Part shown: one piece after another, positions 1 through 64,000 of the stretch
Numbering within the stretch: the first letter of the stretch is position 1
Layout of the letters: each line of letters starts with the position of its first letter
Assembly: GCF_039555335.1 (NCBI RefSeq)
Contig: NC_092644.1
Span: forward strand, 49,985,281-50,049,280
Length of the DNA: 64,000 nt
Reading direction: 5' to 3'
Source: Amphiura filiformis
Lineage: Eukaryota; Echinodermata; Ophiuroidea; Amphilepidida; Amphiuridae
Position numbers and translations under genes: made by a program
The notes under the pieces: model-generated
The model's database searches: none
The model's input: only the letters and a program-made list of their open reading frames with translations
Told to the model about the DNA's origin: nothing

Positions 1-360
1 TGAGGTTTACGACCCTTATCTGGGGTTAACGACCCTTATCTAGAGTTAAGGCGCCTTATGTGGGGTTTAGATGCATTATCTTAGGTTTATGTTCCTCATT
101 TAGGGTTAAAGCGCCTTATTTGGGGTTTAGACTGCTTTATCGGCGGTCTTATACGTCCCTTATCTGGGGTTACGGCGCATTATCTGGGGTTTAGATGCCT
201 TATCTGGGTTTAGACTGCGATATGCTAAGGTTAAGGCATCTTAGCCATAGGTAAGGAACGTAAACCCAGGATAAGGCCGTCTAAACCACAAATAAGGCGC
301 CTTATCCCTAGATAAGGGATGTAAACCCAAGATCATAAGAGACATGAACCCAAGATAAGG
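1..360. repeat. Degenerate 27-30 bp minisatellite that switches strand
   Basis: About ten diverged copies of a GGGTTTAGATGCCTTATCT-like unit run to about 235. The same unit then appears as its reverse complement (AAACCCAGGATAAGGC, GATAAGGGATGTAAACCC) to about 360. No gene is seen. Confidence 0.75.
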
Positions 361-426
361 CGGAAATGACACACTTGTGCTTCTGCTCTCATTCAAAAAT
401 CACATTTACGCTCTACCAAATGGGGG

Positions 427-900
427 CCATCTTGGATTTCTGGGCAAAAATTAAGTTATTACGTCAAATTAATGTCAGATTCGGATTTCTTGGGGTCGAC
501 TTACCGGAAAAAGTGTCTTTGTACACGATTTTAGGTAATCTGGTTCAAAACTTATTTTTTTCAAGATGGCGCCGGCGGCCACCATCTTGGATTTCTGGGT
601 AAATATGAGTTCGTAATGTCAAAGTAATGTCAAATTTGAAATCCTTGTGGTCGACTTATCCAAAAAAGTGTCTTTGTACACGATTTTAGGTCCTCTTGTT
701 CAAAACTAAATTTTTCAAGATGGTGCCGGCCACCATCTTGGATTTCTGGGTGAAAATGATGCCGTAATGTCAAACTAATGTCAGAATCGGAATCCTTGTA
801 CTCGACTTATCCAAAAAAGTGTCTTTGTGCATGATTATAGGTGCTCTGGTTCAAAACTTATATTTTCAAAATGGTGGCGGCGGCCATTTTGGATTTTGGC
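427..900. repeat. Three tandem copies of a unit of about 150 bp
   Basis: CCATCTTGGATTTCTGGG recurs at 427, 582 and 732, with a worn copy at 884. Between them AGTGTCTTTGTACACGATTT and GGTTCAAAACTTA repeat at the same phase. The short reading frame across the first unit is incidental. Confidence 0.85.
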
Positions 901-1034
901 CTCTAGCGAAAAATGCCGGGATTTTCGTGAGGGACATGGTGGCTAATTTTTTTCTAAATGGTCCATAGAAGACGAATCAATCGTCAAACCTTACTAGCCA
1001 GAGAGTGGTCACCAAAGTGAACTTTTTCCCCTAA

Positions 1035-1150
1035 CTATTTTGTACATATACATTATGTAGCCAGAGGTTTCCAGTGATATAAAAATCTCAACTTTTTTTG
1101 AGAAAAGTGGGGGGATGAGGCTGTGGATCACGAAATGCCCCTTTAAAGAT
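1035..1150. repeat. Interspersed repeat, inverted copy at 9288-9405
   Basis: The stretch with ACATTATGTAGCCAGAGG, CCAGTGATATAAAAATCTCA and GATCACGAAATGCCC reappears in reverse complement at 9288-9405. It abuts the foldback element that starts near 1135. Confidence 0.8.
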
Positions 1151-1985
1151 TTAAATATGCCTATCATGCGAGTATTTTGAGGGGGGCTTTGGGGGCACGC
1201 GCACGAGCACCCTAGGGTATAAGCAGGGGGCGGCAAAAAAGAAGGGGCAGGGGAAGATGAAGGGGCGGCTATTAATGGACAGAATGGGCAGCAAGAAAAA
1301 AATTAATTTGCTCTAATCAAAGTTACCCCGCATTTGGGGCAACTTTGGCTCGGAGTCAGAGTTACATTCCATGAAGCAAAAAAAAACATTCAACAGAATA
1401 ATTACACCCCCTCTCCACAATTACCCCCCACCGCCTGGAGCCAGGGCCGAATTGACCTTTTGGGGGGCCCTGGGCCAGGCCAAAATTTGGAGGCCCCAAA
1501 CTCACCGTGAGAAGACATCATACACTCAAGTGGCCAAGTTTTAGCTCGCGCCTAAAAAAAAAAATTTTAGACTATTTTAGTTCAAATTCAAGCTGAAATT
1601 TGCTATAAACCGGCCAGTGCGGTAAAATGGAAGATGCACACTGCACAAGGCAATTTTGGGGGCCCCAATAATTTGGGGGCACTGGGCCCGGGCGGGCCCA
1701 TCTGGCCCTATAGTAGGCCTAAATCCGGCCCTGCCTCGAGCTGCATGTGGCGGCCCTGTAGGCGACCAATGGTATACCGTAGGCCTATGGTTTAGGGCCT
1801 ACCGTTAGTTTTCAATAAGTTCCGTCCTTTTCATTAATAATTTTTCTTGCTGCCCATTCTGTCCTGCACTTTTTTCCCTTCATCTTCCCCTGCTCTTATT
1901 TTTTGCCGCCCCTACCTTTACCACGGGGGCCGCCCCAAAGCACCCCTATACGCGCATGATAGGCCTATAAATCTTTAAGGGGCTG
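1135..1985. mobile_element. Palindromic foldback element, interrupted
   Basis: Arms of roughly 160 bp face each other. The left has GCCTATCATGCGAG and CAGGGGAAGATGAAGGG with GACAGAATGGGCAGCAAG; the right (about 1830-1985) has their reverse complements CTTGCTGCCCATTCTGTC, CCCTTCATCTTCCCCTG and CGCGCATGATAGGC. A hAT-like MITE sits between the arms. Confidence 0.75.
1442..1733. mobile_element. hAT-like MITE (CAGGGCCG ends)
   Basis: Ends CAGGGCCGAATT and, inverted, CAGGGCCGGATT. Flanked by CCTGGAGC (1434-1441) and CCTCGAGC (1734-1741), an 8-bp target-site duplication with one mismatch. 292 bp, no coding capacity; inner GGGGGCCC stretches are also partly inverted. Confidence 0.75.
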
Positions 1986-4652
1986 TGCAATAAATATAGC
2001 TAATAGGCCTAGGTCTAATTATGAGCCCGGGGGCAACATTTCCAAACGGATCACCAAAAATCGCTTGCCCCCTCCCCTACCTCCCCTCTTGCCTCTCGGC
2101 CTGCCAAAAATTCTTTGCCCCCCTTAGGCCTAGGCCTACATGCCAAATTTGTAGGGATCCCAATTTGCAAACCTTAAAATGTTCTACATAGGGCCTATAA
2201 GCATAGGCCTATGTTGTGAGCGCAGCAAGGAAAATTGGCATATTTAAGCGTTTTCTGTTTTCCTATTTTAAACCTTTTTAGAGCGTTTTATTTAAAAGGT
2301 GCCCATGAATGTGTGCCAAAAATAGCCCCCCCCCTCGGCTTGCCAAAAATTGCTAAGGAGAAGGTCTCTCAGGTCTAATTTCCTCAAAATTGACGAAATA
2401 CCGTAATTGATATTTTTTACCAAAAAGTTTTTTAAAAAAATTTCAGGAACAATAAAAATCGATCTTTATGAACAAAGATGTGTGCTTGGTTAATTTAATT
2501 TAACCCTTTTGCCGGCCTTTTTGGTTCCCCCACTTTGAGGTGCCAACACAATTGCGGTGCCAACAAATCTTTGCCCCCACCCCGGTCCATTTACCACCTC
2601 CCCGCATGATTTTGGGGAACCAGTCCAATGATTTAAAAACCTTGCGTTTTTTTTTCATCACCCCCCCCCACCCCACCCTCCCCCGTCCATTCACCACCTC
2701 GGGGATTCATCACATAAGGCCCGAAGGTAAACTGGAAATCCATCCTGAATCAATCAATCAACAGCTGCATAAGCTTAGTTTATACTTAATCGCTCAGCGA
2801 CAAGCGATTGGTATTTGACCAATGAGCTATCACGCTTTTCCCAACGCAATAAAAAGTGGCCTACCTCATTGGCGTAGTAACCAATCGCTATCGCTTAGCG
2901 ATATAGTATAATTTCAGCTTTTACATGTAAACACAATCGGTGACTGAGCATGCTGGGAAACACGTCAGCGTAGAAAAATAAATATGGCGACTACCATGGG
3001 ATCCGGAATTCTGTGTCGTGTATGCCCATTTTGATGTTGTTATTTTATCCCGATCCTGACACAAAGACACCATATAATGATGCATGGGTCACCAAATAAA
3101 AGTCGTGATTTTATATCATTTACGGTAGCCGAAGATAGTGGCACGTACAATAATAGCAAAGGGAAAAGGAAACAGTCATGTTGGAGGGTAAGCTTAAAAT
3201 TTACTAATTTTTCATAGTAATTTTGTAGGTACATGTATGCTAGGTGAATTCAAATTTGCCATCAAACTGCATCATTTTACATATCATATCAAATTAAAGC
3301 CCTTGAGTAAAGAAAGCCAAAACTGAAAACATTTTTGTTAATGTTATAGCACTTTCCATAACAAAGTTACATCTTGTCGAAGATTGACTTTCATCAAAAA
3401 GATTCAGCTAGCAAAATTCCAAAAAAAAAGCATTTCGGGGGTGTTTTTAGATCTTAGTCTCATGATGATAGCAGCTTTTTTTAATGGAACTGCTATCAAA
3501 ATCCCTCTGAAATTCCATGTGCGAGTCTCTCATCACCAAAAAAAATCATATATTTGGGTCAAGTGAAGTATAGACAACATATTTATGTAGGTTTTCTTGA
3601 GCAAGCGGTTCTTTTAAATTTACAATGTAAATTTGTATTGCCGGTTTAGGCCATTTTGGCTTACTACTAGCAAATGTGTTAACTGACGTTTCCCTCTCAT
3701 ACCTAGTAGACATGGTAGATGTCATTATGTTTAAATGATAAAGACTGAAGTCTTGCTGGCAGGACTAGTATCTGAATATAATATTCCACCGCTGTTCATA
3801 TCGCGTACAATTCAATACAGCGCGGGGGTAGACTTATCTATAAACGCGCAGTCGTTTTACTATCACGAGAGCGCGGGTGTAACATGGCGATGTCCATGTA
3901 ACCGAAGAGCTCCAAAGAGAGCAAGCTGGGGTTTCCCGTCATATTTGATAGAATATGATGTTTTTCATACATAGGCCTACAATGTATGTATGTTTTATGT
4001 GTTGGGCAACAGGGAATACAATTTTACAAAGCCCTTGATTGCCGGTATTGCATCGCATTACATCGCAGTTTATGCAAATATTTGACTATTTCCTTTCAGA
4101 TTCCTGATGAGATTTTAAAGATTTATGTAAATATTATTGTCAATAATAAATTATGTGAATGCAAACTTGCTGACAATATACGATAGTTTAGCAAGTTGTA
4201 TTTTCACAAGCTTATCACGTCTCGCTGCCGTAGTGGTAAGAATTTTCATTCATTGACTGGTGACCCGGAAGTGTTGCAACTTGCAAAATGGGAGTGGTTA
4301 AATATGAAAGGTCAATAACTTGTTTGCTGATTGGTCCATTGGTTATGAATATTAATTAAGCTTTATTACTAATATTAGTAGGGTGGTCACATGAAAATTT
4401 CAAACCCACCCCTGGAATTGGAAATTGGAAAACGATTGTTCCTTCTGCAAAATGATTTTAAAAACCTTTTGAATCAACTCAATCGGACAATCCGTTGCGA
4501 AGATACAGCCTTTTAAAGATTCACAAAATTGGCCATTTTTACCCCATTTTAAGGAAAATCCTGATTTTGTCATAAATTGGCATATTCACAGAGCGATAAT
4601 TGTGGGAATATAAAGCCAAAGAAGGCATGAGATGTATTGTTTTTGTTTATTT
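1986..4652. other. Intergenic, no gene recognised
   Basis: Apart from the hairpin at 2776-2915 this holds AT-rich sequence, dense AGGCCTA words (1985-2230), C-rich runs near 2660-2700 and a moderately GC-rich patch at 3810-3930 with a short uninformative reading frame. No splice-bounded conserved coding was seen. Confidence 0.5.
2776..2915. mobile_element. Short hairpin MITE
   Basis: TCGCTCAGCGACAAGCGATT and ACCAATGAG on the left face CTCATTGGCGTAGTAACC and AATCGCTATCGCTTAGCGA on the right, about 50-bp arms with few mismatches. Confidence 0.65.
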
Positions 4653-5031
4653 AAGGCCGTATAAAATTAATATTTTGGTTCTCGTCCAGAGGATTTTCAT
4701 GAATTGATGAGGGAGGGAATTTTTTTTTTTTCCCAATGTAAAATCGCCATTTTCAGTAGTTTTCGGTCTTTTCCAACAGTGCTTGAAGAAACTATGAGGC
4801 ACTTTTTTTTTTTTCAAATGTGAGATTCTGAGGATAAACCCCTAGAGTACCACAAAAAGACTTGGAAGTGATCCTTGTTCTCTAATAAACTTATTTATAT
4901 GTATGAAAAATTCATAGATCATTCCAAAGTCTAAAATAATTGAAAAATCTAAAAAAAAAAAAAAATCTGACAAATCACAGAAATTGAGGAGGGAGGGGAC
5001 GAGAACCAAAACATTAGTTTTATACGGCCTA
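4653..5031. mobile_element. Inverted-repeat element with AGGCCGTATAAAA ends
   Basis: Left end AGGCCGTATAAAATTAATAT then TTTTGGTTCTCGTCC; right end is the reverse complement (GGACGAGAACCAAAACATTA, TTTTATACGGCCT). 379 bp with poly-A/T interior, no coding capacity; class not determined. Confidence 0.75.
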
Positions 5032-6208
5032 ATGTTCATTTATGCAAATATTAAATATCCAGGGTCATAATTGCTATATTTGCTTCTTTACAACATTTTT
5101 AAAATGGCTGAAATCACAAAAATAACTCTTCTGCCAGGACTTTTAAGGTACCGTAAATATATGTGATTTTCACCGTTGAGGGAGCGCTATTATGTGCCAA
5201 TTATGACCTTCAAATGCCTGTATTTCCTAAACTACACAACCAAATTGTCTGATTTTTGCACAGGATTTTGCTCTGAGGGTCTAGATTGTAAAACTCAATA
5301 TAGCATAATTGTACATCTTTGGGAAAATAGTTTTATTTGATGACAAAAAATTATTTTGTGCGTAACTTTTTTATGCGTGACCGTACAAAAATACTAGATT
5401 CACCTTCTTTACGAGCAGAATATTTTCTACCTAATTAGGTAGTCGGGTTTACACAGAAGTTACTAGGAGACAAATTATATGGAATTCAAAATGCCCAAAA
5501 GTTTTCCAACTGCTGCAGAATCTGTTACATTACATTTGTGTATGTAGGCAGGGGTACACACAATAGCTAGCATTGTGGCCACCCTAATATTATTAGGAGA
5601 ATTAGGAGTGATCAGTCAACATAATTTTCGCGATTTTTATGACATCTGATGAAGTTGGTAAGCTTATAATCACTCAATTTTGGGCTGAATCAACTTGCGT
5701 GCGTCCACAGGTTGATGAAATTTGTTGAACATTGCGTCCAGCAATACAAAAATGCGTCTGGACGCAAGAATTCGCGTCCAGCGGGAGCCTTGATTTTCAA
5801 GACGAATAAAACATAGGCAACCTTGGCTCATGGGGCCCAATAAAATTGGATTGGACATTTACTCCTCATCAGTCATTAATATTCTTCGCAAGTTGGAATT
5901 TTTCTACAACATAATCACATATAAATATATTTTGCATCTGGACCTATAAACCCTTATTTTTCTTACTGTTGTGAAAAGAATAGGCCTATTAGTATGTGTA
6001 AGTCAATATTTGTCGGGATGTGTCAACAGCCCGGTCAACAGTCCACGCCTTTGTTGGTGGGGTGTGGATGTGGATGCGGATTGGGGTGTGGGGTGCGTGT
6101 TTGGTGCAAGCTGAGGGTATTACTACAAATGATGATATCACACAAAGCTTCACACATCAGTGGTTTCGTGCAACAAAGATTACTCTAAATTTAGCAGCAT
6201 GTTGACTG
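5032..6208. other. Upstream region of MAN1B1
   Basis: AT-rich to about 5990, then a G-rich patch (6040-6110, repeated GGGTGTGGATG/GGGGTGTGGG) shortly before the start codon. A promoter or 5' UTR could lie here, but no TATA box or initiator was convincing. Confidence 0.3.
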
Positions 6209-6256
6209 ATGATGGCGTCGCAATCTACGTCTTTGCTCAACTCAGACTCTGATAAG
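6209..6256 (+). CDS. MAN1B1: MAN1B1 coding exon 1 (start codon, cytosolic tail)
   Basis: Too short for ordinary ORF calling. Reads [16 protein letters not shown] and then meets a good donor, AAG|GTAACT. An in-frame TGA lies two codons upstream (6203-6205), so translation starts at one of the two adjacent ATGs (6209 or 6212). The exon ends in phase 0, exactly what is needed to enter exon 2 in the frame that reads WKRLSRLQ, which resembles the human WKQLSRLQ just before the membrane helix. Assignment rests on this phase match and on position; there is no strong sequence similarity in the tail itself. Confidence 0.6.
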
Positions 6257-9200
6257 GTAACTTTTTTCACGGCAGTGAAATGATGCCACTTTCCCCCACA
6301 TCTCATATGCACAGTTTATCCCTTACATATCCTGTGTCATGAATAGGTATGTAGCCCACCAGCCCTGTGCTTATAAGAGTCTAGGAAATAATTCCTAATA
6401 TCTCATACCCTAGTTTGTATGCCTTTATCTAATCTTGCCACACATGACAACTTACTAATTAGCCCTAACCCGGAAAAGAGTCTGCCCAGGGTGGGAATTT
6501 TTAGCCTTTTTAGAAACATGTTTACAATTGGCTTATAGCCATCACATGCTGACAATACACATAACTGATTGGTTAATCAAAACTAGCAGGGGCCTGATTA
6601 CAAAGTAAACATATTCTGTACATAGAAAACTGTTCAGCAAGCGATTTACTTCAGAAAATTACTACATTGCACAAAACTAAGTCCATTATCTATACTCTAT
6701 AGTTAATTGAATGTTAGCTAATGTTTATTGACTCTTGTAATAACCCATGTGTAGGCCTATAAACCTGTATAATATTGGTGTTCATACATATGACCCTGAC
6801 AAAAGTTAGCAAGAGCAAGCTGTGTAATTATTTTGTTTACTTGTGATAAGATACAATTTTCTTCGTAGTTATAGCCAAATTTGTTTCTTAGTACCGTAGG
6901 TGACTTAATAAAAATTCCTTTAAAAAGGAATGGGCACCCAATGTGAGCTTGGCCGTGAGGTGGTAAATTTCATGGTGGTTAGATTTGGTATTATTATCTC
7001 TTGCAAACCCAGTGACACCTCATTATAGAAATCAGACCTGTCGATGGGTTGTAAGAGGGGATAGCCTTTTCCAGGCATGAATTGGGCCATATATAAAGAA
7101 AGTTTTGCTACTTTGCAACGCAATAAAGACCTAAATGCAAAACGAGATCCTGTAGGTGGCTCCCGAGGTGGCTTAAAAAACTAAATGCAAAATGAGGTTT
7201 TTAAAAAAATATTGTTTTCCAGAGTCAAGACGCAGGTATCATTATTAAGCCTCATATCACTTATTTATTGTCGAATAAGTGCAGAGTAGGTTAGATATGA
7301 ATACCGGTATTGAATGTTAGACCGAAGTAGCTCAAAGTATATGTACTATACACCTGATCTGTGAACTTGACTTTTTTAAAGACAAATTCTTGTTTAGGTT
7401 ACTCTAAATTTGTTCCCCATTATAGCCAAATGATGAACTTTGTCGCTGCTCATCCCTTTTTAAGGGATTTTTTTATTAAAATTATCCTGGATGATAATGT
7501 CATGAAATAAATCAATGCTTCTATAGGCTATAATAGGCCTAGTAGGCCCATTTATACCCTGATTATGCAACAAAACCAACAACCAATATTTTGTTAATCT
7601 AATTTGTAAAAATATTGGCCTATTAGACTACAACCTTGGCGAAAAAGGTTGCTACACCTGAGTGTTAATTGGCCAACATCCTTCCCCGCTCCCCTATTGC
7701 AATGTTGATTTGCACATGGAGATGAGGTTGATGGTTTAACGGTCGACGGTCGACACAAACAAATTAAAAGAAACTAGCGGGAGACCCGCTAGTTGAGTAA
7801 ACGGGAGCGGTTAGTAAACGGGAGCGGTTAGTAAACGGGAGTGGTTAGTAAACATGGTAAAACGGTGATGATAATCATGGTGTCTTGGTATAGATTATTC
7901 ATCCAGTATAGTAATGATCATGTTAGCTTGATAATGTTGTTAGGCCTACTCACTCAATCCCTCAGATTACTTTTGAAACAGCTCGTGACAGAATGATTGA
8001 TTTTAACTTTATCCCAACAAACATAAAACATTAAGGTTAGAAGAGGTTGCTAGAAAACGTTTCAATTCCAGGTTATAATAGTATAAAACATGTAAGAAAC
8101 ATGTTTAAAAGTTATGCAAAACATTTCCGTATTTGTGGACTTTCACCCACCCCTAACATTTAACCTTTTCGAGCTAATACTGAACAGTTAACGACTAATT
8201 CGGTCCCTGTTGGCTACATTTTAACATTCCCTCAGAAAAGTGGACTTTTTTGCAAATCTGTCACCCAATGACCCCCTTTTTCATCAGCTTACACCCAATG
8301 ATCCCCCCGAAATGGCTTAATAAGGCCTTTACTTTGACCACGTTTCCAATTCTGAGGGGACACAACCCCCCGCACAGCACGCGACACAATGGGGCTTCGT
8401 GGCCATTCAAGAAGGTGGTGGCAAAAACTTCGAGTGTGCCCCCCACCCCCTTTTCCCAAATTTCTGGATCCGCCACTGTCTCACAGAAGAAGTCGGTCAC
8501 GTACATACGTAGGCATACGCGCGGTAAGCCAACATTAAGTGCGTCCATACCATGCGTGTAAAGCGCGATGAAACCATGGTGCCGATGCAGCGCAGGTGCG
8601 TGACTCGCCACTTGACGCGTTTGCTGTCATGACCTGGCCCATAATGTTATTGACCTCAACGGCCTAGCAACTGACCATTTTTTTTGTTATTTCCATAGTG
8701 ATTGAATAGTTTTGCAAAAATGAACGTCAGATGGTTTAATGGCAATATGTACCCGATCAATGTACGAATAAATCAGAGCTGAAAGTCAAATCATCTCGGA
8801 GCCTGCTTCTGAACAAGATTTAGCGACTTCCTTTTATTTATATAGATTTAGATTATTTAGAAAGTGCGTGAATCAAAATTCCAAGTTTATTTTTATAACC
8901 CTAAATACATTGCCAACATATATAATCGTTGTAAATCGATGAAATTATGTGTATTTGGAACGTTTCAGGTCAATTTTCTACCATATGCATTGCATAATTT
9001 TAAACTAACATTAATATATTAGATATGGCTACAAAATTCATTCACTTCACGTGGCTCGGCGGTAAAGGCGTCGATTTGTAATGTACATGCTACGGGTTCG
9101 AATCCCTTTGTTAGTTTTGTTAAAAATTAATATTTTTCCTCTTTTAATCCTTATTATTATTGTGGGCCTAATAGTTAAACTTTACGCTATTTCATCATCA

Positions 9201-12200
9201 TTCAAAAAATTTCGGTGTACTATCTTCAGTAGACAGCATGTAATGGCGATTGAGAAGTTTTTTGACACATTTTGCATTATTTTGGCATCTTTAAAAAGGG
9301 CATTTCGTGATCCACAGACTCATCCCCCACTTTTCTCAAAAAAAGTTGAGATTTTTATATCACTGGAAACCTCTGGCTACATAATGTTTATGTACAAAAT
9401 ATTTCTTGCAGATTAATTCGTTTAGCAAAGATATCGTGAAATTTGAATTTCGTTCTGGTGCACCAGAACGAAATTACAACGCATTGTCTATGGAGCAGTG
9501 TAATACACATAATCATGCATAACTCATTTAACGCATAAAATCGGAATCAACTGAAATTTTGGGAATAGGTTTTTTCGTGGTTTTCTAATGACAAATTACA
9601 TAAATAGAGGATGCTAGGATCACGAATAATAATTTAACTCCTTTAATAATTAATAATATACTGTACATAGGCCGATACGTGTGAAAATGATGTGAAAAAA
9701 GTTATCTACGCTTAATTGTAACATGGATAAAACGGACATGATCCACTAAAAACCTGTGTGTAGCAGCAACTTGATACGATTTTCCGTTACCGATATTTAA
9801 CAGAAAATCATGCAGTTTAGAGGCCTAATTACGAAATGTGTGTAATTTAGCATATAGGGTGATTTCAGTGACCACTCCCTAAATATACCAAGTTCTTTGT
9901 CAAAATTTTTATTATGAATCAAAAGAATATTATCTACTCCCAAATCGTGTGCAATATGAAGCTCATACGACATTCCGTTTTTGAGTTATGAGACAAAAAC
10001 AAAATTTAGATGAAATATTTTGCATTCGGCTCAGACAACCTTGGCGGAAAAGGTTGCCACACCTGAGCGTTAATTGGCCAACATCCTTCCCCGCTCCCCT
10101 ATTGCAATGTTGATTTGGACAAAATCGTCATCATTTCTACATTACAGTCTCCCAACATTGAAAAATGGGGGGTGGGGAAGGGGCGAGTGTAACCTGCATG
10201 TACATTTGCAACTATTATACAAAATAATACGGAACTATCACATATTTGGCTCCGATTGTGTGCTTTTAACACCAGAACGTGCAGGTGTGGCAACAAATTT
10301 CCGCCAAGGTTGTAGTACTGTATAGCCTAAAAATTCCTGAATTATATAATGAAAAAAACGGGCAAAAACAATCAAGCGCTGCAGTCAGAAAGAAAGAAAC
10401 GAGCAAGAAAAAAGAAAAAAAAAGTGAGAAAAATAAAATAAAATAAATGGAATGGACTCGAACACGTACCAAGTTTTCCAGCTCAAAACTATAGTATTAT
10501 ATAGTCGAACGCGACCCTTCTTCCACTCAGGTATTCAATTGGTCTTGACCCATAAATGATGTTATTTTTGCAAGCCAAAAGCAGACCCAATAAAAATAAA
10601 AGTTTCTGAAAATTGCACATTGCAGATGTGGAAGAGGCTGTCACGCCTCCAGCAACGATCGTGCTGTTGATGTTGGCGCTGTGCACAGTTCTTGGTGTCT
10701 ACGTCTTACCCAATCTTTTGCATGGAGACCATCCCCCATCTGATGCTGATAGAGCTGCACTCAACCGCATACATCGGATAGAAGACCAGGCTGCTGCTGA
10801 ATTTAAAAACAAAGCCAAGGAGCATTTGGAAAATATTAAGGTACATGTATTCTATAGGTAGCCATAGTCCATGGACTGTAACTGTGGGGAGTGCTGGACC
10901 AAGCACTATGCTTCCACTGTGCCTTGAATTGTATACGGTACTAGTGACGCAAGCCAAAAGTAGTGCTATCCATGGATTGCATTTTTTATCAATTTATTAA
11001 CATTTCTGTAAGGACATATATCCTTTGTAATTTTTAATGGTTGAGGGATTAAAACTGAAGGCAATATAAAATTGCTTCTAAGTTCTATTATTTAAGGTGA
11101 GATGGGAGCCTTCAGGTCATATTTTTCCAGTTTGGGTAATTTTGCTTCAATAACTTTTTGTTGGTTACAGAGGTTTTTACAAAACTGTTTTTTCACTAGT
11201 GAATGCTGTATCATTATACATGGCTAAAAAAGGAGATGTTATTACTTTTTCACAAGCTACCAAATGTACAAAAAAGCATAACTGCCTCAAACATTTATTT
11301 TATGATTAGCCTTAATTGCATTTTTTCTCAGTTCCAATGGCATTTTCTTTAACAATTAACAAATGTAGCATTTCCATTGCTAATACATAAGCTAACCTGT
11401 CATTTTTTCTGCTAATCTAATCAGTTAAGGAGGCCTAAATCTAGGAAAAACATGTTACTTTACCCCTAACCGTACCTATGGTTTTTTTGCTATCGGAAGT
11501 TAAAGAACAAGGAGAGAAGACAAACAAAGAAGTCACCTGGCACCCCTGGGATTCGAACCTCTGAAGCACTGTTTATTCATGGATATCTGATCATGTGATG
11601 CGATGTGATTCATGGATATCATATGATGCGATGACGCAATCAGCCTAAGTCATACTCAGGGAATCGCAGGCCGGGCCAGCGAAACCGCCGTGGGTACAGG
11701 CCTTTGATCTTGTGCGTGGCATGTGATGGGTCGGAGGTTTGAATCCCGGGGTGCCAAGTGACTTCTTTGTTCATCTTCTCTCCTTTTTTGTTTGTTAACT
11801 TCTGATAGCAAAAACCATGGGTACAGTTAGGATAACTTTCTAGTGTACCCAAGTTTTGCGAAGTTTATGGGTATTTCTTCACTACTATATAATGATATAG
11901 TCAAAAAGTACTTATAAATAATGATATTCACTAGCTGGTGAATTTGGTATAAGGACTGGGTGGTTAGCAGGTTTACTGACATACCACTTTCCTTTCCTTG
12001 CCCTCCTACCAACAGAAAAGGCCGAATAAAAGAGGTCCGCCATCCATCAAGCAATACCCTCAGGAAGGTGTCGCAGGAGATGCAGTAGAACCCGCAGCAG
12101 CAGCAGATAAAAAAGTAGGTCCCAATGATAAACTCTTGCAAGTCCATCCCCGTCTGAGGATAGCCCGTGAACAAGAAGAAGAAGAGATGCGTGAACATGA

Positions 12201-15200
12201 GCGTGTACAAGGTGTGGACCAAGAGGAGAAGCTTAAGGCTGAACCACTGCTCCCTGCTGATGATGAGGAGGAGGCAGAGGATTGGGGCCAAGAAGTCGGG
12301 GCAGCTGCAGGAGCTCTTGAGGTGAGATCATGTAAACAGCATGTGATTTGCATGTGGTGTGTGTAAATGCTTTGTTGTTTTGCACTTTGACTCCCAATTT
12401 AAGCAGCAGCAAGATGTGATGGCACTAAAAAATGAAATAAATGAAACATATCATCTAGTGCCGTCGTCGACATGCCTTATGTCGACATAATGTCGACGCC
12501 GGCACGAATCCCGACATGTCGACATCAAAAAAAAAATTAAAAAAAAATTTTTTTTTTTTTTTTAATTTTCAAAAAATATTTTTGGCCAGAAAAAGTAAGT
12601 TATAGGCCCAAAATTACTTGTTATTCAAGGTTGAAACCAGAGAAATACTGCTACTAAAAATATAAAAAATGCCAATTTTTTTTTACAAAGTTGGATAAAT
12701 TTGTTTATTTTGATTACCTTTCTTTCTATTGAACAGTCAGGGACACATTGAATTAGTATGCATTGCTAGCTGTTCAATAGAAGCAAAAGTAATTAAAATA
12801 TACAAATGTATCCAACTTTGTAAAAAAAAATTGGCATTTTTTTTTTTTAGCAGTAGTTTCTCTGGTTTCAACCTGAATAACAAGTCATTTTGGGCCTATA
12901 ACTTGCTTTTCTGGCCAAAATATTTTTGAAAATTAAAAAAAAAAAAAAATTTTTTTTTTAGAATTTTTTTATGTCGACATTACACTGTCGACGTCGGTAT
13001 ACTAATTTTATCGACATGTCGACATTAAAAAACGGTGCCGACGACGGCACTAATATCATCTGCATCACAGATTGAAGTGAATGTGCAGTGAAAATAGCTG
13101 CTTGTGAATTTGATGTTGATAGTATATGTCATTTGTGTGTGCATGTGATGTTCAACTACTGCTTGGGTTGTGAACATTTTGTAGATTGTGATAATTGATG
13201 ACAAAAGTGTGCTGTGCTTGCTGTGAAAATTGGGCTATTCCAGTTGAAATCTGTGTACCCTCCGGAAGATATGACCTTAATCTGCCGCACAGGGGTGTGA
13301 ATCTCAAATGGGGTTACCTGAGTAGGTGACTCGATGACTCCATGTACCCCCTGTGTGGGAGATTAAGGTCATGTCTTCCATAGGGGGTGTAGATTTCAAC
13401 TGGAATAGCCCATTTGGTTGAATACCTTAATTTAGACATCATAATTTGTGGTGGATTAGGGGCTTATTGGGGCCTTGCACTCTAAGGAACCGACCTAAAG
13501 ATTGATTATTTTTAATTTTTAAACAAAACTAAGCCTACTCCTTTATGGGAATATTTCAAGGGCATGCAGAACTTGGTATAATTAATGGCCAGAATGCAAG
13601 AAATTTAGACACCTGATTTGGAAAGGTACAACATGTAAAAGCTGAGTGATTTGTACAATTAGTGGAGACCCCACAATGCCCTGTTTGCTCAGTTACCAAG
13701 TTATTTGCAGTAACAATAACAAATTAACAAATACAGCTTATTTGTGGCAAAAACATAAGCCAAATTCTTATTTTACTTGTAAATCTAATCAAATTTGAAC
13801 CAGTTTGCACAGCTTCAAATTAGTTGCATTCTTAGATGATGACTTCTCAAATGTAAGGCTACTGTCAATTTTTTGCTGGAGTTTCAGTGAAGCAGCTTCA
13901 AACAGGGTTGTAGCTACTAACACTGGGTGGTTAAGCCCAGTGGGTGGTTAAGCCCACCACTCACCTCTGGAGCCCACCTGTAAAGGTTAATTCATTCCTG
14001 GCACCCACCAATCAAATTTTAAGAATATGTGTATTTTACGGAATGCATCTTATCAATGCCCAGTATTGGCAACATCTTGCTAAACATATCTAGGTTCTGT
14101 AAATTGTCACCTGACACTCGGCTAGCTACAACCCTGGTCTCAAAGCAGGTTACTTTTATTGTGAACAAGTGAAGAGATTGATGAAGTCTTATAACTAGTT
14201 TAATTTCCAAGCTGACTTCCTCCCTCCCTGTCTGTAATGAAACCAGAAGTAGTTCAAAATAACATTGACGTTTGAAAGAGCATAGAAAAAATGTAATTGA
14301 CATTTAACCCCTTCCTCCCCCTCTCCCTCCATCCATAACAAAATTAGTTTAATTTCAGTTTTAATGGACATTAATTTTTAACCCTTCTACCCACCCTCCC
14401 TCCCTCCCCCTCTCTCCCTCCATCTCTAACAAAACTAGTTTAATTTCAATTTTAATGGACATTTAACCCCTTCCTCCCACCCTCCCGTCCCTCTCTTCCT
14501 CCGCCCCTTACAAAACTAATTTCGCTAGTAGGACGTCATCAATCTTTTGGTTTGTTCCCTAAATAACTCTATCATTGAAAATGGTGAATGCTATGCTAAA
14601 TTGTAATTAAATTACATCAGATATACTTAATGGATTTGTCCAGTCCTCCCTGCTGATGCCTGTATTTTATTGCATGCAGTAATGAGTAATCATTTTGGTT
14701 TTAATCTTTTATGATGTTCCATATACATTTATAATTATATATGTCATTACCACCAAATGCTGACAAATCCCAAATAACTAAAGGCCTCACAAAAAGTAAC
14801 CTTGCCATTATAAATATGCTTATAACTTGAAAACTATTAATTGTACTTGTTATTTGAAAACATCAGAAGAAAAAAAAATTGCAAGACGGTCATTATGACA
14901 ACTTGTTTGATACAATTGACAAATTAAGGATTGTGGTGTCAGTTGAAGTTTGAATATGACAATTTGTCATTTCCATTTTGCATTAAATTGTATTGTTCTG
15001 AATTCAGGGCAGATATAATTTCAGGTTTTATATGCTACAATGCTTGACTTTTATAACCATTGATCATTGTAAATGCAACTTTTAAATTCGGGGTTTTTGC
15101 TGAACCATGAAATGGTATCAGCCTATATTAGTGTATGTCCCTTACTTACCAACCATTTGGTCTAAAATGGACATATCTTTAAATGCCACGAAGGTATGAA

Positions 15201-18200
15201 CCCCCAAGTGGTGTCAAATGAAAGAGAAAGAAGTAAAGAATATGATAAAAATATTTCCTGACGTCAGAGGTCATGCAAGGGTCAAAGGGGTCAAAAAAGG
15301 TCATTTTAACCAAAAATGCTCCAATTAAGCTGAAATTTATATGCAATGATCCTTATGACATTCTAAACATGTTTAAAATATTTTTATATTCATTTAAGGT
15401 CATTAAGGGGTCATAAAGGGGTCAAAGGTCAAGTTTCCAAAAATGCTCCAATTGAGCTGATATTTAAATGCAATGATCTTTAAGACATTCTAAACATATT
15501 TAAAATATTTTAAAATTCATTTAAGGTCATTAAGGGGTCAATAAAGGGGTCAAAGGTCAAGTTTTCAAAATGGTTCAATTGAGCTGAAATTTAAATGCAA
15601 TGATCCTTATGACATTCTAAACATGTTTAAAATAATTTAATATTCATTTAAGGTCATTAAGGGGTCATAAAGAGGTCAAAGGTCAAGTTTTCAAAATGCT
15701 CCAATTGAGCTGAAATTTAAATGCAATGATCCTTAAGACATTCTAAACATGTTTAAAATAATTTTTATAAAATATTTAGTATTTAATAAAATATTCATTT
15801 AAGGTCATTAAGAGGTCATAAAGGGGTGATATATATACATGTACCACAATATACTGCCAAAGCCCCATGGTTCAGCTATGGTGCGGTAACCGCTCTAGTT
15901 CTTTAAAACACTACTTTGTTGTTGATGTTAAATGAAATTGGGTGAATGGAGCATTAAATTAGCATAAAACATCCATCATTCTATGTTAAAATATTATACA
16001 ATTAATAGTTCTGACACTATAGACACATGTATTTTATAGCTGAGTTACTTTTTATGAGATCTTTATAATAACTATAGAGGTGATGTTATCGAATTGGTTG
16101 CAGTGCGATGCCATTTTGCCATGGTTGCTGTTTGTGCTTAGCAAATCACACAAGGCACCACATAAGACTTACAGGGACAGTCTATAGATATCTGGTATTG
16201 GTCAGTTTGTAGAAATGCCCTGAAGGCCTCTTGTATTTCAAGGTGGATATCATGCTCCTGCAAAAAAAATGTATAAAAATAGTAGTTTTTCATGGGCAAG
16301 CAATGTACATCATGTAGGGTGCAGAAACATCAAAAATCAGTGAAAACGGTATGTTTGAAAGGACCTCAAACATGAAACAACAAAAAATGGAAAAATAATT
16401 ATTGTTTTACACTGTTTTAGTGTAGCAAATACAACCAAAATAATATGTTTCGGATATCATGGAACCCTGGTAAAATACTTGCTTAGGGTCCGTTTTGAAA
16501 GTTACATGCTATCCACCTCGAATACAAGTGCCCCCCGGTAGAAATGACAATATATTTTATACTGGTGGTTATGGTGAATTAATGTGTAGTATAGATGAGA
16601 TGACATTCATGTAATACCAAACAGGTGGTAGGTGGTATCATTGTATGCAGCCTGTTTTGTTGAGGACTACATGCTTTTAAAATTTGTGCCAAATCGATAA
16701 AGGGCAATATTGGCTATTGAAAAATGAGGGATCGTATTTGATATAATCAAATTAAATAAGTTATTTGTCACTAATATTGGTTTGGAGATATAGCCAATAA
16801 TTGTATTCAACTTCTTTCGTATTTTAGTGTTCGTAAGCAACACTGAAATAACCATATCTGGAGAAGTGTATCAATTGTGATTGAGTTTTTATTAAAACAA
16901 AGCTTTGGAAATGGTACATACATACTGTACAATGCAATTGGAAATTGAATTTTGATTTTTCTAGAGAAGTGACTTATTTTATTTGATCGCATCACATATG
17001 CTGTTCCATCAAGCGTATCGATAGACCAGTCCCTTGCCTTTATGTATAAACCGTGCAGAAAGCTGAATCTTGGACAGCTATCCAGTTACCCCGGTAGCAA
17101 TTGCTTTATACCATGTGGGAGTAACTGGATTTTTGACCAAGATTATGCTCTCTGCACAAACCTTGCTGTCACCTCATCTATAACCAGTTAGCTTTTTCTT
17201 CTCTCTGCTTTTTTTTCTTTCAAAATATTTGAAAGAGACCAGAAAATGCATCCATGCGAAAATTTGAAAAGTTAAAAAAACAGTAAGAAAAAACTTCAAA
17301 ACACACGAAAATGGAGCAGATAAATATTCACAACTGCAAATATGCTGTTTTTAATTTATACATTGCATGTCAGGCCAAATTTATGGGGAATCATGGATTT
17401 ACGCCACATTTCTGGACTTGCAATTTAAATTAGTTATGTGAAGAAAAAAATGATTTAATGGGAGGTAAATTCTGGTACAAGTGTGCTTTATTTTGCTTTA
17501 AATCTGAATTTGTAAGCATTGTTTAGTTTACCAGTGTTTAGGTGATTCCAACTTTCTTTTTTCTTCTTTGTTTTGTTTCTTTTTGTCTCTATAGGTCCTG
17601 CATGGTGCATTGTATAATAATAGTAGCCTTTCTCTCCTCTGGGAACCATGTCATGCTTGTGTGAATGGGTTATGTCTCCTGCATCTCAGCTTCTTCATGG
17701 TCATTCTCTGCTGGCTGTCAAATGGGGGCGCTTTTATTATTCATTTTTGTGCTTTATATTATAAACCATTATAATTTGCACCTACTCTTAATCACAAGCA
17801 AGCAATTTATGTTTTTCACTATAATTTAAATTATTAGTATTTCATGAAGTAAATTGCAAATATGATATGTGAAAGTTAGTCTCTTGGTGTGGGGATCTAA
17901 TAAAGCTCACAATTGTCAAATATTTCATTAGTAAACTATAAGCAATGTGAAAATATTCAATTCTTTGTAGAAATATCTAATAGCATAAAATCATGCTACT
18001 TGCATACCTAATACTAATGTCATGAAAATGGAAGTTTTAAAAAGGTAAAGTCTAACCTAATTTGGGTCAGATGCATTGCCATAATAATAATAATATTACT
18101 ACTAAGCTTCTTTTAATTCATCATCAATTCATCTTTCTACTTATTGATCATATTCTTTTTGGTTTGCTGAGATCACTGATTGTGCTTTGAATTCATTAAA

Positions 18201-21200
18201 CGACACACTGCACTCACGAGTATGATTGATGCTGCACAAATGGTTTCCATGGGGATATGGTGGTTTTGAGCTCACATTTACTCTCTGCACTAAAAATCAA
18301 AATTATTTTTAGAAAATAATATAAAATAAGTTTTGTCTGAAGCCATAGAGGATCTTTTCTACAGGTAAACTACACAGAATTTACAAACAAAAGACAATTT
18401 ATGGTTTCTTAAGTCTTTCTGTTGCTGCTATTTAGTGATATCGGAAATATGTGATATTTTTCAAATTAAATTAATCATTTTGCGATACATTTAAAACTGC
18501 TGACTAACTTTGCATTCCCTTGATCTACATGTATGACCTGAGCTGGAAGTGAGTATTTCTGATATCATGTATTATACAGTCACAAAATTATCGTTAAGCT
18601 TAGCTTCTTAAAAAGTAAACTATTAATAAATATCAAAAAATTACTACAAGCAAAATATGCAAATTATTACTGATTCTTACTAACCCATTGTGACATGTGA
18701 CCTTTGACAGGATAACCAAAATAATGACGACCAGGCCGGAGTCGTAGTACATGAAGAAGAAAATGTGATAGCACCAAATGTAGTGCATGATGACATTGAA
18801 GCACCAAACCCAGCCCCTAATCAAGAACAACCAGCTTATGGTAAGAGAACAGTCAATGGGATATGGAAACAAATATGTGACACAATCAAGGGAACTGAGT
18901 CGCATGGTGCTAATATTGATTTTGAGATATTGGCAAAGAAAATATTAAAATTCTTTTGTTTTATATTCTTTTCAGGCATGTTACTCATTCCCCTTGATCA
19001 TGTCACATAATACATTATGCAACAAACACACACATGTAGTACACGATAACATTAGAGCACCAAACCCAGCAATACCAGTGCTGTCATTGGAGATTAACAA
19101 ATTACTAGACACAGTGCTTAGAACATGTCAAAATGATTTTTCTTAGAACATGTCAAAATGATTTAGCATGTGTTATGCTGCATGTTGGAAGACTGGCTCC
19201 TCAAAGAATAAATTGGCAGTTCCATACCACTTCATAAATAATACTTCTAGCATTTTAGAATTATTCACTTGGCCTGTAAGAGGTATAAGCAACATTGCTA
19301 CATGTAATGTTCAGTTGGCTGTATTTGGCATAAACAATAAAGGCAAGCACATTATGAGCATTAATATACTTGTGATATTTTTTATCTTGTTTTGACACAG
19401 GTCCACAGAATGAGAAGCAGAGAGCAGTTGTAGATGCCTTCCAACATGCATGGAAAGCTTACCGTCTGCATGCATGGGGTCATGATGAACTCAAACCTAT
19501 CAGTAAATCATACAGTGAATGGTTTACATTAGGGCTGACATTGATAGATTCACTAGATACAATCTATATCATGGGATTAGATAAAGGTAAGCTTACTGTG
19601 TACATGCATGGAGTCAGGATAAACTCAAACCTATCAGTAGAACCTATTGTGAATGGTTTACATTAGGCCCCCAGGGCTTTAGCTCACAGTGAATGGTTGA
19701 CATAACTTTGGGCTGACATCGATGATTCACTGATTGCAGTGTATATCATAGGTTTATACCTTGATGAGGTAGTAATGTGAGTGCACATATCATGGACCGC
19801 AGCTTCAAATCACTAGCGTTCACTCAACGCATGTACCCACACACACGCTTAAAGACGCCACATAGTTGCAATGCAACAACTGCCTCAACGAGTTGATGTC
19901 ACTGCCTCTTTCGAGACAAAAAATGGTATAGACCGAGGTATGCTATTAATTGACTCTGTGACTTAATATTATTTTGCAGCATGTTTTGGGAGTCATGGGA
20001 TAGTGTTGAAAGTATTAACCCAATTTGGTTACCAGACTTGGTATTTTTTTTGGTATGTTAAGACTAGTGATTGGTATGGGGATTTTTAATGCGGTTCAGT
20101 CCTTTCAAATCTAGTGAAGTAATCCCTGTGTCTTTATTTCAGAATTTCAAGAAGCCAGAGATTGGGTGGCTAATGAAATGGATGTGAAACCAAGCAAAGA
20201 TGTTAATCTATTTGAGACCACCATCCGTGTCTTAGGAGGACTCCTTAGTACATACCATCTATCAGGAGATCCTATATTCTTAGATAAAGCTGTAAGTACT
20301 GTCTCTGTCTGTCTGTGAGTGTCTGTCTGATGTTAATCTATTTGAGACCACCATCCGTGTCTTGGGAGGACTCCTTAGTACATACCATCTATCAGGAGAT
20401 TCTATATTCTTAGATAAAGCTGTAAGTACTGTCTCTGTCTGTCTGTGAGTGTCTGTCTGATGTTAATCTATTTGAGACCACCATCCGTGTCTTAGGAGGA
20501 CTCCTTAGTACATACCATCTATCAGGAGATCCTATATTCTTAGATAAAGCTGTAAGTACTGTCTCTGTCTGTCTGTGAGTGTCTGTCTGATGTTAATCTA
20601 TTTGAGACCACCATCCGTGTCTTGGGAGGACTCCTTAGTACATACCATCTATCAGGAGATTCTATATTCTTAGATAAAGCTGTAAGTACTATCTCTCTCT
20701 GTGTGTCTGTGAGTGTCTGTCTGATGTTAATCTATTTGAGACCACCATCCGTGTCTTAGGAGGACTCCTTAGTACATACCATCTATCAGGAGATCCTATA
20801 TTCTTAGATAAAGCTGTAAGTACTGTCTCTGTCTGTCTGTCTGTCTGTGAGTCTCTGTCTGATGTTAATCTATTTGAGACCACCATCCGTGTCTTAGGAG
20901 GACTCCTTAGTACATACCATCTATCAGGAGATCCTATATTCTTAGATAAAGCTGTAAGTACTGTCTCTGTCTGTCTGTCTGTCTGTGAGTCTCTGTCTGA
21001 TGTTAATCTATTTGAGACCACCATCCGTGTCTTAGGAGGACTCCTTAGTACATACCATCTATCAGGAGATCCTATATTCTTAGATAAAGCTGTAAGTACT
21101 GTCTCTGTCTGTCTGTCTGTCTGTGAGTCTCTGTCTGATGTTAATCTATTTGAGACCACCATCCGTGTCTTAGGAGGACTCCTTAGTACATACCATCTAT

Positions 21201-24200
21201 CAGGAGATCCTATATTCTTAGATAAAGCTGTAAGTACTGTCTCTCTCTGTGTGTCTGTGAGTGTCTGTCTGATGTTAATCTATTTGAGACCACCAGCCGT
21301 GTCTTAGGAGGACTCCTTTAGTACATACCATCTATCAGGAGATCCTATATTCTTAGATAAAGCTGTAAGTACTGTCTCTCTCTGTGTGTCTGTGAGTGTC
21401 TGTCTGATGTTAATCTATTTGAGACCACCATCCGTGTCTTAGGAGGACTCCTTAGTACATACCATCTATCAGGAGATCCTATATTCTTAGAAAAAGCTGT
21501 AAGTACTATCTCTCTCTCTGTGTGTCTGTGAGTGTCTGTTCGATGTTAATATATTTGAGACCACCATCCGTGTCTTAGGAGGACTCCTTAGTACATACCA
21601 TCTATCAGGAGATCCTATATTCTTAGATAAATCTGTAAGTACTGTCTCTGTCTGTGTGTCTGTGAGTCTCTGTCTGATGTTAATCTATTTGAGACCACCA
21701 TCCGTGTCTTAGGAGGACTCCTTAGTACATACCATCTATCAGGAGATCCTATATTCTTAGATAAAGCTGTAAGTACTGTCTCTGTCTGTCTGTCTGTCTG
21801 TGAGTCTCTGTCTGATGATAATCTATTTGAGACCACCATCCGTGTCTTAGGAGGACTCCTTAGTACATACCATCTATCAGGAGATCCTATATTCTTAGAT
21901 AAAGCTGTAAGTACTATCTCTCTCTGTGTGTCTGTGAGTGTCTGTTCGATGTTAATCTATTTGAGACCACCATCCGTGTCTTAGGAGGACTCCTTAGTAC
22001 ATACCATCTATCAGGAGATCCTATATTCTTAGATAAATCTGTAAGTACTGTCTCTGTGTCTGTGAGTCTCTGTCTGATGTTAATCTATTTGAGACCACCA
22101 TCCGTGTCTTAGGAGGACTCCTTAGTACATACCATCTATCAGGAGATCCTATATTCTTAGATAAAGCTGTAAGTACTATCTCTCTCTGTGTGTCTGTGAG
22201 TCTCTGTCTGATGTTAATCTATTTGAGACCACCATCCGTGTCTTAGGAGGACTCTTTAGTACATACCATCTATCAGGAGATCCTATATTCTTAGATAAAG
22301 CTGTAAGTACTGTCTCTGTCTGTCTGTCTGTGAGTCGCTGTCTGATGTTAATCTATTTGAGACCACCATCCGTGTCTTAGGAGGACTCCTTAGTACATAC
22401 CATATATCAGGAGATCCTATATTCTTAGATAAAGCTGTAAGTACTATCTCTCTCTGTGTGTCTGTGAGTGTCTGTTCGATGTTAATCTATTTGAGACCAC
22501 CATCCGTGTCTTAGGAGGACTCCTTAGTACATACCATCTATCAGGAGATCCTATATTCTTAGATAAATCTGTAAGTACTGTCTCTGTCTGTGTGTCGGTG
22601 AGTCTCTGTCTGATGTTAATCTATATGAGACCACCATCCGTGTCTTAGGAGGACTCCTTAGTACATACCATCTATCAGGAGATCCTATATTCTTAGATAA
22701 AGCTGTAAGTACTATCTCTCTCTGTTTAATACCACCACATGTGTTATAAGACTCTTACATGCCATTTATTAGGAGATTTTATATCCCTAAAAAAGCTGTA
22801 CTGTCTTCATGTCTTATTCTTTTGCTCTCACTGTCTATTTCTCTTTTGTCTGTCTGTGAGTCTGTCTGATGCTTGAGTTTTTCCTTTGTTGCGTGGCTAA
22901 TTTCAAAGCTCTCTGTCTATATGTCTATCTCTGTTTCTCTCTGTTTGAATTTTTCGAAATATGTGATGTGCCGTACCAAAAGGAGACACTTTTGGACAGG
23001 TTATCAATTTTGAGGTTTTTACATACAGATATTTTGCTCCACAACGCCGTTTTCCCCAATGAAATCGGACATTCCTAAGCGAAGATATTGAATTTGTAAG
23101 TTATGGTATTATAAAATTGGAAATTGAGATATCGGCCTTTTAGAAATATTATTGACAATGTTGAGAGTAGGAATTACCTTGAAAATTGTCTCAAAAAATG
23201 TAAGTTATATTCCAGTATGAAACTATCAAACAATATTTTAAACATTAATAACATCACAAATTAGCAACAAACCCATATTTTGGAAAAAAATCACCCGGAC
23301 AGATTTTTGGCTATTTCTCCATTTACGATCCTGCCCAAAAGTTTCTCCTTTTGACATGACATGTCACATATTTAGAATTTTACTGAGCATTTCTGTTTCT
23401 CTTTTATTTTATAGAAAATCTTGGGAGACAGCCTATTACCTTGTTTTAACACTGGCTCCAAAGTACCTTATTCTGATGTAAACTTGAAAACTGGTAAAGC
23501 TCATCCACCGCGCTGGGGACCGGATAGCTCCGTATCGGAAGTCAGCACAATCCAAGTGGAATTCAGAGACTTATCGTTTACAACAAACGATCCAAAATAC
23601 AAAAATGCAGCAGATGCTGTAATGAGGCATTTACATACACTGCCCAAGGAGAATGGACTAGTGCCAATATTTATCAATGCCAATTCTGGGCAGTTTAGAA
23701 AACATTCTACTATTACTATGGGAGCTAGGGGGGATAGTTATTATGAATATTTGTTAAAACAATGGCTTCAAACTGGGAAGACAGAAAAACAGTGAGTATA
23801 CGACACATAATTTTGTATAATATTTAATTAAGGTACAGAATTAGAGCAAATCTGAAGCAAAATGTGCTCAAAATATCTCCAAGCAAAAAGGGTATTGTAG
23901 CCTATCATATATTTGTCAATCACAACACATAGTGGCGTAGAGTGATTTTTCCAAATTTTCCACTTCACATAGTGATGTAAAGGTTTAGAGCTAGCTATAT
24001 CCTGTAATAGGTATGGCTTTTTAACATTAAAGATACAATTAAATAGCTTGAACCTTAAACTTCAATTTCAATTGGAATCTGGCCACTGAGAGATGAACAG
24101 TGGAGGAGTATTGACTTCGTTGTTAGTAACATATCCTCAGAAACATATTTTGTTTTTCATGTCTGCCATTATGTGTTGAGACTGACGATGCACTTGAGCT

Positions 24201-27200
24201 GGTCTGTTTCATAAGTGATATGTTGTAGTCTACAGTCAGCAAATGGTTATGGGTTGACATGGATATATTAATGTGATATGATTCATATAGGATTATATAA
24301 AAGTAATTTTGGATGAGGAGTTTGCACAGTGGACAGGCACAATTAATGCCTTTGACAGATGCTCTCATAATTACATAAAAGTAGATCCATTTTACAAACA
24401 AGCCCATAGCAACCCAAATTTGTACTCATTGTGATAGATTTTCTTGTTGCCTTTCAGGTTTTTAGACGACTATTTAGCTGCAGTGAATGGGATGCAGGAT
24501 AAGCTAATACGCAAATCTGGACCTAATCAACTCACATTTGTAGGGGAATTATTAAGTGGCAATAAATTCTCACCAAAAATGGTAGGTATTAGTAGTATAC
24601 GAAGGACGTTGAGCTTGTACAATGTTTAGATAACTGAGACAAACTGGTATACAGGACATACATGCCAAATAAATTGAGAGACTATGGGTTGAATTAGGGT
24701 ACTGTAAAGTCAGGATCAGTGTTTAAAAGACCAAAATAGTGTGGTGATCTGATCAATATGAAATAGTGCCTTATAAACTTGTATAATGTAATTTAATGTG
24801 ATGTGGTGAGATGAGATGTATTATAATGTAATGTACATACTCTCAAGTTGATGAAAAACAAATTGGATTTGTGTTGTTTTGAACAAGCAACCAAATTATG
24901 CATTTGTTAATAAACTATCGGAGCAATCTTATTAAGTCAAATCTGAAATTTTACTCAAAGTAATTAGTTGAATGTGGTAACCATACACAACCATAGGAAT
25001 GTGAGCAGTTGATGCTGTGATAACCATTTACATTCACAGAATGAGACCATTGAAAAATGTTATCATACTTTAAGGCACACACCTGCTGTAACTTAAAAAA
25101 AGGTGTAAACCTTGACTTGCATTATTTAATTGTTGAGCAGTTCTGAAAATATGTGTAGGCTGTGGATTATGATTATAAATTCTACCATACTCATTTTCTT
25201 TCTAGTTGAGCACATCAACCACCATTTGAACAGTTACAGGTATATAGTCCAAAGAGTCATTAGTCCGAATACCCAATAAGGGTTGTTATAAAGCCTAATC
25301 CTTACCCCAAAACTTGCCCTAATCTATGACCTAAGCCCTGATCCTAACACTAAACCTCATGCTAACACTAACCTTAATCATAAACCTAACCCTAACTCTA
25401 TACCTAACATTTACCTAACCGTATCCTTATAGACCTTTTTCTCAAACGTCACCAATCAATCGATATTGGGGTCCAGCATTGAGTCATCAGCACCCAAAGC
25501 ATAAATACCGCTACCCGGCCAAGACGATCAACTTTTGTGCTGGCGCTGGGGCCTCATGCTGGATTGCCAGCATGCAGTATGCATTCATCACGGTGTAAAA
25601 AGTAAACAAAATGTGAAACAAAACAAAGATTGAATTTCAAAAAGTATCGCGGGTTTTCCGTATATATTTTGTATTTTATAGTGTCAAAACAAGCTGAAAT
25701 ATAGATACCAGTGTACAGTTCCCGTTTAAACAATTATTTTATGGAAGCTATCATGAAAGATGACAAACAGAGGAGAAAATAGACAGTATTCAGTGTTTTC
25801 ACACCGTGGGCATGTTAGACTATGCCATAGTCGAATTTTATTAAAAGTATGTTATTATTAGTCATGATGAACCCATTTCGTTGAACTCAAAATTATACTG
25901 ATGTTTATTAAAATTAAATTATTCAATAGTAAAATGGTCATAAAGAGTTTAAAATATCAGATAATTAGTGACAATAAAAGTAACTGAATGCAACATTATC
26001 TTATTATGGCTCACTTTAATACTGAACAATTCTGCTTTTGGAATCTACCAGTTTATTGATAGCGAACCCCGAAAATCCGACTTTGGACTTTGAAATTTAA
26101 GCAGAACTTTACCCCGGGACTTTGCTCTCTAAAAACACACAGTCAAGCATACTTGTTTATAAGTCCATTAACCACAAGTACTAAGCATGGTATAGTACAA
26201 GACGCGCTAGATGTTTGATGAGAGATTAACTTTCGAGTCAACACAAAAGCGCCGCAAATACCACAGATAGTTGTGTAGGGTGTAGTTAATGGTAATGGCG
26301 CGGGCCCGGAAGATTTAAACAATAGTGAGATATGGGCGACCAATCACAAGGCAGATCCATTTAAAGATGCATTACATCATGGTTAATTTTAGTTAGGCCA
26401 GAAATTGGCCTAACTCTCCATAGAGTCCCATGTTAAAAATCTTAACCGCAAGGCAAAATCAGTAGTCCACTTGGGAAGCTAACAAGCAGAGGGAGTGCGG
26501 TGACTGAAAAGATCAGATACAGATGTGAAAATCTATCAGTTGCACACAAATCAATATAAATCAGAGTTTTATGCTTAAATGTAATGGCCAGAGTATGCAA
26601 AATAGGCAAGTGGACTAGGCCAAAAAAAAATTGTTTGTTTGTCCATAAAGGCTTATGAAATAGTTGGGTCGGTAGGTCGGATTTTTTTTTTTTTTACAGA
26701 TATTGCACTTGAAACTGACAACTGACAAGACTGGTAAATAAGTCCAAACACACAGCACTTCACTGGTTTAACTCTTGAGATGGTTCTGCATAGGCCTGCC
26801 ATTTTCGGGTAATTTTGTACCCGGGTACCCGGCGCATTTTTCGGGCGGGTACCCGAAATTGCAACAACAAAAAAAAGAAAGTTTTTAATTTTTTCGTTTT
26901 TGTAGTGTCCAACGCTAGGATCATTCATGGTTGATCTAAAAAAAAAAAATCATTTTTTTTAGGTCAACCATGAATGATCTCTATTTTTTTTTTTTTTTTG
27001 AAAAAATTCCAAAAAAAAAAAAAAAAATTCCAAAAAAAAAACACGGTCGGGACCAGGGTACACGGTCGGTCGGACGAGGACAAACAAACAATTTTTTTGG
27101 GGGGCCCTACGGAGAAGTCTATGGGCACGTGGGAAATGCATGTGTTGTTTGTTTACATCTAAAACCCCAATATCGATTAGGTGACGTCATCAGAAAAAGG

Positions 27201-30200
27201 TCTATACTCACCCTAACCTTTACATTAAACCTAACCTAAATGCCCTATGCCCTAACTTCAACCCTTTTAGACTAATGACCCTTTGGACTAATGAGCTGTT
27301 CCCATCTAAACTATAGCTTACTATGAGAGTGTTATATTAACTGTTTGTGTGTTTGTATTTCAGGATCACCTTGTATGTTTCCTACCAGGTGCTTTAGCCT
27401 TAGGTTATATGAATGGCTTAGACAGTTCCCATTTAGACTTGGCGAGGGAGCTAATGCATACATGCTATCAAATGTATGCACAGATGCCAACATTCCTTAG
27501 TCCAGAGATATCGCATTTTAACATGCTACCAGGTGGCAATGAGGATATCATAGTCAAGGTGAGTCCTTAGTCCAGAGATATCACATTTTAATATGTTGCT
27601 GGGTGGCAATAAAGATATCATAGTCAAGATGAGTCCTTAGTCCAGAGATATCACATTTTAAAACGCTGCTGGGTGGCAATGAGGATATCATAGTCAAGGT
27701 GAGTCCTTAGTCCAGAGACACATTTTAACATGCTGCCGGGTGGTCCAGAGTCATTAGTCCAGAGATATCACATTTTAACATGCTACCAGGTGGCAATGAG
27801 GATATCATAGTCAAGGTGAGTCCTTAGTCCAGAGATATCACATTTTAACATGCTGCTGGGTGGCAATGAGGATATCATAGTCAAGGTGAGTCCTTAGTCC
27901 TGAGACATCACATTTTAACATGCTGCCGGGTGGTCCAGAGTCCTTAGTCCAGAGATATCACATTTTAACATGTTGCTGGGTGGCAATGAGGATATCATAG
28001 TCAAGGTGAGTCCTTAGTCCAGAGATATCACATTTTAACATGCTGCCGGGTGGTCCAGAGTCCTTAGTCCAGAGATATCACATTTTAACATGCTGCCAGG
28101 TGGCAATGAGGATATCATAGTCAAGGTGAGTCCTTAGTCCAGAGATATCACATTTTAACATGCTACCAGGTGGCAATGAGGATATCATAGTCAAGGTGAG
28201 TCCTTAGTCCAGAGATATCGCATTTTAACATGCTGCTGGGTGGCAATGAGGATATCATAGTCAAGGTGAGTCCTTAGTCAAGAGGTAGAATATTTTAACA
28301 TGCTACCAGGCGGCAATGAGGTTATCATAGTCAAGGTGAGTCCTTAGTCCAGAGATATCACATTTTAACATGCTACCAGGTGGCAATGAGGATATCATAG
28401 TCAAGGTGAGTCCTTAGTCAAGAGGTAGAACATTTTAACATGCTACCAGGCGGCAATGAGGTTATCATAGTCAAGGTGAGGCCTTAGTCCAGAGATATCA
28501 CATTTTAACTTGCTACCAGGTGGTAATGAGGATATCATAGTCAAGGTGAGTCCTTAGTCAAGAGGTAGAACATTTTAACATGCTACCAGGCGGCAATGAG
28601 GTTATCATAGTCAAGGTGAGTCCTTAGTCCAGAGATATCACATTTTAACATGCTACCAGGTGGTAATGAGGATATCATAGTCAAGGTGAGTCCTTAGTCA
28701 AGAGGTAGAACATTTTAACATGCTACCAGGCGGCAATGAGGTTATCATAGTCAAGGTGAGTCCTTAGTCCAGAGATATCACATTTTAACTTGCTACCAGG
28801 TGGTAATGAGGATATCATAGTCAAGGTGAGTCCTTAGTCAAGAGGTAGAACATTTTAACATGCTACCAGGCGGCAATGAGGTTATCATAGTCAAGGTGAG
28901 TCCTTAGTCCAGAGATATCACATTTTAACTTGCTACCAGGTGGTAATGAGGATATCATAGTCAAGGTGAGTCCTTAGTCAAGAGGTAGAACATTTTAACA
29001 TGCTACCAGGCGGCAATGAGGTTATCATAGTCAAGGTGAGTCCTTAGTCCAGAGATATCACATTTTAACATGCTACCAGGTGGTAATGAGGATATCATAG
29101 TCAAGGTGAGTCCTTAGTCCAGAGATATCACATTTTAACATGCTGCCAGGCGGTAATGAGGATATCATAGTCAAGGTGAGTCCTTAGTCCAGAGATATCA
29201 CATTGTAACATGCTGCTGGGTGGCAATGAGAATATCATAGTCAAGGTGAGTCCTTAGTCCAGAGATACTACATTTTAACATGCTGCTGGGTGGCAATGAG
29301 GATATCATAGTCAAGGTGAGTCTTAGTCCAGACTCCAGAGGTAGTACATTTTAACATGCTGTTGGTAGGCAATGAGGATATCACAGTCAATGTGAGTCCT
29401 GGACTCCCGAGTCTATAGAGAGAGCACATTTTAACATATGTGGTATATACCAAGAGGGTGAATGAGATGGGAGGGATGTTTGTTATATCATCTCTAAATA
29501 CAATAACATCATCAGAGAAGTTAAGCAATTCCTCCTAACAGAGTGTTTATCCATCTCATACAATACTCTTGTTTATCCTTATATTAACTACTGCATGATC
29601 ATCTGGGCTGATAACAACAATACACACCGTGACTCCGTTCTACTTTTACAAAACAAAAGATGGTGAGAACCAGTTCTCTGTGGCTAGCACATGCATCAAT
29701 TTCACCATTGCATCCTTCCTAATGATTTATTACTGGACAAGAATTATTGAAACTCAGATAAAGATTTCAATAATTATAGTGTGTGTAATGCTGACATCCT
29801 CTGTATTTGCCATACTAACACCAAGCTGGCCTTTAATACCATCAGAGTTCAAGGTTCAATTCTGTGGAACAAGTTGCCACTTTCTTTTAAAAATGCACCT
29901 CCGATCAATATTTTCAAGCAGTTATTGAGAAATATGATTCTTGTACCGTCTAAATCTTTGCATTTAAAGTATTAAAATGCAAGGTGATTGGGTTATTTGA
30001 GGGTAGAAATTTGTTTTAACATATTTAATGGACTTATTGTTGGCACCCTTAATAAATGGCACCTGCATGTACCTTAAAATAGTGCTTAATTCCTTATTAT
30101 TATGCGAGGGCACTACATCTCATGCTTTGGATAACATAAAACTGAACTAAACTGAAGTAAACTGTGAAGAAACAAATGCATGGGTAAATAGGTAAGAATT

Positions 30201-31091
30201 AATTAAATATCCACATAGCATACACATCACATATGCAGGTGTGGTCCTCATGAGAGCTTGCCATCGAGTTCGGTTAGCAGCAGTGCATCTGTCATGTTCA
30301 TGCCAGTGAATTTCATAATAATTATCATCTAGCCAGCTTTCTGTTGTTCTTCCTCTCTTCCACCTGCCTTCCACCTGCCTTCCACAATTGATTTCTCAAG
30401 ACATGAGCATCTGGTAACATGTCCAAAATAGGACAGCTTGTGTGAAAATATTTCAGCACATTCACCAGCTAAATGGGGAAACATATTAAATATGAATTAA
30501 ATATATACACTTGTTTAGGAATGATTTCAAAACCCAACCGTCACTTGTGTCCTGTCAGAACCAGCAATTGAGCCTGGTTTCTGTTGGTTAGTTGACTGAC
30601 TGTTGGATTTGATGACATCCCTTACTTACTTAGCTGTGTACTTTATGACAATCATATGATTTTGTATTGAGCATGTTGAGTAAGACACTGTCCCATCAAT
30701 TTTATATCACTAATTGTTTTTAATTTTTCCCTCATTACAGCCGGCGGATGCTCATAATCTTCTTCGTCCAGAAACTGTCGAGAGCCTTTTCTATTTACAC
30801 CGTATAACTGGTGACAAAGTGTACAGAGACTGGGGTTGGCAGATATTCCAAGCCTTTGAAAAACACACCAAAATAGCCACGGGAGGCTATTCATCAATCA
30901 GCAACGTAAAGAGTGTTGAGAAACCATCATTCAGGGACAAGATGGAGAGCTTCTTCCTCGGCGAGACTCTGAAATATTTCTTTTTATTATTCAGTGATGA
31001 TCCTAATTTACTTCCATTAAACAAATATGTGTTCAACACAGAAGCTCACCCGTTGCCTATAAGGACTAACATCCCCAGTCCCCAGTGGTGA
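6209..31091 (+). CDS. MAN1B1: ER mannosyl-oligosaccharide 1,2-alpha-mannosidase, ten-exon gene
   Basis: GH47 enzyme of the ER/early secretory lumen that removes a terminal alpha-1,2-mannose from Man9GlcNAc2, acting in N-glycan trimming and glycoprotein quality control. Coding exons: 6209-6256, 10626-10840, 12016-12321, 18711-18840, 19401-19586, 20143-20291, 23415-23791, 24458-24581, 27364-27558, 30741-31091. They sum to 2081 nt; adding one base for the frame break in exon 2 gives 694 codons. Layout: short cytosolic tail, one membrane helix (about residues 28-46, type II), a charged variable stem (about 60-235), then the catalytic (alpha/alpha)7 domain. Residues matching the human catalytic set, from recalled family knowledge, are E320 in FETTIR, D452 in [14 protein letters not shown] and E588 in RPETVES. 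T677 in NTEAHP matches the calcium ligand, and C517 and C546 match the human disulfide. Exon 6 and exon 9 are each followed by arrays of their own 3' ends. The exon-2 frame break leaves open whether this allele is intact. Confidence 0.95.
7627..7725. mobile_element. Solo end of the ACAACCTTGGCG MITE family
   Basis: ACAACCTTGGCGAAAAAGGT, ACACCTGAGTGTTAATTGGC and CCCCGCTCCCCTATTGCAAT match the left 90 bp of the element at 10035-10313. No right end is present. Confidence 0.75.
7796..7852. repeat. 17-bp minisatellite, three copies
   Basis: GTAAACGGGAGCGGTTA repeats three times, the last with GTGG for GCGG. Directly upstream is a small palindromic GGTCGACGGTCGAC. Confidence 0.85.
9052..9110 (+). 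repeat. tRNA-like Pol III promoter (SINE head)
   Basis: TGGCTCGGCGG at 9052-9062 resembles an A box with one deviation. GGTTCGAATCC at 9095-9105 is a perfect B box, 32 nt downstream, the normal tRNA spacing. No clean acceptor-stem pairing was seen, so a SINE head or tRNA relic is more likely than a tRNA gene. Confidence 0.55.
9288..9405. repeat. Interspersed repeat, inverted copy of 1035-1150
   Basis: Carries GGGCATTTCGTGATCCACAG, TTGAGATTTTTATATCACTG and CCTCTGGCTACATAATG, the reverse complement of the copy near the window start. Confidence 0.8.
10035..10313. mobile_element. Inverted-repeat MITE (ACAACCTTGGCGG ends)
   Basis: Left end ACAACCTTGGCGG then GGTTGCCACACCTG; right end CAGGTGTGGCAAC then CCGCCAAGGTTGT. 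279 bp, no coding. It lies about 310 bp upstream of MAN1B1 exon 2. Confidence 0.8.
10626..10840 (+). CDS. MAN1B1: MAN1B1 coding exon 2 (membrane anchor), with apparent 1-base frame break
   Basis: Acceptor TTGCAG ends at 10625; donor AAG|GTACAT begins at 10841. The first 30 bases read [10 protein letters not shown] in one frame, like the human juxtamembrane WKQLSRLQR, but that frame stops at 10668-10670. The membrane helix [16 protein letters not shown] is in another frame, starting at ATC 10658, and runs on to an open end in phase 0 with exon 3. One extra base between about 10653 and 10658 would join both parts and restore agreement with human. Downstream of the helix is a charged segment ([19 protein letters not shown]). 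The break may be an assembly or base-call error, a real null allele, or an effect of unusual splicing. Confidence 0.8.
11435..11840. mobile_element. Two facing copies of a tRNA-derived SINE
   Basis: GGTTTTTTTGCTATCGGAAG...AAGTCACCTGGCACCCC...GGATTCGAACC runs one way (11480-11560). GGTTTGAATCCCGGGG...TGCCAAGTGACTTCTTTGTT...TCTGATAGCAAAAACCATGG runs the other (11738-11820). The GGTTTGAATCC word is a B box. Same family as the copies at 37505-38255. Lies in MAN1B1 intron 2. Confidence 0.7.
12016..12321 (+). CDS. MAN1B1: MAN1B1 coding exon 3 (luminal stem)
   Basis: Acceptor CCAACAG ends at 12015 and donor GAG|GTGAGA begins at 12322; 306 nt, 102 codons, phase 0 at both ends. Starts [16 protein letters not shown], comparable to the human stem segment QRGPPHLQIRPP. 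The rest is low-complexity and acidic ([27 protein letters not shown]) and may form a helical or coiled stalk between membrane and catalytic domain. This is the least conserved part of the family. Confidence 0.85.
12456..13052. mobile_element. hAT-like palindromic MITE (TAGTGCCG ends)
   Basis: Perfect terminal inverted repeats TAGTGCCGTCGTCG. Both sides carry the 8-bp duplication ATATCATC (12448-12455 and 13053-13060). Almost all of the 597 bp is self-complementary (for example TTCAACCTGAATAACAAG against CTTGTTATTCAAGGTTGAA), with several GTCGAC words near the ends and poly-A/T runs. No transposase. Confidence 0.9.
13232..13411. mobile_element. Hairpin MITE (GGGCTATTCCAGTTGAAATC ends)
   Basis: Arms of about 75 bp: GGGCTATTCCAGTTGAAATC and GAAGATATGACCTTAATCT on the left, AGATTAAGGTCATGTCTTC and GATTTCAACTGGAATAGCCC on the right. 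ATT on both sides could be a 3-bp duplication. A second copy lies at about 38660-39320. Confidence 0.85.
14300..14520. repeat. C/T-rich tandem repeat
   Basis: A unit of roughly 100-120 bp (TTTAATGGACATTTAACCCC, CCTCCCTCCCC, AACAAAACTAGTTTAATTTC) occurs about two and a half times. Confidence 0.7.
15300..15830. repeat. Tandem repeat of about 127 bp rich in AGGTCA words
   Basis: AAGGTCATTAAGGGGTCAT recurs near 15398, 15524, 15651 and 15802, joined by AATGCTCCAATTGAGCTG and CATTCTAAACATGTTTAAAA. Three units contain a direct repeat of the hormone-receptor half-site with one-base spacing: 15419-15431, 15547-15559 and 15673-15685, the last being a perfect AGGTCAAAGGTCA. Confidence 0.85.
16222..16533. 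mobile_element. Inverted-repeat element (CTTGTATT ends)
   Basis: CTTGTATTTCAAGGTGGATA on the left and TATCCACCTCGAATACAAG on the right face each other about 310 bp apart. No coding capacity. Confidence 0.65.
17046..17162. mobile_element. Short hairpin MITE
   Basis: GTGCAGAAAGCTGAATCTTG and ATCCAGTTACCCC on the left face GGGAGTAACTGGAT and CAAGATTATGCTCTCTGCAC on the right. Confidence 0.65.
18711..18840 (+). CDS. MAN1B1: MAN1B1 coding exon 4 (distal stem)
   Basis: Acceptor TTTGACAG ends at 18710; donor ATG|GTAAGA begins at 18841. Enters in phase 0 and leaves with one base of a glycine codon that exon 5 completes (G|GT). Sequence is acidic and proline-rich with a near-repeat ([18 protein letters not shown]), typical of the variable stem. 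A degenerate copy of its coding text appears further on at about 19036-19072 (ACACGATAACATTAGAGCACC...CCCAGC); it has no splice sites. Confidence 0.85.
18876..19008 (+). mobile_element. MITE with TGTGACATGATCAAGGG ends, short copy
   Basis: TGTGACACAATCAAGGGAAC on the left and TTCCCCTTGATCATGTCACA on the right. The interior GCTAATATTGATTTTGAGAT and TTGGCAAAGAAA is shared with the copy at 31557-31811. It starts 36 bp into MAN1B1 intron 4. Confidence 0.85.
19401..19586 (+). CDS. MAN1B1: MAN1B1 coding exon 5 (start of catalytic domain)
   Basis: Acceptor GACACAG ends at 19400; donor AAAG|GTAAGC begins at 19587. Encodes [20 protein letters not shown] and [20 protein letters not shown], closely matching human [20 protein letters not shown] and the LGLTLIDALDTMWIL helix at the start of the GH47 barrel. 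Ends with one base of a glutamate codon completed by exon 6. Confidence 0.97.
20143..20291 (+). CDS. MAN1B1: MAN1B1 coding exon 6 (catalytic Glu), founder of tandem array
   Basis: Acceptor TTATTTCAG ends at 20142; donor GCT|GTAAGT begins at 20292. Encodes [15 protein letters not shown], then [20 protein letters not shown]; the glutamate of FETTIR corresponds to human E330, the proposed catalytic acid. The last 93 nt (20199-20291) plus about 37-45 nt of intron form the unit repeated in the array that follows. Only this first copy has the upstream half of the exon and an acceptor. Confidence 0.97.
20199..22803 (+). repeat. Tandem array of the exon-6 3' end plus its 5' splice site
   Basis: Units begin at GATGTTAATC at 20199, 20329, 20459, 20589, 20723, 20861, 20999, 21137, 21271, 21406, 21542, 21676, 21814, 21948, 22076, 22210, 22344, 22478 and 22611, with spacings of 128-138 bp. 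Each carries the last 93 nt of MAN1B1 exon 6, a GTAAGT donor, and a short (GTCT/CTGT)n tract that causes most length differences. Copies are nearly identical, including the catalytic-glutamate codon; a few have GCT changed to TCT before the donor. The first four units form a 260-bp dimer (CTTAGG/GATCCT versus CTTGGG/GATTCT). A strongly decayed copy follows at about 22725-22803. Reading on from the first donor meets TGA within the CTGT tract, so the extra copies cannot be read as coding sequence. The reverse-strand ORFs here are by-products of 138-bp spacing. Confidence 0.95.
23415..23791 (+). CDS. MAN1B1: MAN1B1 coding exon 7 (catalytic Asp)
   Basis: Acceptor TTTTATAG ends at 23414; donor CA|GTGAGT begins at 23792. 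Phase 0 in, two bases of a Gln codon out. Encodes [46 protein letters not shown] and [17 protein letters not shown]. All match human GH47 blocks; the aspartate in [10 protein letters not shown] corresponds to human D463. Confidence 0.98.
24458..24581 (+). CDS. MAN1B1: MAN1B1 coding exon 8
   Basis: Acceptor CTTTCAG ends at 24457; donor ATG|GTAGGT begins at 24582. Completes the split glutamine codon and encodes [19 protein letters not shown] and [19 protein letters not shown], matching human LLEDYVEAIEGV and LTFVGELAHGRFSAKM. Leaves in phase 0. Confidence 0.97.
25428..27206. mobile_element. Inner inverted-repeat element, TATAGACCTTTTTCT ends
   Basis: Left end TATAGACCTTTTTCTCAAAC then CACCAATCAATCGATATTGG; right end is the reverse complement (CCAATATCGATTAGGTGACG, AGAAAAAGGTCTATA). 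1779 bp. No transposase recognised. Its insertion site lies in the telomere-like interior of the outer element. It contains a third element at 26622-27099. Confidence 0.75.
26622..27099. mobile_element. Innermost MITE, TTGTTTGTTTGTCC ends
   Basis: AATTGTTTGTTTGTCC at the left and GGACAAACAAACAATT at the right. Interior shared, in opposite orientation, with 56675-57004 (GGGTCGGTAGGTCGGA, GATATTGCACTTGAAACTGA, CACGGTCGGGACCAG). A hairpin GATCATTCATGGTTGATCT/AGGTCAACCATGAATGATC sits at about 26920-26980. Confidence 0.75.
27364..27558 (+). CDS. MAN1B1: MAN1B1 coding exon 9 (disulfide region), founder of tandem array
   Basis: Acceptor TATTTCAG ends at 27363; donor AAG|GTGAGT begins at 27559; 195 nt, 65 codons, phase 0 at both ends. 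Encodes [31 protein letters not shown] and [12 protein letters not shown]. The two cysteines match the conserved disulfide pair of human ERManI. The last 64 nt plus GTGAGT form the 70-bp unit amplified downstream. Confidence 0.97.
27495..29450 (+). repeat. 70-bp tandem array of the exon-9 3' end plus its 5' splice site
   Basis: The first unit is 27495-27564: the last 64 nt of MAN1B1 exon 9 plus exactly the donor hexamer GTGAGT. It is followed by about 27 further copies to about 29450, nearly all at 70-bp spacing and with AAG|GTGAGT intact. Some units are shortened to a GGTGGTCCAGAG form (27719-28080). From 28271 to about 29040 there is a higher-order 140-bp dimer: type B units (GTCAAGAGGTAGAAC, GAGGTTATC) begin at 28271, 28411, 28551, 28691, 28831 and 28971, alternating with type A (GTCCAGAGATATCAC, GAGGATATC). 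The last two units are decayed. Reading past the first donor gives V-S-P-stop at once, so later copies are non-coding. Confidence 0.95.
29550..29975 (+). pseudogene. LINE reverse-transcriptase C-terminal remnant
   Basis: In shifting frames reads [20 protein letters not shown], then [18 protein letters not shown] and [13 protein letters not shown]. This resembles the tail of CR1/Rex-type LINE ORF2 (SYLSYGNIIW..., F.GPKLWNSLP..IK...S...FK..LK). Several stops and frame changes show it is dead. Lies in MAN1B1 intron 9 directly after the 70-bp array. Confidence 0.7.
30230..30440 (-). pseudogene. Second LINE ORF2 tail remnant, opposite strand
   Basis: Reading the minus strand gives [20 protein letters not shown], then, after a frame change, [10 protein letters not shown] and [15 protein letters not shown]. 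This is the FGH(V/I).R....EK...G..GKR.RGR....W.DD...........DR..WR.L pattern at the end of many LINE reverse transcriptases. Its family differs from the plus-strand remnant 250 bp upstream. Confidence 0.7.
30741..31091 (+). CDS. MAN1B1: MAN1B1 coding exon 10 (C-terminal catalytic region, stop)
   Basis: Acceptor CTCATTACAG ends at 30740; stop TGA at 31089-31091. Encodes [20 protein letters not shown], the block holding the proposed catalytic base (E588 here, human E599). It continues with [28 protein letters not shown] and [10 protein letters not shown], whose threonine binds calcium in the family, and a short C-terminal tail IPSPQW not shared with human. No polyadenylation site could be assigned with confidence. 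Confidence 0.98.
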
Positions 31092-33856
31092 TGGTGGCTT
31101 ATAGAGGCTATCTCTGATGTTGTGTCTCAAATTAGGACTCAAATATTCTAATTGTGGTAGTAAGAGATAGTGAGGCAAAGTAATAGAATTAAGAGACCAG
31201 AGTTGACAAAATCACATGATTGGGAATGTAGATTCTTTGGGTCTCTATCAGACTCTATGATTTATTTCAGAATAAGTTCCAAAAATATGGACCCATTTAA
31301 AACAGGGGTCAAAGTTTACATAGGGTCAAATTTCAAAAGTCATCAGATTGTGATGAGTTATAAGCAAAAAGGTCAAAGGCCCAATTTGGTGCTTTTGTCA
31401 ACTGGGTCCTCATTTTAATGAAATCAGCCGTTACCTTGCCTCACTAAGAGCAGTAGCTGTAAAACAAGTTATTTTTGCTTGGAATTAAATATCATAAATT
31501 TTGCCAAGGGTTGTAATTTGTAAATGAAATTTCAGTAAAAATATCTGTAAAGGTATTTGCGACATGATCAAGGGAAATGGGTCGGATGTCGCTAATATTG
31601 ATTTTGAGATATTGGCAAAGAAAGTGTTAAAATTCTTTTGTTTTATATTATTTCCAGTGATTGATAAATTGACTTAACTTCACAAAGAAGAGTCGTATCA
31701 ACATGGGGTTTTCCGTTTCTGAAAGCTCTAAATGTCCTCTTTAGAAACCTGTGTAAAACTCATTTTCGACCAGGGCCGACGTGTGACTCATTCCCCTTGA
31801 TCATGTCACATTTATGAAGACCAACATATTTGTGAAAATTAATTGCTTCTGAAAGGGAGTCTAATGACCATTTAACATTCCCCAAATGTTTGCCAGAATC
31901 AACAAAGTCTACTGTGTATGCTCTACATCACTACTAACGTTCAAAAGTATGGCATATAATGTCACTGTATGTGCAGTGGTATTTGATATTTAATGACACA
32001 AAGCCTTTTGGGGGATGTGAAAATAGTCAATTGTATAATAACTGTTGCTGCAAAAATAACTTGGTTTACAGCACTTGATGAGTCTTTATGTTTATGCATT
32101 GTATTGTTTATTAGGTGGGTGTTTGGGTCCTTTTTTGAGTACCATCATCATATATAGCTTCTATTGTTTTAGCAGACTTTGAGATAGATGGTGTGCCAAG
32201 TATGTAAATATTACAATCAAACTCAGCTGAAGATATTTTGACTAATGTTGAGACATATGCCAGTTGGATATGGTAATCATCATTGTCTGGAGCAGATGAC
32301 AGCAAAATGTCTTGCAATAACTGAAGGCTTTTTGACCAATGTTGAGGCCGATACCAATTGAATAGTTCCAGTTATCCTCATCATTTTGGAGCAGGCAATG
32401 GCAACATTTCTTGCATTATCAAATTCAACTGATTTTTGTACCAATGTTGACACAAATGCCATTGGAATAGTTCCATAGTTATTATTTGGAGCAGACGGCA
32501 GACATTATTGGAAAGCAAGATAGTTCTGGCCACACAACCAGTTTAATCCACTTGGAATTGAAGCCAGGGACCTCTTGCACTGGAGTCAAAGACTAATAAC
32601 TTGACCATGCTGCTCTTCATCCCAGTTATCCTCCAGGAACTACACCAAGAATGCACATCTTAAAACAGGTGTTGGTGATCTGAAGGTCAAAGATGCTGAG
32701 TCATCAATTCTCAGCTACTTTTGTTGTGTGCTTTAAGTTTCAAGCTGGCATGTTTAATTCTTAATAGTGAAATACATCTTTTTTTGTTGTTGATAAAATC
32801 AATTTTGAGATACAACTTCTTGCATTGTTAAACTTTTCTACATTATTTAATGCCATATTTTGATAACTGCCATCAAATTGAGTCATATGTTTCTGAGCTT
32901 TTAACATTAATGGTCTAGAAAATAACTACAGCAACATAACATGTGATTATGTTTTCCATTTTTAATATTTATAACCTTTTTTTGAACATTTATTTTCCAT
33001 GATGGCTCACATTATGGTGCAATGTAGTGAGATCACCTGTCACTAGCCTAGTAACACCTGCTACAGATTTTAATTATACAGAATATTTTTGATGCAAATT
33101 GTATAAATTTCTTACATTGTTTCAATTATACCTGTATAGCATGACATAGAGCCATGTGGCTTGACAGAATGCAAGAGGTTAGCAGTCATCAAGTTACTTA
33201 TAGGTAATGTTCTTAACATAACAGATTGATATCACTATGTGTAATATTGAGTCAAGCACAGTGATATTGTATCAGCTGCATTATGGATGCATGGCCTATG
33301 TGTGTGTGTGTGTGTTATCTTAAACAACAAAAATGCGCGTAAATAAATCGTCCTTCTTTCTACGTAGAAATATTGTGGAAACAATTATTAGTTCTGAACG
33401 TATAGGCGTATTTATAACAGCTAAGTTACTTTTTGTGCAGACTTTATTTTCATGTAACAGACAAAGAATTACAAAACTCAGTTTGGCCATTCCTCAAAAT
33501 CAAATCAAAACCATGGATCCATTTTGTTGGATTACATCACATCTGAGGCTGTACTATACTTTGTGTCACCTTGAATTTGGTACTGACGAAGTTGCATATG
33601 TCGCTGTATCAAATTATCAGGCTTATCTAATCCCTCAAGTGCTGACAAGGGTGGCTTGTCGGTACACTTGCGAAAAGCATTGATGTCGCAACAAGGTATC
33701 TAAAGTAGTATATGGTGCTCAATCTTTGTCCTTCTGCTCAATGAAGTGTTTATGTATTCAATGTTTTCTTTCGTGCATTGAGTTAATAATATGATAAGGA
33801 TACATGATGCATGTTTATCATGTGAGTGGAACATGTGCATTAAACAGGTTAATTTA
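31092..33856. other. Downstream of MAN1B1, 3' UTR or intergenic
   Basis: AT-rich. Contains the MITE above, four loosely similar segments with ACCAATGTTGA/ATTTTGACTAATGTTGAG at 32230-32460, and a (TG)n run at 33299-33315. No further conserved coding was seen. Confidence 0.4.
31557..31811 (+). mobile_element. MITE with TGTGACATGATCAAGGG ends, longer copy
   Basis: GCGACATGATCAAGGGAAAT on the left and TTCCCCTTGATCATGTCACA on the right. Shares the interior of 18876-19008 but has about 120 bp more before the right end, so the intronic copy is probably a deletion derivative. Confidence 0.85.
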
Positions 33857-34036
33857 CTGTCGTAGTGCACGTTAGTAACCATTGGTTACTGCTCCAAGCC
33901 TGGGCTCATACACCTGTTCCGAATTTTGATATGCCATAGGCTTTGTGTTGTGATCATTTCGATCACTGGTTCGTAACAAAGAAAGCGTGATCCAGTTGAC
34001 CTGGCAACGGTCATATTGTAACGTGCACTACGACAG
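33857..34036. mobile_element. 180-bp MITE, CTGTCGTAGTGCACGTTA ends, copy 1
   Basis: CTGTCGTAGTGCACGTTA on the left and TAACGTGCACTACGACAG on the right form perfect 18-bp inverted repeats. AATTT/AAATT just outside extends the symmetry. Confidence 0.9.
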
Positions 34037-34530
34037 CAAATTGCCATTTGTCTATTGCACGGTTCCGCCATTATGCAAGGAGAGCCTCGAATTGGCATGA
34101 CATGAAAGGAAGAATTACATAACTTTACGCAATGTTATATGACTGGTTTAATTCCCATTCATGCATGCTGCCAGATCGAGACTCCCCTGGCACATGGCGG
34201 AACCATGCAATGTGTGAATTAATAGGCCCCTGATATACATGATAAAGAGTAGGGTGTCTTTATAAGTTGGGGAGTCTCTAAGTTTGTGGTCCATGTGGTT
34301 CTTTATCACTAAAGAAACCATTTTGACCGATTCACGCTCATGTTACCAGTCAGAACAATCGTACAGCATGGAAAGTACTGCCAAATATGGACATGCAGAG
34401 CTGACCAATCAATGAAGTATGGCTACAGATATTTGTTCAGTGAGGTAGAAGCCATATATGTTGAAGCATTATGGGTGTGGCATGGTGCAATATAAACCAC
34501 TCGTGTTTTGTATTTTACAAGTCTGTGGAG

Positions 34531-35514
34531 TACAGTCATACCTCACTTATCAGGACCTATATATCGAGGGTTTAGGACAAGAAGGTAATATCTGCAATAG
34601 CTGTCAGGTGTCATATTTTTAGATGTGTACAAGAGGGCGCACCACCAAATCACTCCACGTGAAATTCGTTAAAAATAGTCCACCGCTTATTTGAGCTTGT
34701 TGCGGCTTTATTTTCAAAACGTATTGTCAAAATTTGCCCATTTTCAGCTCATTTGCTTCTGACAAGTGTCTACATGACAAAATATGTTTTATTTTAGAGA
34801 TGGAGTTTTGGTGCGAATTTGGACAATGTCCGGTTTCGAAAATTGAGTGATTTTTTAAGGTTAAATTTGCACACTTTTTCTTTGCGGCAAAATAGCAAAA
34901 AAAGACGACGGTTAGCAATATATTCCGTTGAAAGAATAATATTCTATACATGATTAGCTTTAATTTGATACCAAACTTGATAGATGAAATACGTTTTTGA
35001 ATTGCTGAGCGCCATCCAAAAACAAGTCTTTCCCTGTGTATTTCAATGGCGCATTTAATGGTGGTGCGCTCTCACTAATATAGAATGCAGAATTTGTCAA
35101 ATTGTCTATGGGACAGCTATGAGCTATTGCAGATAAGACCTGGCCGCAAACCCTCAATACTCTGAAGCATTGGGAGAACAACAATTGATGATGTCACAAC
35201 ATATGATGTCACAATTTCAACACTTTAAACATTCAATGCAGAATGACACATAATTCACATATCTGGATATTTCACTTATCCAGCCAATTCGCCGCCGTAG
35301 TGCATGTTAGAATATAACCGTTGCTAGGTGAACTAGCTCACACTTTCATTGTTACAAACCACTGATCGAAATGATCACAACACAGCCTATGACATATCAT
35401 AATTCGGAACAGGTGTATGAGCCCAGGCTTGAACCAGTAACCAATGGTTACTAACATGCACTACGGCAGTGAATGCTTAGTCCCATCATGACTGGATAAG
35501 AGGGTTACACTGTA
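34531..35514. mobile_element. pogo/Tigger-like nonautonomous element
   Basis: Left end TACAGTCATACCTCACTTAT, right end inverted TACAGTGTAACCCTCTTATC. This CAGT...CCTC...TTATC form and the flanking TA suit pogo-type Tc1/mariner elements. A nested inverted repeat (AGAGGGCGCACCACCA, TGGTGGTGCGCTCT) lies inside. The right end is interrupted by a 178-bp MITE. No transposase frame recognised. Confidence 0.6.
35292..35469. mobile_element. 180-bp MITE, copy 2, inverted
   Basis: Reverse-oriented relative of 33857-34036 (GATCGAAATGATCACAACAC, GGAACAGGTGTATGAGCCCA, CAGTAACCAATGGTTACTAA). Inserted into the right end of the pogo-like element. Confidence 0.9.
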
Positions 35515-37504
35515 ATGAGGCTTCTATTGTTTGCACACAAGCCAATATATGAGACCATCCACCACAAAGTGGATGTAATGTTGGCAGAATTATTTCTGAA
35601 ATATGCTCCTTTGAACCTTTCAATGAACATTAAAAAACAAAGGATCTCTCAACTTATTTATTGATTTTTACTACCTTCATAACAAGAAATGTGGACATAA
35701 TATTTGAGAATTTGCCTGTCCAATATCTCAAGAAGGGAAAATGCTGACTTAACAGCTCGTTTGTGGTGGACGGTGACATTTTTGATGTGTTTTGTCAAAT
35801 AATTATGTGTAGCCAACAAAGATACCACCTATTTATTCTAAATCACAAATGCAATGGATTGTGATGTAGGTCAGAAATATGTACAGCAAAATGTAAATAA
35901 TTTATTATATATGTATATTATGATTTTGAAGGCTCACAAACACAAGGCCTAATGTCCATTGAGAACAAGGTATTTGACGATTTGGTTATATTATAGAACC
36001 ACATGATGTGAGCTTGGTATAGTGACTTATAATATAACTATAAAGTTATGGAGACTTTATTTAAAAGAAATTTTTTTTTCCTGAAAACATTGATACCAAA
36101 TTTCATTTCTGAAAAATAATTGGAAGTGAGGCCTTGTGTTTCCCAGCCGTCAATATATGAGGGTGTAATTTAGTGAATCGTGTGGAGTTTTTTTTTAAGC
36201 ATGTGAGATAACAGTATTCTGAATTTTGGCTGCTACTATGATGGGTTAGAGGTCTAAAGCGAACATACTTGTATCATTTTTCAAGAAGTGAACAAATTGG
36301 ACACAGATTTCAGAAATTAAAGAAATCAAATCCAATCTTCATTATAATGGTTATTATAGCAAGATGTCAAATCCAATCTTCATTATGTTGTTAAAATTCC
36401 AAACAAAACGTCTTTCAGCCATCATGTTTCACAGGCTAAGACTAAAAAGATATGAATTTTCATGGAAAAAGTGGGGATAGGGTTTTGATCCAACCATTCT
36501 CTCATTTAGAGTCTTTCTACTTTATTTTGACCAGTGCTGGATTTAAAAAAATGATCATTTTTATTATCTATGTATAATATGTTTGTACTTTCCACGTATG
36601 AAATATCCCCACAAGTTTCATTTTTTCATATTTATTATTTTTTCATTCTCTTGTGAAACATGACTTCCATTGAAGTCACTCACTATTTGTAAAATGGCAC
36701 CTTGGATTTCAAATTTGCTAAGTAGATTTCAAATGTATATATATACTTTTTATACAAATTGATAATATATACTTAAAAATGATCACTTTAATAAGAAATA
36801 AACTTTTATAATTATGATGTATTTCTGTTTCTAATAAGGAACATCAAATGATATGTGGTAGCAGTGATGTTTGCATAAAATGCTTGTCTTATTTCGTTAT
36901 GAATTGTTCACATAAATGTGGCAAGAATACATTTTCAGGTGAAATGTACTAATTATTTTAAAATGTTCCATGGTATAGACAAAAGGGGTGCAGGGGAGTG
37001 TATGAGGTACCCCATCCCAGTCCAAAGGCCTGTTAAATGTGTAGTACAACTGCTAAGCTGGAGCATGAAGTACAAGGTCCGAAGGTTATTTTAAGATGTG
37101 GAGGCATTTTGGATTTGATGCCTGGTCACTGCTAGAGGTCACGATAGTTCATACAGGGGTATAAAAATTGAAAATGCTCCAATTTTGTTGAATGATATAC
37201 TAATTTTATTTGTCTGCTCATAAGGATTGAAACAATGTTTAGTTTGCCCTGTATGAAATTTCTTGACCTCTAGCGGTCACCAGGAGTTAAATACAAAATG
37301 GCTTCATGTCTTAAATTAAACTTTGGACCTTCTACTTCATGCATGGAAACTCCCTTGATTTTATCATGAAGTGCACAATGACCCCTAGTTTGGGAGCTTA
37401 ACAGCTGCACTGATCTTAGTAAAACGCTTCTTGTTTCTCAATCTATTTCAAAATTCTAAATCTATGACTATTGATTTTTGGTCAACAATTATTGGTTAGA
37501 AGCT
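35515..37504. other. Intergenic, nothing recognised
   Basis: AT-rich, with runs of ATATAT near 35900 and 36740 and AATAAA words, but no reading frame, RNA gene or inverted repeat I could support. Confidence 0.4.
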
Positions 37505-38255
37505 CAGAATTAGTTGAAACAGATTTAACCCTAACCCTACACATGGTTTTTTTGCTATCGGAAGGGAAAGAGAAAAACAAAAAAGGGTCGAAGGTGAAGA
37601 AAGAAGTCACTTGGTACCCCCGGGATTCGAACCCAGGACCCCTCGCATGCCACGCACACGATCACTGACATGTAGATGCCGAGGTACGTGTACCTGCCGA
37701 GGTACGCGTAGCTGCCGAGGTACGTGTAGCTGCCGAGGTACGTGTAGCTGCCGAGGTACGTGTAGCTGCTGAGGTACGTGTAGCTGCCGAGGTTTGGCTG
37801 CCCCGGGCAGCAATTCCCTGGGTATTTATGACTTAGGCTGATTGCGTCATCAAGTCATGTGGAATGCATGCACGCAGAGTGGTTTTAATAGTGAGCTTTA
37901 GTGAGACCTAGTTGGGTTAGGGTTAAGGAGGCCTTACTCTAGGAAAAACATGCATATTAACCCTAACCCTACACATGGTTTTTTTTGCTATCGGAAGGGA
38001 AAGAAGAAACGAAAAAGGGTCAAAGGTGAAGAAAGAAGTCACTTGGTACTCCCGGGATTCGAACCCGGGACCCCTCGCATGCCACGCACACGATCACCGA
38101 CATGTAGCTGCCAAGGTTTGGCTGCCCCGGGCAGCAATTCCCTGGGTATTTATGACTTAGGCTGATTGCATCATCACGTCATGTGGAATGCATACACACA
38201 GAGTGGTTTTAATAGTGAGCTTTTGTGAGACCTAGTTGGGCTAGGGTTAATAACA
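37505..38255 (-). mobile_element. Two direct copies of a tRNA-derived SINE
   Basis: On the minus strand each copy has a B box (GGGTTCGAATCCCGGG), a tRNA-like upstream part (CGATCGTGTGCGTGGCATGC in variants) and a tail AAGTGACTTCTTTCTTCACC then CGATAGCAAAAAAACCATG. Copies lie at about 37520-37830 and 37960-38160, separated and followed by the shared segment GGTATTTATGACTTAGGCTG...GTGAGACCTAGTTGGG. Same family as 11435-11840. Confidence 0.75.
37680..37795. repeat. 18-bp minisatellite inside the SINE
   Basis: GCCGAGGTACGTGTAGCT repeats about six to seven times where the second SINE copy has the sequence once (TAGCTGCCAAGGTTTGGCTG). The HVPRQL-repeat reading frame on the minus strand is a by-product. 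Confidence 0.85.
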
Positions 38256-38659
38256 AATAGTTGTTGCAGTGCAGGACATATTTGACTGGTGTGTGAATCA
38301 GTCCTTATGCCTTGTTCAGGGTTCCCACGGTCCTTGAATTTGAAACCACCTTTTCAAGGCCTTGAAAGTCTTGGAAATCTGCACAAGGTCCTTGAAAGTC
38401 CTTGAAAATTGGAATTTTACCGAAAGTATAATTTTTACAAAATTTGGGTAGCGAAGAGGAGCTGTCACTTTCGTTAATATGTGCCGCATGGAGAGCCGCA
38501 TCATGATTTTTGTGTTTGGGTAAATCCTTGAAAATTGTGCTTTTGGACCTTGAAAGTCCTTGAATTTTAAAGGCTTCAAGGTGTGGGAAACCTGTTTGTT
38601 GCGTTTTTCCATAGACTTCTATATCAAACCAACTTCATGCACTTGGAGTACTAGAAACG

Positions 38660-39320
38660 TTCGGCCATTGCAGTTGAGGGTCATACACCTTCAGTGGAAG
38701 ACATGACCTTAATCTTCCATACTGGGAGTGTGCATTTCAAATGGGTACCTGTATGGGTGACTCCATTTGAAATTTACACCCTCTATGTGTAAGATTAGGA
38801 TCATGCCCAGGGGGGCCACTTATATGCTTTTATGTGTTGTCATCATCAAGCAGGCCCTCAAATTTCACACCCTAAACACGGATCTCGAGCATGTGAAAAT
38901 ACCTACCCTAATCACTGACCTTCTTGTAAAAAAGGGAGGCTTTTCATTGACTACTAATATTTAGGCACTTTTTTCACCAACCACCATAAAAAGGTACCCT
39001 TTTCACTGACCAGAAATACCAAAAAGGTGGTCAATAAACCGGCCCTTCATGTCCTCCAAATCCATACCTTCAATCGCCGACCTCATGTATGTAAAATCCA
39101 TACCCTAAACGCTGACCTGTGTTGAAATGTATACCCTTTTCCCCAAAATAGCATGAAATAGCTACCCTATTTCGCGGTCCTCGCGGACCGCGACTATGCG
39201 TGAAAAAAGTACCCTTTCCCGTGGATTTCTGCTCGGTGATGACAACACATATGTATTGAGTGGCCCCCCTGGGGGATCATGTCTTTTATATGGATTTCAA
39301 GTGGAATAGCTCATTATGTA
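38660..39320. mobile_element. Hairpin MITE (family of 13232-13411), split by a later insertion
   Basis: GGAAGACATGACCTTAATCT, GGGTACCTGTATGGGTGACT and TGTGTAAGATTAGGATCATG on the left resume after the insertion as GTCTTTTATATGGATTTCAA and GTGGAATAGCTCAT, as in the intact copy in intron 3. Confidence 0.8.
38806..39273. mobile_element. hAT-like element (CCCAGGGGGGCCACT ends)
   Basis: Perfect 15-bp terminal inverted repeats CCCAGGGGGGCCACT, with further symmetry to about 45 bp (TGTGTTGTCATCA). Exact 8-bp target duplication GGATCATG at 38798-38805 and 39274-39281. 468 bp, interior CGCGGTCCTCGCGGACCGCG palindrome, no transposase. Confidence 0.92.
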
Positions 39321-39906
39321 TCCCATGTTACATTTGTAAGTAGCCGTCTCTTCAGTAATTGATGATGCAACTGTGGGTACCAATCAGAGGAGATATCTTA
39401 CCCTTCCCAGAATCCTTTGCAACATCATATATCACATTTCATCAAATGACATTCCCATAATTACTTGGTACATGTTCCGTATGTTTCCAGTTTGAGAATA
39501 AACTGGTTAAACCTTCATCGATAGTTAAGAAATAAACATACTTTGCAAGATCTGGATGTGCTATGTTCATTGAGGTACATTTCATCACTATTAACCCATG
39601 TTGCACTAGATAGCAAATCAATATAGGAAATTAAAATGGGAGAAATGCATTATGGGAAGTGTAAGATATTTTCTCTGGGTACCAATCCTTTGATCAAATT
39701 TGTAGTTATGTCAACATGTTATTGCAGACTTCTTAATGCATTTCATACATCATTCACACCTATGTGAAAACACCGGCAAACATGGATGATGAACCATTTT
39801 TTGTTCCTATCTAAATGTACGTGTTTGACTTGTCTTTTTTATCCAAGTATGAAACTGACCCTGCAACGGTAGCTGCTGTCAATGGCTATCACACATTTGT
39901 ATGCTG

Positions 39907-40074
39907 CAGGGGTGTGATTTGTCTGGATTTTTCCGGATTTTTGTGGCCAAAATGTACGCAATTTTATTGATTTTCAGCCTGTTTTAGGGTATATTTGCGG
40001 CTCGATTTTACGCTGTTTTTCTGGATTTATTTGCTATTTTCTGGATATTTCACGAGCTTTGAATCACACCCCTG
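39907..40074. mobile_element. MITE with CAGGGGTGTGATT ends
   Basis: CAGGGGTGTGATT and AATCACACCCCTG at 168 bp. End form resembles hAT, but the flanking 8-mers (GTATGCTG, ACGCTGTT) do not match. Confidence 0.6.
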
Positions 40075-40565
40075 ACGCTGTTTTGGATATAGAAACAATA
40101 TCCACGGACATCCACAGTTCCTGTGTCAAGGAGCCGCTGACGTACGTAGGTCCTATGAGCCAACAATTTTTCATGTGTGTGTCATCGTTTGTTGGTGTTT
40201 ACAAAAGCGCACACACCCCTATACACAAGTTCACGCACCCCAATAGTACCCCCAGACATTTAGTGTGTCATTTCATTTTACTGAGTGTTCATATTAATTA
40301 CAATGTAATTGTCACTTATTTTTCAAATTGATTATATAAAATAAAGTATCTGAGTATATTAATTGTTTGTGGTCGTGTGTTAGTAGTGTTATTATATTTT
40401 TTGGTTTTGGCACAATCACAATTTTTTTTTTAAACAAACTTGAAATTTTATCCCTCATTCACTTTGCTCATGGGTTTTTTCAGTCAAAATCAATTCAATC
40501 TATGTATACAGCAAAAGAAATCCCCAATATGCAAAATGTGAGTCAGTCAGGCTCTTAGAATATTT

Positions 40566-43500
40566 TTGCCTTCCCTAATCTATAAGACCCACTGGTTCAC
40601 ATCACTTCCCTAATGCTAATCTAATGGTTTAAATCACTTTCCTAATCAAAGACCTGGTTTAAATCACTTCCCTGTAAAGACCCACTGATTCAAATCACTT
40701 CCCTATAGTCTGTAAGACCCCTTGGTTTAAATCACTTCCCTGTGCAAGCTTATACAGGCCCGCTGGTTCAAATCACAAAGACCCCCTGCCTGGTTTAAAT
40801 CACTTTCCTAATCAAAGACCCCCTGGTTTCAATCAATTCCCATTAAAGACCCCCTGGTTTCAATCACTTCCCTTATCTGTAAGACCCCTTGGTTTAAGTC
40901 ACTTTCCTATAAAGTCCCTAATGTTAATCTAATGGTTCAAATCACTTCCCTGATCTAAAAGACCCCCTGGTTTAAATCACTTCCCTTTCAAGATCCACTA
41001 ATTCAAATCACTTCCCTGATCTAAAAGACCCCCTGGTTTAAATCACTTCTCTATAAAGTCCCTAATGTTAATCTAATGGTTCAAATCACTTCCCTGATCT
41101 AAAAGACCCCCTGGTTTCAATCACTTCCCTTATCTGTAAGACCCCTTGGTTTAAGTCACTTTCCTATAAAGTCCCTAATGTTAATCTAATGGTTCAAATC
41201 ACTTCCCTGATCTAAAAGACCCCCCTGATTTAAATCACTTCCCTTTCAAGATCCACTAATTCAAATCACTTCCCTAATCCATAAGACCCCCTGGTTTAAA
41301 TCACTTCCCTATAAAGTCCCTAATGTTAGTCTAATGGTTCAAATCACTTCCCTAATCTGTAAGACCCTTTGGTTTAAATCACTTCCCTATAAAGTCCCTA
41401 ATGTTAATCTAATGGTTCAAATCACTTCCATAATCTGTAAGACCCCTTGGTTTAAATCACTTCCCTATAAAGTCCCTAATGTTAATCTAATGGTTCAAAT
41501 CACTTCCCTAATCTGTAAGACCCCCTGGTTTAAGTCACTTCCCTATAAAGTCCCTAATGTTAATCTAATGGTTCAAATCACTTCCATAATCTGTAAGACC
41601 CCTTGGTTTAAATCACTTCCCTATAAAGTCCTTTAAATGTTAATCTAATGGTTCAAATCACTTCCCTAATCCATAAGACCCCTTGGTTTAAATCACTTCC
41701 CTATAAAGTCCCTGGTTCAAATCACTTCCCTAATCCATAAGACCCCCTGGTTTAAGTCACTTCCCTATAAAGTCCCTAATGTTAATCTTATGGTTCAAAT
41801 CACTCCCTAATCCATAAGACCCCTTGGTTTAAATCACTTCCCTATAAAGTCCCTGGTTCAAATCACTTCCCTAATCTGTAAGACCCCTTGGTTTAAGTCA
41901 CTTCCCTATAAAGTCCTTTAAATGTTAATCTAATGGTTCAAATCACTTCCATAATCTGTAAGACCCCTTGGTTTAAGTCACTTCCCTATAAAGTCCCTAA
42001 TGTTAATCTAATGGTTCAAATCACTTCCCTAATCTGTAAGACCCCTTGGTTTAAATCACTTCCCTATAAAGCCCCTAATGTTAATCTAATGGTTCAAATC
42101 ACTTCCCTTATCTGTAAGACCCCTTGGTTTAAATCACTTCCCTATAAAGTCCCTAATGTTAATCTAATGGTTCAAATCACTTCCCTAATCCATAAGACCC
42201 TTGGTTTAAATCACTTCCTATAAAGTCCCTAATGTTAATCTAATGGTTCAAATCACTTCCCTAATCTGTAAGACCCCTTGGTTTAAATCACTTCCCTATA
42301 AAGTCCCTAATGATAATCTAATGGTTCAAATCACTTCCCTAATCCATAAGACCCCCTGGTTTAAATCACTTCTCTATAAAGTCCCCAATGTTAATCTAAT
42401 GGTTTAAATCACTTCCCTAATCTGTAAGACCCCTTGGTTTAAATCACTTCCCTATAAAGCCCCTAATGTTAATCTAATGGTTCAAATCACTTCCCTAATC
42501 TGTAAGACCCTTGGTTTAAATCACTTCCCTATAAAGCCCCTAATGTTAATCTAATGGTTCAAATTACTTCCTTATCTGTAAGACCCTTGGTTTAAATCAC
42601 TTCCCTATAAAGTTCCTAATGTTAATCTAATGGTTCAAATCACTTCCCTAATCTGTAAGACCCCTTGGTTTAAATCACTTCCCTATAAAGTCCCTAATGT
42701 TAATCTAATGGTTCAAATCACTTCCCTGATCTGTAAGACCCCTTGGTTTAAATCACTTCCCTATAAAGTCCCTAATGATAATCTAATGGTTCAAATCACT
42801 TCCCTAATCCATAAGACCCCCTGGTTTAAATCACTTCCCTATAAAGCCCCTAATGTTAATCTAATGGTTCAAATCACTTCCCTAATCTGTAAGACCCTGG
42901 TCTAAATCACTTCCCTATAAAGTTCCTAATGTTAATCTAATGGTTCAAATCGCTTCCCTAATCTGTAAGACCCCTTGGTTTAAATCACTTCCCTATAAAG
43001 CCCCTAATGTTAATCTAATGGTTCAAATCACTTCCCTAATCTGTAAGACCCCTTGGTTTAAATCACTTCCCTATAAAGCCCCTAATGTTAATCTAATGGT
43101 TCAAATCACTTCCCTGATCTGTAAGACCCCTTGGTTTAAATCACTTCCCTATAAAGTCCCTAATGATAATCTAATGGTTCAAATCACTTCCCTAATCCAT
43201 AAGACCCCCTGGTTTAAATCACTTCCCTATAAAGTCCCTAATGTTAATCTAATGGTTCAAATCACTTCCCTAATCTGTAAGACCCTTTGGTTTAAATCAC
43301 TTCCCTATAAAGTCCCTAATGATAATCTAATGGTTCAAATCACTTCCCTAATCCATAAGACCCCCTGGTTTAAATCACTTCTCTATAAAGTCCCCAATGT
43401 TAATCTAATGGTTTAAATCACTTCCCTAATCTGTAAGACCCCTTGGTTTAAATCACTTCCCTATAAAGCCCCTAATGGTTCAAATCACTTCCCTAATCTG

Positions 43501-45505
43501 TAAGACCCCTTGGTTTAAATCACTTCCCTATAAAGCCCCTAATGTTAATCTAATGGTTCAAATCACTTCCCTTATCTGTAAGACCCCTTGGTTTAAATCA
43601 CTTCCCTATAAAGTTCCTAATGTTAATCTAATGGTTCAAATCACTTCCCTAATCTGTAAGACCCCTTGGTTTAAATCACTTCCCTATAAAGTCCCTAATG
43701 TTAATCTAATGGTTCAAATCACTTCCCTAATCTGTAAGACCCCTGGTTTAAATCACTTCCTATAAAGCCCTAATGTTAATCTAATGGTTCAAATCACTTC
43801 CCTAATCTGTAAGACCCCTTGGTTTAAATCACTTCCCTATAAAGCCCCTAATGTTACTCTAATGGTTCAAATCACTTCCCTAATCTGTAAGACCCCTTGG
43901 TTTAAATTACTTCCCTATAAAGCCCCTAATGTTAATCTAATGGTTCAAATCACTTCCCTAATCTGTAAGACCCTTGGTTTAAATCACTTCCCTATAAAGC
44001 CCCTAATATTAATCTAATGGTTCAAATCACTTCCCTAATCTGTAAGACCCTTGGTTTAAATCACTTCCTATAAAGTTCCTAATGTTAATCTAATGGTTCA
44101 AATCGCTTCCCTAATCTGTAAGACCCTTGGTTTAAATCACTTCCCTATAAAGCCCCTAATGTTAATCTAATAGTTCAAATCGCTTCCCTAATCTGTAAGA
44201 CCCCTTGGTTTAAATCACTTCCCTATAAAGTCCCTAATGTTAATCTAATGGTTCAAATCACTTCCCTAATCTGTAAGACCCCTTGGTTTAAATCACTTCC
44301 CTATAAAGTCCCTAATGTTAATCTAATGGTTTAAATCACTTCCCTAATCTGTAAGACCCTTGGTTTAAATCACTTCCCTATAAAGCCCCTAATGTTAATC
44401 TAATGGTTCAAATCACTTCCCTAATCTGTAAGACCCCTTGGTTTAAATCACTTCCCTATAAAGTCCCTAATGTTAATCTAATGGTTTAAATCACTTCCCT
44501 GATCTTTAAGACCCCCTTGGTTTAAATCACTCCTTTAAAGACCCTTGGTTTAAATCACTTCCCTATGAAGCCCCTAATGTTAATCTAATGGTTCAAATCA
44601 CTTCCCTTATCTGTAAGACCCCTTGGTTTAAATCACTTCCCTATAAAGTTCCTAATGTTAATCTAATGGTTCAAATCACTTCCCTAATCTGTAAGACCCC
44701 TTGGTTTAAATCACTTCCCTATAAAGTCCCTAATGTTAATCTAATGGTTCAAATCACTTCCCTAATCTGTAAGACCCCCTGGTTTAAATCACTTCCCTAT
44801 AAAGCCCCTAATGTTAATCTAATGGTTCAAATCACTTCCCTAATCTGTAAGACCCCTTGGTTTAAATCACTTCCCAATAAAGCCCCTAATGTTAATCTAA
44901 TGGTTCAAATCACTTCCCTAATCTGTAAGACCCCTTGGTTTAAATCACTTCCCTATAAAGCCCCTAATGTTAATCTAATGGTTCAAATCACTTCCCTAAT
45001 CTGTAAGACCCCTTGGTTTAAATCACTTCCCTATAAAGCCCCTAATGTTAATCTAATGGTTCAAATCACTTCCCTAATCTGTAAGACCCCTTGGTTTAAA
45101 TCACTTCCCTATAAAGCCCCTAATGTTAATCTAATGGTTCAAATCACTTCAATCTGTAAGACCCCTTGGTTTAAATCACTTCCCTATAAAGTCCCTAATG
45201 TTAATCTAATGGTTCAAATCACTTCCCTAATCTGTAAGACCCCTTGGTTTAAATCACTTCCCTATAAAGTCCCTAATGTTAATCTAATGGTTTAAATCAC
45301 TTCCCTGATCTATAAGACCCCCTTGGTTTAAATCACTCCTTTAAAGACCCAATGGTTTGAATCGCTTCCCTATAAAGACCCACTGGTTCAAATCACTCCC
45401 CTAATCTATAAGACCACCTAGTTTTAAATCACTTCCTCACAAAGACCCACTGGTTCAAGTCACTTCCCTAATCTAAGACCACCGATTAAAATCCCTTCCC
45501 TACGG
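40566..45505. repeat. 78-bp satellite array, about 4.9 kb
   Basis: Roughly 60 copies of a unit containing GGTTCAAATCACTTCCCTAA, TCTGTAAGACCCC, TTGGTTTAAATCACTTCCC, TATAAAGTCCCTAATG and TTAATCTAAT. Each unit is itself two related halves (GGTTYAAATCACTTCCCT). The edges are irregular, with shorter and mixed half-units (40566-41330 and 45300-45505), and the core (about 41400-45290) is regular. As 78 is divisible by three, a frame with a 26-residue repeat (MVQITSLICKTPWFKSLPYK...) stays open up to 235 codons, but it is broken in many units by 1-2 base changes and shows no sign of selection. Confidence 0.97.
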
Positions 45506-47201
45506 TGGTATTTTAAATATTTTTTTTTCCGATCACCCCACCCTCCCCACACCTAAATAGCGCCTTCATAAGGGCTAAAAACAATCTAAACTTCACATGC
45601 AAATATCCCAGTAGGCCTAGGCCTATAAACTTTCTGGGAAAACCTGGGGGAAATGTGCAAACTTTTGTGAAAATTTGCCATTTTATAACCTAAAATTGAT
45701 ACAAAAATAATAAATGTGTTCAAAATGGGCGCGAAGCGAGTACAAAAATTGCAGTAGGCCTATGATTTAATTTTCTAAAAAAAGGGGGGGCATCGGGTGT
45801 AAGCTGATGAAAAGGGGGGTAAGTAGAGTTTGCCTCAAAAAAGGGAACCATTAGCGTCAATCTGTCTTGAAATGTGGGTGGGGGACATTCAAAAAGTGGC
45901 TGAAAAAAAGGGTCATTTGCCAAGTCCCCACCCAGGATTGACCCCCATGCTATTAACAGGCACATGACGTGTACCAATATGGGAGTGCGGAGTGCCCCCA
46001 AGTCCCGCTCATTCTTAAAGCCATAGGCCTATAAATGTACGATATTTTAAAATGAGTTTGGTCAATTTTTTTTCAAACCTAATTTGTTGGTATAGGCCTA
46101 TTTGGAATGTTTAGGCCTACACATGTCCCAACTTACACCTAAGCCAAATTCACTGTTTTGTTTTTTAGGAAAACAGAGCAAGTTTGAATTAATGTCATAT
46201 TATGACTTTAAATCACCCACAAAACACCATGCACCATAAAAAGCGGCTGAGATAGTAAGTGAGTTTTCTATCATTATACCTCATTAGTTTGGCTAAAATG
46301 ACAAAAAACTTTCCTGACAGTTGTTAGGGCCTAGGCCTATAGGCCCCCTACTAATAGGCCTAATATTTTAGAATATTTGGTAGAGAAGGAACAAATTAAA
46401 ATTTGACCGAAATCGTATAAAGGCTTTAAGTTTTCTAAATCAGCTCATTCCAATGTTTCATCCCTCTCCGTGTTATAATTTGATTTTCTATTTTCAACTG
46501 CTTGGACCCGATTTCTAATTTGAAATGCCGCCATCTGACGTCCTCAAACTTTGGACCAATTTGGAGCCAGACGACGCGCTCTTGGGTGACGGCTGTAATT
46601 ACTCACGAACAGCTGGCGAACGAAGTAGGAGGTGAAGTTCGGGTCAGTGCTGATTGTGGGACTAAAACTTCAACAAAGTTTTCAGCCTTTCCTGTTGCGG
46701 AAGAATGGCATTTAAATTGTTACATACATGCCTGATTATATCCTGAAACTGCTGCGTAGGCCTGGAGGATTTTAGGTTGGAATATTCACCTTAAGTTTGT
46801 TGTTGAAATTAGGCACTAAACTTTCGGTTCTACAATGTAAATGCTAGCCTATGTGCGTTGCTTTGTATGAACTGGTCGCCACAACTTCGAGCATACAAAA
46901 ATATCAACAACCTGCTTCGCCACTGTTCGTCGGTCGTCCCCACCATCAATCCATCACGCAAGCTTTTTGAAGGTATCTAAAATGGAATACAGTTTTAGTT
47001 CTTATATCTTATTCAGTTGAATCTATCAAACAATTTGGAATTAGATGGAATATTAATTCTCTTGTTTGAACCTTGGTGAATGTCTCAAATGATATAGAGT
47101 TTATTGATGTTAATTATGCACAGATGAATAACTTCACAAGTTGATGTACATGTAAGTGGATAATCAGACAGCCCATGTGGAAACACTTATCATCAAACAC
47201 C
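45506..47201. other. Upstream region of the thrombospondin-like gene
   Basis: Dense AGGCCTA words (45610-46350), then a GC-richer stretch (46500-46980; GCCGCCATCTGACGTCC, GACGACGCGCTC) that could hold the promoter or 5' UTR. A short frame at 46502-46735 resembles nothing known to me. Confidence 0.35.
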
Positions 47202-47334
47202 ATGGCTTCTCATCAAGTGTTCAGCTTATTGTTAATAACTTTGTTAGCAGCAACAAATTATGTGTATTGTAAACAGGCAAGTGATACACAAGGAACAGCG
47301 CATCAGCAGTCAAATGTTACCCATCCCTTTCCAG
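47202..47334 (+). CDS. Thrombospondin-like protein, coding exon 1 (signal peptide)
   Basis: ATG at 47202 opens MASHQVFSLLLITLLAATNY, a short n-region and hydrophobic core, with likely cleavage after VYC (about residue 23). A polar linker follows with an N-glycosylation site (NVT). Donor CCAG|GTGAGT begins at 47335, leaving one base of a glycine codon that the TSPN exon at 50784 completes exactly. The start is chosen because it places the signal peptide first and the phase fits. Confidence 0.8.
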
Positions 47335-47505
47335 GTGAGTAATCTTTGCTTTTATCGCAGAAAAGAAGAAAAAAATTTTAAACCTGTCATTATTAATTAT
47401 ACAAAAATTGACTGTTTACACAAATTCATTGTGTACATGCATGCTTGTGCTAGCCTTTGAGTTGATAGTGTTTCAAAGTAAACAATTTATAACTTGTTTG
47501 ATGAT

Positions 47506-48450
47506 CAGGGCAGCGAAAAATAATTTCCTTTCTGGGAACGTGAACTGTTGTTTGAAATATTTTCTGCGAGCGTGGAGCCGTAGCGCGAGTATGAACTCAA
47601 TTATTAAACAGGTGGGGTCCAGGGGCAAAGCCCCAGCACAGTCTTAGAATTAATTTGCTGCCGAAAGCACTAAAAATTGGCACTTTTATTTTAAAATGAC
47701 CAAATATGGGGTTAATTTTGGTTAGAAACCCATATACAGCCGTCAATTTTGTGGCGATGATTGTATGGACAATCCCCTAACAATACATTGGTGGATTTAT
47801 GCCCCCTCCCAACCCGGATCTACCCCTATGTCATTAGCTAAAAATGACTGTTTGGAGTTATTACTCATTGGAGTCATAGTGTTACACCCAAATTGTAAAG
47901 TGCGAACATTTTGTTGATTTGTAGCTTGAGATTACAAAATTGAATACTTAACATTAAATGCTTACGGGCGTGCAAAATTTTTGGAATGTACATGCCTTCT
48001 TGTACATTTTACTCCGAATTTTACCCTCGAATTTTTTGATCCCCTCTATTAAGGACTGAATTTTTTGATCCCCCCTTTTAGGACCCAAAATCCTAGTTAT
48101 TGAACATTAATTTAGTTCCAAAGATGTGAACAGTTGAAGTTTTTCCAAAACAATATGCAACAAAAAAAATTATTTCCCTTGGCAAATCAGTGAAAAACGT
48201 GCTTTTCTGGGGAACGAATCCTACTTATGCTATATTCATTCCTGTCACTTGTGTTTAGTTTTATTTATCAGTTATCGTCGCAGAAAGTTCGCAGAAAATA
48301 TTTCACGAGTGATCGTGTTCACAGAATATTTTCAGAGCTTCAGAAAAATGATATTAAAGATTATTTTTCCCCGTCTTGATTTTTTTTCTGCGACTCTGAA
48401 TTTTTTTCTGGGAACGCCGGTACCACGATACCGGTGATTTCGTAGCCCTG
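47506..48450. mobile_element. hAT-like element (CAGGGCWRCGAAA ends)
   Basis: Left end CAGGGCAGCGAAAAA, right end inverted CAGGGCTACGAAATC. Exact 8-bp duplication TTGATGAT at 47498-47505 and 48451-48458. 945 bp, with repeated TTTCTGGGAACG words near both ends, no transposase. Lies in intron 1 of the thrombospondin-like gene. Confidence 0.92.
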
Positions 48451-48751
48451 TTGATGATTATGTGTTTTGTTTTTGTAGTTGCTTGTAAATTATTTTTGAC
48501 CTTGTTCTGTTTCTTTTTTAGGTTTTAGTAGAGCATAATATTTTACTTCTAGTTCATGAGCTACTTAACTTGCTTGAGAAGTCTAGCCACAAATTTGCTT
48601 CACATTTAAGGCTAGAGTCTATTGTTATTGAAATCTAGTAGAAATCGACACCGTGTAAAGCAATGGAAGTTCTGAAGTAAACAGCCGATCACAATGTTGT
48701 TAAAATTGCACTTCAACTTTATTTTAGAATGTTCTAAATAGGTAACCTTTG

Positions 48752-48966
48752 CTCTTAAAGAGGAAAACCCGCCAGAGCAGTTCTTCTGTGGTGAACTGAA
48801 CCTGCCTGGTTATCAAAATAATCAGTGCCAAGGTTATCTCTGAATTTGACAGACTGTGCTAATTGATGCAATAACATTAAAACATCAACTAGCACCTGTC
48901 AAATTCAGAGACAATCTTATCACTGATTAATTTGATAACCAGGCAGGGCTTCCTCTTTAAAGATAC
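48752..48966. mobile_element. Hairpin MITE of about 215 bp
   Basis: CTTAAAGAGGAA, GCCTGGTTATCAAAATAATC and CTCTGAATTTGACAG on the left face CTGTCAAATTCAGAG, GATTAATTTGATAACCAGGC and TTCCTCTTTAAAG on the right. Confidence 0.8.
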
Positions 48967-49093
48967 ATTTTGTACATACAGTTGACTCATGAAAATAACT
49001 ATCATCCAACTCAGTTTAAACATCAACAAAATATTTTAAACAAGCAAAATGCAAAAAATCTATCGGGTTCTAAGGCATATTTCGAAACAAATA

Positions 49094-49207
49094 TTAAAAG
49101 GGCATTTTGTGATTCACAGCATCATCCCTCCAATAACCTTTTATCATGGATATCTACTGACAAATGTCAGATAAAAAGGATGCTAGGATCACAAAATACC
49201 CTTTTAA
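49094..49207. mobile_element. 114-bp MITE bounded by TTAA
   Basis: TTAAAAGGGCATTTTGTGAT and ATCACAAAATACCCTTTTAA face each other; TTAA at both edges suggests a piggyBac- or Kolobok-type target duplication. The end word GGGCATTTTGTGATTCACAG is related to the repeats at 1035-1150 and 9288-9405. Confidence 0.75.
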
Positions 49208-50783
49208 CATTTAACATTTTTATCATAATTTGCAATGGATCATATTCACAGATACTAGATGAGTTTAGAAATGTACTCTGTGGAGCAATTTCACATTTTG
49301 TGTTATGATACTAGTATAAAATGATAAAGGTCATAGACCTTCATTTTGTACGAGTAAAAGTTGTGAACATCTCAAAGTAACCGCAGCTTTCTTAACACTC
49401 CTGCTCAAACCAATGTTATCAGCATCTGTGTGATAGCTGCCCTAGGCGCATACACATGTAATTGCCTCACAGTAGGTCGGATTACTTCATAATCTACTAC
49501 AAAATCTTATCAAATACATGTGGTGTGTGTTTACAATTGCTCCAAGTCATTAGTTTTTGAAATGGAGTGTTGTTTTTCATAATACTTGGTACCTAATTTT
49601 GTGTACGGTGTTTGACATGTTGACAAATGTCTTCATTTCAAAATTTTCTCACCAGTTTATCTTTGATTGGTCTTTCAATGTTTTTTGTTACTCAGCATCA
49701 GAAATTTGGTAAGAATCCATTTTAAAACAAAGATTCTTCTGGCAAATTTCTAAGAATCTTTGTTCTTGTAAATCTAAATGTGTGTGTATATTGTGTGTCA
49801 GGAGCTATATTTTTCCAGCTATAGCCAGTAGCCATTTAACCAAAAAAATTAATACGGTACTTTAGTCTTATAGGAAATGATCAAGGAATCCAATAATCGC
49901 ATTTATATTCCATAGGTCTTGTGGTTCTTGAGTTATGGCGAATAATATCAAAACAAAAGTTTTGGGCGTTTTCCCCCTTCTGAGAAAAATCATGCAGATA
50001 GGACAGATCATGCAGATAGAACCCACACCATTCCTCTTATAATATGCCAGCTTTATTTGTCTCAATATTTGAGTGCAAACACTGCTAGGTCATGCTCTCC
50101 TTAAACCCTCCTTAAAGCCAGAACAAGGGGAGACACATTCGTCCATGCCCAAATTCGAGATTTCTTGTTACTTATGAGCACCATGTATTCTTTCACTTGA
50201 AACCTTTAGATAAAATACACCATGTTAATATTTGCTCACTATTTTTGCTTTATTTATTTCACTCTTTTCAACTCATTGTTTGTAAACACTCCTGAGAACA
50301 TTTCTCAAGCAAAAAAGATCTGGTCACAAGATTATTACTTGTATACAGTTCTAATGTTACAAGTGGCCTGAAGCATTCAAGTTTTCAAGATGTTTTTATG
50401 TGACATTTCACTGTTTGTAAACAAGTAGGATAATACTACATTTCTGATCAAGTTTCTGAAATGTAAGTGTATAGATGATAAATTCATTCATTATATACCC
50501 GAAGGTCTTTGACTGAGAATAATGTGATCTTATGGTACTACTATGTATCTACATGCATATGTATTGACGGCAACCAGTAATTTTATTTGGGGGGGGGCAA
50601 AGTGAATTTCAGGGACTGCAAAAATCAACAAATATGTGCAAAATTGCTGCAAAAGTGGAAATTTTTACTGGGGGAGGAAGAGTTCTGACTGGGGACACCA
50701 GTTACATCACTTTTCAATTTTTGTTTTTCATGTACTAAGATGAATGATTATTTCACCTTTTGTCTTTTCTTTCCTATTTACAG
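49208..50783. other. Thrombospondin-like gene, rest of intron 1
   Basis: AT-rich; no exon with good splice signals and phase 1 was found between the signal-peptide exon and the TSPN exon. A G run (50590-50597) and ordinary intron sequence only. Confidence 0.4.
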
Positions 50784-51313
50784 GTGTTAATCTTTTGGAC
50801 CTGTTTAGTTCTGGAGAAAATTTGAAGGGCGTAACCATTGTCCCAGGTCCTATGCGTCACGCACACGCTTGGAGGGTTAGACCAAGCATCGGCAAACTCA
50901 CACTCCCAGAAAATGAACTAGCGTGGCTACAATCACAACTTACAAATTCATTCAGTGTTTATGTGTCAGCTAAACAAGTCAAAAAGGGTTCAGGAACTTT
51001 ATTTGCAATTGGAAATAGCAGCACACCTTGGCTGGCATTAATTTCAACTCTGCAACACAATGAGATGAAATTACGATATCGTGTAGTGGGAGAACCAGAA
51101 AAGATTCATGAATTGGTGCTGCAGTCACCATTTTCAAATTATCGCAATTTTTCTCAAATGCTGCTAGTGGTGGATGGTGGAGATGTGCAATTACATGTAA
51201 ATTGTGAAGGAGTGACCAACGCATCTTTGGCAGGGAGTGTAGACATCATGGGAATGCCTCCTGATTCAGAGTTGTTCATTGCACAAGATCACAGACTGAA
51301 AAATAAATTTAGT
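50784..51313 (+). CDS. Thrombospondin-like protein, coding exon 2 (TSPN domain), gene continues past the window
   Basis: Acceptor TTTACAG ends at 50783; donor AGT|GTAAGT begins at 51314; phase 1 in, phase 0 out. About 176 residues of a laminin-G-like thrombospondin N-terminal domain: VNLLDLFSSGENLKGVTIV, SFSVYVSAKQVKKGSGTLFA, LLVVDGGDVQLHVNCEG. The pattern follows thrombospondin-1 (IFELTGAARK, LLASLRQMKKTRGTLLAL, YIDCEKM), including the single cysteine that in family members pairs with one in the next exon. One large exon for most of this domain is also the vertebrate thrombospondin arrangement. NELL proteins and some collagens share the domain, so the exact family is open. No following exon was found before 64000. 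Product would be secreted and extracellular-matrix or heparin-associated. Confidence 0.85.
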
Positions 51314-52000
51314 GTAAGTATTTTGTGTTCATAACTAATTTGTTTCTTGCATGCTATGTCTTTATTTATTTATTTTAAATTACTCACAATAGTTCGTGTT
51401 ATTGTTTTCAGTATTGCTGTTGTTTTCCTCCTGATACTGTATACAATGTACACTATTATTTTTGAGATGGTTTTATTTGTATAACAATGTACATTCTATC
51501 ATTTGGAATTGGCTGTTTACATCTGTATAGTACCACTGTATGGTCTCAACCATGTGGATTCTGTTCCTGTACTGTTGACATGGTTCATGTTTGAACTAAA
51601 TTTCAATTTATTTGTACTTGTATATTCTTGTACTTTGTACCACTTAATATACAAGTGTGTAAATTCATGCCATATTGTTGTATGGCCTACAACAGGCCTT
51701 CTCAACTAGTTTGTTTGAAGTGTCAACTGGGAAATTTTAGTGATCATAAAGTGCCAACATGTTAAGGGAGGATTTTGCAAGGGAGCGCTTGTGCGACCAA
51801 ACGCATATCGGGTGGGGTCCATGGGCCTGCCTTATGGCCCCTGTAGGGGTCCACTAGGTGAAAGCCCGACCGTGGGGGTCCAGGGGGCAGCGCAACCGGA
51901 AGCTCTGAGATTTTAGGGTTTTCTAAAAGCTCAGATGTGGTATTTTCACCCTTTTTTGTTAATAATTTATGTGAAAAACTCAAGTAAACTTACCGTGCGC

Positions 52001-53023
52001 CAGCCCTCGAATTAACCCACGGCACCGACGGCATATTGCCGTGGGTGCCCACCCCCATTGCCGTAATGCCCTCAAAATATGTCCTTTACCGACGGCAGTC
52101 ACTTGCCGTGCCCCTAAATGAAGTTGCCGTGGGTGCCCTAGCCGGCCGGCCCTGCCCCTTCATTATAAAATCGAAAACAAGTACTGGTTAAATCCCCGCA
52201 AAATTGTGGAAAATTAAATCGAAAATCTTGAACACGATCGCTATTTTGAGCATCGTAACCCAGCTATCAATCACAGTATACACAATAGTTAATTGTGAAT
52301 TAATATTCATTACCCCTACGTAAGCTTACATATTCAGCCAATCACATCGGCTTTTATACATTATCTGGTTGCTATTCATTTACTCGATTGGTCAGAGAAA
52401 TACCTTCAACGTACTATCGACCATTTAGAAACGCTGTTAGTAACTAAAGCTTCCTCGACCTCGTGTCATGAACAAAATCTGAGCGCTGGGCAAATCAATT
52501 GTTCTCTCGATTATCAAACATTGACTTCCCATTGCAAACCGATGGCGATACCCTTCCGGTATCGTCTTATCATGTACATGTGAGCCCATCTCTAGATATG
52601 TTTTGTTTTGCACGAAATAGTTTTTATCCCGCTAATTTGATCAATATTATTACCAAAGTTACAGCTGTTTCATCGCTGTTTCGAGTCAGTTTTGCAGCTC
52701 AGAACTAGGGATCACAAAATTAAACTGTTGATTTTTGATTGCTTTTTATTATAAAGCAGGTTTTTTAAGCAATCAGGTTAGTTTTAGTGTAAAGTTGAGA
52801 GTCGAATTTTACTTGGTGTCGAATTCAGCTGACGGTAATGCATCTATTCGCTTTTGAAAAATTGCCTTGGTGCCCTTCTCAAATTTTCAACAGTTGCCTT
52901 GATGCCCTTTTGAAATATTACAAATTGCCGTGCTGCCTTGCCTTTTCAGTAAAAATCCACGGCAATTATCAACTTGCCCTAAAAAAGTTGCCGTGCCCCT
53001 TCAGATCCTTAATTCGAGGGCTG
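52001..53023. mobile_element. hAT-like element (CAGCCCTCGAATTAA ends)
   Basis: Perfect 15-bp inverted repeats CAGCCCTCGAATTAA with an exact 8-bp duplication CCGTGCGC at 51993-52000 and 53024-53031. 1023 bp. Sub-terminal regions are full of TTGCCGTG/CACGGCAA words, as expected for transposase-binding motifs. No transposase frame. Confidence 0.93.
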
Positions 53024-53031
53024 CCGTGCGC

Positions 53032-55502
53032 CACTTCGTGCACCACTTCGTGCACCACTTCGACTAGCTCCAAGTGCCACAATTGGCGCGTTCGCTGCCA
53101 GTTGAGAAGGCCAGGCCTACAAGATCTTTGGTCATGAATCAAAGTAGGGTTAGAATAGAAACTGGGATATAGGGTTAAAAACTATTGCAACCCGTTTAAA
53201 ACCATTTAAAACAAAGCTGTTGAAATGTGACATTATGAAAATACTGTAAAAAAAAGTGCAGGGACCCAACTGGAGAAATACCATAGTTCAAATAATGAAC
53301 AGCATCTGCAATGTTCCTTTAGATTACTATCTTTCTGTGTAATGGAGGAGACCAGGATATGTTACCATGGTAATGCTTCCACTATCGTTGACAAGATGAC
53401 AAAAAGTCAAGTGAAATTGCAGAACTTGTTGCTTCATTTACCAATGTTTATTTTTGCTAGGAACAGAAATCAAAACAAAATAATAAAAATAAGAATAAAA
53501 GATAATTATCAAAAAGCAAATCAAACTGATCATACAATTTAAAAAACATACAGTAGAGTGTGCACATGTGGTCCAGTGTGATACTACATGTAGGTTTGCA
53601 AGATGTCAATATTTAATAATAATGTGCATTGACACCACTTAAAATCACAGGGTCACCTTTAACCTGTTTAAAAGGTGTCACCTCAAGTTCATAATAGACT
53701 TGTTTATGGAATATTAATTGACATCCTACATGTACATTCAAAAATTGGAAGTGTAAATTTTATTTAATATACATGTACATACTGTACACATTGTGATTCT
53801 AATTCTAAGACTGGCTTTTAAAATGTCTGAGCAAAGAGTGCCTTACATATCTCTGTCACAGCACAGTGAAATAAATTATTTATCAAAATGATGACTTTGA
53901 AACAAAAGTCAAATGGACTTATAAATGACTTGAATTCTGAACTTGAAATTAGAGGTCATTGAATCCCTGTGGCTCACTGTCAGAGATAAAATCTGACAAA
54001 TTAACATAGTATAGCTGATCAAACCATTCCCACACATAGTAGCTTGTACTAATACCACAGTAATCAGTACAGTGCAAATAGGCTGTAAGTGAATAGTAAT
54101 AACAAAGTGTTTACTGTACAACCTCCTTGTATTCCAGTGTCCAGCTATATACTCTACTGCAACTTTTAAGGGACTGATCAATTTTTATACCACAGGGAAT
54201 GAGGGAATTTGTAATATTTATTTTATTTTTTGTTAAAAAGAAGTTGTTTTTACTTCATTTTTATCTTGGAAAATGGATGATGTTAGCTCAAAAAATGTAG
54301 GTTGTTTTGTCTAAAGTTATAAACCCACAGCTTGGATGTTGTGGTAGGCCTACCGAATTAACAGCATTTACTTTCACAATTGCTTGTTCCCCCCTCCACT
54401 AAAAAAAACTATGTTACCTACCCTGTTTCTTCCAATCTCTACATAATTATAGGCCTATGTGTTCTCTTCCATTTTCCATTTTCCACTTCCTAATATTGAA
54501 TAAACATGGGGAGTTGGGGACTAATTTTAATGAACTACAGCCTACATGTAGGCCTACGCACACAGTAAAACACTGCACACACTGGGACAATTTTTCTGAA
54601 GAAAATTAAAACTTGTTTCCTTTGTAAGGATATGTGTTTCCCCAAATTCTCCCTCACAAATATTTGTTATTGATCCCTATTGCAAAAGGGACAATTACTG
54701 GAACTGGAATCAAGCATTTCTTTGACTAAGGTCCAGGACAATTCGACAAATATATTTTTGTTGCAATTATAATTTTTTTTTCTATAATTGGCTTTTTTAT
54801 AATCAACATTCCAATTGCCAGGAAGAGCCATTTGGTGTGACAAGGGGTACTATCCATGATGAAAAATCCACCAAAAATGTTTTTTTATATGATCAGTTGA
54901 GCATTGTTCTATGTGAACAGGCATTGGAAAGAGGGTGTAATTTCTACTCATACATATTTAGGAGAATTTTGGGTCAATTTTCAATGCCCCATAACAATAA
55001 ACATATTGTTCTTAACTTCAGCATTGTTCAGAGCAATTTTGTCATGAATAAACACAAGAAATGTACATTGAATGAATGGCAAACATACAAAAGTACACCA
55101 AGCTAAAATTACTTGCTTTATAGGGAATGTACGTAAAATTTGATTTCTTGTTTAGGGTAGTAAATTAGGATACTATAATTATTTGCTTAGGCCAACACTA
55201 ATACTTGTCATGCTTTTTGAGAGTCCGTGTCAATGGGTGGTATCCCTTTGTTAAAATGACAATAACATGCTGAACATGAAATAAAAAATAAATAAATCTG
55301 ACATTTTACAAACATTTGCAAAGACTCCAATTTAGACACCTGTTCAACCAATGTGACAGTTGTTATGTTTTGATCAATGATTGAGTTCAGGGAGGAGCAG
55401 TAAAATGAGTTGAGAACATGAATGTAGCCTGGGAATGTAGGCCTACATTGTTGTATCCCAGTTTTATTGGAGGGCAGACCTGGAGAATTGTGTACTTACA
55501 AA
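53032..55502. other. Likely intron of the thrombospondin-like gene, nothing recognised
   Basis: Begins with a short CACTTCGTGCAC triplicate (53031-53060). The rest is AT-rich with no cysteine-rich (VWC/EGF) exon that I could identify, although short exons could be missed. Confidence 0.35.
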
Positions 55503-56317
55503 TCGTCGAGTGCATCACATACTGGTCTATCTTGAATTTTTGACTTTTTTGAGAAAATTGGTATATAGTTCTTTTTTATGAAGCTCTTCCAATACAACAA
55601 ATTACAGACCTCAATTTTTCCTAGATAATTAGTAATAAAATGTTAAATTTAAACTATCTCTGATTTTTTCAAAATACGTATTTCACATACTGATCTATCT
55701 CGAAAAAACACGCATTTCTAGAAAATCGCAATTGAAAATCTTCGTATTAAGTTTACCTTTCTATAATTTAATTAGACTGTGAATTTTTATGAAGGTGGTT
55801 TTAAATTAACGCATATACTTAACAGATTTATTTAAGTGGAATGTTTTATTATATTTACGTATGTACTATTGCTTAAAACTACACTTAAGTTGTAGTTCTG
55901 TATGTGAAAACTTTCATTTCCCGATATCGTATTGAAAGTGCATTCACATACTGGTCTATCTCGAGATAGACCAGTATGTGATGCGATCTAAAGTCACGTC
56001 ATTGTTCGCGAAATCGAGATAGCCCCCAAGATAGACCAGTATGAAATGCACTTTAAATACGATATCGGGAAATTAACTATTTCACATACAGAACTACAAC
56101 TTTAGTGTAGTTTTAAGCAATATTGCAAAGGTAAATATAATTCAAGAATCCACTTAAATTAATTTGTTAAGTATATACTTTAATTTAAAACCACTTTCAT
56201 TAAAATCCATAGTCTAATTAAATTATAGAAAGGTTAACTTAATACGAAGTTTTTCAATTGCGATTTTCTCGAAATGTGTGTTTTTCGAGATAGACCAGTA
56301 TGTGATGCGTCCGACGA
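55503..56317. mobile_element. Foldback element built from CACATACTGGTCTATCTCGA
   Basis: Two arms of about 270 bp (55680-55960, 56030-56310) are reverse complements: CGATATCGTATTGAAAGTGC against GCACTTTAAATACGATATCG, and AGAACTACAACTTTAGTGTA against ACACTTAAGTTGTAGTTCT. The word CACATACTGGTCTATCT or its complement occurs at both outer ends, both arm ends and the centre. The centre, 55945-55980, is a perfect 36-bp palindrome. TCGTCG/CGACGA mark the outermost ends. Confidence 0.85.
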
Positions 56318-56674
56318 AATGTAGTATGTATCATGGGAAGGTATTATATGAGGCCAAAAATGGATAGGTTGTGACTGGAGTAACATAGATAGTGAATAAT
56401 GGGTGGGGTCATTCAAGTATGATGGGTGACTGATAAGAAGATTTCCCATGGATTTTGACCAGTTCATTTTTGTTTTGTGCCATACAATTCATGTATGGTA
56501 TGACTAACATTTTGTCACAACTTCCATACTAGTGTTTGTCAAAGTTGCTTGGGAGGGGGGTCTGTACCAAAGGCATAAGCAGAGGGGGAATCCTGACAAC
56601 AAGTGGAAAGTCATAACCAGCTAAATTTTTACCATTCTGTACTCCTGCACAAGTTGGTAGCTTCATGGCTAAGG

Positions 56675-57004
56675 CAAAAAAAAAAAATTGTGTGTTTGTC
56701 CACGTCCGACCGACCGTGCACTCTGGTCCCGACCGTGTCTTTTTTTTTTTTAATTTGCGTTGAATGTGCTAGTAAAACAGTGGTTAGTATAAATTTAAAG
56801 AAAGAAAATGTAAAGAAAATGAACAGTATAACATGCAGAACCACCTCAAGAGTTAATCCAGTAAAGTGCTGTGTGTTTGACTTATTTACCAGTCTTCAAA
56901 TTGTCAGTTTCAAGTGCAATATCTGTTAAAAAAAAAAAAAATCCGACCTACCGACCCAACTGTTTCATAAGCCTCTATGGACAAACAAACCTTTTTTTTT
57001 TTTT
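56675..57004. mobile_element. MITE, inverted relative of 26622-27099
   Basis: TTGTGTGTTTGTCC at the left and GGACAAACAAAC at the right; interior TCAGTTTCAAGTGCAATATC, TCCGACCTACCGACCC and GGTCCCGACCGTG match the intron-8 copy in reverse. This copy lacks the extra hairpin found there. Confidence 0.8.
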
Positions 57005-57165
57005 CTTATAATTAGTTTAACACAGACTACTCCCATAGGAGTTTCATCCTGACAAAAAAAATAATAAGACAAAAATGCTGGAATCACTTTACAAACATTG
57101 TTTCCCCCCCTCCATAATACATAGTCTTATGCCATGGAACTTTACCCAGTGCAATTTTACTTACA

Positions 57166-57326
57166 GGTTAATAACTGTGCATCGGTTATTAGGAGGGCAT
57201 TCTGAAAAACATTTTGCCTTTGGAACCGAGGAATATCCTGAGGGGTGTGATATTCCGAGGTCCAAAGCAAAATGTTTCGATTTTCACAATGCCCGTCATA
57301 TTTATACTGATGCAAAGTTATTAACC
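57166..57326. mobile_element. 161-bp near-perfect palindrome (snapback MITE)
   Basis: GGTTAATAACTGTGCATC, AAACATTTTGC and CCGAGGAATATC on the left face GATATTCCGAGG, GCAAAATGTTT and GATGCAAAGTTATTAACC on the right, with a loop of about 11 nt (CTGAGGGGTGT). Reading frames across it are incidental. Confidence 0.85.
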
Positions 57327-59040
57327 TCATTCATAACCATATCTTTGATCTCTTCACTGTACAAAATAACACAAAAGTTTGCTCAAAAGTTTGTAAAAAA
57401 AGATGATTTTTACATCTTCCCTTTCCAAAAATCGATCATGCTAAAACAGAATGGCCAATAACAAAAGTGCGTATCACAATAATATGGTAGCGCGCAATCC
57501 AAATACGGCAGCCAGGGCGAGCGCAATTTGTTTGACGCACAATATGGAGTTCGTGGAGGCTACTAATATTTATTTTCAAACAATTACGCATTTTGTGGTC
57601 AATTGTGAGATATTAATGACCCGATTTGCGTCTGCGTTTTCACAAATAACTAAATGTAATTGGATCACAGGCATCGCATTACAACCCTCCTGTAAGCTAT
57701 ATCCCTCCCCTTCCCCCACCAATCAATGTTGCAGAGTCCAACACGGAGCCTGATGATAAGACCCCGATCAACATTGTTACGGGGGAAGGGGGATCAATTT
57801 TAGTTCATGGTCCTAAACTGTCCCAAGACTAAATTCTATGATTGTAGCTATGAATAAGGTAATCCAAAACTCACTCATATAACTCAAATACATCATATTT
57901 CAAGAAATGTTGTAGAATCCAGTTCACTGTCTGTGATGTAGTCTATTTCATAGCCCCTTTTTGAAATTCATGTTATCAACTCACAATGAAATACTGTAAC
58001 ATTCAGCAAGAGAACCACCCCATCCAAAAACTGTGATGCCGCAAGTAAAAAACAGGATGGAGCGTTCACTTGGGATGTGTTATGTTTCGTGGAAGGGCAC
58101 AGCTGGAGTAAATTGTTGATCAAAATGGGACTACAAGTTTAGTAGGTATCTAGTATTATGTCGCCTACATGTTGTAATTTAATGAAGAGGAGGCTGCAGG
58201 TTATCGCAGTTATGGAATGTTTATTTGATGTACATGACTGTAGCTGCAGGTATTGGTTTTATAATTCAAGCAACTGGGTGGTATTATGTATCTTATTTAG
58301 GATTAATAAAATATATTGAATTGGAAAAATTGAATACACATGTTGATTAGACCTGTGTATTTCGACCATTAGGCCAAAAAACAACTGGTCCAAAAAGGTA
58401 AGGACGGTCGGTCAGATTTTTTTTAAATATGGCTTTGTGGAAGCAAAAGGAGCAAAGCAAGTTAAAGACAACATTTAATGTTTAAGTTGGCCGTTTACGG
58501 ATAAATGGTAAAAAAATCAACCATTTAAACGTAAAAAAACCACCCCAAAACAGCTAGCAATGCATAATAATTCAATGGCTGTTCAATAGAAGCAAAAGTA
58601 ATCAAAAAGCTTTTAATTTTGGTTATAAGCAGCTTCCGAACATATTATTGTAGATTTCATGTTTATACAGCACTCATTGCTACATACAATAGCTTACAAT
58701 GTTTCTGAATTTGACATCCTTAATTAATTGCACCTTAATTGCTTGTTTATAATGGCCACTCTAGATCTTCAAGTCACACTCCTGTGATGGCTCTCCCAAC
58801 TGCTCCATCCAGCATACAATTCTTGATGTCAGGCCCTGTAGTCCTGTATCCTCTGCCAACATCTTGATCAGTATAGGGGGATCTCTTGCTCGTTTCCCAT
58901 GTTTGGCCTGTCACATGATAACCCTTGATGCAGCTTCCCTTTTGATCCTTCATTGTAGTAGCATGCAGTAACCTGTACATGTAAACTTAAGTCTTCTGAT
59001 CCTTAATTTCTCAGAGATTGGCCACAGTTTTATATATAAG
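57327..59040. other. No gene recognised
   Basis: AT-rich with fragments of known local repeats: GCTGTTCAATAGAAGCAAAA near 58578, as in the centre of the hAT element at 12456-13052, and a GACGGTCGGTCAGATTTTT piece near 58403 from the 26622/56675 family. Confidence 0.4.
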
Positions 59041-59190
59041 AGAGTACAGAAGTGTGACGTCATGAAATTTTCTTTTTTGCATTTCAGCATTTTCATGATC
59101 ATATTTCAGTAGAATGTGATGAAAAACATCCACAGTCCAAATTTGGTGGGAATCGGATCATGAGGGCCCGAGATATGGCCGCATGAATAC

Positions 59191-60780
59191 TGTAACAGGA
59201 AAACTGGGAGGGGATTATGAGAATAATATGAGGGCGATAGACCATTTTTACGGATGTGACGGACCCGTGCTGGGGTCACAATGACATGTAAATGGACGGC
59301 CTAATTATATAGTAAAGCAGACGAAACACAAGATGTAGAATGTTCACAGTCATATTTCTTTTTTGTCACTGGATTTCATCAACAGCAATAGCTGTCTATA
59401 CATAGTCGTAGTCAATGCCGTAAGTTAATACAATGTTTTTGGTGTGGATTTACGTGCTGTAATGCATAATGAGGGATAGAAATGACAAGGCATTTATACA
59501 TAAGCTTACAAAGGACAAATGCCTACCTGTTATTTAGGCCTAAAGTTTAGTGCAACCTAGCAAGATACAGAAAGGGAGTCTTTAAAAGAGAGTGTTATTT
59601 TTAACACCAAATTACGAGCACCAGGCCAGCAGACCTCAAGCAATAAACACCTATACTAAAACACGTATAAATCCTCACGCGGCTCATACCTTAAACATGC
59701 GTGCATACAATATTGAATTAATAAGAATTTGGAAAGACTCCATTTGTGTTCATGCGGGTTGTTTATTATTTTAGATGTTCAAATGTTGACACAGGAAGAT
59801 TTTGATTTATAATAATGAGGGGGATGTTATTTAGCTTAAAAGTACATGGCTCGGTTCTATGACAGAGATATGGTTCACTACAATGGCTGGGGTAAAAGCT
59901 TAACCGATGCACGCACACTGCATAGGCCAAACGGTCTATGCTAAGCTTAAACCAATAATTAAAAACCCTGGTTAACCTTTGCTTCATCCGGCAGTATCAG
60001 TCATCTTAAATGTGCATTGACACCTTGGAGCAAAGAAGCTCTCATAAACGGGTCGCACGGCTGAAGTTACCAGATATTATACAGCAAAAACTCAACCTTT
60101 TGCACAGCCATTATAGTAACCACATCTCCATCACGAACCTTAGGAGGCCTATCAGCCTCCATATCATCAGCGAGCCGGCTTACAATACATAAAAGTTACA
60201 TGTCCAGATTTGATTTAGTTGATTTAGTCATTAATTAGGCCTAAAATTTAGTACCAAATACCGAATTTGGCATGGGCCACTGCCGGCATGGCAGTGGCTT
60301 TTCTAACCCTTTTTACATCTCACCTGCAGATCTTCTGTCTGTTGAAATTGAACCCAAACTGTAAATCTAAATTGAGCTAAATAAAAACTATGTCTCACAC
60401 TAATCAAGTCTGCAACCGGAATGGCGCTACTTGTTTTAAAAAGCGACGCCAAAGGTCTGTCTCATTGCTCATGCGCAACTCCTCAGAATTAGCTGATTGG
60501 TTTAGCGCGGCAACTTCCAGCCAGGTTGACTCCGCCCACAATAATATAGAGGCGTATGATCGTGCCAGGGCAGCGCGGACATCATTGTAGTTGATTATGC
60601 TGAAATTTAAGGCCTACTTGTATTAATTATCTGATCATGTTGAATTTTAAGGTCTACATTTATATTAAAGAATTATTTAGTTAACCAGCACATTTATACC
60701 ACACATATATATAGAAATATAATACGCCTACGATAATTTAAATACATTTAACATAAAGGGCCAAAAGTAGTTTCATTACA
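59191..60780. mobile_element. LTR-like insertion (probable solo LTR), TGTAA...TTACA
   Basis: Starts TGTAACAGG and ends CATTACA, with an exact 4-bp duplication ATAC on both sides (59187-59190, 60781-60784). The uninterrupted opposite arm of the host palindrome reads GAATACCTAATT, which fixes the empty site. TG/CA ends, a short direct duplication and internal AATAAA (60380-60385) fit a long solo LTR of a Gypsy-like element. No retroviral-type coding sequence is present. Confidence 0.6.
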
Positions 60781-61059
60781 ATACCTAATTAGCCCCATTC
60801 AAATCAGTGTAAATTGGCCTGGTTCATAACTGTTTGGAACCTTACCTAAAAAACTAGCATTCAGCTAGCACTCACTAGGCATTCCATTGAATGGTAAAGA
60901 ACCGGTAATGAATGCCTAAATGGTGAATGCCTCCAATACTATAACATTGAGTTAATAGGCGGTTGTTAGCACTCAACCGCCTGTTTGCTAACCCTCAACC
61001 GCTTATAGCGGTTCATAAGTGGTTCATAAGCCCTCCTCAGAGGCGAAATATGTAAATGA

Positions 61060-61250
61060 GCTAAGCACTCGAACCACTAAGGAGGCATTCGAACCACCAA
61101 GGAGGCATTCCAACCGCCTAGCATTTAAACCACCTAGGAAGGAGTCGAACCGCTTGGGAAGCATTCCAACCGCCTAGGAAGCATTCCAACCGCTAGGAAG
61201 CATTCCAACCGCTAGGAAGCATTCCAACCGCCTACGAACCACTTATTTAG
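61060..61250. repeat. 20-bp minisatellite inside the foldback element
   Basis: AAGCATTCCAACCGCCTAGG and shorter or variant units repeat about nine times. Confidence 0.85.
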
Positions 61251-62660
61251 CCCTCAACCGCTATAAGTGGTTCGTAAGTGGTTCATAAGCCCTCCTCAGA
61301 GGCGAAATATGTAAATGAGCTAGGCCCTCGAACCACTTAGTGGCATCTCAACCGCCTATGAAGCACTCCAACCGCCAATGAAATTTCCAATCGCCTCAGA
61401 AGCATTCCAACCACCTATAGGCATTCCAACCGCTTATAGGTATTCCAACCACTTACAGGTGAAGCACTTGAACCACTATATAATTATATAGCTATGCTGG
61501 CTAAGCAATTATACGAGAGTGACGAATAGGAATATAATGCACTGCAGAACATCGCACATGGTAAGCCCAGAATATACTCCATTTTTTATCCATTGTGACA
61601 GACGCAGAGGCATTTTAGTTCAGTACAGCGTCTGTCTTTGTCGAGTCTATGATATTTTTAGTGTAGACACTAGCGGAGATGTGACTCCAAGTTCTTCTGG
61701 TTGAACAATATAATTGTCAAATCAGCTTAGAATTCAGTATTGACATCAATTGAGTGAACGCAAAGATCTAACATCTGGTGGCTAAATCACATCCGATGGA
61801 TAAATCACTGCGTCTCTTGTCTATGGAAAAAAAGTGAGTAAATTTGAGGCTTGGGCCTAGTTCAAATGCAAACTATGCTTCAATGAATTCCCATCACATA
61901 AAGGTAGTTGCTTTAGCCCTCTAATCACACGGTTGTATTAGCCCTTGAACGAATATATCAGAATCAAAGGATACCATTATTATTGTCTCAATTAACACAC
62001 AAACCATATGCAAACACCAGAAAGCTGGCCACTGCTATAGTTTATCTTTTTTATTCTTTGATGTAATTCTCCAAATTGACTCCTGGAAACAAATTAAATA
62101 ATTCTTATTAACAACTGTGGAGGTCCAAACTATTCCCTTCATAATAAATGAAGTCAAAAGTGAAAAAAAAAAGACAATTTCCCCTAATTTTGCGCCATAT
62201 GAGTGCTTTTTTAGTGGATTTGTGTGTGGTATAAATGTACACTATTATTATTAATGTTAATAATAATGCCCCAATATGCTAACTAGCTCCTCCTTCAAGA
62301 AACTGCCTACATAAAAACCTATATTCAAAGTTACATCTAGTCATATTTAAGCTTACCTATACTAACACCATCCATATTGTGGCATATTATTGCACACAAA
62401 GATAACTACATGGATCCCATACATGTATGATGTTGTCCACATAATATGCATTGTCATGTAACATCCCAAATGTAAAGAGTGAAAAATAAAGCCTATAATA
62501 AAGCTGGAAACATGAAAGGATTAAGATTCAATCATCTTTGCATTCACACCAGTTCAAAATGGCAGTTAGAAATATATTCCCATCATGCACCTGTTTGACC
62601 CTTGGGTCAACCACTAAGGAATGCTAGTCAAGGCTATTAGCAGAATGCCTAATTGAATGG

Positions 62661-62890
62661 AATGCCTATTTACTTAGAAAATTTTTAACCGAATGCCTAA
62701 TACTTAGAAATTTTTCAGTGGAATGCCTATTACTTAAGAATTTTTTTAACCGAATGCCTAATACTTAGAAATTTTTCAGTGGAATGCCTATTACTTAAGA
62801 ATTTTTTTAACCGAATGCCTAATACTTAGAAATTTTTCAGTGGAATGCCTATTACTTAAGGATTTTTTTAACCGAATGCCTATGACTTAT
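62661..62890. repeat. 61-bp tandem repeat inside the foldback element
   Basis: AATGCCTATTACTTAAGAAT, TTTTTTAACCGAATGCCTAA and TACTTAGAAATTTTTCAGTG form a unit with starts at 62661, 62722, 62783 and 62844. Confidence 0.9.
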
Positions 62891-63304
62891 CCGAATGCCA
62901 CTGAGTGCCTATAGCAAACCACCTAATCCTAGAACCACGAGGGCTTAATGAGTAAATAGGCATTCGGTGGCATTCTAGTGAGGCATTCAGAATGCCTGTG
63001 AACCAGCTCTATAGGCATTCATTAGCTTTTGAGTGCTAGTGACCACCTAGTACCGCTATCCTTGGCACTCGAGGGCTTGGCGAATACCTACAGAATGCCA
63101 AATAGGCATTCATGTTTGGTAAAGGCCAATTAACACTGATTTCAATGGGGCTAATTAGGTATTCGTGCGGCCATATCTCGGGCCCTCATGATCCGATTCC
63201 CATCAAATTTGGACTGCAGATGTTTTTCATCATGTTCTACTGAAATATGAAAATGCTGAAATGCAAAAAAAAGTTTTTTGTGACGTCATCACTTCGGTAC
63301 TCTA

Positions 63305-64000
63305 TACAAATCCTGGTTGGTGGTGTGGAACATCTAGTGTATTCTGCAAGAGACTGGTGCAGTTATCTCCTCATTTTTAATGTTATTGTCCGTGTTCCTG
63401 CACGGTATGTAAACACAGTAATGCTCTATATGTCTCTTAGCAACTTACTTTTCCAAACCTTGTCCATGTGTTTGAAAAGGGTTGGTCCATGTTGAAGACT
63501 TTGTGCATCAGAGATATCATAAACAAAATTTATGCACATGATATGGGCAGGTAAAACCTTTTATTTAGCCCATGGGTAGATGTGGAAGATGATGCATTTA
63601 AGTAGATATGGAATAGGGAGTAATTGGCTGTACAATGCGTGGCCAAAATGGAGAAAAAGTGGCCCTACAATAGCTAATATTGACTGCCTATTTCATTTGC
63701 AGGGTTGTAAATTACACATCACCAAAAATCCAGTTTGAGTCAAGTCCCTGGGACTACTAAAGTCATTTGGATTAATTTTTAATTCAAATCAAGTCAAGTC
63801 ACTGGAGTCACTGAAATGATTCAATGAGATTGAGTTACTGAATAGCATTCGAGTCAGCCTGATTTTACCTCAAGTCACAAGTTATGAATTGTTACAAGTC
63901 ACAAGTATGAATTGTTACATATTTTCAGCAGGAACCTATTTTCCCACCCAATCACACAGACATGGTACTTTCAATGGAATGAATGCAATGTCTCTTTACA
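63305..64000. other. No gene recognised
   Basis: Short (GA)GTCAAGTCACTGGAGTCAC-type repeats at 63740-63910 (GAGTCAAGTC, CAAGTCACAAGT); otherwise ordinary AT-rich sequence. Confidence 0.4.

What the first reader, a model, noticed from the sequence alone, without database searches (positions are those of the whole stretch)
27495..29450. Second, independent exon-donor array in the same gene, with 140-bp higher-order units
Seen directly: exon 9 shows the same kind of event, with its last 64 nt plus exactly GTGAGT repeated about 28 times at 70 bp. Six regular 140-bp A/B dimers inside show staged expansion. Two unrelated exons of one gene undergoing the same donor-spanning amplification is unlikely by chance. 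Inference: a mechanism tied to the exon 3' edge (for example R-loops, stalled splicing or replication-transcription conflict) or tolerance of donor arrays that tune splicing.
Basis: partly seen in the sequence, partly recalled or inferred. Interest (0 to 1): 0.88.

Follow-up and report, generated by a model that had tools for sequence, protein, structure and literature searches.

The report
Repeated splice-donor array ("mirage") in mannosidase gene
In what looks like an echinoderm's gene for a protein-quality-control enzyme, the end of one exon together with its splice signal has been copied head to tail about 28 times; other exons of the gene show the same kind of event, which resembles the 'mirage' repeats known from amphioxus.

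Summary
Exon 9 of a MAN1B1-like (ER alpha-1,2-mannosidase, GH47) gene is followed by a 70-bp tandem array (27494-29437). Each unit is the last 65 nt of the exon plus GTGAG. There are 28 unit starts, 24 of them full length, and six 140-bp dimers. Exon 6 carries the sister array. I also found a decayed case at exon 5 and a candidate remnant at exon 4. Exon-derived copies thus follow 3, perhaps 4, of 9 donors and precede 0 of 9 acceptors. Only the first donor of each array keeps the reading frame; each later array donor tested would add a stop. The copies are intronic relics carrying decoy donors. This kind is known: amphioxus 'mirages' are tandem duplications of exon-intron boundaries. The closest proteins here are from sea stars (77-78% identity), so this is a new, long member outside cephalochordates. 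Three donor hits exceed random placement (post hoc p about 0.0002 to 0.001), but one chosen window cannot establish a donor-specific mechanism, and strand composition does not support a shared R-loop cause. The best account is neutral duplication, expansion and homogenisation, tolerated because the exon-proximal donor is used.

The parts
27364..27558 (+). Exon 9 of the MAN1B1-like gene (195 nt, phase 0 to 0); its last 65 nt (27494-27558) are unit 1 of the array
   Evidence: tblastn to human (recalled query) and to sea-star proteins P0001/P0002 at 80-82%; acceptor TTTCAG and donor AAG|GTGAGT
27559..27563 (+). Authentic donor, GTGAG inside unit 1 (the T of GTGAGT is also the first base of unit 2); of the 25 donor-equivalents of the array the only one that keeps the frame
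27494..29437 (+). Array 9: 28 unit starts of a 70-bp exon-end+donor unit, then a degenerate partial copy
28271..29110 (+). Six 140-bp B/A dimers (higher-order repeat)
   Evidence: unit alignment and distance matrix
20143..20291 (+). Exon 6; its last 93 nt (20199-20291) are unit 1 of array 6
20199..22853 (+). Array 6: 19 units of 128-138 bp (93 nt exon + GTAAGT + a variable intron piece), followed by a degenerate copy from 22721
   Evidence: 3' limit read by eye
19401..19586 (+). Exon 5, donor AAG|GTAAGC at 19587
19586..19790 (+). Degenerate donor-spanning duplicate of exon 5 (85% over 82 nt, then 78% over 72 nt), offset 134 bp; donor-like GAG|GTAGTA at 19769
   Evidence: blastn, self-scan, alignment and U1 pairing; score 49 against a control maximum of 19 (400 intron/intergenic pieces)
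19028..19071 (+). Candidate fourth remnant: 44-nt match to exon 4 (18772-18814) about 190 bp downstream of its donor; tandem origin not proven
   Evidence: 85% over 40 nt; score 29; 0 of 400 control pieces reach it, maximum 20
3080..31091 (+). MAN1B1-like gene, ten-exon model (3080-3187, 10626-10840, 12016-12321, 18711-18840, 19401-19586, 20143-20291, 23415-23791, 24458-24581, 27364-27558, 30741-31091)
   Evidence: Pfam GH47 E 1.1e-169; PDB 1fmi E 6.5e-200. Edges of exons 2-4 rest on weaker homology plus splice consensus

Best explanation
The feature is a 'mirage'-type minisatellite. A founding tandem duplication started inside exon 9 and ended 5-6 nt into intron 9, so each full copy carries exon end plus donor (anatomy: shown). 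The array then grew by unequal exchange or replication slippage, including a late phase with 140-bp dimers as the copied unit. Inner copies are more alike than edge copies (shown; the process is inferred). The copies after the first lie in intron 9 and are not coding (shown from stop codons; for array 6 also from the substitution pattern). The gene would still work because exon definition and co-transcriptional commitment favour the first donor, which closes a normal 195-nt exon, while mis-spliced products carry an early stop and would be removed by nonsense-mediated decay (inferred). Similar events happened independently at exons 5 and 6, and perhaps at exon 4. No function needs to be assumed.
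For: Unit anatomy and register. Only donor 27559 keeps the frame: 24 of 24 other donor-equivalents in array 9 give a stop after 68 codons of the extended exon 9, and 18 of 18 downstream GTAAGT donors in array 6 a stop after 57 codons of the extended exon 6. In array 6 copies, 8 of 9 distinct substitutions are nonsynonymous against about 75% expected for random change (17 of 18 copies scored, one with an indel skipped), and 7 of 18 copies are exact. Edge units (E02, E26-E28) are diverged and inner dimers near-identical, matching the boundary exclusion reported for amphioxus BflGb6 (passage). The same class is documented in amphioxus Adh3, globins, TnC and PGBD5; [quoted passage not shown]
Against: No RNA, reads, second haplotype or related genome was available, so splicing, polymorphism and the exact copy number are untested. 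Three clear donor hits and no acceptor hit in one gene are more than random placement predicts (p 0.0002 to 0.001, post hoc), and exon-derived copies lie beyond 4 of 9 donors but 0 of 9 acceptors, which leaves room for a donor-linked bias. Classic work on duplicated donors (recalled, not retrieved here; one search found no such paper) often favours the intron-proximal copy, the opposite of what this gene needs. The neutral-copy test was informative only for array 6; in array 9, 8 of 25 distinct changes were synonymous (23 of 27 copies scored; no expected value computed). The founder breakpoints cannot be read, so microhomology is not shown.
Confidence: 0.72

Rival explanations
1. A mutational process tied to exon 3' edges (stalled splicing, transcription-replication conflict, R-loops, or microhomology between exon and donor) makes donor-spanning duplications arise more often than others in this lineage.
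For: 3 of 4 self-scan tandem clusters inside the gene span a donor and none an acceptor; 3 of 5 if a low-complexity TRF array in intron 3 is counted. Exon-derived copies follow 4 of 9 donors and precede 0 of 9 acceptors. In exons 5 and 9 the unit ends only 3-10 nt into the intron.
Against: Very few events in one chosen window. No common strand asymmetry: GC skew +0.124 (exon 5), -0.039 (exon 6), +0.153 (exon 9). Amphioxus mirages occur at both 5' and 3' boundaries. Breakpoints before the donor would damage the protein, so selection alone pushes surviving breakpoints past it (inference).
Confidence: 0.15
2. The array has been kept because it works: about 22 strong extra U1-binding sites in intron 9 tune splicing at exon 9 or protect the transcript from premature cleavage and polyadenylation (telescripting), or route part of the output to nonsense-mediated decay.
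For: Of 1,704 GT dinucleotides in 3.0-31.1 kb, 24 have a predicted U1 duplex of -10 kcal/mol or better and 23 of these lie in array 9, the real donor included. GTAAGT is invariant in 19 of 19 units of array 6. U1 telescripting is an established process (abstract openings seen in the listing).
Against: Homogenised arrays keep all their sequence alike, and the donor columns in array 9 are not exceptional (rank 14 of 70). 3 of 28 units lost the donor and one has AT for GT. The donors of array 6 are only moderate U1 matches (-6.8). The exon 5 case has decayed. No expression data.
Confidence: 0.08
3. Assembly artefact or a non-functional gene copy.
For: Long arrays are often misassembled; exon 2 shows an apparent 1-nt frame break in this sequence.
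Against: Units differ in a structured way (two unit classes, dimers, decayed edges), which a simple assembly stutter would not produce. The catalytic-domain exons 5-10 are open throughout and 77-78% identical to sea-star proteins.
Confidence: 0.03
4. The copies are alternative coding segments, or intermediates of intron gain that add sequence to the protein.
For: Four consecutive units of array 6 lie in an open 209-codon frame; mirage repeats were proposed as a route to new introns (passage).
Against: Entry from the real exon 6 or 9 meets a stop just after its donor; the two sea-star proteins shown align across these junctions without extra residues; array 6 copies show no coding constraint.
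Confidence: 0.02

Closest known systems
[quoted passage not shown] PMC3087553 and PMC3902484, passages read
   Same: Minisatellite-like head-to-tail units that cross an exon-intron boundary, with exon piece plus splice site; diverged edges and homogenised interior; BflGb9 duplicates a 3' exon boundary as here; unit sizes overlap (10-72 bp in Adh3, 150-160 bp in BflGb6)
   Different: Different phylum by inference (closest proteins are sea stars, 77-78%; Branchiostoma 67-71%); far more units than the 6 and 3 reported for the two BflGb6 haplotypes (Adh3 copy number not seen); three, perhaps four, donors of one gene; clear 140-bp dimers; splicing and polymorphism not tested here
IFI6/6-16 minisatellite with multiple splice donor sites (Turri et al. 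1995; only the reference and one citing sentence seen; paper not held)
   Same: An array in a gene that offers many splice donors
   Different: By its title several donors are provided in an interferon-induced transcript; here downstream donors would truncate the protein. Its unit size is recalled to be much smaller
Internal tandem repeats at exon-intron boundaries in human segmental duplications (PMC2812944, passages)
   Same: Variable tandem repeats at exon-intron boundaries change splicing options
   Different: Those repeats are kept in or spliced from transcripts and linked to new introns in recent paralogues; here the gene model needs no new intron
Intron gain by tandem genomic duplication (AGGT model; PMC3443670, passages)
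   Same: Tandem duplication near splice signals; AAG|GT repeated
   Different: That model duplicates an exonic segment with AGGT to create a new intron; here the unit crosses an existing donor and no new intron results

Membership tests
Mirage (amphioxus-type boundary minisatellite) | Tandem repeat units span an exon-intron boundary | tested here: met
   unit = 65 nt exon 9 + GTGAG; also exons 5 and 6
Mirage (amphioxus-type boundary minisatellite) | Minisatellite-like unit (reported 10-72 bp in Adh3, 150-160 bp in BflGb6) in several copies | tested here: met
   70 bp, 28 unit starts; 128-138 bp, 19 units
Mirage (amphioxus-type boundary minisatellite) | Concerted evolution inside the cluster, boundary units excluded | tested here: met
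   Distance matrix; degenerate 3' copies. Pattern only; one haplotype
Mirage (amphioxus-type boundary minisatellite) | Regular mRNA splicing despite duplicated splice sites | not testable with these tools
   No RNA data; only the first donor keeps the frame
Mirage (amphioxus-type boundary minisatellite) | Length polymorphism or somatic instability | not testable with these tools
   No second haplotype or reads
Mirage (amphioxus-type boundary minisatellite) | Found in cephalochordates (taxon of the cases called mirages in the passages I saw) | tested here: not met
   Best protein matches Patiria miniata and Asterias (77-78%), Branchiostoma 67-71%. I treat taxon as distribution, not as definition
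Minisatellite providing multiple splice donors (IFI6) | Several array donors used in mature transcripts | not testable with these tools
   Downstream donors predicted to give stops; no RNA
Intron gain by tandem genomic duplication | Duplicated exonic AGGT segment becomes a new intron | tested here: not met
   Unit crosses an existing donor; the model keeps one intron between exons 9 and 10

The most novel reading that the evidence does not exclude
Donor-spanning mirages are a recurrent product of a donor-linked duplication process in echinoderms or more widely in deuterostomes, and the long ones act as intronic U1-binding arrays that shape splice choice or transcript completion at their exon.
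Probability: 0.1. Interest if true: 0.8.

Novelty: new member of a known kind. Interest (0 to 1): 0.47.

Why it matters
A gene with about 22 nearly identical strong donors after the real one is a natural test of how a spliceosome picks one 5' splice site among equals: exon definition predicts the first, simple intron-proximity the last. It also places boundary minisatellites outside amphioxus, and three or four events in one gene, on the donor side only, make the question of a donor-linked mutational bias directly countable in sequenced echinoderm genomes.

Tried and rejected
R-loop-type strand asymmetry as a shared cause: GC skew differs in sign between the arrays.

Selection for or against decoy donors: donor columns of array 9 rank 14 of 70 circular windows for low variation, so no signal; array 6 donors are invariant but the exon part is nearly invariant too.

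Coding or alternative-exon reading: a stop just after the first donor, no extra residues at these junctions in the two sea-star proteins shown.

Copies of other exons: exons 1-3, 7, 8 and 10 gave only their own match by blastn and nothing beyond control scores in the 500 bp on either side. Exon 4 first looked like chance matches of 33-46 nt; on checking, a 44-nt match in intron 4 beats 400 of 400 control pieces, so I now list it as a candidate remnant. It lies below the length cut of my self-scan and is not counted in the placement test.

Founder breakpoints and microhomology: not decidable. Arrays 6 and 9 end in degenerate partial copies. At exon 5 the AAGCTTAC shared by exon and junction is what any duplication would leave unless the old intron already had it.

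Placement test: the self-scan used low-complexity masking and missed a C-rich 91-bp x 2.1 TRF array in intron 3 (14309-14493); I added it. Unit sizes were set by hand from the scan and TRF, and only this gene's nine donors were at risk.

Whole-genome and related-species counts: not possible (no genome held; the genome collection is prokaryotic). Metagenome scans were capped at 0, and I did not scan viral contigs as they could not bear on an animal gene. Literature searches aimed at brittle stars and echinoderms listed no such case, in a library that lacks most subscription papers. Of 427 papers only 12 were listed. A search for work on competing donors gave one paper, not opened.

The 78-bp satellite at 40570-45502 was checked for protein families on a 133-residue piece; the matches are below the cut-offs, so it is not an exon array on this evidence.

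Full report
What the sequence is. The window is eukaryotic by its gene content (no genome held; 37.4% GC). A gene on the + strand from 3080 to 31091 encodes a GH47 enzyme of the MAN1B1 / ER alpha-1,2-mannosidase I type: Pfam PF01532 at E 1.1e-169, and human ERManI 1fmi at E 6.5e-200 over the 452-residue joined translation of exons 5-10. Its best protein relatives are sea stars (Patiria miniata 77%, Asterias 78%), then crinoids, hemichordates and urchins (72-74%), with Branchiostoma at 67-71% (120 of 7,949 hits listed, and only the 7,981 candidates sharing most words were scored). I infer an echinoderm, probably in Asterozoa but outside those two genera; the species is not identified. Ten exons can be placed. 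Exon 1 rests on clear homology to the sea-star N-terminus, exons 2-4 on weaker homology plus splice consensus, and exons 5-10 on strong homology.

The observation. The exon 9 array is as described. Exon 9 ends at 27558. From 27494 on, a 70-bp unit repeats: 65 nt of exon plus GTGAG, which one base of register turns into 64 nt plus GTGAGT. There are 28 unit starts. In the alignment 24 of 28 are full length, 3 of 28 are shortened to 47-50 bp and lack the donor, and the last is diverged. Six B/A dimers between 28271 and 29110 are clear: 5 of 6 B units are identical, and among the 24 full units those two apart are more alike (mean 3.2 differences) than neighbours (6.2). Edge units (E02, E26-E28) are among the most diverged.

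Exon 6 carries the companion array: 19 units of 128-138 bp with 93 nt of exon, GTAAGT and a variable CT/GT-rich intron piece, followed by a decayed copy. Exon 5 carries a third, decayed event: two pieces 3' of its donor match exon 5 at 85% over 82 nt and 78% over 72 nt, at an offset of 134 bp for the first. Only part of the exon is recognisable there, so its tandem origin is not proven. The other exons (1-3, 7, 8, 10) show no copies in the window by blastn.

Donor side against acceptor side. I scored each exon against the 500 bp beyond its donor and the 500 bp before its acceptor, with 200 control pieces per exon. Exons 4, 5, 6 and 9 exceed all controls on the donor side (4 of 9 donors). No exon does so on the acceptor side (0 of 9 acceptors; exon 1 upstream and exon 10 downstream are not splice edges and were also negative). 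With these numbers the difference is suggestive only.

Is it more than chance? As sequence, certainly. As a coincidence, a self-comparison of the whole window finds 11 local tandem clusters, 4 of them inside the gene; 3 of those 4 cross a donor and none crosses an acceptor. The scan masks low complexity and missed a C-rich TRF array in intron 3 (14309-14493). Random placement of the same unit sizes gives at least 3 donor hits with probability 0.00019 (4 in the gene) and 0.00064 (11 in the window), or 0.00039 (5) and 0.0012 (12) with that array added and one unit size revised. The test was made after the event on a window that had been chosen for it, so it motivates a genome count and does not replace one.

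What it does. If the first donor is used, exon 9 is 195 nt and in frame. Each of the 24 other donor-equivalents leaves a stop after 68 codons of the extended exon; in array 6 each of 18 downstream GTAAGT donors leaves a stop after 57 codons. In array 6 the copied exon pieces differ from the true exon by 9 distinct changes, 8 of them nonsynonymous, about as expected without constraint (17 of 18 copies scored). In array 9, 25 distinct changes included 8 synonymous (23 of 27 copies scored, no expectation computed), which is not decisive. So the copies are intron, and the array is a row of decoys. Those of array 9 are strong: of 1,704 GTs in 3.0-31.1 kb, 24 pair with U1 at -10 kcal/mol or better, and 23 of these are in array 9 (22 decoys plus the real donor). 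Those of array 6 are moderate (-6.8). Why the cell would use the first is inferred: exon definition and early commitment favour the short exon, and errors would be cleared by nonsense-mediated decay.

How it arose. I infer a founding tandem duplication, then expansion and homogenisation, with a late dimer phase. The founder breakpoints cannot be read, because the old intron starts are hidden by copies, so microhomology is possible but not shown. A duplication that starts in an exon can survive only if it ends past the donor, because then the first donor still closes the original exon. This selection filter (inference) explains part of the donor pattern without a special mechanism. A shared R-loop cause is not supported: GC skew is +0.124, -0.039 and +0.153 for exons 5, 6 and 9.

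What is known. In passages I read, amphioxus globin genes carry minisatellite-like duplications of intron-exon boundaries called mirages, a term from the Adh3 gene, with both 5' and 3' boundaries affected, different copy number between haplotypes, boundary units excluded from homogenisation, and no interference with regular splicing in the cases tested (PMC3087553). PGBD5 and TnC are further cases (PMC3902484). A minisatellite with multiple splice donors is known from an interferon-induced transcript (reference and one citing sentence seen; paper not held; that it is IFI6/6-16 is from recall and the citing papers' subject). The window therefore shows a new member of a known kind. What is new is the lineage, the length, the dimer structure and three or four donors of one gene. 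I found no echinoderm report in two searches of an incomplete library.

Limits. No reads, RNA, second haplotype or related genome were available. Copy number may be off, and function cannot be judged directly.

Noticed in passing
19586-19790: Third, decayed donor-spanning duplication, of exon 5, in the same gene.
   Followed up: yes
19028-19071: 44-nt degenerate copy of part of exon 4 inside intron 4; candidate fourth remnant of the same kind.
   Followed up: partly
10626-10840: Exon 2 as placed shows an apparent 1-nt frame break between the conserved WKRLSRLQ stretch and the transmembrane stretch; sequencing error, wrong exon edge or real lesion not resolved.
   Followed up: partly
40570-45502: Large 78-bp satellite with higher orders downstream of the gene, C-rich over G on the + strand (GC skew -0.44); some units read open in one frame, but a 133-residue piece gave only Pfam matches below cut-off.
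   Followed up: partly
50744-51331: Open frame with weak similarity to thrombospondin N-terminal-like domains (PDB NEL/NELL2 and thrombospondin-1, E 0.003-0.017; no Pfam match above cut-off); probably an exon of the next gene.
   Followed up: partly
20678-21304: Four consecutive exon copies of array 6 share an open frame of 209 codons, helped by three 138-bp units (a multiple of 3); reading in from the real exon 6 meets a stop first.
   Followed up: yes
29550-29972: Sequence just downstream of array 9 reads like a decayed non-LTR retrotransposon end (motif recalled; the 68-residue piece tested gave no Pfam match above cut-off).
   Followed up: partly
427-896 and 15239-15827: Two further short tandem clusters (about 151-155 and 127 bp units), the second inside intron 3 and not touching an exon edge.
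   Followed up: no
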